Source: Ciborinia camelliae (lineage: Eukaryota; Ascomycota; Leotiomycetes; Helotiales; Sclerotiniaceae). Taken from it: 64,000 bases of DNA. The translations under genes were made by a program, and so were the position numbers. Positions 1 to 64,000 of the stretch are shown one piece after another. How positions within the stretch are numbered: the first letter of the stretch is position 1; each line of letters begins with the position of its first letter. The DNA is taken from positions 570,071-634,070 of the forward strand of contig JANPYM010000018.1 of assembly GCA_025890175.1 (NCBI GenBank), read 5' to 3'. The notes under the pieces were generated by a model. It was not told where the DNA came from and ran no database searches. It saw nothing but the letters and a program-made list of their open reading frames with translations.

Positions 1-375
1 TGACTTCAAATCCCTGGGCAACAACCATGCGAGGAAATAATGTATGCCAGCAATGGGACTGTTCCCCACTTTTCGGAAAGGGAAGAAGATCATTTAAGAT
101 CAAGGCAATGTCAAAACTATCATTATCGGTATCAGAGGTCTTTACTAGAACAGACGATTGGGATAATGTAGATTGTGGTCGAATTCGCAAAGCGGAGCAT
201 AACCACGACATGGCGAAAATAAGGTTTTCATGTATGCCGTGTCTCGCAAATGCAGACATCATAATGAACTCCCCATGTTCGTTGTTTGAGTCTACCCGAG
301 AGCTGGGACAAAGGATCAATGTGAGTTCACTCGATTGATGCTTGAATCCTAGTAACTTCATGTTAGTAAATTGCC
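1..375. other. Left-edge stretch, no supported gene
   Basis: An open frame of about 100 codons runs on the plus strand, but its translation has no recognisable domain and no paralog in the window. It lies just beyond the stop codon of the DUF6590 gene. I read it as 3' flank. Confidence 0.4.
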
Positions 376-1976
376 TCATTGAGAGTAAAGAAGTTCCTCA
401 CCACGAGCTTCAGAGTTAGATACTAGATAAGTATCAATGGCTTTCATAATAAGATCTGCAACGTCTGGCCAAGTTTTAGAAAGGTAATGTTGAACTTGAA
501 GTGCAATCGATTCTGTAGAGTCGCTGGTGAGTGTCAAGAGATCCTTGATAGTTCGGCTTTCGTGAATGAACCACTTCTCATATTCCGGAACTTCCCAATT
601 AATGCTATATTTTATCTCATAGGGCGTGTCCTTGGAGTGAGTCGCCGGCCAGGTGTCGGACAATGCTCTTCGTATTTGATCTGGAAGCGGTTCATGGGGT
701 TTCTGATGAGACGATGGCTTGGACGGAAGATTTGGTCGGGGTCGTTGTTCACTAGCCGGTCTATTGGTATTAGAAAAACCCGAATCACGTAAGAGCGAAT
801 TCATTGAATCTTTGGCCACCATCCCGACGTTAAATACTTTAACAGAATGTTCCATGGTGTAACGTTTGCTATAGTTCAATCTGCTCACTGCATCCAGGTG
901 AGAGCCGTCTTTCTGTTCGGTGATGACCCGGATTGGATCTTTGACCGGTTTCTCGGATAGCCAGTTACCACTGTGGGTCTGGTATTTGCAAACACCTGGG
1001 CACTTTGATGTGGTATGTATGATTGCGAGGTCAGGTTTGAGGATTTCTTGGTGTATGATTGTGTTTCGTTGGGGTGCATGGAGTTCAGGTTTAGGGGTCG
1101 CTTTGTTTGAGTGCCTTTCTATAGGACTACCACTCTTAGATCAGTATGTCGAACAATTTTGCAGACGCTTCTTTGGGTAATATATACCAGCAGATGGAGC
1201 TTCCATGGCCTTCCGACACCACCACAAAACCACGATTCTCACCAGATGCTTTTTGTCCGGGATTGATGATATCAAAGCGGGAGTCACTATGTGTTCCTCT
1301 CTGGCCCGGCACTCCAGATTGCGCCTGTTCAGACCAAAAAGTCATGAATACACGGCCAACCTGCCAGAATTCATCTTCCCGGAGACCACCGCAGACTTTA
1401 TAATCTGTAAATTGTAAATGTATAAAATTCGAAAAGAATGAATGATATGGACTCACCATCATCTTGGGGTTCTTTCGAGAATTTGGAAATATGATCTTTG
1501 CCCTTATTTTTTAGTGTCTCGGTCACCTGGGAATTGAAAGCTTCTATTACTTTTTAGCAAAAGATTGTCATTAGAATGAAACTGGAACTGGGAATCATAC
1601 CCTGCGGTAGAGTGCACGGTCCTGTGAGCGATATAGAATAGATTTTACGTATTGTGGCTGCGATACCTGGCGTTGGAGTTGCATCGGAATCATTATCGAC
1701 GTAATCACCTGTCTGTGAGGCTGTGTACGCAGTATTGCTTGTCTTAATCGGTGTCGAGTACATAGGCGACTGAGATGCAACATTTGAACCAGTCGGATCC
1801 TGTGCCTTGGGCGAAGATGGTACACTTTCAGATGCAGGGTAGCGGTGGTACTCCTCAACTCCAGTTGGATCCATTCGAGAACAGTACCAGTAGCCCCCCT
1901 TTGCATCCCAAGCCAAATCGGACCAAGGGGTGCTCCGATCTATTCCTTTACCTTTGCCTTGATAATGATCCATCAT
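376..1976 (-). CDS. DUF6590-domain protein, copy 1 (476 aa)
   Basis: Model: complement(join(376..1126,1188..1404,1457..1543,1601..1976)), 477 codons with stop, in frame throughout. Introns are 61, 52 and 57 nt, GT-AG, with CTGAT/CTAAT branch sites. The ATG at 1976 was chosen because the longer open frame upstream starts at GTG and meets a stop. The N-terminus (about 13-45) has the W/Y/R-rich pattern common in front of this domain (STPWSDLAWD, GGYWYCSRMD). The DUF6590 core is about residues 165-330: VGRVFMTFWSE, GENRGFVVVSEGHG, a CCPIERH segment, KPVKDPIRVI and SRLNYSKRYTMEHSVKV. The C-terminal 145 residues are variable. Molecular function of DUF6590 is unknown; it is a fungal family, often multicopy. 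A second copy at 10805-12463 aligns over the whole core. It is divergent from the coiled-coil gene at 2651. Family call is from remembered motif pattern; exon junctions are well supported by that paralog. Confidence 0.85.
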
Positions 1977-2650
1977 TAACTTTAGTGATTGATTGTACTT
2001 TACCAAAAATCGATCCAGCACTTGGTTGGTTGACAGCCTCGTCCAAAAAAGTTATTAATTCTATGGGTATTGTAAACAATAAATAGTGATAGAGTGATGT
2101 CGAGAGAGAACCAGTATCCAACGAAATTCATAAGAAGTAACAGAAATGATTTTTAAAAATCCAGAATGGTTGTTGTATGATCTCAGGAAGGGAATGTGGG
2201 TGGGTTGGAAATATCGAATTATGATGAGAAAATACACCAGGAGATGGAAATTATGACTCCTTGGAACAAGGCAGCCGCGATAATAGAAAATTTACCTCAT
2301 TGTTATTGTAATCCATGGCGCAATGAGATCATTTGATAATGCTCTCTGAATCATTCTTCGATTAAAACTATTATTTGCTTGCACCCAACACATTAGAATC
2401 AATACCCTACACCATATCTCACCATATCCCACCATATGCCATCGCAGGTATCTTAAAACAACAAGATCGATAGGAAACGCAACTCATATTGAAAATATAT
2501 CTCACAACCAGTGAGGTATAAGGGATAAAGCTTTTGGTAAGAGATATCCTGCGTCCTAGTGAGTTTGGGTGTCGAACGATAACTCCGGTGGACTCTAATC
2601 ACAAGCATCCATGCCTATCAAATGATATTTGAGAGTTCACCCGGCTAATA
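1977..2650. promoter_or_regulatory. Shared intergenic region of divergent pair 1
   Basis: This 674-bp spacer separates the start codons of the DUF6590 gene (minus) and the coiled-coil gene (plus), so it must hold both promoters. It is moderately AT-rich and contains a short repeat of the type ACCATATC around 2410-2440. No specific factor site can be named. Confidence 0.45.
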
Positions 2651-3895
2651 ATGCATAGAAACAACCATCAAGTTGAAAAATACGTTATCTCTCCATCCGG
2701 AACGACAACTCAAGGTTCTTTTGCGATGTCGAAAAAAGAAGAAGTCGGGCGCGATGAGCGTAGTTGTTCCAGTATTGGGGAATCCCTATCCAACAGCGTT
2801 AATTCTCACATGGCAGAGCTACTCCAGGAGATACCGATAATGAAACAATTACAGTGGGAAGTGGTCGACTCGCAAATTGAAGCTAGACAAATCATGAGAA
2901 AAGTGGGCCAGAAACGATCCGATGTTTCACGAGCCGATGATAGCTTCATGAAAGAACTTCAACGACTACAAGCTGAAGGTCACCTTGAAGCATTTAAGGA
3001 ACTTTCCAGACTTGCGAATTACTGCCAATCCGTACGTGATGGACTTGGTGTATTGGAAGCTGAAGGTATCGAGGCTCAGCAGAAAATTGAGAGATGTATG
3101 TGGGATCTGCGCCAGGTAGAAGATAAAATTGTTGAAATTTTAGCGTATGTGTTTGGAGAGGCAGATGAAGAGTCTTCCGTGGCTTCGGATTCCAATTCAG
3201 CGCATGATATTCTGGAAATCCGTTCTCCAGCCGAAGGTGGCATGATGAGACAGCAAGAACCTTCCACAACTTCATTGCCCATGAGAGAAATCTTAAAGGA
3301 GTTGACTGTGGATAATTCAAGAACGCGGGAACCCCTCCCACATGGCGATAAGAGCAAGGAAGAACAGAAAGATTTATTGCTACTGGACCTGGACCTGAAA
3401 AATCGAGTGTCCTTGGGGAACCAAAAACCTCAGTATAAAACTACATTGTCGTTACAGCCGGAGGCACTGGAACCTATCGATAGGAAAATTCAACCATCTG
3501 AGCCGTCACGTGGTTCGGATTCTGGAGCCTCTTATTTAGATCGGATTGACCATGCTCTTCAAAAGCTTTCTGTTACCACCAAACAACATTCGAGTACTGA
3601 ATCATTTCCCAACTTACTGACTCAGTTTGGTACAAGGCGCGATCGAATTAACAAGTGGCTGTTACATACCATGCTCATTTCAAAATCACAAGCAAATCTT
3701 ATTGGGCTGCAGCTGGAGAAAGAGCCAGATTCATCCCCATCTCCTTGGGCGCAATTGATCGTCGCGTATCTTGAGTTTGACTCCACCACTTCTAAACTCA
3801 TCAAAGATTTGGGATCAAAAGATGCAAACACAGAGGAAAGAGATCCCGCGAGTGAAATTCCGCAAATTCCCCATCCAAAGACTCGAGAGCATTAA
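2651..3895 (+). CDS. Coiled-coil protein, copy 1 (414 aa)
   Basis: Single open frame of 415 codons from ATG to TAA; an alternative start is Met26. I do not recognise a named family. Residues about 57-165 are heptad-like and rich in Glu, Gln, Arg and Leu, predicting a coiled coil (for example around MKELQRLQAEGHLEAF and CMWDLRQVEDKIVEIL). The middle is polar and probably disordered. Residues about 330-356 (RINKWLLHTMLISKSQANLI) form a second conserved helical patch. Both regions align with the 705-aa protein at 8166-10283 (there RVNEWMLRILRSSPLDVQLL), so the two are diverged paralogs. No signal peptide or membrane segment is visible. It is head to head with a DUF6590 gene, as is its paralog, which suggests a functional link (inference). 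Confidence 0.75.
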   Translation: MHRNNHQVEKYVISPSGTTTQGSFAMSKKEEVGRDERSCSSIGESLSNSVNSHMAELLQEIPIMKQLQWEVVDSQIEARQIMRKVGQKRSDVSRADDSFMKELQRLQAEGHLEAFKELSRLANYCQSVRDGLGVLEAEGIEAQQKIERCMWDLRQVEDKIVEILAYVFGEADEESSVASDSNSAHDILEIRSPAEGGMMRQQEPSTTSLPMREILKELTVDNSRTREPLPHGDKSKEEQKDLLLLDLDLKNRVSLGNQKPQYKTTLSLQPEALEPIDRKIQPSEPSRGSDSGASYLDRIDHALQKLSVTTKQHSSTESFPNLLTQFGTRRDRINKWLLHTMLISKSQANLIGLQLEKEPDSSPSPWAQLIVAYLEFDSTTSKLIKDLGSKDANTEERDPASEIPQIPHPKTREH

Positions 3896-5837
3896 AAAAG
3901 CAAGGTTTCCCTCATATAGGTACATCAGACAAGCTGTACCCCTCCGTCACTATCGAGAAACTGCCGAAAATATCACACAAATTCTTGTGTTACATCACGA
4001 TAAAGCACCGCGCATTATGGGGGTAGCAAGAGTCGAGTAGAGAAACCCAAACACGACGAAGGACCATACGACCTCGAAACATCAACGCCGAAACGCCCGA
4101 TCTCTATGTCAGCACCAGTGGTTCAGGGAGATAATGGTGACTTCATAGCATAGAAAATTTATGGGGAGAGCTTTACACCCTGGATGAAAAGAGCTAGACA
4201 GAGGACAAAAAGGAAATGGAAATAGCAAGCTCGAAGTTCGGAAACCCAGTCATTAGCGAATAGTTGCCTGAATTTATCTCTCTCCACTCACATGGTTTAA
4301 AATCACATGATATCTTTGAAATTTTCACTTTTTCCTATCCTATCCATCTGATCCTTGCTAATAACTGGAGTGAGACTTGTACCCTTAGGGGATATTTACC
4401 CTACCTTGAAGGAATATCGGGGTGGTTACCCTATGATTTCTACCCCGCGTTACCCCGCGTTATCCCCTACCATTTGCCCAATCCTTCTTACCACCTCCAA
4501 GCAGTCAAGTTTAGGCACGCCAACAAGATTTCCTTGAAAGATAATATCGTCTAGCAGATTTGATTTCTCTCCTCGATAGCACCATTGATGGGTTTTGGCT
4601 AGTTTTATTGAATTTGTTGGCTTCCCTATCCTTTCTTGCTTCGAGAAGTGTGAAGAAAGCACTTCCGCCATTTCTATTATTGTCACTGGCCTCTCAATTT
4701 CGGGTACCTCTGTGTATTTAAGTATGGTACTCTCGTGAGAAAGGAGCTGCCCATACCACGTTACATAAGCATAGTTCCGTACCAGCGGGCAAAAAACCTC
4801 CTTCCATTAGATAATTTAAATGAATCATCCCTTTTACATCATACCCACCTCCCGAACTATCAATAGGTATAGAATGCTATCCATCTACTCTAATGGTCGA
4901 AAAAGTTGCAAAACCCCGCCCAGAAAGTTTAGCGAGGTATACTATAATATTAATTCAGGTGGTGGCTCGAGCAGCAACGGATACATGGCTCAGGAATGGA
5001 AATACACTGAGTCTCAAGTTACAAATTGAGTAGATGTATGGGGCTTTTTTTTTCACCTGCTAATATCGATTTGAGGACTCATCTTGGGCATTCTGCCTTT
5101 CACATTGCCGCGAATTGGCAAAGACAACGAAGTTTGGTGCATCATGCATGGCGGCCTGACCCCTTGCAAATTGATTTTTGTGCCATTGTAGACCTAAAAA
5201 CATTCGATCCAACCAAAAACAAGCGTCCTTGTGTGCCGTTTGAGTAATGACCTTAGTTAATCGTGTGAAAGGTAGAGGCTCAATGGAAACTTTAGGTCTC
5301 CATGACACTATATATGGTGAAGTCACACAACCCGACCATATAATTGTGTAACGGACCCTGCATATTATTAGCACCTGCGCCATATCTTCTTGCTATGGCT
5401 CGTTCCATCCTACTAACGTACTAATAATATTTCAGAACTGCGAGAGAATGGTAACTCCTATGTTTAATACGTGTTGCCACGACATGCTAAGTGCTAGATG
5501 AAAGCTTTCTTCATATTGAGGCTAATTCAATGGCACCACATGTCACGGACTATCAGTAGGTAGTTTTTAGATTGCGGTCTGTCATATGTAAGTCCCTGGC
5601 AACAATTAAATTGGAGAATCAATTGTGGAAAAGTTCAACTTTACCTTGCCTCTAAATATGCTTGGTATTAACGCCGTGATTTTATCGAAGTTCCATAGAA
5701 ATGAAATAAAGCAGCGTGGATAGTGAAATGCGGAATTGTAATTAAATATTGCGTCGGCTTGTACAGTGTAGCAATATTGAACGATTCTGCATAGACTGCG
5801 CAACGGGGCCCTGCGGGACGGGTATTGGAGCTGGCGA
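3896..5837. other. Intergenic, non-coding, with a short G/C-rich repeat
   Basis: No coding exon could be supported on either strand; open frames are short and lack domains or consistent splice sites. Around 4375-4475 there is a local cluster of TTACCC/CCCCGCGTTA words with two adjacent copies of ACCCCGCGTT, which stands out from the AT-rich surroundings and may be a decayed transposon end. A T9 run lies at about 5044. The stretch ends at the satellite. Confidence 0.5.
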
Positions 5838-7312
5838 GTTATTAAATTTATTATAAATATTAACAAAAGACAATTTAAAAAATAAATAATAAAATTAAAT
5901 TAAAACATATATTGAAATTAGTTTATTTATTTAGAAAATAGAAATTTATATATTTTAAACAAATAAATTAATTATAAATATAAAAAGGTATTTATATTAA
6001 AATTAAAATTATTATAAATATTAATAAAGGAAAATTTAAAATAGAAATAATAAAATTAAATTAAAATATATATTAAAATTAATTTATTTATTTAGAAAGT
6101 AAAAAGTTATATATTTTATATTTTAAATAGATTAATTAATTATAAAGATAAAAAGAATTTATATTCAAATTAAATTTATTATAAATATTAAAAAAAAAGA
6201 ATTTAAAATATAAATAATAAAATTAAATCAAAATATATATTGAAATTAGTTTATATATTTAGAAAATATAAGTTTATATATTTTAAATAAAGAAATTAAT
6301 TATAAATATAAAAAAATATTTATATAAAAATTAAATTTATTATAAATATTAATAAAGAAAAATTCAAAATATAAATAATAAAATTAAATTAAAATATATA
6401 TCAAAATTAATTTATTTATTTAGAAAACAAAAGACTATATATTTTATATTTTAAATAAATTAATTAATTGAAAATATACAAAGAATTTGTATTTAAATTA
6501 AATTTATTATAAATATTAAAAAAAGATAATTGAAAATATAAATAATAAAATTAAATTAAAATATATATTGAAATTAGTTTATGTATTTAGAAAATATAAG
6601 TTTATATATTTTAAATAAAGAAATTAATTATAAATATTAAAAAGTATTTATATTAAAATTAAATTTATTATAAATATTAATAAAGAAAAATTTAAAATAT
6701 AAATAATGAAATTATATTAAAATATATATTAAAGTTAATTTATTTATTTAGAAAATAAAAAGTTATATATTTTATATTTTAAATAAATTAATTAATTATA
6801 AATATAAAAAGAAATTATATTTAAATGAAATTTATTATAAATATTAAAAAGAGATAATTGAAAATATAAATAATAAAATTAAATTAAAATATATATTGAA
6901 ATTAGTTTATGTATTTAGAAAATATAAGTTTATATATTTTAAATAAAAGAATTAATTATAAATATTAAAAAGTATTTATATTAAAATTAAAATTATTATA
7001 AATATTAATAAAGAAAGATTTAAAATATAAATAATAAAATTATATTAAAATATATATTAAAGTTAATTTATTTATTTAAAAAATAAAAGATTTTATATTT
7101 TATATTTTAAATAAATTAGTTAATTATAAATATAAAAAAATCTATATTAAGATTAAACGTTTTATAAACATTAATAAAAAACAATTTAAAATATAAATAA
7201 TAAAATTACATTAAAATATATATTGAAATTAATTTATTTATTTAAAAAATATAAATCTATATATTTTAAACTTAAATAAATTAATTAATTATAAATATAA
7301 AAAATAATTTAT
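5838..7312. repeat. AT-rich satellite array 1, alternating 161/167-bp monomers
   Basis: Nearly pure A+T sequence in head-to-tail repeats. The landmark TTATAAATAT or its close variant recurs at 5851, 6012, 6179, 6340, 6507, 6668, 6835, 6996 and 7162. The spacing alternates 161 and 167 (last 166), so the real unit is a dimer of about 328 bp with at least four copies. The two monomer types differ near the TATATATTTTATATTTTAAATA segment. The few differences between copies are mostly transitions. The same family recurs at 21240-22684 and 30605-30797. No coding content. Confidence 0.9.
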
Positions 7313-7449
7313 ACTAGCTGTCGCGGAAAAAAGATTTTCAGACTATAGATTCGTATAACTCTCTTTTTCCTTTTATTAATATTATTATTATATTATATAT
7401 AAAACCTTCTACAAATTTATAATCTAAAAACTTCTTTTTTACGATGGCT

Positions 7450-7726
7450 AGTATTATTAGTATTATTAGTATTATTAGTATTATTAGTATTATTAGTATT
7501 ATTAGTATTATTAGTATTATTAGTATTATTAGTATTATTAGTATTATTAGTATTATTAGTATTATTAGTATTATTAGTATTATTAGTATTATTAGTATTA
7601 TTAGTATTATTAGTATTATTAGTATTATTAGTATTATTAGTATTATTAGTATTATTAGTATTATTAGTATTATTAGTATTATTAGTATTATTAGTATTAT
7701 TAGTATTATTAGTATTATTAGTATTA
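7450..7726. repeat. 9-bp minisatellite, about 31 copies of AGTATTATT
   Basis: An essentially perfect head-to-tail array of AGTATTATT that starts after a GATGGCT sequence and ends at GTATTACTTG. Because the unit is a multiple of three and has no stop in two frames, it reads as a long Ser-Ile-Ile repeat on plus and an Asn-Thr-Asn type repeat on minus. These are artefacts of the repeat, with no start context or conserved flank. Flanking sequence on both sides (7313-7449 and 7727-7800) is AT-rich but not part of the satellite. Confidence 0.95.
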
Positions 7727-8165
7727 CTTGAATAGTTTCGCGCCCGAGTCTCGAACAAAAGTCTCAAAATATTGCTAATGAATTTATTAGCTGACAATAG
7801 AGGGCTTCCGGAGGATACTACCCTATCTATGTGCCGCTGGCCTCATTCATGATGAAGTTAAAAAAATGGATTCGGTAAATTCAGAATCTGACCTAGTAGA
7901 CAAACCACAAAGACATAAATAATAAAAAACCTCCAATAAGGAAGAAAATAAAACTCCCTAAAATGTATGTATGAATGCCCCGCGCAGATAAAATCCTTAG
8001 AATACAATTTATCCCATTGATCCACAAGTTGTAATCCTATTCTATCCAAACTTATGAAATAACCAACAAATCGCTAGAGTAATGTACAGAAACACATAGG
8101 AGATAAATTCTAGTCGAGTGAAGATAGTAAAAGGTACGGCCAAGAATCAAAGTGAATCGAAGACC
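7727..8165. other. 3' flank of coiled-coil copy 2
   Basis: The stretch between the minisatellite and the stop codon of the minus-strand coiled-coil gene. No supported coding exon. It probably holds the 3' untranslated region and polyadenylation site of that gene. Confidence 0.45.
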
Positions 8166-10283
8166 TCAGCACCACCTCTGTAGAAGATTAGGATGGCCGT
8201 CAAGGGAGAATGTAATATTTGTCCGATCCGTTCCATCAAGAGAATTCTCATCCGAGAAACTGCCATTCGAGATAGTAGATTTTTCAGATTCAATACCGGT
8301 CTCTGCCGCGACACTTGAGTCGTAGAACTGTAGCTCGGGGGGTCCTTTGTGTTGATTTGTTTCATCCATATACCACCGCGAAAGTACCCCAAGTTGCCAA
8401 TTCCTGTCTCCATCTTTAACCTCCCGAAGCATTCTGTGACAAGCTGCCAAAAGTTGAACATCCAGAGGAGATGATCGTAGGATTCGTAACATCCATTCAT
8501 TTACTCGTCCATTGCTAGCATCTGACCTGTGGTAAAGATCTGAGGATTGATCATGAATCTCATGTCCTTCGGCAATAGCGCCGGGGAATGGGATCAGTAA
8601 AGGAAATTTGACATACTCAGACTTGTTCCCGTTGGCATTCAGACCTTCCTCGTGCTCAAATTGAGCTTCTTCAAGATTTTGCAAGTCTTTTGGTTCACCA
8701 TCAGAATCAAGGAGACCCTCTGCGTCACAGCCCGCTCTCAGCTCGGCAACTTCTGTCTTTGTTTGATGTAAGTCTTTGTAGAGAGCTGTCATCATATTCT
8801 CGAAGTCATCAAGCCAGCTTTGATCTTCGGGTTCCAGGGTTAAATTGTAAGCTTTGCGTGCTTCTTTTTGGTTCTCTAATTCAATCTTCTCCTCCATAGC
8901 ATCTTGGATGTCTTCTTTCAGAAGATCAAGATCACCAAGTTTTGATAGATAGTTCGCCACCAATGGGTGACAGGGATTTGCAGTCTCTTCTACATTGAAA
9001 CTTGCATTTGGTACGCACAGTTGGTCTTTGGGATTGGAAAAGCTAGCAGGATCCTGCAGGACTGATGGGTGATTCAACTTTTCGTAGAACTGCCGTTCAA
9101 GCCGAGTGAGACGGAACTCTTCATTGGTCAACTGATCCTCAAGGCTCATACATTCATCTTCCATCGGCCCACATTCGTCTCGAGCCATTCTACAGTTAAA
9201 GCGTAAGTCGGATAGAGAAACTTCTGGCTCTCCAACACTAACGTTAACTTCATGCTCATTGAGACGCATTATGTATCTATCGTCAGCCTGAGACCTGATT
9301 TCCTGTTTCGCCCTCAAAGTGCTACGAGCTTCGTGGATTTTTGATCGTAGACTCCAAACATCCAGCCTCATCCTTTGGATGCGATCCCACTCATCAGCTT
9401 GGAATGATCCTTGACCGTGATCTTGTTTCGTATTCAAATGTACCTCTGAAAATAAGAATGGCTGGAGAGTTGCTGTCTTGCCATCATGAAATGAAGTAGA
9501 GATCACTGGTTGGGGAAATTGCGATGGAAAAGATTCATTGTTGACATTCACATCGGTATCTTGTGATACTTTGAATGGTGGAGCGATTTGAATAGGTATG
9601 AGGCTGCTTTCGATACTATGGTTTCTGGATAGAGTCGCTTCTGCCAGCTGCATGCCATCCATATTTTGTGTTGTATCCGAAGAACAACTTTGAACCAGGC
9701 CCATGCTCGTGGATGTCGCAGAACTTCGACTCTGATTCCGAGATGACAAAGATAGAGGCTCATTATGAGACTCCATATTCGCAGTGAAGTCCGCAGAGTA
9801 TTGTCGGGAGATCCGACCTTGAGCATGATGAATATCGAATGATTGTTCGTATGCTCTTACGGGGCTATCTGACATGCGATCCGTATCAGATCTCGACCTC
9901 TTCAATCCTGATGGATCAAAAAAAGAAATAGTACCGAGTATTTTCGATGCTACTCCGCGCGAGACATGGCCATCAGCTAACTCTGGATATTGTCTCAGGT
10001 CCGATTCCATCGAGTACGTGACCGATTGCGCCGGGGAGGATTTGTTCCCCAGGAGAACCTGTGATGACTGAAAAACCAGGACTTCACTATGTCTTCGGTC
10101 GTGTCTAATTTGCGATTCTTCGAAAGATGAAATTGGAGAAGTTGTTGCGGATCTTTTCCCTTTGCTATAACGATAACGTGACCACTTTCCAGCCTTGATA
10201 TAAACACACTCTTCAGCCGCGGAGCCAGGATGGGGAAATCCAACCCCATTTCGTCGCTGTCGAGAAGTAGCCCGAGGAGCCAT
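8166..10283 (-). CDS. Coiled-coil protein, copy 2 (705 aa)
   Basis: Single open frame of 706 codons. The open frame extends slightly upstream through a TTG, but the first ATG is at 10283 (protein begins MAPRATSRQRR). Residues 1-295 are basic then Ser/Gln-rich and look disordered. Residues about 298-400 and 430-515 are rich in charged heptad-like helices (WDRIQRMRLDVWSLRSKI, LEDQLTNEEFRLTRLERQF), predicting an extended coiled coil. A C-terminal helical patch is at about 594-620 (RVNEWMLRILRSSPLDVQLL). These three regions align with the smaller paralog at 2651-3895; the first 240 or so residues are extra here. Family unrecognised. It is divergent from DUF6590 copy 2, mirroring the other pair. 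Confidence 0.75.
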   Translation of the reverse strand: MAPRATSRQRRNGVGFPHPGSAAEECVYIKAGKWSRYRYSKGKRSATTSPISSFEESQIRHDRRHSEVLVFQSSQVLLGNKSSPAQSVTYSMESDLRQYPELADGHVSRGVASKILGTISFFDPSGLKRSRSDTDRMSDSPVRAYEQSFDIHHAQGRISRQYSADFTANMESHNEPLSLSSRNQSRSSATSTSMGLVQSCSSDTTQNMDGMQLAEATLSRNHSIESSLIPIQIAPPFKVSQDTDVNVNNESFPSQFPQPVISTSFHDGKTATLQPFLFSEVHLNTKQDHGQGSFQADEWDRIQRMRLDVWSLRSKIHEARSTLRAKQEIRSQADDRYIMRLNEHEVNVSVGEPEVSLSDLRFNCRMARDECGPMEDECMSLEDQLTNEEFRLTRLERQFYEKLNHPSVLQDPASFSNPKDQLCVPNASFNVEETANPCHPLVANYLSKLGDLDLLKEDIQDAMEEKIELENQKEARKAYNLTLEPEDQSWLDDFENMMTALYKDLHQTKTEVAELRAGCDAEGLLDSDGEPKDLQNLEEAQFEHEEGLNANGNKSEYVKFPLLIPFPGAIAEGHEIHDQSSDLYHRSDASNGRVNEWMLRILRSSPLDVQLLAACHRMLREVKDGDRNWQLGVLSRWYMDETNQHKGPPELQFYDSSVAAETGIESEKSTISNGSFSDENSLDGTDRTNITFSLDGHPNLLQRWC

Positions 10284-10804
10284 GCCTGATGGGTGCAATA
10301 TGAATTCCGAGAAATCCCATGAAAAATGGGAGTTAAAGCAAAATAGTAAGTGTAATAGAGCCTAGATACGTGGCTACATCGAACAAAATGAAGGTTGTCA
10401 GCATTTTGGGACAACCTCAAATTAATAATTCCACATACATTCTTGACAGGGCTGATGACTGCACCCATTGATTGCACAGAAGAAAATCTAATAATCTCTT
10501 TAAAGCAGCGTTATGTGTTGAGACAATTCCTTGGCGATAAAAGAAGCGAGCTTTTTGGGGAAGGTGTTCTAACGATTTCTCCCGTATATCCGTCCAATCC
10601 TTTGATTCGATATCAATCACAACATGTGCCGTTCATCAAAAGAGTTATGGAAGGGGGTGTGAAGATTTGTAAATGGGTGAGAATACCATTACTTTTATTG
10701 AGGCTCAAATCAACAAACCAATTCATAAATGTGGGCCGCCGCGCACCCATTATTCACGGGTGAAAAAATGCTATGATCAAACTTTATGCTTGAATTTTTT
10801 GGTC
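10284..10804. promoter_or_regulatory. Shared intergenic region of divergent pair 2
   Basis: This 521-bp spacer lies between the coiled-coil gene (minus, ATG 10283) and DUF6590 copy 2 (plus, ATG 10805). Open frames inside it start before real promoters and show no domain. By eye I see no strong similarity to the spacer of pair 1. Confidence 0.45.
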
Positions 10805-12463
10805 ATGTCCACCTCACATCGTAAGCCAAAACATCATCCCAAAGGCTCAAATAAGAGAGCCTCCATATCTTCATCTTCATCCAATCCTTGGAGTGAATGG
10901 GGAACCGAAGAAGAGACTGGTCGGCCAGTTCGATACCGCCTAGACGCTGGAGGTATGATACTTTCTATCCCATCTTTTTAACTTCTGCTAAACTATAACC
11001 AGGTAATTATGAGTATGATTATGACAAGGAGCACTTTGACAGGGAATCCGGTCGTCCCAGGATACCAAGGACGCCACAAACCGATTCGTTGGAACCAATT
11101 CCAGAGTCAGGTCAATATTCTGCATCCCGGAATTATACAAGCGATCGAACAGTCGATGATCTCGCCAAAAGTTTTTCTCAAACTTCTCTTGGTCATACTG
11201 GGCCCCCAACTTCTTTTAACGCAACAAGTATTCCATCGATATCTGGAGCGCGAGCTGAAAATAATCCGGTACGCCGCATTCAAACCGCAGATCCTAACAC
11301 ATCTACCGAAGGAATTGATCATAGTATGTTGCTAATAAATACATTGAGTAACAAGAGCTAAGAATATATAGCGTTTAAAGTTCATGGAAGCTGGGAATTC
11401 CGCTTTGGTCGAGTATGTGGCAGCATAATTACGTTCACCGAAGAATGCTGATCAATTAGGTTTTCAAAGTCCTTTGGTCTGAGCCCATGGGTAGTAGTGG
11501 TGGCAGGCAGTCCGAGGCTGCAACAGAATCTGTTCGAGAGGGACTATATGGGGAATTTCACTACGAAAAAGTTCGACGATTCTTGATTATTTCAGAGAAT
11601 GAAGGTCACTGTCTTTGTCTGTTAGTCCAAAATCTTTCTTCTTGTCTGGGTAGCACTTTCTCCCAAGATGAAATTAATCAAGGATTGGTCTTAGTCCCAT
11701 CATGACCTATGGGCATCAAGGAACAAACAAAAAAGGTGTTCATGCTAAACACCATACAATCATATATACCGATCAACCTACGATCATCGATGGGGAGAGA
11801 GAGAAGGGTTTGAGAAAAGAACCAATTAAGGTTATTCCTGACACTCAACGAGATAAACTACATTCAACATCTAGACTCAACTACGCAAAGGTCTACACTG
11901 TTGAACATAATGTCAAGGTATGTTTCATAGGGAGGCTGGCACAAGAATCAGAGCCACACGTAGTTACGGACTACAATGTCGTCTGCCCGCGAATTAGTGT
12001 TGGGGGGCGCTCTTCTAGCCTTGCACCAGTATCTAGCGACACGTTCTGCTTTGCCCAAGGTGGCAGTTCGAGTTCTGGATCAAATTACAATAACTCATCT
12101 ACTGCTGGTACCTCATATCCAACTACGAGCTTCCGGCGAAGTAATCAAAATCAAAATAGAGCACCGCCATATGCTCCTTCATACCAGCAGCAGGTTGCTC
12201 AGTCTGCGGCGGCTACCGGAGCCCAACATTGGAACCAGCCCACAAATAATTATACATCTCCGCAAAATCCATCCTCATCACAGTATTCGGCTACCGCAGC
12301 TCAACATTGGAATCAGCCCACAAATAATTATACATTTCCGCAAAATCCATCCTCATTACAGTATTCTGGATATGTAAACACATATGACAATTACGGTTCT
12401 TCTGACCCCGATGCACCATGGGGACGCGATTCCAATGGATACCCTCCAGCGAAACCCTCTTGA
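10805..12463 (+). CDS. DUF6590-domain protein, copy 2, with prion-like tail (479 aa)
   Basis: Model: join(10805..10952,11003..11323,11372..11412,11460..11620,11695..12463), 480 codons with stop, in frame. Introns are 50, 48, 47 and 74 nt, all GT-AG. N-terminus: Ser-rich, then NPWSEWGTEEETGRP and NYEYDYD. DUF6590 core at about residues 157-306: TFKVHGSWEFRFGRVFKVLW, then FLIISENEGHCLCLPIMTYG, KEPIKVIPD and SRLNYAKVYTVEHNVKV. These match copy 1 at 376-1976 segment by segment. The last 170 residues are rich in Gln, Asn, Ser, Tyr and Pro, with two 26-residue direct repeats (QHWNQPTNNYT). The tiny third exon (41 nt) is needed to join the conserved FKV and GRVF segments. Function unknown. Divergent from coiled-coil copy 2. 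Confidence 0.85.
12212..12367 (+). repeat. Two tandem 78-bp coding repeats
   Basis: Units 12212-12289 and 12290-12367 are direct repeats with a handful of substitutions and no gap. They encode two 26-residue copies beginning AT(G/A)AQHWNQPTNNYT in the low-complexity tail of DUF6590 copy 2. The unit is a multiple of three, so copy-number changes would keep the frame. Confidence 0.9.
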
Positions 12464-15400
12464 GGTTCTAATTACTTATACCGGTAAGTCTGATATTCTC
12501 ACAAGGAAAGTGTATCTTCTATACTGACACTTTATAGCAGAAGGTACATTGGTTACAATACGTTGGGTGTGGCTAATAGGCCATACTCCTAATTCTATTA
12601 CTTTCACACTATTTTATCCATGTTTTCTTTTTTTTTGCGGCTTCAATTTTCTGCGCGGTATTGTTTGTCATTTGTTTACTATGGGGTTCCAATTATTTTG
12701 TCTTTCTTCACGGCCTTAGGAAGTCCGAAAGCACAAATGATCTACTTGGTATCTAACGCAATTTTTCTTCTGTTCTGTGGCCTAGTGTATACTGTTTTTG
12801 CATGATGCAAAATGTTCTTTATGTAAATTGTGGTTTGATATATTACTAGCTACTTGGGGAAGGTGGCATTACCTTGTGATGGTAACCAATTAACAATCAT
12901 TACACCTTCAAATACATAACCATCTTAAGAGTCACAACTCATTGGTCGGGTGTTGAAAACAAATCTTGCACCTGTACGTGATCTACACCCATTTCATCCA
13001 TCCTCAGAGCCACCACGATCATCACTTCTACGGCCCCTCATTCTCGCGCAATAAGCATCTAAGAACTTTTAAACCTATAGCAAATTGATAAACGCATCAC
13101 CAGGTTCATAAATAATGCGAAGGGTCAAGTTAACCCCGCATATGCGCGGCACTATATTGTTCTGATCATAAAGGCGGATAGAACGTCACTCGCCACTTTT
13201 ACTTTTCTACCCCATGCATAGAGATATGCTTATTCACGTTCATCGATACTTATTATCAATGTAAATCCTAGTCGAAAAACAGTCGAATAATTGGGGATAT
13301 CTTATCAGCTTGAGCCGCAAGTTGTGTTCGGAAAGGAGGTACTTAACGATATGAAGTGAACTGATTACTTATTTATATTAGATATGGCATTGGCATTCCA
13401 GATTTATTGGTTCGAGGGAATGAGCATTGTCAAAATAATGATAATGCAGCGAGTGGCTTCAAATCCCTGCCAATGTGCATAGGTCTGCCGCTCATATTGG
13501 GTAAATCTGAGACATACTGAAATTCATCAGTTCTCAAAAGCAAAAATCGGAATTCAACGTGTAGTACCAGATAACCGTGTCTTGATTAGCGAAATCGCTT
13601 TGACCGCATTATGAGAAATGATAAAGACTAGCAAAACCTTTCTACATCACTCTCCAACAAGGCTGTGGACTTTTTGATACCGTATCAAATCTTAACACCT
13701 CGGTTTTATGGCGAGTTTCAATCCTTATGTATTGTATGTAACCAAGGATAAAAAGCTATTTCTATATTAAATCATGTGCCTATACAGCTAAGGCTCGGTC
13801 GCTCAATTAGAATATGTGAAAGGGAATCAATCATCCGACGATCCGAGTAAGCGTCACCCCCATGTACTCCTGCATTGTACCCCGAAGTCATATTCAGCTG
13901 TACTTGCGGAGATTGTCAATTTGGGTCCGATTTAATCTTCGAGGCTGTATGCATAACATTTGTCGACAGGTAAGCCTCATTTCTAACACCCAGAATCGAC
14001 TGGATGCGTGGTGGAAATGATCCTCCTAGGAGCGCCTTTTATGAAATTTTCAATGCAACAACATATTGGCAAAATTCGGTGGCTTGCGATGCTAGTTTGA
14101 TGTTACGCGAGCAAAACAGAATTTAGAGGGGGACCATTAGAACCAGAAACTCATGCACGGTTTTATTTTCGCTCCATGTCAAGTCATTACTCGAGGTTTT
14201 TCAATGCAACTGGTAATTGCACCTACTTTATCCGTACTCTGTGGAAGCTCTAACTTCTGGCTGGGTTTCACTTTCCTTCTCAATTCCCTCGGAATATTTC
14301 TAAAAAACTTCCTAGGTTGTGCGGCATTGGACCAGAATAGTACCATTATAATATATACATCCACCCAACACCGTTATCTGAAGCTTTACGGGTTCAAGTA
14401 AAGAATTTAACCTGATGGTAGAGTGACCGACCACCTGGGTGATATGCGCAAGCCGTAGAAAAGAACCCCCACATCTTCCCGTTTCAGCGTGCGTAAATAT
14501 TTGTATAACATTAGCATTTGTCCCACTCGTCAGATTATGCACAGAGCGACCAGCTCCATTGCTATAGGGCTTTAGGAACCTATCCTCTAAGGGATTAGCA
14601 ACGCGAGATTATCAATATGTAATGTTGCACGACGTCAGGGTCTTTCTTCAATGTGTAATACGGAGCTTATAAGATGCTATGCATGCAGGGTGTAGGTTAC
14701 GCAACCCATAGCGTGGAACATCAGTTAATTTTCTAGTGTGAAACTATTTAGTCAGAGGAGTAGCTATATATCATATCTTGGGATTACTTTGGCAAAATTA
14801 GGAAGCAGTAGACAAGTACCAGTTGACGTATAGATCAGAAAAATCTTTAGTCGCGGTTCGGGCCGCTATGCATTAGTGTATTAGTGTAGCGTACTGAGTA
14901 GATAAGTGTGGGGTATGTGGGGATTGAAATGGAAGAGCATGTAGTTAAGACTAGCCGCTAAATCGAAGAGTTAGTTGGGAGTATTGGTCATTAAAATGCT
15001 GACAAGTCAAAAGCTGTGGTTGTCGAATTCTTCTGGTCCATATTTACTGCAAGGGACCTCCAGGCATCTGCATCTTTTCAGTTCCCGGCCAGAAATACTC
15101 TGCTACATATAAGGTCATCAATTCCTGAACTATCATTGCTTAAAAGAAGCATCCCAAAGGGTTCGTTAAAGATATTTTGACCTTTGGAAACTCTACCAAG
15201 AAAAGTAGAACATCATCAGAACTACTAGTAGACTCAAACATTAAGCTTTACACCGGTCCCTAAATTCAATGGCCAAAAAAGTCCCGTATCATTAATAACT
15301 TGGGCAATGGAATCCCTGACGGTTTTGAATGGGTACACCGGTATTCTACAAAACTTGGCGCGACCTAGACTAATTCCCAGCAATTTTCGGCACCTCTTCC

Positions 15401-17773
15401 CCTGAGACTCTTTTGATAAAATCATTGAGCTAAGACAAGTCGGGCTTCAACAATGCTGAGAAAAAGATCGATGTCTTATTGACTCGAAAACGAAAAGAAT
15501 AATGAAAATTCGCACTTTTACAGGATAGGTTTGGCCCGGGTCTATATTAGATCCACTTCTTACAGTATCGTACTCTGACTTATTGCCTTATAAAACAGAT
15601 TGACTAATAGTAAAATCGTGATGTATGATTTTAACATAATCCAGACACATACCAACAGCCCAATGATACCTTCAGTGGATTAGGATAGTATGTACCTAGT
15701 AGTTTCAAGTCCGATAAGGTTGAAATTAAAAGCAGCGCAGAGTGCCGCAGAAACTTGTGACACATTTCATGCACAAAGTCATCTGCACAATCGTCATCCA
15801 CATCCGAGAACGTGGGATGTATCCGACCGAATCTTTACTTAAGGCTCAAGAGCGGATTTCCAGAACAATCCGATCAGTCCACGATATCGGGACTCCTGAG
15901 TCACACGATACCGTCGAAAGGGTGGACTAAGGGTGTGGTCCTTTGCGGTGACGTTGACCAGGACCTGCACGCTCTAATCTTTGAAAATGTGATAGCCGGG
16001 CTTGCGGGGATTCTGAGTAGACACAAATAAAGTGCAATTTCGAGAGAATAGTGTTTATGAGACATGTGATGCATCAAAAATTCCATCTTGTGTACCATTC
16101 CAGCTATCTGGTACCAATTAGATTAGATGGCTGAACATATCTCGACTAAAATCACCTCCAGATTTACCCGTGTAATTATTATTGGCAGTCTGCAGAAGTG
16201 CGCTTTCTTCAGACACTTTTGATCAAGGCTACAGATATATATCCCTAAAAGAGAAATCCTCAGAATTATTAATCTTTCGCGCATGGAAGAATTTGGGGAC
16301 GGGCTTAGCTTTTAAAAAGTGACCCGAAGCTTCCATATTGCATCATAGCAAAACTCGATTAGAAGAAGCTAATGGAAATTTATGGTGTAACTTTCTTTCT
16401 AGCCCCGTTGACGGTCCACGACATCAAAGTTACTTGGTGACATACGACGATTATTAGTCGAGTAACCTAATCTCCTCGTTGATTTTACCCGGCCTCCTTT
16501 AGCACCTACAAACGCCTCTTAAACTGGCCACATACTTGATGCTTTTGTCGTGGATAAAACAGGACTGGTTGTACAGCAACGCGCATAACGCACGCAAGCC
16601 AATTTGGCATAGAAAGTGCCCGTTACACCTCCAGAATAGTCTGATTGGATCCCGCTCAACGGGTCGAAATGGTATCTACTGTCAGAATCTCTGCTGCTGG
16701 TCAGGATGACAGCAGGCTCAAATCAACCAGAGATTCTAAGTGCTCTCGTCAGAAGGTCTGAAGTTGTGATAGGGAGAGTCGAGCGCCCATGCTGTAAGAA
16801 TCATTCGATTTTGCGCTTTGTTGTGTCGAGTAAGAACTTTTGTTCCAAGAACGAAGTTTCTCTATTAACCTAAGGGGTATGTAGAGATGGGGCCACAGTA
16901 GTATGATGAATTAAGTGTACATCAGATTGATTGCCCACAACTTTTATTTTCTAATCTCCACGTCCAAGTATAATTTAGATGAAGAAAAGAGACCTCAGTG
17001 CGCTGGTGTGATAAGGCAGCGATAAGCAAGACTTTTCCGCCCCTGTCAGCTTACTTACCACCTTCTAAATCCTTCAACTGCCTATTATAGGTAACACTCC
17101 CGAATTCATCTCGCTATGTTTTTGGACGTGACAGATCACTGTTGGTTTTACGATTGGTTGATGTTATTCGAACCAGAGTGATGGGGGAGAGATCCACGAG
17201 AGAGCCAATCCTTCATTGAACCTACTGCAAGGTTACGATTGTACTGGGGACCATACCAGAATTTCAAACTCGATGACGAACTATTATATCTCATCACGAA
17301 ACTCCTTCACAGCTATTAATGGTTACATAATCGCGCAATCCTGCTGCGCCATCATGATGAAGTCTGAAACTCCTTTTTCTCGCTGTAGCTATTTTTTGCG
17401 CGCAGCCCCCATTATCCTAGTCGGGATACATGGAATGGCATCCTCCCGGGCATATTTATTTTCATTGGAAGCTTCATATAGATTTCTAGAGGAATTTCTT
17501 CATGTCTGTCATCAAATCTTCGTTCTGTGCCACACAAACTGACGGCGGTGTGGATTGTACCCCGCCTCAGCCATACTGTAAGATGAAAAAGCTTCCTAAG
17601 ATCCTGTTCTTTTTTATTCCTGTCCTCACCTCCTTAGAAGCTTAAGGTGAGAGTTGTCGCACAAGAAGTATTCTTCGCCGATCTGTTCCCGCGATTGTTT
17701 TGACCAACGAGTTTACGAAAGCTTGATGCAGTGAGATTCTTAATGATCAATCCCAAATATTTGAGTTTGGAAA
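12464..17773. other. Gene-poor 5.3-kb stretch
   Basis: Normal base composition but no open frame longer than about 110 codons, and no domain or splice-consistent gene that I can recognise. The first few hundred bases are probably the 3' flank of DUF6590 copy 2. The rest may be a decayed insertion or a non-coding RNA locus; I see no tRNA or rRNA. A hairpin lies at 16684-16737. Confidence 0.5.
16684..16737. other. Imperfect hairpin in gene-poor region
   Basis: AGAATCTCTG (16684-16693) is followed by its exact inverse complement CAGAGATTCT (16728-16737). Inside, CTGCTG pairs with CAGCAG. This gives a two-step stem in a 54-bp span. No neighbouring gene explains it. Confidence 0.45.
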
Positions 17774-20722
17774 ATGGACAATGATAATGAGCAGGGAACG
17801 TCACCATTTCCGGAATTATTCAGGAGGGATTTTGACAAGATTCAGTTGAGAGAGATACCACCAACCCCGATTCAATCAACTTTTGATGTTGAAATCAAGA
17901 TAAGGACGAGAGCCAATTCGTCCACTTCAGACATCTCAGATATCTCCGCAGTATCGGCAAGACAGTCTGAATATTTTACGGAGGTAGTTTCACCACCACA
18001 AAGGTTTTCTAAGAGTCGGGAACGCAGTCATTCAAATGAATTGAGATATTCAATCTTCCCGGTCGAGGTACCAAGACGCAAGTCAACTGCGTCGATGAAG
18101 ATAGAGGGAACGTCGAGAGCAAGAGCAATTTCTGTAGCCGCTTCAGAATTGTCGACCTCGCTAGATGTACCAGTAGGCTCGGAGACCAGAGCCTCGAGAA
18201 CTTCGAGAACTTCGAGGTCGAGGTCAAGCTCTAGTTCACGGTCGCAATCTAGGTCGCCCTCGAGGTCGAGGGGATATTCAAATTCGGATTCCGAAAGGAT
18301 AATTAGTCTTGAAGTACCAGCACGATCCGGCACCATTTCTGCGAGGCCGAGGGGAATTTCTAATTCCGATTCCATGATCTCCACGCGAACATCAATTGGT
18401 CAAGATTGTGGAGATCACAGAAGTCTTCTTACGAGCCAGAATCCACCACCCGCTGTTCCCGAGAATGACCTGATGACACAATTTGAGAGTTTTGTGGAGT
18501 AAGAATGCCTTCTTTTATGCGAACAAAAAATACTAACATAGTTTAGTGCTATTGATGAGGTTCCGCCAAGAAAGATAACACTAAAGCGAATTGTACTACC
18601 TACCGCAAAGAAGAATGTCAAGTGGATGCAGCTGAAAAAGATTATTCAGAATCTCCTTGAGAAAAAGTCGGGCATACTCCGCGAGAAGACTGATCATTCT
18701 GACAGAGCGCGACGATGGAAAAGTCGCTGTTCCATTGCAGCAGTATTTGTGGGTTCTATGCTTGCCATTTATATAGTGTTTATGATCTGGGCCTCTCAAA
18801 GGTCAGGAGATGGCGCAGATATCCAGACGATATATGAGGGAAACTGCTACACGGTTAACGCGACAAACCTTGGTTTGCACATATTAATCAATGTAATGGG
18901 AATAGTTACCTCCATGGCGAGTGTTTGCGCGCTCTACTTCCTAAGCTCCCCGACGAGAGAAGAAATAAATGAGGCTCATGCAAGAGGAAAAAGCTTGGAT
19001 ATTGGGGTGTTGAGTTTACGGAATTTAAAGACTTTGGAAAAGAAAATCTTGTTTGCGCTATTGGTACTGACATCTCTGCCTATTCACCTCTTGTCAGTAT
19101 CTTGTTCCCATTTTCATATTCTCCTCCTAACGGTACCAGTTCAAATTCAATCGTGTTTGGATCCAATACGGAAGTCGACTATGGCGTGGTTATTGTCAGT
19201 CCCCAATTTCTAGCTCAATCGTCAGTAGACTGTTCACAGGATGTTGCAGCAACCTGCGGGGAAGCCGAAAATAGCTCTGTATCATGTGAAACTCAACCGC
19301 TCAACATAACTACTCGGCACGATATCACAAACCTTTGCAATACCTCCACGATCCTACATGAAAGCGCCACCCAAGACAAACTTCGCCGCATCAATACGAC
19401 GGAATGTCTCGCAGCTTATTCAACCCTTTCGAACCCATCTTCAAATTACGGCAATGTATTGGTAGTCACCCAAGACCAGCCACTTTTCACAAACAATACC
19501 ATCCTCCTCGCATTCCATCATATGACATATTCTTCTGTTCTCAGTGGCCATGGATGGACATGTGGACCCGATGATCCTCTACCAGGACATAGTACGTGCG
19601 ATATACCTAATCTAATTCTTAATGCCGATATCTGGACACTTGGGCCTTCTCTGCTTCCAATCACTTCCAATTCAACATCACTCGCTTCTTATGAAAGATG
19701 GCAAATTGATCATTGTCTTGTTGAGACTCTGTTATCCCAACCTATGTGCAAATTACAGTACAGCCGCCTAATGATGTTATGTATAGTTATCGCATCCTCT
19801 GTGGAATTTGTCTGCATTCTATTTATCGCTGTTACCATGACTAAACCAGTTCTATCCACAGTCAAAGATGCAGTCACTTCATTTGAGGAACGTATTGATG
19901 CAGTAACATCAAATCGAAATTTTATCCACCGCAACTCTGCGTGGAAGTCTAAAGAAGGCTTATTGATTTTGGGATCGGAAGTGGAAGGGAAGCCTAGGAA
20001 CTTATGGTGGTTTCAGGGAGTAAGCTTACCATTGTGGTTTACTACGCTCTTTTTGTATGTCCCTCCTCCTTTACCATAAATAATCATCTGACCAAATTTA
20101 CAGAGGCACCGTACTCCTAGCCATCCCACTGATTCTACTTACCATCGCCACTGACCCGATCCCTAATCCCTACTCTATTGGTATCGGATACTACTCCCCC
20201 CTCGCTATAGTAAATGTCTTTTCTTGGTCCAGCAAATCCTTTGTTCCTCTCCCAGGGATAACCAACACACAACTTTTCCCGACTATTCTTCTCGCTAATC
20301 TTCCTCGATTCGCAATATCCATTCTACTATTCCTATTCGCGCAAGTATACACTCGCATGTTATCTGCAAATACGTTCTCGTGTCTCACGAATCCATCTCC
20401 GAGCTTAAAATCGCGGAAAATTATGGGCCAATCGTGTGCACATCTATATATCGTGGTGCAAATGGTATTGGGGATAATACTTTATTTCCTTGTATCTCAG
20501 GCGATATTCATACATCATATTGAGGTCAAAGGCAGCGATGGATCCAAAGAACCATTCGAGTATCTGGATTTGGGATACAATCCATTGGGCATCTTGATTT
20601 CTTTAGTCTTTGGGGGTGCAATGCTTGGAATTTTGATCATGAGTGGCTTGGCGAGGCTAAGTGGTGGTCAATTAGTTGGAAGTGGAAGTATGGAAATTGC
20701 GGCGGCCTGTCAAAAGAAATGA
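17774..20722 (+). CDS. DUF6536 membrane protein (934 aa)
   Basis: Model: join(17774..18498,18547..19092,19140..20054,20104..20722), 935 codons with stop. Introns are 48, 47 and 49 nt; the second has donor GTCAGT and branch CCTAAC. Residues 1-290 are polar and include an Arg-Ser repeat tract at about 137-172. The DUF6536 region follows at about 295-450: a first membrane segment near 300-325, a second near 350-370, then PTREEINEAHARGKSLDIG, a motif typical of the family, and IHLFSNSIVF across the second splice. A Cys-rich loop with many N-x-S/T sites (450-640) is probably extracellular. At least five further membrane segments follow, including LLANLPRFAISILLFLF and a late block ending FLVSQAIF. 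Length and order fit complete family members. Transport or receptor activity is not established for DUF6536. Confidence 0.88.
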
Positions 20723-21239
20723 TAACGAACATCAAACTTGGTATACATATATTGATGGCTTTTTATATATCATATTTGGCTGTGGTATATGGTGGCAATC
20801 TGTATATACATGATACCCACGTTTACTATTTCTTTTTGTATATATTTTGGCCAGTTTTGTCATACGCGTCACATAGAATCATAAAGGTGAAATCGTAGAT
20901 ATACAATCTGATAAAAGAACTATGCTGAAGAGGAAAGGATCCTCTTGGAAAGAACACTATCTAATATAGACGTTGATCATGTGATCATAGTGGTCACATG
21001 ATCAATCACGTGACTGTCATCTACTAGGCAGGGGCCTTGGCGTGACAAGTTTTTCAGGATGGTATGACACTACCAGTATATAAAATCGTCTTACTATATA
21101 ATAGCATATTCTCAGCTATATGATATCACGAACTAAGAGAGGCAGAATGGTCTTTATTCATACAATCAAAGCGAGCTAAAGGTTGTTTTGAAGTTGTAGC
21201 ATTATAAACTCCCGAAGAAAGCGAGCAAGACAGACTTAC
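20723..21239. other. Intergenic, with inverted repeats
   Basis: 3' flank of the DUF6536 gene up to the satellite. Two hairpins are visible: AAGAGGA with TCCTCTT around 20928-20947, and the 14-bp inverted repeat at 20973-21005. No coding exon. Confidence 0.5.
20973..21005. other. 14-bp inverted repeat, 5-nt loop
   Basis: Left arm TTGATCATGTGATC (20973-20986), loop ATAGT, right arm GGTCACATGATCAA (20992-21005), with one non-Watson-Crick position. It contains nested GATC and TCACATGA palindromes and is followed at once by CACGTGA. It could be a transcription terminator, a dimeric factor site or a transposon scar. Confidence 0.6.
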
Positions 21240-22684
21240 TATATTAAAATTAAATTTATTATAAATATTTATAAACAAAATTGAAAAATATAAATAATAA
21301 AATAAAATTGAAAAATATATTAAAATTAATTCATTTATTTAAAAAAGATAAATTTATAAATTTTATATTTTAAATAAATTAATTAATTATAAATATAAAA
21401 AAGAATTTATATTGAAATTAAATTTATTATAAATATTTATAAATAAAATTTAAAAATAAAAATAATAAAATTAAATTGAAATATATATTAAAATTAATTC
21501 ATTTTTTTAGAAAATATAAATTTATATATTTTATATTTTCATTAAATTAAATTAATTCATTTTAAATATAAAAAAGATTTTATATTAATATTAAATTTAT
21601 TATATATATTAATAAATAAAATTTAGAAATATAAATAATAGAATGAAATTGAAACATATATAGAAATTAATTCATTTATTTAGAAAATACAAATTTATAT
21701 ATTTTATATTTCAATCAAATTAATTAACTTTAAATGAAAAAAACAAGTTTGATTGAAATTAAATGAATTTTAAATATTTATAAATAAAAGTTAAAAATAT
21801 AAATAATAGAATGAAATTAAAATATATATTAAAATTAATTCATTTATTTAAAAAATAGAAAGTTATATATTTTATATTTTAAATAAATTAATTAACTATG
21901 AATATAAAAAAGAATTCTTATTAAAATTAAATTTATTATAAATAAAATTTAAAAATATAAAGAATAAAATAAAATTGAAAAATATATTAAAATTAGTTTA
22001 TTTATTTCAAAAATATAATTTTATATATTTTATATTTTCCATAGATTATACTTTTACTATACCATTTAACTATAAATATAAAAAAGAATTCATATTGAAA
22101 TTAAATCTATTAAAAGTATTTATAAATAAAATTGAAAAATATAAAGAATAAAATTAAATTGAAATATATATTGAAATTAGTTCATTCATTTCAAAAATAT
22201 AAATTTATATATTTTATATTTTAAATAGATTAATTAATTATAAATATAGAAAAGAATCTTCATTGAAATTAAATTTATTAAAAATATAAATAATAAAATA
22301 AAATTGAAAGATATATTGAAATTAGTTTATTCATTCCGAAAATATAAATCTATATATTTTATATTTTCAATAAATTGATTAATTAAAAATATAAAAAGAA
22401 ATTCATATTGAAATTAAATTTCTTAAAAGTATTTATAAATAAAATTTAAAAATATAAATAATAAAATTAAATTGAAATATATATTGAAATTAGTTCATTT
22501 ATTTCGAAAATATAAATCTATATATTTTATATTTTCAATAAATTGATTAATTAAAAATATAAAATGAAATTCATATTGAAATTAAATTTCTTAAAAGTAT
22601 TTATAAATAAAATTTAAAAATTTAAAAAATAAAATTAAATTAAAATATATATTGGAATTAATTCATTTATTTCGAAAATATAAA
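21240..22684. repeat. AT-rich satellite array 2, left part
   Basis: Head-to-tail AT-rich repeats of the same family as 5838-7312. The landmark recurs about every 168 bp (for example 21259, 21427, 21600, 21936, 22110, 22277, 22422, 22591), without the strict 161/167 alternation of array 1. The array is cut at 22684 by the LTR element and resumes at 30605 in the same phase of the monomer. Confidence 0.88.
22680..22684. repeat. Left target-site duplication (ATAAA)
   Basis: ATAAA directly precedes the TG of the 5' LTR. The identical ATAAA at 30605-30609 directly follows the CA of the 3' LTR. Confidence 0.85.
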
Positions 22685-23033
22685 TGTTAAGATAGAAAAT
22701 ATAAGGAATTAATTAGGTTAATAATAGCTTTAAGACTTTTTATTATTTTCTAAATAAAATTCCTATTATTTTTTAAATAATTAATAATATATTGTCGATT
22801 ATTATTTAAATAACAATATTTTGTTTAATATAGGGCTTTATGGGCTTTTGAAATCTTTTTGTTTAATTATATAGATCTGTTTTGTATATATTAATATTTT
22901 ACAAATTAAATATTACATCAAAAATTTGTTATTAATCAATATCAAACGTTAACAATTATTAGTATATCAATTTCAAATCTAAATTTTATATTTAAATATT
23001 TTTTTTGTTTTTATTATTTTTTGATCTATAATA
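22685..23033. repeat. 5' LTR (349 bp)
   Basis: Aligns without a gap to 30256-30604. All the many differences I can see are transitions. This copy keeps G and has lost C relative to its partner (for example AGGG and TGGG here, AAAG and TAAA there). Starts TG, ends ATA in place of ACA. Confidence 0.9.
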
Positions 23034-26000
23034 AAATTTTTTCTTTTAAAATATTTCGCTTAAGGAATTTTATTTGCTAAAATTTATTGTTTATATATAT
23101 TAAAATATTTTTTTAATTTATATTCCTATAATTATCTTTTCGTATAAATAATGATTTTTAAACAATAACTTATTTTTATTAATCCAAGATTTGTATTATC
23201 AATAAAATATTGATTTTAAATAAAATATATTTTGATATTATATACTCGTACCATCCTATTTTTTTTAATTTATTAAAGATTTTACAAATATTTAACAAAT
23301 ATTAGCTAAATATCGAAGATTACCTTAATAATTTTATTTTTAAAGTTTTTATATTTAAAATTTTTTTTTTAATATAAAAAAACAAAAGCTTTATTAATTT
23401 TTTTATTAAATAATTGGATTTTATATTTTTTATTATTTAAAATATTTATATTTTTTTTATTCTCATAATTTAAAATTCGAATTTTTAATTTTTATTAATA
23501 TTATTTTTTATATCTTTTTATATTTTTTTTTCAATTAATTTTTTTATTAATATTATAATTTTCCCTGTTTTTTTTATAATGATTATCCAACATTCCACAA
23601 ACATCTTTATAATTTTTATTAAATTTATTTATCTCCATTATACAAAATTAATTAATTTCTATAAAATTAAAAAGATATTAAAAAAGAATAATATTATAAA
23701 CTAAAAATATTTATTCTTTAATAATTTTTTATTATTATATAATAAATATATTTATAAAAAAAAATCTTATAATTTATTATTCAAATAATTTTATTTTAAT
23801 ATTAATCAATTGCTTTGTTATTAATAAAAATATAATAATATAAAATCGAAATTTGTTAAAAAACAAAAAATATAAAACCATTTTATTTTTTATTAAAAAA
23901 AATATATCTTAACCGTTTTTATTACAATTTGCAAGACGAAATATATTAGTCTAACATATAAACCTTATAATATTAAAAAAGCCATTATAACCATAATATT
24001 TATTTTTTTTAATATAAATATAATTTTAATAAATTTATTAGATATTTATTAATATTCCATAAATTACCTTTTATTTATTTATTAATTATTAATTAATATA
24101 TATAAATACATTTTTTATTTTTAATTAAAAAAGTTGAGGATATAAATATTAAAAATATATTAAACTTTAATTCAAATAATAAAGGTTTACCAAAAAAAAA
24201 AGCAAAAATTTTTATTTCGATTGTCCCTTCTGCTTTTTTTACTTTTGCAAAAGGAAAGAAAAAGAAAATTGCTGCAAAAGATAAAAAAAAAACTATCCCA
24301 AAAAATAATATTTTTGTTTAAAACACCTTTTTTTGTTTTTTAAAAAAAGTTTAAATTTTTAAAAAATTAAATTCCGAATTGTTTTATAACAAAAATTAAT
24401 AGAAGAATAATCTTTCTAAATTGGAATTTTTAAAAATCAAGTTTTTTAAATCTTTTTAATTATTTTTAAGATTTTTTAATTTTTAAATTATTTACTTTAC
24501 TTTAATTTTTTATAATTTTTTAAATATTAAATAATTGATATATACCCCTTTTTCTTTAAAATATAAAATTTATAAACCTTTTTAGAATATTATTTCTAAT
24601 CCTCCCTTATTTTTTAATCTTAATCTTTTTAATAATATAAATATAAATATAAATAAAAATATTATTATTTAATAAATAATTAATTTTGAATATATATTAA
24701 AAATTAATTATTTTTTTTTAAAACCTTAATCTTCCAATTCTATTTTATTTTTTAATAAAAACTTATTATTAAATATTTATTTTTTACTATTAATTGATAA
24801 TGATTCCCTATCTAAACCTTATACCTTTTATAAATCTTAATAATATATTATTAAAAAAAATTAATATATATATAATTTATTTTATTAATCTTTAAAACTT
24901 TTTTTTAATAATAATTTAAATATTATTAATAAAAATAATTTTTTTTTATTTAAAATTATTAAATAATAATAGAAAAAATGCAAAATCTTTTAACAATTTG
25001 ATGATAAAAATAAATAAATTTTTTTTTTATATTTTTTTTCTTATAAATATAATTTTATTATTAATTAATTAGCAATCTTTAATTTTTAATTATTAAATTT
25101 TGTGATAATATATAAATTTTTGTAATTGTTTTGGTTTATAATATTTTTATAATAATATATAAATTATTTGAAATTGTTTTTATTTATAATATTTTTATAA
25201 TAATATATAAATTATTTGAAATTATTTTTATTTACAATATTTTATTTATTTTTGCCAACATTATATTGACAATATTTCTTTGTTAAGGTAACTATTTAGA
25301 ATTATATTTGAATTTCAAAGATTCTTCCCTAATTCTTATATATCTTTTAATGGGGTATAATCTTTCCATTAAATTAAATATTATATTTTTTTTTTTTTTT
25401 TTTGATATATTAAAATTTTTTTTATTTTATATTTTAATCCTTTTTTTATTTTTTTAAATAGTGGTGGGTTGGCGATATTCTTTTTTTTATACTATAATTC
25501 TAATAAAAAGATATAAAATATATTATATATTTTATAGATAGGAGGTAATTTTAATTTGTATAATTATCCATTTAAAATAATATTAATAATTATAAATAAT
25601 TTTATAAATTGTTTTAAAAATTTTTTTTTAAATTTTAATTATTTAATATTTTTTATATTAAATATTATTAAATTATTAACATTAAATTATTAATATCCCA
25701 TTAAAATATTTCTTAAATTTTTTTTATAATTATCTTTTATTAAAATTCTTTAAATTTTTCTTATTTTTTTGTTAAAATTTCGATTTTTTTATAAACCACT
25801 AATACCTTCCCCTTTGTATCAACATTTTTGTTAATATAATTAAATATAAATTAAAAATTATATATTACCTTAAATAAAATTTTTTTTATTATACTATATT
25901 AATTAATATTATATATAAATTTTATTAAAAATAATAATAATATTTAATTATCTTATTTTTAATTTAAATAATATATAATATAATATATAAAATTTTGGTT

Positions 26001-29000
26001 TTATTATTTAATCTACTTATTAATTTAAAAATAGAATATTATTAATAACTTTTGATGAATATAAAAATAAAATATTAGATTTTCCCAAAAATAGCTTATA
26101 AATTATAACTCTTTATCTAAAATAATACCTTTTAATATATTAAAATTTTTAAATATATATACAAATAATATTTTTGTTAATTTAAATAAATTAATAATTT
26201 TTATAATAAATATATATTTTATTAATTTTATAAATTTATTAATTATTATAAAAATTATATTATAAATATATTTTTTAATTTTAAAAAAAATAAATTTATA
26301 ATAAAATTTATAATTATCTTTTTCCAAAACTTTATAAAAAAAAAAAATATTTTTAACTTATTATATAATTAATAACATTTTATTATCAAATATTAATATA
26401 TTATATAAATTTTAATATATTCCTTAATATTTTTTTTTATATTTTATTAAAAATATTTTTTTTTTAATATTTTTAATATTTTTTTTATATCCTAATATTT
26501 TTTTATTAAATTATTATAATAAACCTTTAGGATTTTTGTTTTTATAATAAAATTTGATAATATAAAAATAGTCCTATTATAAATAATTATTTTTTTAATA
26601 TTCATTTATTATAATAAAACGTTTTTAATAAATTTTTATCTCCATTTAATATATTTTTTATTTTTTATAAATTCATTATATTTCTATAATTATAATAAAA
26701 TATTTCTTATAAATTTTAATATAATATTTAATATTATTTTGTTTTTAATTATAATATTAATTATTTAATAAAATATTAATTATTTATAATCAATTTTTAT
26801 TAATAATTCCCCTAAACTATAAAAAAATAAACAATTTTTTTTTTTTAAAAAAAATTTATAATATTTTATAAAAATAATTATTTTATATTTAAATAATAAT
26901 ATATTTTAATTAAAATTATTATATTTTTTAATTTATTTTTTAATATTAAAAATATTTCATTATTATTTTTTAAATTATTAAAATAATTTAATTGTTTTAA
27001 TAACCTATTTATTAAATTTAATTTTTTAATTTTATATTTAATTTTGAAATTATATACAATAAATATTTTAATTTATTTAATTTATTTATTATTTAATTTT
27101 TTTTTAATTATAAAATATTAGAGATTATTATAATTTATTTTTATAATAATAATATAATAATTGTTTATAATATAATATTATTATTTATAAAATATAATAT
27201 ATATTATTAATAATTTTTAATTATAAATTATATAATATTATTTTATAAAATTTAATTTTTTAAAATAAAATATTATAAAATATTATTACAATAATTCTTC
27301 TAAATCAGATTTTTTTTTAAATAATTGAAAAAATATATATCCTAAAACGAATTTCGATATATTTATTTTAATTATTATTTTAAAATTTAACTAAAAATAT
27401 TATAATATTAATACAATAATAAATACCATTTTTAATATTTCGAAAAATATTTATATCTTTATACTTTATACAAAAATATTTATAACCTTCCCCTTTTCAA
27501 TTTTTTTAAATAATATTATTATTTTATTAATTATCTTTAAATATTTTTTAATAAATTATTAATAAAAATTTATAAAACCTAAAAAAATTTAAACCTCCCT
27601 TAAAATATTAGAAATAAATTATTTAATAATAATTTTAATTTTATTAAATTTTATAATAATATTATTATTTAATACTATAAATTTTAAAAATTTGATTTTT
27701 TTATTATTAAATATATATTTTTTGAATTTTATATAAAATTTATAAATAATTAACCTTTCAAATATCTAACAAATATTATCAATATACTATTAAATATTTA
27801 TTAAATAAATTAATATATTATTAAAATATATTATATATATAATATTTGTTAATTTTATAAAAACTTAATTAATATAAATTTAAAAAATAATAAAAATATT
27901 TATAAAACCAAATAATATAATTAAATATTCAAATTGCTTATAACAAATATAAAATACTATTTTTTATTCATTTTTTGCCTAAATTCAAATTCGATAATAT
28001 ATATTTTTTAAATTTAATTTAATAAAAATAATATTTTCTTATAATTAATTAAAAAATTTATTAATTAAAAATAAAAATATCTAATTCTTTTTAATTATCC
28101 AATTTAATTTTTTATAATTAATATATAACTAATAATCCCCATCCTTTTTTAAAATAAATATAATTAAAATTTTAATAAAACTTATTAAACAATAAATTTA
28201 CCCCTTTCAATTAATATTTTTTTAAATATTTTTTTAAAATTAATAATTTCTTTTTTAAAAAAATATATATTAAACCCTATAAAAAAATAATACCTAATTT
28301 TAATTTAATTTAATATTTTATTAAATAATAATTAAATAATAATCCGTTTTTTTTTTTTAAAAAAATTTACTTCAAATTTTTATATTTATTTAAAATATCA
28401 AAAATTTCTAAAATAAAAATTTTATATTTCGTTTATATTTTTTTAAAATTAAATATTTAATTTAATTATAAAATTAAAACTAATATTTTTTTATTTATTT
28501 TTTAATAATTTTTTACATCAAAATAACCTTAATAAATTTTAAATCAAATTAAAAACAAAATTCTATTAATTATTAATCGATCTCAAAATTTATCATTTTT
28601 AACTATAAAAAACTCAAAATTATATTTATATAAAAAAAATTTAAAATAATTAAAATAAATTAATAAATATATATCTTTTTATTTTTTAATACATCCATCA
28701 CTTCTACAATAAACCAATAATCTTTATAAATAAAAATATAAATTTTTAATATAAATACTAAAAACATACCTTTCCCTAATATAAATTTTTAATCTCATTC
28801 AATACATTTATTCTACTAAACTATATTAACTTAAACACCCAAATCAATAAAATAATAAAATATTATTAATTAATATTTTAACTTAAATATAACAATAATA
28901 ATAATAATAATATATCCTTCTTTATTTAAACCCAAAATTACAAAAACATTTAAAATAATTATTAAATTTTGTTATTTCTTTATTAATATACTTTACCACT

Positions 29001-30255
29001 TTTCTATCAAAAAAATTCGATATTCTTTTATCAATATAAACCCGTTTTTTTTTTAAAACAATTTTTTCTAAAATACCCCTTTTAACAATACTAACATTTA
29101 AACAAATTTTTATAAATAATAATATAATAATTTATTTATTAACATCAATAACATTTTATTAATCTCCTTTAATACTCCTAATATTGGATTTCTTTTATTA
29201 GCTAATTTTTTTATATAATTTTTCAATCTAGTTTTGCCTTAATCTTAACAAATTTTATTAATACAACGTTTTTATTGCTTCTCTATAATTCATAAAAAAA
29301 TTAAACAAAATTTAAATAATATAATAAAGTATTATATATTTTTTTAAAATAATAATTTATAATATCAATAAAATAATATATCTAATTAATATTCTTTAAT
29401 TTATATATTTATCTTATAAACTCTTCCCAAATTTCGAATTATCAAAAAAATTCAAATATCCTTTTACCTATACTAAAACAAAAACCAATAAACAATTATT
29501 CACAATATATACTATCCACTTTATATTTTATATCTTTTTCCAAATTATTCAAATAAAAAACAAAATTATTTATACTCTATTCCAAACATTATTTAATTTT
29601 TAACATCCAAATAATTATTATACATTATTAATTTTCTTTATCCAAAATTATATTATACATATATTCTTTAAATTCCATTTATATAATATTATTCGATTGA
29701 ATCACACTAATAAATCAATACTATACCATCAAAAAACATTTTTTAAAATATTATATTACATAATCTATTTTCTAAATATTAATAAAAAAATAGTACCCAT
29801 TATTACTCCAAAACATTACTTTAGCTTAAAAAAAGAAATTTTTTGTCTAAAAAATATTTGTTTTTTTATATCGAAATAACTTTTAAAACTTTGAAAACCT
29901 AATATTTGATTTAAAATAAATAAATAATATATCGCTAAAGATTATCAATATCCCAACGATTTTTTATATTTAAATAAATCAAACTATAATTTTGTTTATA
30001 ACTTTTATATTATCTCTTATATTTTATATCTATTATTCTAAAATATCACAAAAACTTTTTTTCAAAGATTTTTTAAACCCTAAAAAAAAACTTACACCTT
30101 ATTAATATACATAAAATCTACTAATAATATTATTTCGTATACTATTAATTTTAATATTTTACCAAGCGAATACAAAAATATTTTTTGTTTTTAATATTAT
30201 TTTAAATATTATTAATCTAATTAACAAATTACTTTTTAAATAAAATAAAAAAAAT

Positions 30256-30604
30256 TATTAAAATAAAAAATACAAAAAATCAATTAAATCAATAATAACT
30301 TCAAAACTTTTTATTATTTTTTAAATAAAATTTTTATTATTTTTTAAATAATTAATAATACACCATTAATTATCATTTAAATAATAATACCCTATCTAAT
30401 ATAAAGCTTTATAAACTTCCAAAACTTCTTTATTTAATTATATAAATTTATTCCATATATATTAATATTTTACAAATTAAACATTACATTAAAAATTCGC
30501 TATCAATCGATATCGAACATTAATAATCGCTAATACACCAACTTCAAATCTAAATTCTATGCCCAGGCATTTCTTTTGTTTTTATTGCTTTTTGATCCGT
30601 AACA
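30256..30604. repeat. 3' LTR (349 bp)
   Basis: Gap-free partner of 22685-23033. This copy keeps C and has lost G over most of its length. Starts TA in place of TG, ends ACA. Its last 80 bases, around GCCCAGGCA, are least damaged. Confidence 0.9.
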
Positions 30605-30609
30605 ATAAA
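30605..30609. repeat. Right target-site duplication (ATAAA)
   Basis: Second copy of the 5-bp target duplication. Removing the LTR element and one ATAAA restores a continuous satellite monomer (AAAATATAAATTTATATATT). Confidence 0.85.
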
Positions 30610-30797
30610 TTTATATATTTCATATTTTAAATAAATTAATTAATTTTAAATATAAAAAAGAATTTATATTAAAATTAAATTTATTACAAATATTTATAAA
30701 TAAAAATTAAAAATATAAATAATAAAATTAAATTCAAACTTATATTGAAATTAGTTCATTGATTTCGAAAATATAAATTTATATATTTTATATTTTA
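30605..30797. repeat. AT-rich satellite array 2, right part
   Basis: Continuation of the array at 21240-22684 after the LTR insertion. About one monomer remains before the inverted-repeat element at 30800. Confidence 0.85.
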
Positions 30798-30799
30798 TA

Positions 30800-31218
30800 C
30801 GACAAATACCTCAAATAGTATGTTTTTCAACTTTAATACTTCAACTAATATAAAAACTTTTCATTTCGACCTTAAATAGTATATATTGCTATTTCAATCC
30901 TCAATCTTTTTATAAATAATGCTAGTTTAGTCTCGAAAAAAATATAATATTTTAGTCTCGATTTATATATTATTTAAGTCCAAAAAAAATAAAATGTGCT
31001 ATTCTAGTCCTGATTTATATACTATTTGAGTCTAAAAAATCGTATAAACCTACTCCCTTTTACCGAACCTACCCCCTCTCATCGAACCTATTCCCTCCCA
31101 TCGAACCTACGAACCTACCCCCTTTTTTCGAATTTATACTATTTGAGGTCGAAATGGAAAGTTTCTATGCTATTTGGGGTATCAAAGTTCAAAAACATTT
31201 TAGTTCAGGTATTTGCCG
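30800..31218. mobile_element. MITE-like element with 84-bp inverted repeats, TA target
   Basis: Left arm 30800-30883 and right arm 31135-31218 are inverse complements over 84 bp with no gap and roughly one mismatch in five. The ends read CGACAAATACCT and, on the other strand, CGGCAAATACCT. TA flanks both ends (30798-30799 and 31219-31220), the target choice of Tc1/mariner-pogo type elements. The 250-bp interior has no open frame. It holds two imperfect repeats of TTTAGTCTCGA/TTATATANTATTT type and a short run of CGAACCTACCCCCT-like units. Most mismatches are transitions, so it has been mutated like its neighbours. Non-autonomous. Confidence 0.82.
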
Positions 31219-31432
31219 TATATTTAATCGAAAAATAAAACCTCTCGAAAACCTTAGCCTTTCTATACAACTGATAAGCCTTCTACTTCATGCTATTCTC
31301 ACCGAATGCTATGTACAGTCAATAAATAAAAATCAGAATAATGAACATCTATCCTCAAGGAGAAATATCAAGATTCTACTGTACGATCTTGCTAGCTATA
31401 CACTTTAGACTTCGACCTAGTCGAATAATATA

Positions 31433-31803
31433 CAGCAGAATTTCTTTATAAGGATCCTCTATATAAGGATAACCTTTTTATTAGGATTAAATTTTGAGTT
31501 CCGTTGGATTTTAGATATAGAAAATGCTAATATTCTTATATTTTTTTTATAAAGATTATTCTTTGTAATTAAAAATCTCAAAATTGAAATCTAGTTTATT
31601 ATAACCTTTTATATAAAAATATTTTTTTAAATATAAAAGATTTATAAAAATTATATTGAATTTATGCCCAATCGAAATTGATCGATATATATTTAGACCA
31701 AAATGCTACTCCACCGGGATTAGCCAGAACTTTATAAAAGGATACCTCTTTATATCCTTATATTTGACGCTAAAAAAAACATTCTTATAGAGAGGTTTTG
31801 CTG
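31433..31803. mobile_element. MITE-like element with pogo/Fot1-like ends
   Basis: Left end CAGCAGAATTTCTTTATAAG and right end (other strand) CAGCAAAACCTCTCTATAAG are terminal inverted repeats, flanked by TA on both sides. Sequences of the form TACAGnnnAACCTCTnTATAA are typical of pogo/Fot1-group ends (established knowledge). The 330-bp interior is AT-rich with no transposase. Non-autonomous. Confidence 0.75.
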
Positions 31804-31805
31804 TA

Positions 31806-32758
31806 CCTATCTCCTACCTACCTATTTTATCAAAGCTCGATGCATGCCGTATTGCAGAAATTTTGATTCATGATATGGAGGCAATCAAAGAAAATAGACT
31901 GTAGTGTTCTCCGTGCCCAAAAGTTCATTGGGTAGGTATTCCACCGTCGCAAACTCACGATACCTTCGTTAAAGCTCATCCCCACCCCACAATCAATTTG
32001 ATGGAAGCAAAAAAATATTTTCAAGACCGCAGTTAATAATACGAAGACCCAGGTAATAGTAAAAGCTCGGAAGAAAACTTCAACGTGCATTGCATGCCAA
32101 GAAATGTGAATATCTCCATGTCAAACTGTCAGTCTCGGCCTGAGTGGACACCTCTCAGCCCAAGGAATATTATTTTACGGGTCGTCCCGCAGCGCAGCCC
32201 ATTTTTCTTTACTTCGATTGAACTCTGAAGACCGGGCTGGTGGGACATGACAGCGGAGAGATTATGTTGTGGATTGAACACTGGCTCCATGGGCAACGAG
32301 TGAGACCTTGGCGATGCCTAGACCACTCGGGGTATTGTTGTATTATTGTTGAAAGCAAAAGAATGCTTCCTTCTTTCTGTACAATCAAGCAAACGATCAA
32401 GCAAATCATGAAGTGCCAGGAGGCACCGAGTCTTTCGACTCATTTAGAGGATGGAATTGCTAGCTACTGTAGTACCTAAGAGGAATGCTCGAATTGAAAA
32501 ACTCCAAATTCCCCATCTAATTCTCACCCATTCGTTCAGTTTGTCCTTGTTGCCTCGTGACGAACCATTTTGTGCTTTGCCATCTACCATACCCTATTGA
32601 TGCAATCTTTCTTGTCGACACCCGTAATTCATTACCCCAAAGGAAAAAAATCATCATCATCATTCATCATAAAAACTGCATCACCCAAAACAATGGAAGA
32701 ACATCCATGAAAACTCCATCCTCTTTCCCAACACTTGGTATGAAGATCCATCCACCTC
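31806..32758. other. Intergenic, no supported gene
   Basis: Short open frames only, without domains or splice support. It contains the 3' flank of the small gene at 32759. Confidence 0.5.
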
Positions 32759-33106
32759 TTAATCCGAACCCCTTCTCTCACTCATCTGCTTGGCCCTTCT
32801 CCTTGCCTCGATAAATTTGTTCAATTGTTCCCCAATAGGTCCGTAAGCCTCAACCGGATACCAACATTTCCCCTCATCATCCCACGTCGTTACAATAATA
32901 CTGACTTCCGACTCTTGTTGTTGAACCTGTCGAACTGGTGCTCGTTCTCGCGTGTTGCGGTTCGTAGGGGCGAGAGGGATACGAAGAGATGAGGAGGAAG
33001 ATGCTTGTCTGGGTCGAGAAGATGCATAGGGGTCTAGAAAAGGAGAGGATTTGAGCGTTCGCTTATTGGAAAAGGCGTGGGCGTTGCGGGGTGGTGAGAT
33101 CTGCAT
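32759..33106 (-). CDS. Small hypothetical protein (115 aa)
   Basis: Single open frame from ATG (33106) to stop. The first 65 residues are basic, Ser/Arg/Pro-rich and probably disordered. The second half looks folded: a beta-like stretch (EVSIIVTTWDDEGKCWYPVE) then a basic helix (EQLNKFIEARRRAKQM). No signal peptide or membrane segment. I do not recognise a family. The ordered second half and the clean start support a real gene, but no paralog in the window confirms it. Confidence 0.5.
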   Translation of the reverse strand: MQISPPRNAHAFSNKRTLKSSPFLDPYASSRPRQASSSSSLRIPLAPTNRNTRERAPVRQVQQQESEVSIIVTTWDDEGKCWYPVEAYGPIGEQLNKFIEARRRAKQMSERRGSD

Positions 33107-36007
33107 GATGACTTTGTTTTGAACGTTTCGGTATTTGTGAAATGAAACCGAAAATATTAAATTGAAGGAGTTTGTAGTATTGAAGGAATTAGAGTTGATA
33201 AACTGGCAGATCTCGTTGGTGATTTGGGAAGGCTGAAGACTGGAATGAACATTAATATGTGTAACAATGTAAAGGTGTAGAAAAAAGTGCTTTCGTTGTT
33301 ATCGACTTTTGGTCGAACTTGAGTATTTATCTGACGAAGAGGTATTGAAAAGAATCTTAAGTCCACCGCCCATTGCAGTGCTTGATTTGGTGTAACAATT
33401 GTACTTTTGGCAAAGGGCAGGAGCGTGTTGATGGGTGGGAAAATGACTCAATATATATATATAGAATATTTATAACTTGTGGGTGAAATATGCCTCAAAC
33501 TTTAACCAAGCAGGTCCGTCGACCTGAAAGGAATGTGGAAAAAAACCCCAAACGAAATTAGAGGTATTTGTGGACGGACTAGCACTAGCACACTAATAAA
33601 CATGGCAGCCCAGTAAGCAAAAAAAGTCAAAAAGGGTAATCAAAATCACACCTGCATGGATAAACTACCATACCGCAACTTTAGAATCAAATATCAAATA
33701 TCAAAATGGTCGAATTAGCTGATGCCAAAATCCAATCAATTTAAGATCAACAGGAGAATTTACAGTAGCTGAAACTTGAAAGGAGTATTTGGTACCGATT
33801 GTATTCTTTTTTTAAGTTCCTGGTGTGTTCTGGTGCGTGCTTATGCTTGGGCTTGGGCTTGGGCCAGGGAACTTGCGATCAATAGATCATGGAACTGATG
33901 GAAGGTCCGTTCATGAATCATGTCCTGGTGATAGCCTGATAGGAAACTTGGAAAGGGGGCTCGGATTGGGTAGTCTTCTCACCGCTAGATAAGCTTTGGT
34001 GGAACTCTGATAGTGACTGTCTCCATCTTGATACTTGATAACTTGAAGCATGAAATTATTTCAGATACGGTGTACAACTTTACCAGAAGTATCGACAACC
34101 TTTCCTTGAAGCGTGATGTTGTTTATTCCTGCGAGTTTCCTGTTTGAGAATAGCCATACAGTTCTTGATTGGATTTACATGTCAATTAATTTTGATAATG
34201 ATTGGGTTGGGATTTGGGAACACGCATGGCGTATATTGGACTTGGCTAAGCTGTGAGTGAACTAATTAATGTTGACTCGTGGTTATGGCATTTCCACCTT
34301 TCTAACGAGTAAGAATGTAGAAATGGAGTATTATGGTGAAGGGACCCCAAGTGATTTGACCGTCTCATGATCTTCAGCCGCTCAAAACCGAATGAAAATG
34401 GATAAACGTGGAGTTTTGGGCAATGATGCACATAACGTGAATTGCTACTATACCCAAGAGGCTAAATTAGGATGTTCTGGAACATTTCATCGAGATTTGC
34501 TCCCCATTTTATTGCGGATAGTTATCTACTCGAGAATATGCCGACTCGCCGAGTAACCTCGATGTTTCTGTTGGAAAGTACAAATTATACAATCGATCAC
34601 AAGCTCTGGACCAGTTATTGTACGATAGGCATCGTGTAACACTGTTGTATAACCTGTATTCGTCTTCGATTCTGGTCATAAGCTAATTGTGCCGACCACG
34701 GTGAAGCAAAGGAAGAATCAAATTTGAGAAGCCTCTTTTGGGTATCATGTTTCACGAAAAAGATCAATTGCAATACCTACACGGTATTGAAACTTCGGCC
34801 AGCCCCAACTTGCGAACCAGATTCATTGCTGTCTGTCTAAATAACTCCTGGATATCCAAAGTCACACAGTATATCAAATCGATTAGACCCCTCTTGTCAG
34901 GTCAGCCACATTATAAATAGATTTGCTAAGACTCCATGCCAACCTGCTAGGCATGGTGCATCATGTGGCTTGATATTACTTGATGAAAATCATACGATGC
35001 GTTGAAGGCCCGGAAAATACTACTCCACGATTGCCAACATTCCAGTTTCACAACTTTAGTAGTTGTGTCCATGTTCATGGCACCTTGAGTCAATTTTCTA
35101 TGGTCGTTGGACGGGATAATAGATTGGCGGCTAGGAACCAAACTTCCTCATCAAACCCTCAATGTTCAACAGTCCGTACTCCAGTCCGATCTCGAATTTT
35201 TAGGCTTTGAATCTTTGAAAATGCTACTTATTGTCCTAAATTGATTCAACAATCAAAAGATTTCAATATTCAAGTCTTTGCTTACATCGGTACTCCCATT
35301 GAAGCCATGTATTTTTCTCCTCATTCCTTGAAGACAAGTACGAAAAAATGTAGTTCATTGATACGTTTCTTCTCCTCAGTCTCTTCGGGGGACAATTTAT
35401 GTAACCCCCCTCAAAACTCGATCCCAAGGGCGTCGGAGCGAAGATCTATGAAGGTGACTTTCATATTGTGTCGGTTTCTTATCCTGATGCGGTCCTAAAG
35501 AAGAAGAGATGCCAGCGCAAGATGCCCCATTGTCCAAACTGCAAAGGGTCTGATACATTTGCTATTAAAATAGAAGCGCCAACGCTAGGCCGGGTGATGG
35601 CTACATCTTTAACCAGGTGTTGATACTTGACACTTCCCCCGAATCCTTACAACTCTCATTCACCCCAAACTTTTCACCTTTTTTTTCGGGAATATTGGCT
35701 GTAGAAGCCCCGCAAAGCTGTGTGCCTGCTTCTGATGGTGAAGGTTTGCGTATAGTACCCATTCATTACATATGTCGTAGAAGGCAGGAGGAAAAATCAC
35801 CAACATAAAATTTACATAACAACTAAATTTAACAGTACTGTGCTTTGGTAACTCATTATTTTTGTAATTTGAGGATTGCTACTCTAGTACATTGGCTTCC
35901 TCAGATCTCGCATAATATATCAATGGCCTAACACATCGAGACTCTGTATGACTTCAAAAGAAATCAAACTAGAAGCAAACCCAGAAGAAGATGATTCGTC
36001 TGACCAT
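33107..36007. other. Intergenic 2.9 kb, no supported gene
   Basis: Only short open frames. A GGGCTT hexamer repeat (about 3 copies) lies at 33848-33867 and a short TA run at 33454. The rest shows nothing I can name. Confidence 0.45.
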
Positions 36008-37451
36008 TCATGCAAGTACCCAGCCATCTTCGGTATCATCATCCTCATCCTCATCTTCGGTGACAGAATTTGCAAGCTTTTCATCCTTGTGATCGTCATT
36101 GTCCTTGGCATTCTTTACAGGTCTTCTCATAATCTTATTAAAGATATCAGATACCCAGAAAGAACCAGTATATCTTCGACCTGCAATATCTCGAGTATGG
36201 TCAGGGTCCACACCTTTGACCTTGGTGGCAGAGTAGTCGAGATAAAGACTTTTCAGAATATCAGACTCGGTCATGGAATCCTTGTAGTCTTCAGCCCCTT
36301 CCTGACTTTCTTCATGCTGTTGACTGTGGTTTAGACTGTGTTGTTTTACCGTATTATCTTGAATTTGAAGAGACTCTTCATCATTGGCGGGGACATCAAG
36401 GTGAAGATCGTTCTCGAGAGGAGCCATGGTGTTGAAATCCTTCGAGTATCTACCTGCCTTTTCTTTCTGGTTGTCGGATTTCTGCTTGTGTGTATTGGCA
36501 ATGGCTTTGTTCAACTTTTGAATCTCATCAAATACGGAAGTGTGCAATTTGCTCCATTGCAATTTTTCCATCTTGAGCTGTTCATCAAATGTATTCGCGA
36601 TTGTTACAGTTTCATTTTTATAAAAATGTGGGGATGTCTTGCCTACCTCTTGGTCTTGGGAAGTTGTAATCTTCTGGCCTCGGGTAATATCTTTTTGTGC
36701 AGTTGCATTACTTGAAGTCTTAGTACTGGTTGTGATATTGTCAGAGAGATTACATAGGCTCGTGTCCTTGCACTTGGACTCTTCATGAGCATCGGAATCC
36801 TGCGCAAAGTTTGTTAGTATCTTAACAACTTTAGGGCAGAATCTTTAACTACTCACCATAGTTGCAACAGACCTCTTGCGCCTACGCAGAAGCTTTCTAT
36901 AATATCTCCGATTTAGCTTTAGCTACATCTGTTAGCCAAGAACGCCTCTTTGTATCGTGGTACTCGACACTTACAAGCTCTTTCTGTAAATCGACATGCT
37001 CTGCGCCCATCTTCTTTCTCACCTCCCCCTGCCTAATAAAATATTTCTCGAATACCTTGCTCTATTGATAGAGTATTAGCCGTGTTTCCATCAAACTTTA
37101 CCACCGAAACTCACATAGATTGGATCTGGGTCTTCACCAGGGAACGTCTTATCAGGAACTTTTCATATTCATTAGTAAGATTTTCAAATTCATAGGATTG
37201 TTGGACTTACAGCAGTTGATAGCCATCATGCGTTCAATGATAAACACGGAATAATTCGTGCATGCTGGTCCAAAATGAGCTATGGTGTGCTCTTTGTAGC
37301 ATTCAAAAACTTCGATGAGTGGAGCATATTTCCAATAACCCTCGCACTCTACTTGTTGTTCTAGAAGCCATTTGGCGTGTCTCAAACCACTGGCTGGCTT
37401 TGGATCATCATTTATGAGAGGGATAAATGGCGGAGATATTTGTTCAGCCAT
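36008..37451 (-). CDS. FPGxDPDPIY-family protein, long member (409 aa)
   Basis: Model: complement(join(36008..36799,36857..36922,36975..37061,37115..37158,37211..37451)), 410 codons with stop. Introns are 52, 53, 52 and 57 nt, all GT-AG. Exon 2 is 44 nt and encodes FPDKTFPGEDPDPIY; exon 3 is 87 nt and encodes SKVFEKYFIRQGEV...LQKEL; exon 4 has LKLNRRYYRKLLRRRKR. The same order and almost the same lengths occur in the paralogs at 42493, 44128, 46848 and 48614. This member has a long last exon with about 200 extra polar residues before the acidic tail, which ends DDDTEDGWVLA. No membrane or signal segments. Function and family are unknown to me. It lies on the opposite strand to the other four and about 5 kb from them. 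Confidence 0.82.
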
Positions 37452-38515
37452 TGTGGCTATCTTGAGGTTGCTGTGTAGATTTCTTGTAATAGGTTGTCTA
37501 GATACTTGATATGGTATGTGAGTTGCATGTGCTGGTAGCTCTTGATAGAATTGAATGAAAGTGTATGGTGTTCAGTGGAGCTCATAATTTATGGTAAAGT
37601 AGAAGGGTTAGAAACATGTACAGCCTCGGGTAGAGGTGCCGTATGGCACTGGGGCCACCGTGGAGACTAGCGCACGTTTCTCTCAACTAAAATTGTGTTC
37701 TATATGGAAGATTTTAAATGGTTGATGAGGGAAACGATGGTCATAAGTTTAAGGATGCTTAAAAAGTATTTGATAGAGAGGATAATGTCTTGAGTGATTT
37801 TTGGAAATCAAACAACCTGATACTGATCAATACTACTTCCTTGGACTTTTAACTCAATGTGCTGAACTCGAATACAAGTAAAGTTGTGCCAATTACGAAA
37901 TAATAATTTCATGGTGTAGAAGTAGAAGAATACATCGGGTTCGAGGAAGTTTTATTACTGAAACATCGAATGTTATCTGCCGAGACAGGCTTTTGTATTG
38001 ATGAGTCCATTGCCTAGTCAAAAATGAAGATCGAGACACAAAACCTGACTTGGAAGACGTCGCACCACAACTTCAGGGGGCTGTAAGGACTCATGAAAAC
38101 GATGTGAAGGTTGAATGTAACAACATACTCGCAATACAGTCACATACTCTATGCCACCGGTTCCGATCATAAATACTTGGCTCGCTTTGAGGCCTCAAAT
38201 GATTTTATACCTGGTGCCGAATATCTTCAAGTACATATATCAACTGTAGTTTTTTCCGCCTATCCTAGAAAATATTTGCTTTTTATCAAAATGTTCAGGC
38301 CAAGTTCTTTATTACAAGTTCCCATTTCTTTCGTTATCTCCCACACCATTACTCTCCCATGTTTACCCTTCTGTCTTCTCCGGCAAAAGTGACATTGGAT
38401 AGCATCACCATCTTGCGGCAGCTTATTAGTAGGGATTAGCAGAGAATTGAGACCCTGCCCAACAAGACCACCGTCAAACTCCACGAAACTAGGCAATCCA
38501 CTAAGTTTAACGAGA
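37452..38515. other. Intergenic, no supported gene
   Basis: Upstream region of the 409-aa gene and downstream of the transporter pseudogene. Only short open frames. Confidence 0.45.
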
Positions 38516-39949
38516 TCAGGGAACGAAATCTCCAACTCTTTCCCTCCTCTCTGTTCTATGAGTTTTGAACTTCCTCGCTGGAACCCGCTCATTGGGCATC
38601 TAATCCAACTCCCCATACGTTCAGTCTTTCGCTTCTGGAACCTCAGACCATACCAAACCATGCGATATAACCTGTGGTGAAGAAAGTCCATCCCGTTTTT
38701 CCACCTATGTTTCCTTCGTTGGTGTTGAACATGTATGGAACGACAACATTCCATACGGTGGAATAAGCGTAATTAAAGAAGAAACCGAGGGATTGAGATT
38801 TGGCGCGGATTCGGAGAGAGGAAATTTCCCCGGCGATTCGGAAAATGGAGTGACCGATGGTGAACCAGACTAGTTGAAGGGTTACGCCGACGCACCTAAT
38901 AGAAGGCTTAGTTGTGTTATCGAGTGTACAAATAGAGGTGAGGGAGAGGGAGACGCCATACCATAAAGATGCCTTGGATGAAGATACACTCGCGGCGATA
39001 CCCATGATCAAAAGCAAAACAACAGACAGTGAAATACCGGACAAGATCGTATTTCGTCTGCCGATGAAAATCATGAACCCAAAGATAAAGACAATACTAA
39101 TCAACGCGAATCCAATACGCAGCTGAATCATCATAGAAGCTTGAAATGATGATAGACCGGCACTAATCATGAAGGACGGAGTATTTGTGATGAAAGTAGC
39201 ACCAATCATTTGGTTGATACCATTAATGTAGAAAATGAGTCTCATTCTGCGCCAATTTGTTCCCTTGAAGAGGTCCATATATGAGCTTTCGTTACTCGCA
39301 CTGGCTTGCAAGTTTTCTTCGCGCGTTATCTGCACCATTCTGGCGAGAATCGGGTCTACTGAGGTGGACTTGTTGTAGAGTTTCGAGAGGGCTTTGGTGG
39401 CGAAAGGGATTTTGCCCTTCCGAACAAGATAATAGGGAGATTCTGGAACGACAAAACAGAACAAGACAATGGTGAGATGCCAGGCCCAGTTTGAGGCGAA
39501 GAGAACCTGGTATGAGGATTGGGTCATGATTGTTACGCTATCAAAAGCGACAGAGGCTGCGACGAGATACCCTAAGTTCTTTCAACTGTGAACACACAAT
39601 ATGGGACTCGAGTACTAATGAAACATAAAATAACAAAAGCGTAGCCTGACAATGCAACTTCACGAATCCTAAGTGGTGTGATCTCCGATCCATAGATTTG
39701 ACCAGTTGTCAAAGCCATACCGAGTTCGAGGGCATTAATCATTTTACCTCCAAGAAATGCTACTGGACTGCTCGCAGTGTAGATAACTGCAGTGCCTGCA
39801 ATTGAGATAACTCCAGATACACAGAAGGAGACGTGACGACCGAAACGATCCGAGATCGGTCCAGCTCCCCAGGCACCAAAACCTGTATATATTTGCCCTA
39901 TGGTATTCCATATAGATTGCCAATAATCGGAAATGATAATATGCCCCAT
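38516..39949 (-). pseudogene. Sugar (alpha-glucoside type) MFS transporter pseudogene
   Basis: Readable pieces cover most of a fungal maltose/alpha-glucoside permease-like protein. They include a DRFGRH loop, then SEITPLRIREVALSGYAF, LGYLVAASVAFDSVTI, FASNWAW, the signature PESPYYLVRKGK, and transmembrane blocks through TGWTFFTTGYIAW. Damage: the N-terminal first membrane segment is missing before 39949; the frame is broken near 39570; and after the stop at 38643 the C-terminal part continues in another frame as WSEVPEAKD, stop, TYGELD, stop, MPNERVPARKF, where intact relatives have GRTYAELDEMF. At least two of these stops fit C-to-T changes. Homology is clear from motif order; loss of function is clear from the breaks. 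Confidence 0.8.
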
Positions 39950-41108
39950 TTACTGGTACACCGAATTACATTCTAGATCGTGTTAGTCCCGACGATGGTG
40001 GGGTTGATAGGGGTTGATGGGAACAAGAGGTAAAACTGACTGGAGTGGAACCATATTCAAGCAAAGTCACACCGCAATTTTGAAGAATCGATACATCGGT
40101 GCACTCATATTGGAATAGATACAACAGAGAACGATGTCGGGTTACTGCGAGATTGGCGAAGGTAAATCGAACTCGGTTGTTGAGGCATCGTTGCCCACTC
40201 TCTCGCGCTTAACTCTCATCTCCGGATTATTGGTGACTAATTTCATCACAATCCTTTGCCTTTTTCTTTCTCCATACTCAATATCATCATCCTCCTTGAA
40301 CTTCCTTCTGATGGTTGATTTCCACAAAGACCGCCAAAGAACCCCGAATTGCATCGCGTCCAAAAAAAAAGAATATGGGTGAACCATTGCAGCCAAAGTT
40401 TAGGTGTCGTGGAATTATCCGTATATGCCGATAGGACCAGATCAAGGGCAAGGAATGGGGCGCCAATCCACCATTGAGAGAGTGATTTTAGGGTTAGGCA
40501 GTATGCGTAGGACGGTGTCATGGTAAACGATTAGATGAAGGTGAACAGCTAAGAAAACATCAGTACATTTTTAAATATGTAACAAAGTTCACAAATGCTT
40601 GGTATAAATGCATATTGAGATATGCAACAAAATCGAGAAAACCCTGATTGCTAGAACTTTTAATAGTTGAAAACCACTCACAGATAATCCGAAGACTATT
40701 TAAGTCTCTAGTCGATAGCTTTTTATCTTGGTGATCAATTACCGTTATACGAATAGTGAGTGGAATTGTCACACAACGGAGTAACATTATAAATGTGTTG
40801 TATTGTGTCTTGATAAAGTTGAATACTATACACCACTTCATCTTGGGAAATTTGGATTTTCTGATATAAGAATTTGGACAATATACAGTCGAATGAACGG
40901 AAATGAAGTGGGCACAAGGGATATAGCTTGAAAACATCGAAAGAAAGATTGAGAGGAAGTGGCAAGATTACACTAGCGAATGAGGCATGTGATTAGTGAA
41001 TGGTCCCTACGTGACTCACGCGTGACCACACTATACACACCACGGGGCTTTATCAAATAACATGTGCACTAATTTATCATATAAATAGCTGGCTGAAATT
41101 ATAAACCC
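39950..41108. other. Intergenic, possible further decayed coding sequence
   Basis: Minus-strand open frames at 40142-40521 contain hydrophobic stretches but match neither the missing N-terminus of the transporter nor any family I know. They could be transporter remnants or chance. Confidence 0.35.
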
Positions 41109-41741
41109 GTGAAATTAGAGGCTGGTACTGATACAATTGTCGAAATAGAGTCAAGTACTTTGACCACTGGATTTCTGGAATTCAGCTTCGAGGTTAAAGG
41201 ATCAGAATCTGATGTACCCAAAATCCAAATCTTGTGTGCTGAGTCTTATGAAAGCAATATGGATGCCAGCCAGCCAAGAACAGAATACGATCATACCAAC
41301 TTCAAAACCGGGAAACTATAAGGATCAACGGATACATACGTCTGTCACTCTGTTGCAACAGCGGGAGTTTATGGTAAACTTTGGGAAGGATTGCTAGGCC
41401 CCTGGGAAAAAATGCTTGACCAGAATCTGATCACTTGGGCGAAAAGTGAAAGTATGGTGAGAAGTGACTTTCATTGATGGAGTGCTCCTCCGATGTATGA
41501 AATTGTGAGGGAAATCGTTGGTATCAAATATCCGGCCACGAAGGATCGTGATGATTTGACAATGGTGATTCAACCTAGATTTGATCTGGGCAAGCAAATG
41601 AAGGGGAGTTTTCTTCTTGCGGAAGGAGGTAGTACAAATGCGTCCTGGGATTACCTTCGGGTTATTAAACTTACAAGTTCAAGTTATTTGTGCGTCAAAC
41701 TGGTCCTCCTTGGAGATCTTCATGATATCAAGCTTGCATAG
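41109..41741 (+). pseudogene. Relic of a GH78-like (alpha-L-rhamnosidase type) glycosidase
   Basis: One continuous frame of 211 codons interrupted by two stops (TAA at 41319 and TGA near 41475). The first part (TLTTGFLEFSFEVKG, ILCAESYE, FKTGKL, stop, GSTDTYV) resembles the N-terminal beta-domain junction of fungal GH78-like six-hairpin glycosidases. The second (AGVYGKLWEGLLGPWEKML, then ITWAKSESMVRSDFH, stop, WSAPPMYEIVREIVGI) resembles the C-terminal end of the barrel, where relatives read RSDCHAWSA. The two parts are directly joined, so most of the catalytic barrel is deleted. No ATG starts the frame. The assignment rests on remembered family motifs. It sits between a dead sugar transporter and the unknown-family array. 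Confidence 0.65.
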
Positions 41742-42492
41742 GGAGTGGAACAATATTTCCAGCTACAGCACTAGGTTTTAGAAAACGTAATATAACAGAT
41801 CAGCTACAGGTGAAAGTTTCTCCAGCGATTCATCATGATGAATCCGTGCCATTACATGCAATTTGTCACGGATTCAGTCCTGTTTGTCATCACAAACTGT
41901 AGTTTATGGGGATATGTTTGTCCGGCGAGCATGCCCCAGAATAATTTAACTGGTACTGCAGACTGTACTTCCGAGAACAATCACTTCAAGGACTCAAATT
42001 TTGTATGAAACCAAGACTCAATCATGAACATTTATTTCAATTATCGATCTAAACTACATGTGGAAAGATGGCATGGCTAGATAGTCAATCACTTCAAAGA
42101 AAGTGATCTAGAAACAAAAGAAATCTCTAGAATCCACCAATGAAAGGAAAGGATGCTTTAGAAAGACCGTCATCTCGGTTCCATTTTCAGGGGCTTTGTT
42201 GGTTACATAAGACATGATGGAGGTCAGATTCGCTATAAGAGACTATGATGCCCATTGACAAGACATTCTTATTAGAAAATCAAGCGCAAAACTTCACTTT
42301 ATAAAATGAATTACATCTAGTTACAATACCCATCCACTAAAGGTGGGGCTCAAAGTTGTTCTTTACCGCTCCTCGCTCTTCGACTTTCCAAAATATTTCA
42401 CTCTTGTAGCAAAACTCTTGATTTCAAAACAAGATTTCTCCCTACGGTAACTCGACTCTTTTAATTACTCCAATATTAAGAAGTTTATCATC
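41742..42492. other. Intergenic upstream of the 42.5-kb paralog
   Basis: No supported exon. It presumably includes the promoter of the following gene. Confidence 0.45.
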
Positions 42493-43626
42493 ATGGGTTG
42501 GGCAGATAATCTTCCCCCTCTCGACGAAGGCAAGGATGAACCAGTCGAGTTGACTTACGAAGATCAACTTCACTTTCTCATGCAGCGGGAATTTGACCAC
42601 ATCCCAATGCAGTCCCAATTAGCTGAGAGATTTGGTTTAATTCGTGGGATGAAGTACATCAAAAGATTCTCCAAGTTGTGGCATCCTAATGCTTGCAAAG
42701 CCTACATTACTTATTTCACTTAGGTCGTCGCTGCGCAGATTCTCTGTAGATATCACATTTCTTCCTCGGTTTTCTCTGAGCTAACTTAGGATCCAGGGCC
42801 CGATCTTGAATTTCCCGGTGTTGATCCCGATCCAATTTACGTAGGTTACTCCTTTCTCCCTCCTTGCGACGCATTAATATCATTGGGTTTAGTTATGAGC
42901 TGATTATTCATGGTTAGACTAAAGTTTGGTCCGAGTATTTCAACGCCGCAGAGGAGCAGATACATAGTGACATATTGGGTTTTGGTACACAAGACTCGAC
43001 CCAAGAGAATGGCCGCATCAGAAGTCACAAATTTCCCGGTCTCACTGTAGGTTTCCGCCAAAACTGTGCTATGATGGTAAAAGTTGAACAAATTAAAGTT
43101 TGAATTGAATAAAAAATTCTCCAAGAAGTTGTTTGATGCTCACCGTGAAGAAGCTGAATATACCGCAGATCTAGTAAGTACACTGCCTAATCTTTGGTTT
43201 GTCATTTTTCTAATATGACAAAGGCAATCGCAAGATTGAGAAGAAATACCCAGTCCAATATTGATAATGGACCCGCTGTTGAAGAGGTAATATCAAGATA
43301 TTCAGATGATTTCATGTGCGAGAGTAATTAGGCTGACTTCACTACTACAGGCTATTGCAAGTTTATCCCTAAGTCGACCCACTATTCATGACGAATACTT
43401 CAGAGTGGCTGATCATGTTGTTGAATCCGCCGATGGCTATGCCGCAGTTGAGGCCGCCGATGCGGGTGATATCACTACAGATTCTGCAGACATTGAGGAT
43501 GACGGGTTTGTTCTCTTATATAGGCTGTATGGCATTATTCCAATACCGATTTTCATTGTATTTATGCGTTATGGTGATTGCATTGAAGGCAGGCTGCATC
43601 TAGGAATGGGACAGGACAGGTCGTGA
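42493..43626 (+). pseudogene. FPGxDPDPIY-family member with in-frame stop
   Basis: Spliced as join(42493..42745,42797..42840,42918..43046,43099..43173,43224..43286,43351..43626) the frame is consistent over 280 codons, but a TAG lies at 42721-42723 inside exon 1, at a site where the three paralogs that align here have sense codons. Exon 2 is 44 nt and reads WPDLEFPGVDPDPIY. Exon 3 begins TKVWSEYFNAAEEQI and is longer (129 nt). Exon 4 reads FELNKKFSKKLFDAHREE, matching the basic helix of its relatives. The end has the acidic motif EDDGFVLL and then runs 26 residues beyond the point where relatives stop. So there is one nonsense codon and probably one stop loss. It may be a recent pseudogene, a readthrough case, or have an unusual splice that removes the TAG. 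Confidence 0.7.
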
Positions 43627-44127
43627 GCAGTTGCCGTCGTTAATTTCCACTGGCCCGGCAGTTCTTTTCGTTGCCCAAGGGCATTTGATAGATTCCACAA
43701 TCTAGTTGCCTGCCACATTTTTTGGACTCCTCGTGCAATCTGGGTACTAGATTAGAAAAGTTCTTATGATGATAGAATCGTGGTACGATCAAATGGAAGG
43801 TTTCAATAGTGATAGTGAATCGCCAAATTTATCCCAATAATAAGTATCTAGTATATAATTCGTTCCTCTGAATCATCATATAAGTTCTTAACATATCTGC
43901 CGTATTAACTCCACCGCTTCTTCGTTTCGCACCGTATCTAGTTCTCTTTAACACTTTGTATTATTTATAGACTTCTGCATGGTTTCAGAAATTTACGAAT
44001 TTCTTTTCATAAAAGATACGGCAAACAAAATATAATATACAAAGTCCTAACGTACCACAATAACCAAATTAATCAAGGACTTCAATCAACAATCTTAATA
44101 CACAATACAACCCATACACCAGCAATC
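43627..44127. other. Intergenic between array members
   Basis: A 501-bp spacer with no supported exon. It holds the 3' end of the 42.5-kb member and the promoter of the next. Confidence 0.45.
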
Positions 44128-45028
44128 ATGAACGCATCAGCCCGCGCCCGCCACCAAGAAACCTTCCAATTCGAATTCAGCAAGAAACTTCCTCCCCTCG
44201 AACCCTATGACGGTTTGGACTCTCCGCCTAAACTCGAATACCAAGATCAGATTTCCTGGATCGCTGTGAGTATAAGTTTTCCATATTCCTTGCTTCACCA
44301 TTGACCACCCGCCCACCTCTCCACTCTCTCCTACCAACCTCTCAATGTTTCATGAAAACGCATCACTAATTCCAGCGCTCTCAGAACTACGCAACATACA
44401 ATAACTGTCCCTCCGAAGTTCTCTGTGAATCAAAAGCCACCAATTGGCAACAAATGCTGATGAATATCGAGAATACGAATAAACGCCGACATCCAAATGT
44501 AAAGGAGGAATATATCAAGTGGAGAAGTCAAAATATGATTGTTAGACGTCTTTGGCCGTATGCGCAGTTTCCTGGGATTGACCCAGATGAAGTTTATGTG
44601 AGTATTTTATTTTGTGTGGGAGGGTAAAGTGAATGAAGCTGATGGAATGGGTTAGACAGAAATCCGTAAGAAATACTGTTCTGCGGCTAGAAAATTGGCA
44701 TGGGAGTTGGACGAAAAGGGGTTGGATTATTGGGCTGCTCTGGTGGGTTCATATCGCATTCTTCATCCATCGAAATATTCATAGAACTGGTCGACTATAG
44801 GTTCAACTCAATGAGAAATATAATCGGAAACTGTCTGCGGCACGCAAAGCCAAAGTTAATACTGGTGGATTTGTGGAACGTCTTTGTGCTGTTAAAGTTC
44901 GGCGGAGTAAGGAAGAAGCTGGAGAAATGGAGGCGGAAGATGAGTTTGTGGTTGTGGAGAGGGAGGATGGGGATGTAGATTTGGATCAGACTGGAGGGGA
45001 TTGGGACGGGGATGATTGGGATATGTAG
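44128..45028 (+). CDS. FPGxDPDPIY-family protein (224 aa)
   Basis: Model: join(44128..44265,44376..44597,44656..44742,44801..45028), 225 codons with stop. Introns are 110, 58 and 58 nt. This member has an extra early intron (after SWIA) and has lost the intron before the 44-nt exon, so the core YAQFPGIDPDEVY is fused to the preceding exon. The next exon is exactly 87 nt (TEIRKKYCSAARKLAWELDE), as in two relatives. The last exon opens VQLNEKYNRKLSAARKAK, the shared basic helix. The acidic tail contains EDEFVVV, equivalent to the C-terminal motif of its relatives, followed by a further acidic run ending DWDGDDWDM. No targeting signals. Function unknown; about 225 residues of charged, probably helical protein. 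Confidence 0.8.
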
Positions 45029-46847
45029 GGTAGAGTTCAAGTTTCTGCGGTTGGGATTGGTCTTGATGCTGGTGCTGGGTATGGATATTGGTGGGCTCGT
45101 ATATTCTCTCTGGTGAGCTTTTGCCGGAATTTGACCTGCTTTATTTAATCCTCCATCTTCGTTTGGGATTTGGGTGGATTTTGTTTTTGAGCACATTTAA
45201 TTTACCTCGGGATGCTCATCTGACAATCTCATCTTGTGGGTATGATTTAGAAGAGCTCATCTCACAGATGACTTGCAGGATATAAGGTTATTGCACAAAA
45301 ATTCTTAGTTCAATAGGTAGGTATATTGCTGATGGCTAAATCTTTCTATTTTGTGCAATGTTCTATCTCTTCTTTTATTTGGATGATGGTATCTTACATT
45401 TTTCATTATGATGCAGTGGTGATTGGGTTTTGTGATTTATTTAATACTGCTTTGATATATGGGTTATGGAACATGGAATGAAGAGTGATAAGCCATTTAA
45501 GTAGCGCAGCAAAATTCATCAACTAGAAGCTTGTCAGTGTGATGAAAATTGGACAGGTTCTATTATAAAATGACGATCGATATCTGACTACGAGATTGAT
45601 GTGCGATTATTATCTGCCCCTGCATACTTACACAATCTATCCTTGAATTGGTATATCATTTACTCTCATCTCAAAACATTATAGGAATTACACCATTTTC
45701 TAGCTTGAGGATGAATTTTATCATTAACTCTCATCTGAAATTCTTCTTTTTTTGGTTTCTTTATTAACTTGAAGTTTTATATTTTCATCCATTCAACAAT
45801 GGACAGAGCGTCAACTAGTGGCAAGACCAAATGATAGAGGGCTAGTTGGTAGATACCGGTGTTATATCCAGAATTCATCAGTATTCGGCCATTTTAGAAG
45901 TTCATCAGGTGGTAATTCTGAGGCAGACACCGAATTTCCTTCGCGGGGAGCTTTTTTTGCAGGTTGTATTATCTTGCATCATGGATGTTATCATTCGTCG
46001 CTTCCCCCTTAACCTTACCCCTATCTAATGTCAATAGACAGGTGCCACCATTTGCTCTTTGCGTTGTCTGGTAAATTATTGTGATGGGGATCATGTTATG
46101 TTCCTTCTTCTGTAAAAATGCACTCTTGATGGAATGGAAAAGTAAGTAAATAAAAGTCTTTCCATTCGTAAGAGACGCTAGCAAAATTAATTATTTGATT
46201 GCCAATTGGCTGAAATGGCAAATCTCGACCGGGGTGATTATTAATTCGATGCTGATTTAAAGCCAAGGCATAAATCGAATAATGCAGCCACTTCAACTCA
46301 ACCTACCTAGAAAGCGCCGAGCCCTGAGTTTACAATGCTCTAGCTACAGTGGAAAAGTGTGAAGAGCTTCAATTATTTAAATGTAAGTATTTTAATTGTT
46401 TCCACATCTTAACGACACTTGATATTCCAGATAGATAAAATATACCTACATGAAGGGTTGAGCAAAAGGTAGCGGTGAGCCCTGGTAGAATCCAAACGGT
46501 TACCATCCTATAGAGGTCAAATACCCTGGTGCCCCAAGCCTGCCACCTATAAGAAACTGTATAAATGAAACAAATTCAGTGATCAACAGCTCTTATTCCG
46601 ATCCGAGACTACATTCCAGACTTTTGAACATGCTATGCGGGAAGCCGCTTCCTCTTTAATATCACCTCGCCAAATATCTACCTAGCGCACTGGCAACCAA
46701 GCTAAACAACCAAGCTAAAGTGATATCCATCAACCTCAAGAGTCAACACCTTACCTCGGTTTTCAATGATTATTTCGCAGAAACAGTTTTTATATTTCAA
46801 GACGCAACAGCTTTACTCATTGTCTGTTTATTCGAATAACATCCATA
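45029..46847. other. Intergenic 1.8 kb
   Basis: No sixth paralog could be found here: neither the FPGxDPDP core nor a 44-nt exon is present. Open frames are short. The last 200 bases precede the ATG of the next member. Confidence 0.5.
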
Positions 46848-47791
46848 ATGCCACTATTATCAAGACCTCCGTTCATCCCACTAAGTAACCCCAATCCTCC
46901 TAGTGACTCAGAGATGACCTACGACGAGCGTTTTCACATTAACTGGCTTCTTCGCCATTCAATTCTTGCCGAAAAGAAAATTGGTCAGCAATTGCTTGAC
47001 CTGGCCACGTTCCAAAAGTACGCCAGCTTGACGAGGAGCTTCCTTGCTGTCGAAGGCCAGAAGACGAGCCATATTTATCTTGTTTATTTGCTGCATTCAT
47101 TGTTGGCTGAGCGACTCTGTAAGTTCAACTCCCATCAACAACTTCATGATGCGGATGGTTAATATATACATGAAGTTCCTGATGCCAAGTTTCCCGGAAA
47201 AGATCCAGATCCCACATTTGTCCGTACTTGACCGATCTGAAATTACTGCTTTAGATTGATCAACTAATTTTCTTCGGACAGACTCGCATGTTAAAGGATT
47301 ACGTCTTGGTACAAAACGAGAGAAGGCGTATTTTATCCGTAGTTAGGGTGACAGATGCTGAGATTCTCCAAGAACTCGTCGGTGCCCTTGATCCTCATTA
47401 TGGCAAAACCGTAAGGCTAACATCTTTAGACTGGCTTAGCGAGGCGATACAGCGGGAAACTTGCTGAGGCCCGAGCGGAAGGAGATAATTATAAATGGAT
47501 TGTATGTAACATTTCATTGTTTTACTTTTTTGGGATGATTGAAGATTGATACACTCTCTAACTACCTCCTAGGGTTCTCCTACTGAGTTCTATTATCCGG
47601 AAAACCCAGCTGGTAATCATCCAGTGGGCCTCGCAATAGATGGGAATGTCCGGCTAAATGACGGAAATGAGAATATTAATGAGGAGGAGAGCGAGCTTAT
47701 CGAAAGGTTTGAGCAAGTTCTTGGGGATGGGTTGGATGATAAAGCAATGATTCTTGAAGAAGAAGAAGACGATGGCTGGATTACGGTCTAA
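46848..47791 (+). CDS. FPGxDPDPIY-family protein (233 aa)
   Basis: Model: join(46848..47118,47176..47219,47282..47377,47430..47501,47573..47791), 234 codons with stop, in frame. Introns are 57, 62, 52 and 71 nt. Exon 2 is 44 nt (FPDAKFPGKDPDPTF). Exon 3 is 96 nt and ends TDAEILQEL. Exon 4 is 72 nt (LARRYSGKLAEARAEG). The last exon is acidic and ends EEEEDDGWITV. Two donors read GTCCGT and GTCGGT, unusual at position +3, but both boundaries are fixed by the paralogs and by AACTAAT/GCTAAC branch sites. The N-terminus (LSRPPFIPLSNPNPP) resembles that of the 409-aa member (ISPPFIPLINDDPKP). Function unknown. Confidence 0.82.
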
Positions 47792-48613
47792 AGGATGAGT
47801 TGGGATATTGTCACAGTGACGGCCATAGCGTGACACTTTTGACCCAGAGCAGCAAAACTTGCTGGTTAGAAAGAACGTCGTAATAGCACTTTTCAATCGT
47901 TTAAAGGCGCAAAAACATGCATTGTTACTATTCCGGTGAGTGATATGATTCATGTTTACAGTTTCAACATAGGCCGCCAAAATCAATCACGGTATGTTAT
48001 ATTGGATACTGGAATCACTAGAGACTAAAGGTAGCATTTGGAATGTAGGCTGTTGTTCAATCAGTAAATTACCCCGGAGAATTTGAATGAAAATACCAAG
48101 ATGTAAAAATAAACTTGTTTTTTAAAATCTTAACATTCAAAAAATATTAACCAATGACTTCGGCATTTTCAATATTAAACTCAATTTACCACAATGAAAT
48201 GGATGGCAGTATTGGCCGTCTCTTATTCTGTCGGAGAAAAATTCGCTGGAAGATAGAAACCCCGTGATTAATTTGCATGTACTGAAAAATATACATGGAA
48301 CTAAAGCAAAGCAGATCCAAAATCTTGCCACTAAACTTCTCTTCCCTTGAATGTATAATAGTACTTCACAACCCTCATAGTGAATCGGCACTAGTCGCCT
48401 CTTGCCCGTATATCACTAGCGTGGAACAAGGTTATACTTCAAAATTCACATTTCAATATCCAAATCCGCTTTTCTCCAACACCCGACAGTTATTTCACAC
48501 CTTCGAGAAACACTTACAATAATTGCCGAAATCTCTTATTCAAAATCCTTTTGGACTTACAAATCTAAGCCCTAACAACAATTCTTACATCATTTCTACA
48601 GCGAAAGATTACA
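47792..48613. other. Intergenic between array members
   Basis: An 822-bp spacer; open frames on both strands are short and without domain. Confidence 0.45.
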
Positions 48614-49402
48614 ATGGACGACCCAAAGTTCACACCTAAGTTTATCCAGCTTGAGAATAAGAATCCAGACACTACCCGGCCCTTCGATTCTGAGGGATTC
48701 ATTGAGGTCTATAAATCCAAGAGCCGACTCGAGGACCGCAATCACTACAATGATGTAACATGCCAATACATTATAAAATGCAACGAGTACTTTGGAAAGA
48801 CAGTGGAACCCAACTACTATCTGTTTGTCTTGTACAAAGCATTTTGGGACCAAATCTGTGAGTGCAGATATTCACAATTATTTCAATGAGGGGTCAAATG
48901 TGCTAATTGAGCCTGGATCCTAAGTTCCCAATGAGGAGTTCTTTGGTTGTGATCCTGATCCTATTTACGTATGTATTATTGGCTTCAAGCAGTGGAGTTA
49001 GATAGCTAATGTTATTATAGTCCGAGGTCTTTGCGGAATACTTTACTGCTCAAGGGAAATTGAGGGAGGATTTGGCAAGCCAAGATATCAACATGTCTGA
49101 GCAAGTTGTAAGTGCAGTATGTCTTTAAACCGCCAGAACAGATATACTAAAAAGCTCAGGTACGCTTGGCTGAAATTGGCAAGGCCTACAACGAGAAACT
49201 TGATCTTGCACGGAACACCTCTAGACAGGCACCGGAGAAGCATGGGAAGGATAATAACCCGAAACCCTATGAAAATTATGATTCGTTGTCAGATATGAAT
49301 GATTCTGACAGTTATGAGTTCCTTGATCTAGAGCCTAATGCCACCGATGAGTTTATGAAGCGCAAGATTGAGGATCATGATGATAGCTGGGTTTTGGTCT
49401 AA
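48614..49402 (+). CDS. FPGxDPDPIY-family protein (205 aa)
   Basis: Model: join(48614..48857,48925..48968,49021..49107,49160..49402), 206 codons with stop. Introns are 67, 52 and 52 nt. Exon 1 ends with phase 1 after YLFVLYKAFWDQI, as in the paralogs. Exon 2 is 44 nt (FPNEEFFGCDPDPIY), exon 3 is 87 nt (SEVFAEYFTAQGKLREDL), and the last exon starts VRLAEIGKAYNEKLDLAR and ends in the acidic tail EDHDDSWVLV. It is the shortest and cleanest member and the best reference for the family: about 80 N-terminal residues, a 15-residue core, a 29-residue helix, a basic helix, a polar linker and the terminal acidic W motif. No signal peptide or membrane segment. Unknown function. Confidence 0.85.
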
Positions 49403-50433
49403 ACCAGATATTACTCTGCTCCTGTGGATTTTTCTGGCTTGTTTCGCTCACAAGATAACTGTCACATGTGGCTCAAGATCTGAGAGTCTTGCTTGTTGTT
49501 TGGACACCTCCTGAATGGAGAAGCATAGGTAGTAGCAGAAGCGGATCGTTAAAAAATACTACAATCACAAGTTTCCGAAGAAATAAATTGATTTGTAACT
49601 CTATTTTCGCGTAAGATCCTTTTTAGTTTCATTTAAATCATGATTTGGGGTTTTTCTCTCGCAGAAGTGGCCTGCTTGCACTACACATTTTGATTTGCCA
49701 CACATGAGAAAGCTTGAACCGTGACCAGTTGACTTGGGCATATTGTCAACTCTTCTACGACTATTCTAAAATTTTCCAGGGCTTTTTCGTCGGTCGTATC
49801 AGCTCTGTATTTTCCGAGCTCTCAACCAGCTAATCGTACAAAAATTTCAGCTGGCTCAAATGCAAGATTGGTGATGGCTGAGAGGGAGAGTCAGGGTTTC
49901 CAATAGTCCGAACCCCGGTCTGAGAATCTGAGGCTTTTGATTCTATGAACGTATATTTAATACATTGTATTTGCTTTGTATATTGAGTCCGGTTGGTATA
50001 TTGGATTGATTTGAAAAGTTAACTTTATTGAAATCAATAATACATCCTCAGAAATTCACAGGATTTCAAGGCTTAAAACTCCTTATTTAGACTGCAGTCC
50101 AGACTATTAAACACTTTGGGGGAAGTAGAAGGAGACCCAGTCATTTTTATTACGGCTCTACTACAGCCCATTACTTGACGGATTATACGTGTCTAAATGA
50201 ATTGATAAATCAAATTGGAGTACTTCCAAACAATAGATGGATATTGTTTATGATTGAACTATTTGTCATGGCTGCCACTTTATGAGTATTTCATCTACGA
50301 AAAAATAGGTTTCAAACATTCATATTATCTGACTCTGACGTTACTAGGTCACATACCAATGCCATGCTATGAACAGCTCATTAAATTGACTGTTAAAACT
50401 TCCACATCCATCCAGTTTCTATTAAACTTCATT
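49403..50433. other. Intergenic, no supported gene
   Basis: 3' flanks of the converging 205-aa gene and the sugar transporter. Nothing recognisable beyond short open frames. Confidence 0.45.
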
Positions 50434-52244
50434 TCAAACACTTTTTCTGGATGGTCCAATGTCAATTTTTTCAGTAACTTCCTTGTCAGATGTCATTTTT
50501 CTCTTTACCAAGTCTTCCAAATCAGCCACATCGCAATGTTTAACACCCTCAAACAACTCATCAATCTCCTCAAGTGTTTTCCCTCGTGTCTCCACCCAAT
50601 ATTTCCAGATCAATCCTACCTCCAATACATCCCATGCGCCGTTCATCATGTATATTTTCCATCCCATGGCTTCCTGCGCAAATGGAAAGGAAAACACGAT
50701 GAGAATGGCAACTCCGTTGAGGAAGAAGGTGAATAGACCCATTCCATTGGCTCTGATTGGATAATTAAGAACTTCTGGAGGATATAGATAGAGGAGTGGT
50801 GTCCACCCGAAAGAATAAGCCCCTTGGAAGAGGAAAATCGCAGCGACTGTACCATAGACACCGGACTTATTCGTTGATGTCCCATAAACTTTTATATACG
50901 TTAGAAAATTGAAGAGCTGAATCGAAAGGAGAGGGATATACTTTTTGTCAGAGCACCAACGATGAAGAGGAAAATTGTAAGGAGGGATGTACTAATGATA
51001 GCCGTCGGACGTCGGCCAAGAATATCTGCATAGTATGTACCAACTAGAGCACAGCAAAGACACCAAGCATTGAGAATTATGTTCTGTTGAAGTTCAACGC
51101 TCACCCCTTGTTTTGCGAAGCTCGGAAACTCACAATTTGAAGTTGCGTGGTGGTATCAGTGATACCGGCATTGTCAAGCATCGTTCCCAAGTAGTAACTC
51201 GCGATTACATTACCTAGCAAAGGTCAGCGCTACATTCGATTACAAAATTGGTTACCTACCTGAAATGGTAGAAATTACTGCCGCCGAGATTGCCAATGAT
51301 ACTCGTTTCCTGGCAACTGGTGTTTTTACCATCTGCTTTAAACTCAAGGTCTCACCCACGTTTCTCTCATACTCTATTGTATCAATAATCTCCTTGTATT
51401 GTGCAAGAACAATAGGATTAGCTGTATCTCCATTAGCGTGGGTCTGAGCTATAACCATTAAAGCATCTTCTGTGCGCCCAACATAGGCCAGCCATCGAGG
51501 TGATTCAGGGACGAATGGCAAGATAGCAATACAAAGGATACTGAAGATCCCTTGAACTAATGAGGGGGCTCTCCATGCCCAAGTTGAGTCGTAAGTAGCT
51601 GTCCGATACGTCACTCCAGCTGCAATCAAACCTCCTGTTTTAAATTAGATCCCTGAATCAACAAAGGACACTCGGAATTCGAATCGGAATTCATACCAAC
51701 ATAGTAACAATCATTCAACACCCCTAATCCCCAAGCTCTCCAATTATAAGGAAGCGTCTCTGCGACATAAGTCGGGCCAGTGAGAGTTGATGCAGAAGTC
51801 CCGTACCCAACCAAAATCCGAGCTATCACAAACATCGCAGTATTTTGCGCTGCCGTTTGAAGCACGATAGACAAAAGAGTTCCGACAGCGGCCCAAAATA
51901 ATGCATACCTGCGCCCGATCATATCGGTCACTTGTCCATATGTCAAACCAGCAATAGCTCCACCAATCCAAAGAGCGGCCGTATTCAGAGACAGAGTCGC
52001 GGTATTGAGGTTAAAATAATCTGTATAGCTGGGGAGGATGTTAAGTCCGTTCCTGCTTGTGGTAAGTATTCGCGGATGAGGTTTGGGAAGGGACTTTTTC
52101 AATTGAGAAAACCAACATCATCGATCCATCATATCCAAATGTGGTTGATGTGATACATGAACATAGGACGAGGAGAATTGATACTCTCCATGAGGAGGAA
52201 GAAACCCTTGGATGGGTCATTCGGCCAAATATTGTCTCCGCCAT
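50434..52244 (-). CDS. MFS sugar transporter, lactose-permease/hexose type (511 aa)
   Basis: Model: complement(join(50434..50888,50942..51083,51134..51213,51260..51634,51697..52052,52117..52244)), 512 codons with stop. Introns are 53, 50, 46, 62 and 64 nt. It should move a mono- or disaccharide across the plasma membrane by proton symport (family knowledge). Motifs in order: GYDGSMMNGLNILPSYTDYF after the first membrane segment, DMIGRRYA loop 2-3, PESPRWLAYVGR before the central loop, ADILGRRP in loop 8-9, and RGKTLEEIDELFEG near the C-terminus in place of the usual PETKGRTLEEID. Twelve hydrophobic blocks fit a complete transporter. The GTTGGT donor of the first intron is slightly unusual but fixed by the conserved MMNGLN junction. 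It is divergent from the secreted glycosidase-like gene at 52995, which could supply its substrate (inference). Substrate unknown. Confidence 0.9.
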
Positions 52245-52994
52245 CGAGAATTTAAATCCAATAGAGTTTGAGAGCAAGTAATCTTGATCTTTTTTGATGA
52301 GCCTCGATGTCGCAAACCGATGGACTCCTCTGATGCTAGTGGGAACAATTGAATTAGAACTTACAATCGCAGATGGCATAAGCACGGCTCTTATCTATCC
52401 TTCTTATCTCGACCGAATTGACCAGGGAGATGCATACTCAAAATCCTTCTGTACTCCGTATATGGGGGCGGCAAAATGGGTTATCGTACAAATCTACTAC
52501 CTAGCCCTTGCGGGGAGATAGCCTTAATGCATGTGCAGGGAATAATGAAGCCTTCGAAGCTTGTCGAAGCTTGTTGAACATATTTGCTTACAGCATCAAA
52601 TGAATACCTAGTTGGTAATCAGATATCAACCTTCCCTCCGAGTCTTCTTGCGTGGATGAGAGTGATAGCATTGTCTATGTTGGATTCATCAACCGATAAA
52701 TCATCACCGTTTTCTAGAGCGAACCTACATCAAATCAAGACTTATGAAATTCTTATCCTCAATCCAGTGTCTAGGTATTCAAGGTTTCAATCTGTCACAT
52801 CTAACGTAACACGTGATTTTTTACCTGCATGTCGTCCTGATTTGGCAGGTGGGACGAAGAGGGGTAAAGGTTCCACTCCAATGTACTGCAAGGTGGCTGG
52901 GTTAATTTCGAGGGCCCAAACTCTTAACTTACTTGTATATTTTACTTCAAATGTGAAATTTCAAAGTAATTCTTCTGCTAAATCCTCAAGAGTC
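52245..52994. promoter_or_regulatory. Shared promoter region, transporter and glycosidase-like gene
   Basis: A 750-bp spacer between divergent start codons. It contains ACACGTGA at about 52808 and a GAAGCTTGTCGAAGCTTGTTG direct repeat near 52557. The open frame running from 52584 into exon 1 of the next gene is in a different frame and not coding. Confidence 0.45.
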
Positions 52995-54778
52995 ATGATG
53001 CATCTTCCATTCTTTTTAATATCTTTCATATCACAAACCCTCGCCTTCAATGCTCCATCCAATGTTCCTACCTGGTGTGGGAAACCATATATGAGCACGT
53101 GAGTGACAACTTCATCCTGTGGCAAGAGAGAATCCCTCTGACCTTTTTTAGAGATCACTCGCTAGATCCAGGAGGTCAATTCCAGTTTCCAGTACAGCAA
53201 TCCGATCCTCTGCTTTATGTAACGATACAACCTCGATATTCTATCTTTCTAGAGAGTGACGGGAAGGGAACTTTTATCGTTGATGCTAGCATATCTCATG
53301 TTTTTGGTGAGAGCTATACTAATGCCTCATACAACACCCCTGGAAGTAATATCAGCTCGCCATTTACTACTCTCGACATAGAGATTTACAACGAAGAGTC
53401 CGCCGCTCTACTAGTCACCAACACGGTTCTCGTGAATTCCACCGAGAATTTGATTGGATTCTCCTTCTCATCATTTACAGCACGACTTGAACCCTACAAA
53501 GTCTCGGTATATGCCACTTCTCCAGATGGACAGCAATCTTACACCGCAAGCACCAATATCTATGTACTACCTTCTCGCAGGTATGGTAGTGCTGTAAAAA
53601 TTGACAATCTCTACGGAGGACTCAATGTCCAAAATGAGAAGAACAATTGGGATGGCTGGTATTCGATCTTTCCCAATGGATATTATGCCGACGGATCTTA
53701 CGTAACCCCAGATAATATCTCTCTGGCCAATCTCGAAGCATACGCCGCACTCGGTTTCAACACCATAAATGTCGTTCCAGACGGTGGACTTCCAGATCAA
53801 TCTTATCCCACTGAGCAACTCATAGAATATTGGGATAAAATGGATGAATTAAACCTCTTCAATCTCTACGATATGCGATTCGCATTCCAAAACTCAACAC
53901 GCATCTCAGAACAAGTAGCACTCTGGCAAAACAGAACTACCCTACTCTCCTGGTACACAGCCGACGAACCAGATGGGTGGGCATATTCTCCCAATTCCAC
54001 CCAACTCGCATACTCGCAACTTAAATCACTCGATCCATATCACCCCGTTAGTCTCGTGCTCAATTGCCAAAATTTCTATTATCCCGAATACGCAGCTGGT
54101 GCAGATATCATCTTCCAAGATGCATATCCAGTGGCTATCAATGCTACTTGGTCCATTCCATGGAATACTCCCTGCAATGAAACGTATGGAGATTGTGGGT
54201 GTGATAATTGTTTGGGACAATTAGGGGATGTGGCGAATCGACTTGATAACATTCAAAACTATCAAGCAAACATAGGACCCGGTAGTCAAGGGGGATTGAA
54301 GAAACCTACATGGTCGGTAGTACAAGCTTTTGGTGAGCAACAGTATTGGCAAAGTATACCGAATGTAGAGGAAGTCGAGGTCATGATGATGTTGACCGTG
54401 AATCATAATGCGAAGGGGATTACGTATTGGATTTATCCGAGTACGAATTCTGTGAATATTGGGAGTGGGGATTTGGGAAAGGTGTTGCAGAGTGAACCTG
54501 CTATGAGTTTCTTGTTTGGCACAAATGCGATTAAGGGATTAGGAAGTCTCCTGTTAGATGTAAGTGCCTGGATTGTTGGGGAGCAGATGATGGTTGGAAT
54601 TGTCAATGGAGAGTACGTTGATTCAGAGGACCAAGTAACGATAAGTTTGCCAGAAAACATCATCTCACTAAATCAGACATTGTATGGAAACTCGAGTTGG
54701 ACTATCAACAATGGTGAATTATCAAAATTGGGCTTCACTGGGTTGGAAGTAGATCTTCTGGTTCTTAATCTTAGTTAG
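52995..54778 (+). CDS. Secreted glycoside-hydrolase-like protein (576 aa)
   Basis: Model: join(52995..53098,53152..54778), 577 codons with stop; one 53-nt intron in phase 2. The single long open frame from 53075 starts inside the intron and lacks the signal sequence. With exon 1 the protein begins with a hydrophobic signal peptide (MMHLPFFLISFISQTLAF). Residues 40-190 look like a beta-rich domain with several N-glycosylation sites. A barrel-like part follows, with GWYSIFPNGYYADGSY, LGFNTINVVPDGG, LSWYTADEPDGW near residue 302, HPVSLVLNCQNFYYP, QDAYPV and GITYWIYPS. An Asp-Glu-Pro triplet at a strand end is common in TIM-barrel glycosidases and may carry the catalytic acid. A CNETYGDCGCDNC segment is Cys-rich. 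I cannot assign a GH family number. Likely acts outside the cell on a plant or fungal glycan. Confidence 0.82.
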
Positions 54779-55007
54779 TGTCCTATGATCCAATAGATTA
54801 GCTGGAATCCCAGACATCTAACACGTTTTTCTAGAGTCCAGCACTGTCTCTTTCAAAAACCACGGAGATGAATTATGATAATCTTTTCATTCTTATGTTC
54901 TCGGTAAAAGTTGCGATATTGATTTGGCAAATCGTTTTCGGTCTGAAGGAAAATCGAACTATCAAAATTCCCAGGTTGAACCCCAAGAGAAGGTTACAAA
55001 AATAATA

Positions 55008-56360
55008 TCAGTTCCATTTTTGCAACAAGTCCGTTGGGAGAACTCTGTTTCCCTGTCTCGTTTGTTCCGTCACCCGCAATGGACCTTTCCCATCCCAGCT
55101 CACTTCCACGCGATGGTTGTCAGAATCTTGAACAATTTCCATAATCCTCTTAACAAGAACGTGAAATTTACTCAACAAAGTCGCGTTCTTTTTTTCCCAT
55201 TCGAGAACCTTGTCCTTGACGTTTGATACTTGGGGCTTATTAAACAACCCATATTTATGATACGCGATCAAGAAGTTGGAGGTCTGATTCACCCAAAGTC
55301 GAGGGAGAATTTCTTCCATGTCGAAGATGTTGAGGTCACGTCGTGTCTTCAGGTCGAAAATCAGATTTTGAGGTTTCTTGACTCCTTTCATTCGCAGGTC
55401 GAGGGTTGATTTATCGGAGGGGTCAGCGGCGCTACCCAGTCCTAGCTTGAGGAATGATTCATCAAGTGGTAAATTGGCATTCTCTTTAGCATCCTTCGCA
55501 CGAGAAGCCTGTGAGCCTTGCTCCTTGATATATCCATCACTCTCGCTGCGAACCAAAATATGAAGGTCTGCGAAATCGTACTCGATGATTCTTTGGTGTG
55601 AGCAAGAACCCCCTACATCTGTATCCCATGTTGTATATCGTTCCGGAAACGTATGCCCGAAGCCTCGGAGGTCATCAATAGTTTCCGTCGGAGTTCTTTC
55701 TTTTCGGATGAAGAAGACGGTATCCCCCACAAAATCTACATCAAACCGAAATGGTTTGTCCAACGAGCCTGCAAATCTCAGAAGATTTCCAATAGTCGAC
55801 CCGCAAGCTACCAAGTCCACAGCATGTAGGTTATAGTCTGGTTCGAGAGCTAGGATAGATCGAATAGCGGGTTCCATTGGATAATTGGGATATCGTGCAG
55901 CATTGATGTCGCGATACACAACAATTCCGCTGTCTGATGGAAGCTTCTCATCTTGTGCGGGGGGAGACCATGCTGGAGGAGATCCTGTTCCTCGTGAATT
56001 AGCAATCTTATACCATGAGGATTCTGCGAAATCGTACTGCAAACGCCAGGCGGGTCTTTTGACCATGAGAGCAAGATTATGCTTACCTGGCACCAGAATT
56101 ATGGGAGATTTGGAGTCCAACCAATTGTAGGAAGCAAGATAATTGACATTTGCAATTGTTGGAGCATTTTCTTCAATCAATAGACTCGATATATTGATTT
56201 TGTCGATTTCTGGTCCGAAGGGTTCATTTGATACTGGCGGAGAAACATGAGATGCTGAACCTCCACTGAAGCCTCCCCTGAAGGCCCCACGGGTCCCACG
56301 GGCCCCACTACCGCCAGCCCTACCCCAGTTTCCACCTCTGCGTGTTTGGAAAGACGACAT
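55008..56360 (-). CDS. RGG-box protein of a conserved fungal family (450 aa)
   Basis: Single-exon gene, ATG at 56360. Residues 1-35 are a Gly/Arg-rich RGG-type segment (RRGGNWGRAGGSGARG, TRGAFRGG), typical of RNA-binding tails. The remainder is a well-ordered domain: ASYNWLDSKSPIILVPG, DINAARYPNYPMEPAIRS, FDVDFVGDTVFFIRKE, GFGHTFPERYTTWDTDVGG, SCSHQRIIEYDFADLHILV, then LWVNQTSNFLIAYHKYGLF near the C-terminus. From memory, fungal proteins with this pattern are sometimes labelled geranylgeranyl pyrophosphate synthetase, but no DDxxD prenyl-synthase motif is present, so I do not adopt that name. The position, divergent from a ZNFX1-like helicase 663 bp away, plus the RGG box suggests an RNA-related role (inference). 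Probably cytosolic or nuclear. Confidence 0.78.
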   Translation of the reverse strand: MSSFQTRRGGNWGRAGGSGARGTRGAFRGGFSGGSASHVSPPVSNEPFGPEIDKINISSLLIEENAPTIANVNYLASYNWLDSKSPIILVPGKHNLALMVKRPAWRLQYDFAESSWYKIANSRGTGSPPAWSPPAQDEKLPSDSGIVVYRDINAARYPNYPMEPAIRSILALEPDYNLHAVDLVACGSTIGNLLRFAGSLDKPFRFDVDFVGDTVFFIRKERTPTETIDDLRGFGHTFPERYTTWDTDVGGSCSHQRIIEYDFADLHILVRSESDGYIKEQGSQASRAKDAKENANLPLDESFLKLGLGSAADPSDKSTLDLRMKGVKKPQNLIFDLKTRRDLNIFDMEEILPRLWVNQTSNFLIAYHKYGLFNKPQVSNVKDKVLEWEKKNATLLSKFHVLVKRIMEIVQDSDNHRVEVSWDGKGPLRVTEQTRQGNRVLPTDLLQKWN

Positions 56361-57023
56361 CTTCGATTATCTCAATATTAACTGAACTGAACTGAACTGA
56401 ACAATCATTTGTACCGATAATCAATTTTCTGATGGTAGCCGTGGATTCAAAAGGTTTATGATCAGAGCTACACTACTCGAGTAGAATATTCTCCTCATTT
56501 TTTATATTTCTTTTCCTCCACGTAAAGGAAAAAATCAACCTTAGATTCCAACTATGTTCCACAAGAGAATGTCATTGGCCTTGCCATCTCTTCTCTGTGT
56601 CTCACAAATGGAAATGCGCCTTGCCAATCGGTTTCAGTGTATGCAGATAGCCTTCCTTGGCCTGCAGGGCCCGCCATCTATAGGTTGTCTTTTGAGGATA
56701 AATGCTAGATTGGGCAGCGAAGGCACTCGGTGAGGCTTTTGACTTCTGCAGCAGGCCGGAAAATGATGGAAACATTCATCATATCACTATAGAATTATAC
56801 TTGTACAATGCTGCTAGAAAACTGTTCATGGAAAAAGAAAGAATCTTCCAGCGCTTATTTTTATCAGTCTTCATTATGCAGCATCAATAGGGACGCATAT
56901 CCAAAACGAAGTCGTTTTTGTAAGAAATCCACTTGACTTCATTAAATATTGAACCCACTGCTATTTAGCGATCATTCATTCACCAAAATCTCAGTATTAC
57001 ACTTTTCAAAATTCGAATAATCC
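56361..57023. promoter_or_regulatory. Shared promoter region, RGG protein and helicase gene
   Basis: A 663-bp spacer between divergent start codons. About 20 bp upstream of the RGG gene ATG lies a pentamer run of four CTGAA units (about 56380-56401), read on the plus strand. No specific factor site can be named. Confidence 0.5.
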
Positions 57024-60000
57024 ATGACGTCTCTTGTTGATGATCCTCGGGTTGCCCGCCTCAACCGTTTCTTCCATGATGTTATACACGATCGAAGAAC
57101 TCTATCATCCGCCCGAGATGGGAAGAATTTCATAGAGGCCACCTGCGCTCAAGATGATCCTGCAACCGCCGCTTATAAAATATTATCCAGCCCGGCTGGT
57201 CTGAATGCAATCCAAGCTTCAATGCGGTTTGACACCACACCCTCTTTCCTCAATGAGAATGCTGTTTTGCTACTTCGCTACTTTCAAGCACCATCTTTGA
57301 AAACCATCAATTCTGGTCTGAGTTTATCGGAGTTGATTACCGCCATAGTTGAGCCTCCATTCTTCTGGGATGGATTTATCAACGCATTTCGAAATGGGGA
57401 ATTAAATGGGGATGCGTCATATTCCTTTGCGTGGCTTTTACTGGAACTTCTGAGCCGACCTGGACAACCATCAACGACTTACAAACTTGTGGCGAAATCA
57501 CCCGGAATTTTGGATACCATTCTCAAATCTTCTGATGGAGAAATTCGAAATCTGGGTCAGAAAATCAAGCATACCCTGTCTCTGGATGTCTCAGATCTAG
57601 GGGAACATCATGAAGTCAGGCCAGGCGGAAGACACAATAACGACCATGCAAATCACCGGGAAATTTCAATTATGCCTACCGCAGATGAGCTATTGTCCAA
57701 GGAACGACCTTTTTTGCGTACTCCCGACACATATCTTAAGGACATGAATTCTTCCCGTCTGGCAATTCATATCGATAATCAATTTAGACTCCTGAGAGAA
57801 GACATGATTGGTGAAATCAGGGATGAGGTTCAAAAGCTTCAAGGCTTGAAATCTGGAAATCATCGAGGCATGGCCTTTGACAACATTCTTCTTGAGGACA
57901 TATCCATTGAGAGTGATAGATTTCGACAGTCGTGGGGCCTCAAGTTCCGATGTCAGGATGAGTTACCATCATTGAAAAAGGTGGACGCCAAAAAGCGTGT
58001 TAAATATCTCAAGGATAACCAGCATATTCTTCGACATGGTACTACTGGATGTCTGTTTGTAGATGGTGAACCTGTCGCCTTTCCTGCCATCAACAGAAAT
58101 GAGGAGGAATTAGCTCAAAGGCCAGCGAATATCATCTTGCAATTTCCAGACGAGACCACGGTGTCCCACGCTCTAGTAAAGCTAAAGACGGCTCAAAGAA
58201 TAAAGTTGGTCCAAATGGATACATCCGTCTTCGCTTTCGAGCCGTTTTTGAAAAGGCTACAGGGAATCAACAATGTTCCTTTGGCTGAGAAACTCCTTTC
58301 GTGGGACGAGACTCAAGTGATTGAAGGGCCGTCATTTCAACCCCTGCCACTCAAGAAGCTAATCGAAAAGAGCTCGAATAAAGACCTTCGCAGCCTCGTC
58401 CGGACAAAGAAGCCAATAATCCTCGACGAAACCCAAATTCGCTCACTGCTCGCTATCTTATTTCAAAGAGTGAGTCTGATTCAAGGGCCGCCAGGTATGT
58501 ATATAAAAGGCTTTATACCACAATCAATGTTAACCCAGAATTTTCTAGGCACTGGAAAATCATTTATTGGGGCTCTAGCAGCAAAGATTCTTTACATATT
58601 TACATCCGAGATCATTCTGGTCGTTTGTTACACAAACCATGCGTTGGACCAATTTCTCGAAGACCTTCTGGACATTGGCATACCGCCTGAACACATGATT
58701 AGACTTGGACCAAAGTTCACCAGTCGAACGGAAAAGTTGTTGCTGCGAGAACAGAAGGCATCAAGGCTCGACAATTCACAATTGGACCGAATTAGAAAAC
58801 TAGATGACAATCTTCAACAGCACAAAGTACGATTAGAAAGCGCTTTCAAACGATATCACTCGACCAATGTAAGTAAGCAACAAATATTGGATTACCTAGA
58901 ATTCCTGCCTGGTGATCTTCCATTCTTTGAGACTTTTCTGGTGCCGGTGACTACAAAAGATGGCATGACCCAGGTTGGAAAAAAAGGAAAGGTGATGGAC
59001 AGGTTTTATTTACTTAACCGGTGGATCAGGAAACTGACAAATGCCGGAACTCTGCAATATTCTCAACCCAAATTTTCAGAAAAGGTTTGGAAAATTAGTC
59101 CAGAGTCGAGGCCTGGAATTGTCTCCGGCTGGATATCAGCTATTATGGAAGAGATGGTTGATGAGATATATCAAATTGGCAAACAATTCAATGCAGACCT
59201 GGCAGAAAAACAAGCCATTCTTGATCAAAGAGACGCGAATACAATCAAGTCAAAGAGGATCATTGGATGTACGACAACCTTCGCAGCAAAACACTCAGCC
59301 GCAATTCAAGCAGCAGCACCTGGGGTCTTGCTAGTCGAGGAAGCTGGAGAGATTCTTGAAGCGCATATCTTAACAGCTCTAGGCAAGGACACACAACAGT
59401 TGATCCTGATCGGAGATCACCAACAACTTCGCCCAAAGTGCAATAGTTATGGGCTCAAGGTAGAACAAGGAGACGGATATAATTTGGACATGTCCCTGTT
59501 TGAGAGACTGGTTCTTGACGGGTTTCCACATGTAACTTTGTCAAAACAGCATCGGTCCAGACCGGAGATATCTTCAATAATCAGGCATCTTACTTATCCA
59601 GACTTGATCGATGCAAATTCAACACACAACCGGGACAATCTTCTTGGCATCCGCGACAATCTTGTGTTTATAGATCACAGATCTCCTGAGGACGACGTAC
59701 CGGTTAGAGAAATGAGGGATAAAGTGGAATCAACATCATCGAAGACGAATGAGTTTGAAGCCAATATGATCTTAAAATGCGTCAAATACCTTGCGCAACA
59801 AGGATACGGGTCTGATAAATTGGTCGTTTTGACGCCATATGTCGCGCAACTTAGACTGCTCCGCGAAAAGCTTTCCAGGGAAAACGACCCTATACTTAAC
59901 GATTTGGATAAATATGACCTCATACGTGCTGGGTTATATTTTGACACGGGTGCTAAGCCTTCTAAACCCTCACTCCGGATCTCTACCGTCGGTAAGTCCC

Positions 60001-63000
60001 CCTATTTGTTTCATTCCTTGCTTTTAAGTAGCTCCCTGCAGCCTCTCCTCTCGCAGTGGTCCCAATAGTCGGTACTGCAGTCCTCCGATGACAGAATCTC
60101 AATCTCTAGATTCATTTTATATATCGAGGTCATTTGGCACATTCAGATTATTTGGAACTATCAATAGCCCTGTCCTCCCAGAAGTACTTTCAATTGCCGC
60201 GAATGTTTCGGCGATTGAAATTCTCTGGGAGAAGAGTGATCCAAAGCGATTTCTTTTCTCTGCATTTACCTCCAATTGTCAAGAACAATTCAAACATTCA
60301 AATGACACAAATTCACTTGTCGAGAATAGTTGAGACATTGAAATACTTCATGAAACAAACGATCAATTTTCTTCCTAAATTCTATTATAAAGTCAGGCCT
60401 ATGATTTAGATATTGAAAGTAGCTGTAATAAATTACTGATTGCAACCAAGATAACTACCAAGGCGAGGAAAGCGATATTGTTCTCATCTCATTAACTAGA
60501 AGCAACTCGAAAAATGAAATTGGTTTCTTGTCCCAGCCGCAACGACTCAATGTCTTGGTCTCCCGAGCCCGAAATGGGCTCATCATGGTCGGCAATTCTG
60601 ATACTTTCATACATTCCCGGAAAGGCAAAGATCTATGGAAGAAATTCTTCGATTTCTTATCGACAGCAGGACATGTTTATCAGGGGTTTCCTGTAAAATG
60701 TGAGAATCACCCTGATAGGATCTTAAATTTGTCGACACCAGAAGATTTCGAAAAACATTGTCCTGATGGGGGCTGCAGAGAGCCTTGGTTAGTCACCCTA
60801 TAAATGCTGTTTTAGAATATTACTAATCCTTCGATCACAGCGGTGCTTTATTGAGATGCAAAATTCATCGTTGCCCGAGTAGTTGCCATCAAATATTCGA
60901 TCATTCTCAAATGTTTTGTCAAGTCATAATAAAGCAAAAGTGTCCAAATGGGCATACAATCAAATCAAAATGCCATGAAGATCTCTCATCGAAGTCCTGC
61001 CCTACATGCAAGAAGGAAAAACAAGAGGCTGAACAAGAAGCAAAGAAAGAACTAGACGAACAGTTGAGACGAGATGAAATGATGCTAAAGCATCAAAAAG
61101 AACTCGAAAAGGTGCAAAGGGAAATTGACAAAACACAACAGGAAATTCAAGACGCTCGATTGAGATCGGAGCAACAGGCTGTGCTGGCAGAGAAAAAAAA
61201 GGATTTATCTGTCATGGAACATCGTTTGGAGCAAATGAAATCAAATCCACCACTACATCCCTCGCCCCCGCCACCACATTTCACGCCTTCTGCCATGGTA
61301 AATACTTCTCCGAGTCCCATGGTCACCAGCCTGAATCCTCCGCAGCCAGATACACCAATATTACCAAACCTGGCAGAAAAGAAGGGAAATCTCCGAAAGC
61401 ATCTCCAAATATGCCTTAACCACAATAGTTCAGCGTCGAAAAGTGAATGGCAACGACAAAAACATCAAGAGAATGAGAGGAACCCGGCTATTGATAAGAT
61501 CATGGAAATGATCGGCCTCGAAGATGTAAAATCTCAGGTACTACGTATCAAAGCAAAAGTCGATACCTCGAAGCGTCAAGGAACGGATCTCAAGAAGGAA
61601 AGACTGGGGTTAATTTTGTTGGGCAATCCGGGAACAGGTATGCGCTTATTCATTCGCAAAAGGTTTCCAATAGTACCGACTGCAGGCCGGATTATTGGAT
61701 AACCTACTGACAAAGTTTGGCAATTTCTAACTTTGAATAGGCAAAACCACAGTCGCGAGACTTTATGCCAAAGTTCTAACAACACTTCAGGTTCTTCCTG
61801 GCGATGAATTTGTTGAGACAACTGGCAGTCATCTTGCACATGGCGGAGTCAATGATGTCAAGAAACATCTGGAGATCCTTGCGAGGGCTCAGGGCGGAGT
61901 TTACTTCATTGATGAAGCCTATCAATTGACTGAAGGACATAACATTGGTGGCAAGACAATTCTTGATTATCTCCTAACAGAGATCGAAAATCTAGTGGGC
62001 AAAGTTGTTTTCGTCTTTGCCGGATATCGCAAGCAAATGGAAAAGTTTTTCGAGCATAATCCTGGACTCCAATCCCGGCTACCATATACTCTTCATTTTA
62101 ACGACTATTCCGATGCCGAACTTCTCGAAATGTTGCAATATCAGATCCATAAATTTTATCCATCGCCTATGGAGATAGAAGATAGCCAAGATGGACTATA
62201 CATGCAAATTGCAGTCCAAAGACTTGGTAGGGGAAGAGGAAGAGAAGGTTTTGGAAATGCAAGAGCTTTGGAAAATATGTTTGCAAGGGTCAGGGAACGT
62301 CAAGCTGCTCGTCTCACAAGAGAACGCAGGGACGGCCTTGGCCCAGATGATAATCTCATCACCAAGGAAGACCTGATAGGGCCAGACCCATCTCAGGCGA
62401 TTTTGAATTGCAAGGCGTGGGATGAGCTCCAAAGTCTCACTGGCTTAAAGTCAGTCAAAGATTCTGTAAGTTTCATGATTGATGTCATCAAGACCAACTA
62501 CAAGCGAGAATTACAACAGAAACCGATTATCACTATATCATTGAATCGTGTATTCCTGGGCTCTCCAGGGACAGGAAAAACCACGGTGGCCAAGTTATAT
62601 GGCCGCATCCTCTCAGATCTAGGAATACTGAGCAACGGAGAAGGTAAGACGACAATTTTCTGAATGTTATAATTATTTCAAACTGTCACTAGAAGTGTTT
62701 CCTTGAATTCTGGGACGGCATTTCTAACTTGCTACAGTTGTTACGAAGAACCCATCCGACTTCATTGGCAGTCACATAGGCCAATCAGAGGAAAATACGA
62801 AAAATATTCTTGCCACCACTCTTGGGAAGGTTCTCATCATAGATGAAGCATATATGCTTTACTCTAGCTCTAAGGGTGGTCATGGTGGAAGTGGTGGATC
62901 CGATATCTTTAGAACAGCAGTGATAGACACGATCGTTGCCGAAGTACAGAGCGTACCTGGTGATGATCGATGTGTGTTACTTCTAGGTTACGAAGATAAA

Positions 63001-64000
63001 ATGATTGAAATGTTTCAGAATGTCAATCCGGGCCTGACGAGACGCTTTCCGCTAGCAGATGGCTTTCAATTTGCTGACTTCAACGACCAAGAGCTAGAGG
63101 AGATTCTACAACAGAAGTTGAATACATATGGACTCGGAGCAACTCAAAAAGCAGTAGCTGTCGCCATAGACATACTCGCGCGAGCCCGAAATGGTCTTAA
63201 TTTTGGAAATGGAGGTGATGTGGAGAATTTGATCTCTAGGGCAAAGACGAACTATCAATCTCGACAATCAAAGCTACCAATTGATCAACGATCCATAGAC
63301 TTTTTGTTTGAGCCCCAAGACTTCGATCCAGATTTTGATCGAGCTTCAGGTGCAGAGACAAATTTGAAAGAACTTTTCAAGGGTGTAATAGGATGTGATA
63401 CCATCATTGCGAAACTTGATGGGTATCTGAAAGTTGCGAAAGGTATGAAGAAGCTTGGGAAAGATCCTCGATCCTCGATTCCAATGAATTTTATATTCAA
63501 AGGCCCACCAGGTACGTACCGATATTGCCGAAATTAACATAGCAATACCTACTAATTCTACGAAACAAGGAACGGGAAAGACAACCACTGCTCGAAAGAT
63601 TGGCCAAGTATATTATGACTTGGGTCTTTTATCAGAAGTCAAAGTAGTGGAATGCTCCGCATCTGATTTGGTTGGTCAATATGTAGGAGAAACAGGCCCG
63701 AAAACAGTAAAACAGCTCGAGCTTGGCCTCGGTAAGGTTCTCTTTATTGATGAAGCTTATCGACTTGGCCAAGGCCATTTCGCACAGGAAGCTATCGATG
63801 AGCTAGTGGATGTAAGTACCTCTTCTTCAGGAACCTGTTTTATCCCCTCCCCAAGGTCCCCATTGAGGATATTATTGAAGTGAAGTTTATTCTTCCGATT
63901 GGGGATACTCTTCAAGTAATTGTTTCATTCTTTATATGAAGGATATTGTCCAAGTGGGCCTCCACAAGGGGGCGCTGGAGATGCGCTGGACCGTGGGGTT
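57024..64000 (+). CDS. ZNFX1/Hrr1-like SF1 helicase fused to NF-X1 finger and CbbX AAA+ domains (partial, at least 1989 aa)
   Basis: Model: join(57024..58494,58549..59991,60451..60787,60841..61637,61741..62643,62738..63511,63570..63811), then an intron that runs off the window. Introns are 54, 459, 53, 103, 94 and 58 nt. N-terminal half: superfamily 1 RNA helicase of the ZNFX1 type, with GPPGTGKS near 490, VEEAGE near 750, GDHQQLRPK near 780, QHRSRPEI near 825, STVDNYQGEESD near 971 and VSRARNGL near 1009. Cys/His-rich NF-X1-like finger at about 1084-1145, then a Glu/Gln/Lys coiled coil to about 1205. The C-terminal half is a series of CbxX/CfqX-type AAA+ domains: GNPGTGKTT near 1350 with FIDEA near 1404, GSPGTGKTT near 1623 with IIDEAY near 1681, GPPGTGKTT near 1909 with FIDEAYRL near 1965. 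Fission yeast Hrr1 and animal ZNFX1 act in small-RNA silencing; a similar role here is inference. The third AAA+ domain is cut by the window edge. Confidence 0.9.
60175..60231 (+). other. Stem-loop in the 459-nt intron of the helicase gene
   Basis: CTCCCAGAAGTACTTTCAAT (from 60175) and the segment ending ATTGAAATTCTCTGGGAG (to 60231) are inverted. They form a stem of about 23 bp with one or two mismatches and a loop of about nine nucleotides. It lies inside an intron several times longer than all others in the window. Confidence 0.6.
63860..63960. repeat. Short degenerate tandem repeat in the last visible intron
   Basis: GGATATTATTGAAGTG (63867), GGATACTCTTCAAGTA (63903) and GGATATTGTCCAAGTG (63941) recur about every 37 bp after the donor at 63812. 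The expected AAA+ coding sequence (after DELVD) does not resume before 64000, so this intron is also unusually long. Confidence 0.5.

Follow-up and report, generated by a model that had tools for sequence, protein, structure and literature searches.

The autophagy receptors Atg19 and Atg34 of yeast carry an Atg8-interacting motif at the C-terminus, and the gene family of Ciborinia camelliae described here resembles them in having, at or close to the C-terminus, acidic residues that precede W/F-x-x-hydrophobic. It differs from the yeast receptors in that no sequence relation is shown, that one member, G1, departs from the strict consensus, and that binding of Atg8 is putative. The J-domain (DnaJ), in which the HPD motif sits between helices II and III, was also considered and rejected: at the corresponding position, the family has (F/W)P and then one of D, N, Y and A, and in a profile comparison the hhalign score of 11.5 came from an alignment elsewhere and was reached by 20 of 60 column-shuffled controls and by the reversed control. 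As outlined in PMC7060139, C. camelliae also possesses CCL-SSP, a small secreted cysteine-rich multi-copy family with a signal peptide and ten conserved cysteines. What the five loci G1-G5 have in common with this outline is that they, too, form a multi-copy family in C. camelliae.

The window, i.e. the whole stretch of 64,000 nt that was analysed, corresponds to C10:570071-634070 in a 46.2-Mb genome of 27 contigs. TTAGGG telomere repeats are found at the end of C10 (C10:648320; L041, about 4094-4250), 14.3 kb past the window, and therefore the whole window is subtelomeric, with the five-locus cluster lying 28.8 to 42.2 kb from the telomere end. All five loci are present where the original prediction had placed them (36008..49402; Table 1). 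They belong to an old family without a named domain that is seen in Ciborinia and two Monilinia species, and one of the five is probably dead.

Table 1. Loci of the family and C-terminal motifs (positions in the window)
Feature	Exons or parts	Span	Strand	Remarks
G1	37211-37451, 37115-37158 (44 nt core), 36975-37061, 36857-36922, 36008-36799	36008..37451	-	hand-built; 409 aa
G2	core exon 42797-42840; exon 3 42918-43046; helix exon 43099-43173	42493..43626	+	boundaries by eye
G3	44128-44265, 44385-44597 (core fused), 44656-44742, 44801-45028	44128..45028	+	221 aa; orthologue of M. laxa EYC80_003408
G4	46848-47118, 47176-47219 (44 nt core), 47282-47377 (donor GTCGGT), 47430-47501, 47573-47791	46848..47791	+	233 aa
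G5	48614-48857, 48925-48968 (44 nt core), 49021-49107, 49160-49402	48614..49402	+	205 aa
C-terminal motif D-G-W-V-L-A, G1		36011..36028	-	directly before stop codon
C-terminal motif D-G-W-I-T-V, G4		47771..47788	+	directly before stop codon
C-terminal motif D-S-W-V-L-V, G5		49382..49399	+	directly before stop codon

The models of G1, G3, G4 and G5 were built by hand, and the junctions in all four are GT-AG, with introns of 52 to 119 nt. A fixed exon order with fixed phases, as originally predicted, is found in large part: a 44-nt phase-1 exon is present in G1, G2, G4 and G5 (4/5), and the exon after the core begins in phase 0 at each of the five loci, but G3 has no separate 44-nt exon: there it is fused to the preceding exon, so that the core lies in a 213-nt exon, which follows an intron at a different place. 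G1, G3 and G5 share a length of 87 nt for the exon after the core, which measures 96 nt in G4 and about 129 nt in G2. In case of G4, the 96-nt form with the donor GTCGGT was chosen over a 57-nt form with GTAGTT, a judgement made because it yields an LQEL segment that resembles LQKEL of G1. The second exon of G3 was shifted to the acceptor 44385 to fit the M. laxa protein described below, and the other two joins had been fixed earlier; the M. laxa protein is gap-free over the three exon joins of G3, one of which (44385) was thus set to fit it. The Pfam scan of the spliced members and the database searches with the full and core alignments made use of a G3 form with three extra residues or a trimmed one. 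For every one of the 18 exons in the four models, the frame that was used outranks the other five by codon score, with a narrow win in case of the 44-nt exon of G4 (0.19 to 0.18), and as the score penalises stops, this count partly measures openness. The sole deposited C. camelliae protein that was found, NHQ30_011262 for G1, is 100% identical to G1 across the matched part, and all but its first five residues could be placed at the locus; it is a model with other junctions, in which exons 1, 2 and 4 of the hand-built version, and hence the core exon, are absent. Residues 1-150 of G1 matched this deposited model alone in the protein database, and for the loci G3, G4 and G5 the word-based, length-limited core search came up with no protein from C. 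camelliae.

The five loci have a common core, (F/W)P-x3-F-x-G-x-DPD-x2-(Y/F), which is followed by a helix exon and then by a basic helix. Leave-one-out profiles were run against the six frames of 178 kb (the window plus 114 kb), with ranks given among non-training frames and any frame of a locus counted. In these 178 kb, the held-out core exon ranked first in 5/5 cases (E 9.9e-6 to 2.7e-3; top non-family match 0.97 to 2.6), the held-out exon 3 in two of five (the rest at 11, 13 and 215), the basic helix in three of five (the rest at 2 and 89), and exon 1 in none of the four cases that were considered (2, 38, 108 and not found; G3 left out). Because of these ranks, the core can firmly be regarded as homologous across the five loci, while homology of exon 3 and of the basic helix appears partially supported, and the first exons would be linked through position and phase only. 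Of the common motif series that had been predicted, it is thus the core that stands throughout, and the other parts were found first in some of the loci or, for exon 1, in none. When at most two mismatches are allowed, the core pattern matches nine places in the whole genome, five of which are the G1-G5 loci, and the control has no match; with three mismatches there are 35 matches versus 12 in the control. These 35 comprise the five loci, a site termed C4 and 29 others that are known by their matched letters alone and among which there may be more diverged copies. The site C4, which lies outside the cluster and reads FPGIDPDEV, was rejected as an extra copy, being without a junction and without a helix downstream. 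In protein searches of the genome, each query recovered only its own locus (G3 in case of P0001), apart from one weak match to C4 (E 2.16), and as the sister genes were missed, such searches are insensitive here.

Outside of C. camelliae, the core alignment detected two hypothetical proteins in the protein database, EYC80_003408 of M. laxa (E 5.5e-30) and DSL72_000947 of M. vaccinii-corymbosi (E 5.1e-27); the full family alignment had no match at E 0.01. Over 165 core positions, identity to G3 amounts to 65% for the first and 59% for the second protein, and over the core they are 21-24% identical to G1, G4 and G5, while G3 and its C. camelliae paralogues share 22% and the paralogues overall 22-37%. 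Both are continuous across the G3 joins and have the tail segment EAED-x-FVVV as G3 does. They differ from the cluster in that the G3 type is the only one found, in being unnamed, and, in case of M. vaccinii-corymbosi, in an additional C-terminal stretch. In an unrooted tree, a long branch (support 100/99) separates G3 and the two Monilinia proteins from the other three, G1, G4 and G5; G5 is a long branch itself, and the inner order of G1, G4 and G5 is unsure. Since there are Monilinia orthologues and the tree splits in this way, the G3 duplication would predate the separation of Ciborinia and Monilinia, barring gene transfer between the lineages. At four-fold sites of shared residues, 13 of 55 pairwise comparisons between paralogues agree, with about 25% expected at saturation and the pairs being non-independent, and it is this saturation alone that would speak for an old divergence within the group of G1, G4 and G5. 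The family had been thought to be young, which is contradicted by the G3 orthologues in two Monilinia species together with the saturated four-fold sites, and the five loci very probably represent a real protein family, and an old one. Fast evolution, which had been claimed as well, is plausible for G3 from its 59-65% identity between genera. The family sample consists of six sequences in all, two of which are from outside the C. camelliae genome, and the word-based, length-limited database search suggests that the family may be missing from Botrytis and Sclerotinia.

G2 is probably a pseudogene. Its exon 1 has an in-frame TAG at 42721, ahead of the homologous donor at 42746, and its frame overruns the usual family end after DDGFVLL, with the last open frame stopping at 43626. 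This status is uncertain because an alternative donor at 42644, which is phase-compatible by hand count, could bypass the TAG, albeit with loss of the preceding helix; G2 entered the analyses in pieces only. The stop in G2, the subtelomeric place and the low identity of the paralogues over the core could indicate that the whole cluster consists of decaying or little-used orphans under weak constraint and without an important function. This is rather unlikely, as G1, G3, G4 and G5 have open frames with frame-correct codon use in all 18 exons, and as full-length G3 orthologues are deposited for both Monilinia species.

What kind of protein is encoded? In Pfam-A, none of four spliced members (best E 0.28) and none of three database proteins (best E 0.03) reached the curated cut-off, so that a confident Pfam match of the spliced proteins was not found, and NCBIfam gave a best E of 0.02 over six members. 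A search for a solved relative yielded none that was convincing, and fold searches with predicted models had no clear match, with mostly unspecific helical bundles. In the library of papers that was searched, DPDPIY and the locus tags appear nowhere, and among the papers listed by searches on broader topics none was on this family, judged by title and the start of the abstract. Within the searches of Pfam, NCBIfam, solved structures and folds, the view that the family is undescribed and has no known domain thus stands; the profile and fold searches produced neither a named family nor a clear fold, and as database relatives the two Monilinia proteins only. The protein family is real yet nameless, and one member, the G3 type, has been kept in two genera of plant-infecting fungi.

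In G1, G3, G4 and G5, no strongly hydrophobic segment is found (maximum of 0.96 over 19 residues and N-terminal maximum of 0.71 over 11 residues), and by hydropathy none has a signal-peptide-like N-terminus. By this measure, the products look intracellular. The additional tail of the M. vaccinii-corymbosi protein is more hydrophobic, with a 19-residue maximum of 1.48. The cysteines number 6, 4, 0 and 3 in G1, G3, G4 and G5, and not ten as in the CCL-SSP outline, from which these four also differ, judged by hydropathy, in lacking a hydrophobic N-terminal segment. That the products could be secreted, host-directed effectors may come to mind in a flower pathogen with another, secreted family that comprises 73 members according to the outline in PMC7060139, but with such N-termini, with 0 to 6 cysteines and with acidic tails, this is very improbable. 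The original prediction had favoured lineage-specific conflict or interaction genes, and a role in conflict or non-self recognition would fit a tandem, divergent group at 29-42 kb from the telomere with an AT-rich block nearby. The positive evidence is limited to the subtelomeric place and this block, and as the Pfam scan showed no domain at all, as hydropathy gave no sign of a membrane segment, and as the duplications look old, this explanation has to be regarded as improbable, too.

The predicted models of the two Monilinia proteins, for which the G3 exons were included as further rows, are all-helical, at low confidence (mean pLDDT 57 and 49; pTM 0.54 and 0.34). In the M. laxa model, the helices 87-105 and 113-136 enclose an FPGAD turn, the second helix beginning with the PDxxY part, and a further helix from 143 is next; the corresponding helices in the M. 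vaccinii-corymbosi model are 87-107 and 113-138. The tail is acidic, and model confidence is low there. In the 40-75 residues past the core, the net charge is +5, +8, 0 and +2 in G1, G3, G4 and G5, and in the remaining tail it is -16, -15, -15 and -10. A basic helix followed by an acidic tail had been predicted, and while the tails are indeed acidic, the basic charge is missing in G4. This charge pattern could be taken to mean that the products are nuclear, with the basic helix LNxKYxxKLxxAR binding nucleic acid or chromatin and the acidic tail serving as autoinhibitor or activation segment. In view of the uncharged G4 segment, of the Pfam scan that had no match at cut-off, and of fold matches that are mainly unspecific helical bundles, such a nuclear role appears unlikely.

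The original prediction had not mentioned a further common element, the acidic-flanked tail motif D-x-(W/F)-(V/I)-x-(V/A), which is present in all four intact tails and in both orthologues (DGWVLA in G1, DEFVVV in G3, DGWITV in G4, DSWVLV in G5, DEFVVV and DGFVVV in the orthologues). It is exactly C-terminal in G1, G4 and G5, whose last residues are DDTEDGWVLA, EEEEDDGWITV and EDHDDSWVLV, respectively, with a long acidic tail in G1, and internal in G3 and the orthologues. In shuffled tails, the motif occurred in all four in 0 of 20000 trials, a figure that is overstated, as the motif was picked after viewing the tails. The 178 kb hold 2037 open frames with a length of 40 aa or more; 12 of these end with [DE]-x-[WFY]-x-x-[LIVA], a looser pattern, and three of the 12 are G1, G4 and G5. 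An Atg8-type motif (acidic, then W/F/Y-x-x-L/I/V) lies at the shared place in G3, G4 and G5, while G1 ends with A. In acidic tails it is unspecific, and as all four shuffled tails contained it in 1123 of 20000 trials, it is expected there by chance.

We tentatively prefer the possibility that the products work inside the cell as helical adaptors, with the tail motif serving to dock a partner, because this explanation uses the conserved parts together. Such adaptors would be mostly helical, with two helices flanking the FPGxD turn and another long helix with the basic stretch coming next, and a disordered acidic tail would bear the motif, at the very C-terminus in G1, G4 and G5. Binding of a first partner would fall to the helical part, and docking onto a second to the acidic-aromatic tail, which would be exposed; as the tail motif resembles the Atg8-interacting motif, Atg8 is among the candidates for this second partner. 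The held-out core (5/5), the coding frame (18/18), the Monilinia orthologues, the helical models, the tail motif and the lack of a hydrophobic segment speak for such adaptors; the chance-expected generic Atg8 motif, the final A of G1, which is off the strict consensus, the low fold confidence, the more hydrophobic stretch in the M. vaccinii-corymbosi tail and the small sample of six sequences speak against them, and the likeness of the tails may reflect common descent only. A more specific version, in which Sclerotiniaceae-specific paralogous adaptors of selective autophagy combine divergent helical heads for different cargoes with a constant C-terminal Atg8-docking tail, would be a long shot. 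If the tail motif is a docking site, the family offers a compact case of a constant tail with a divergent head, and otherwise it is one more orphan family restricted to a lineage.

The surroundings of the cluster contain further genes and repeats. Sugar-transporter frames (Pfam PF00083) lie at 38643-39949 (-), between G1 and G2, and at 51255-51629 (-), past G5. At 57024-63537 (+), there are open frames with AAA_11/AAA_12 helicase domains and, behind them, two AAA_lid_6 frames, which together perhaps constitute one large gene. Two DUF6590 (Pfam PF20233) genes or pieces at 379-888 (-) and 11702-12463 (+) are in opposite orientation, with 17 of 35 residues alike. AT-rich blocks at 20700-31500 and 6000-8000 have a GC content of 13% and 12%, respectively, falling to 6% at 26-28 kb, and the 6-8 kb block includes an open frame of repeated NNT. 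In these two blocks, TA/AT is 0.97 and 1.09 and (CA+TG)/(AC+GT) is 1.13 and 0.6, with about 0.7 and 1.3 in the surroundings, a dinucleotide bias that may reflect repeat-induced point mutation.
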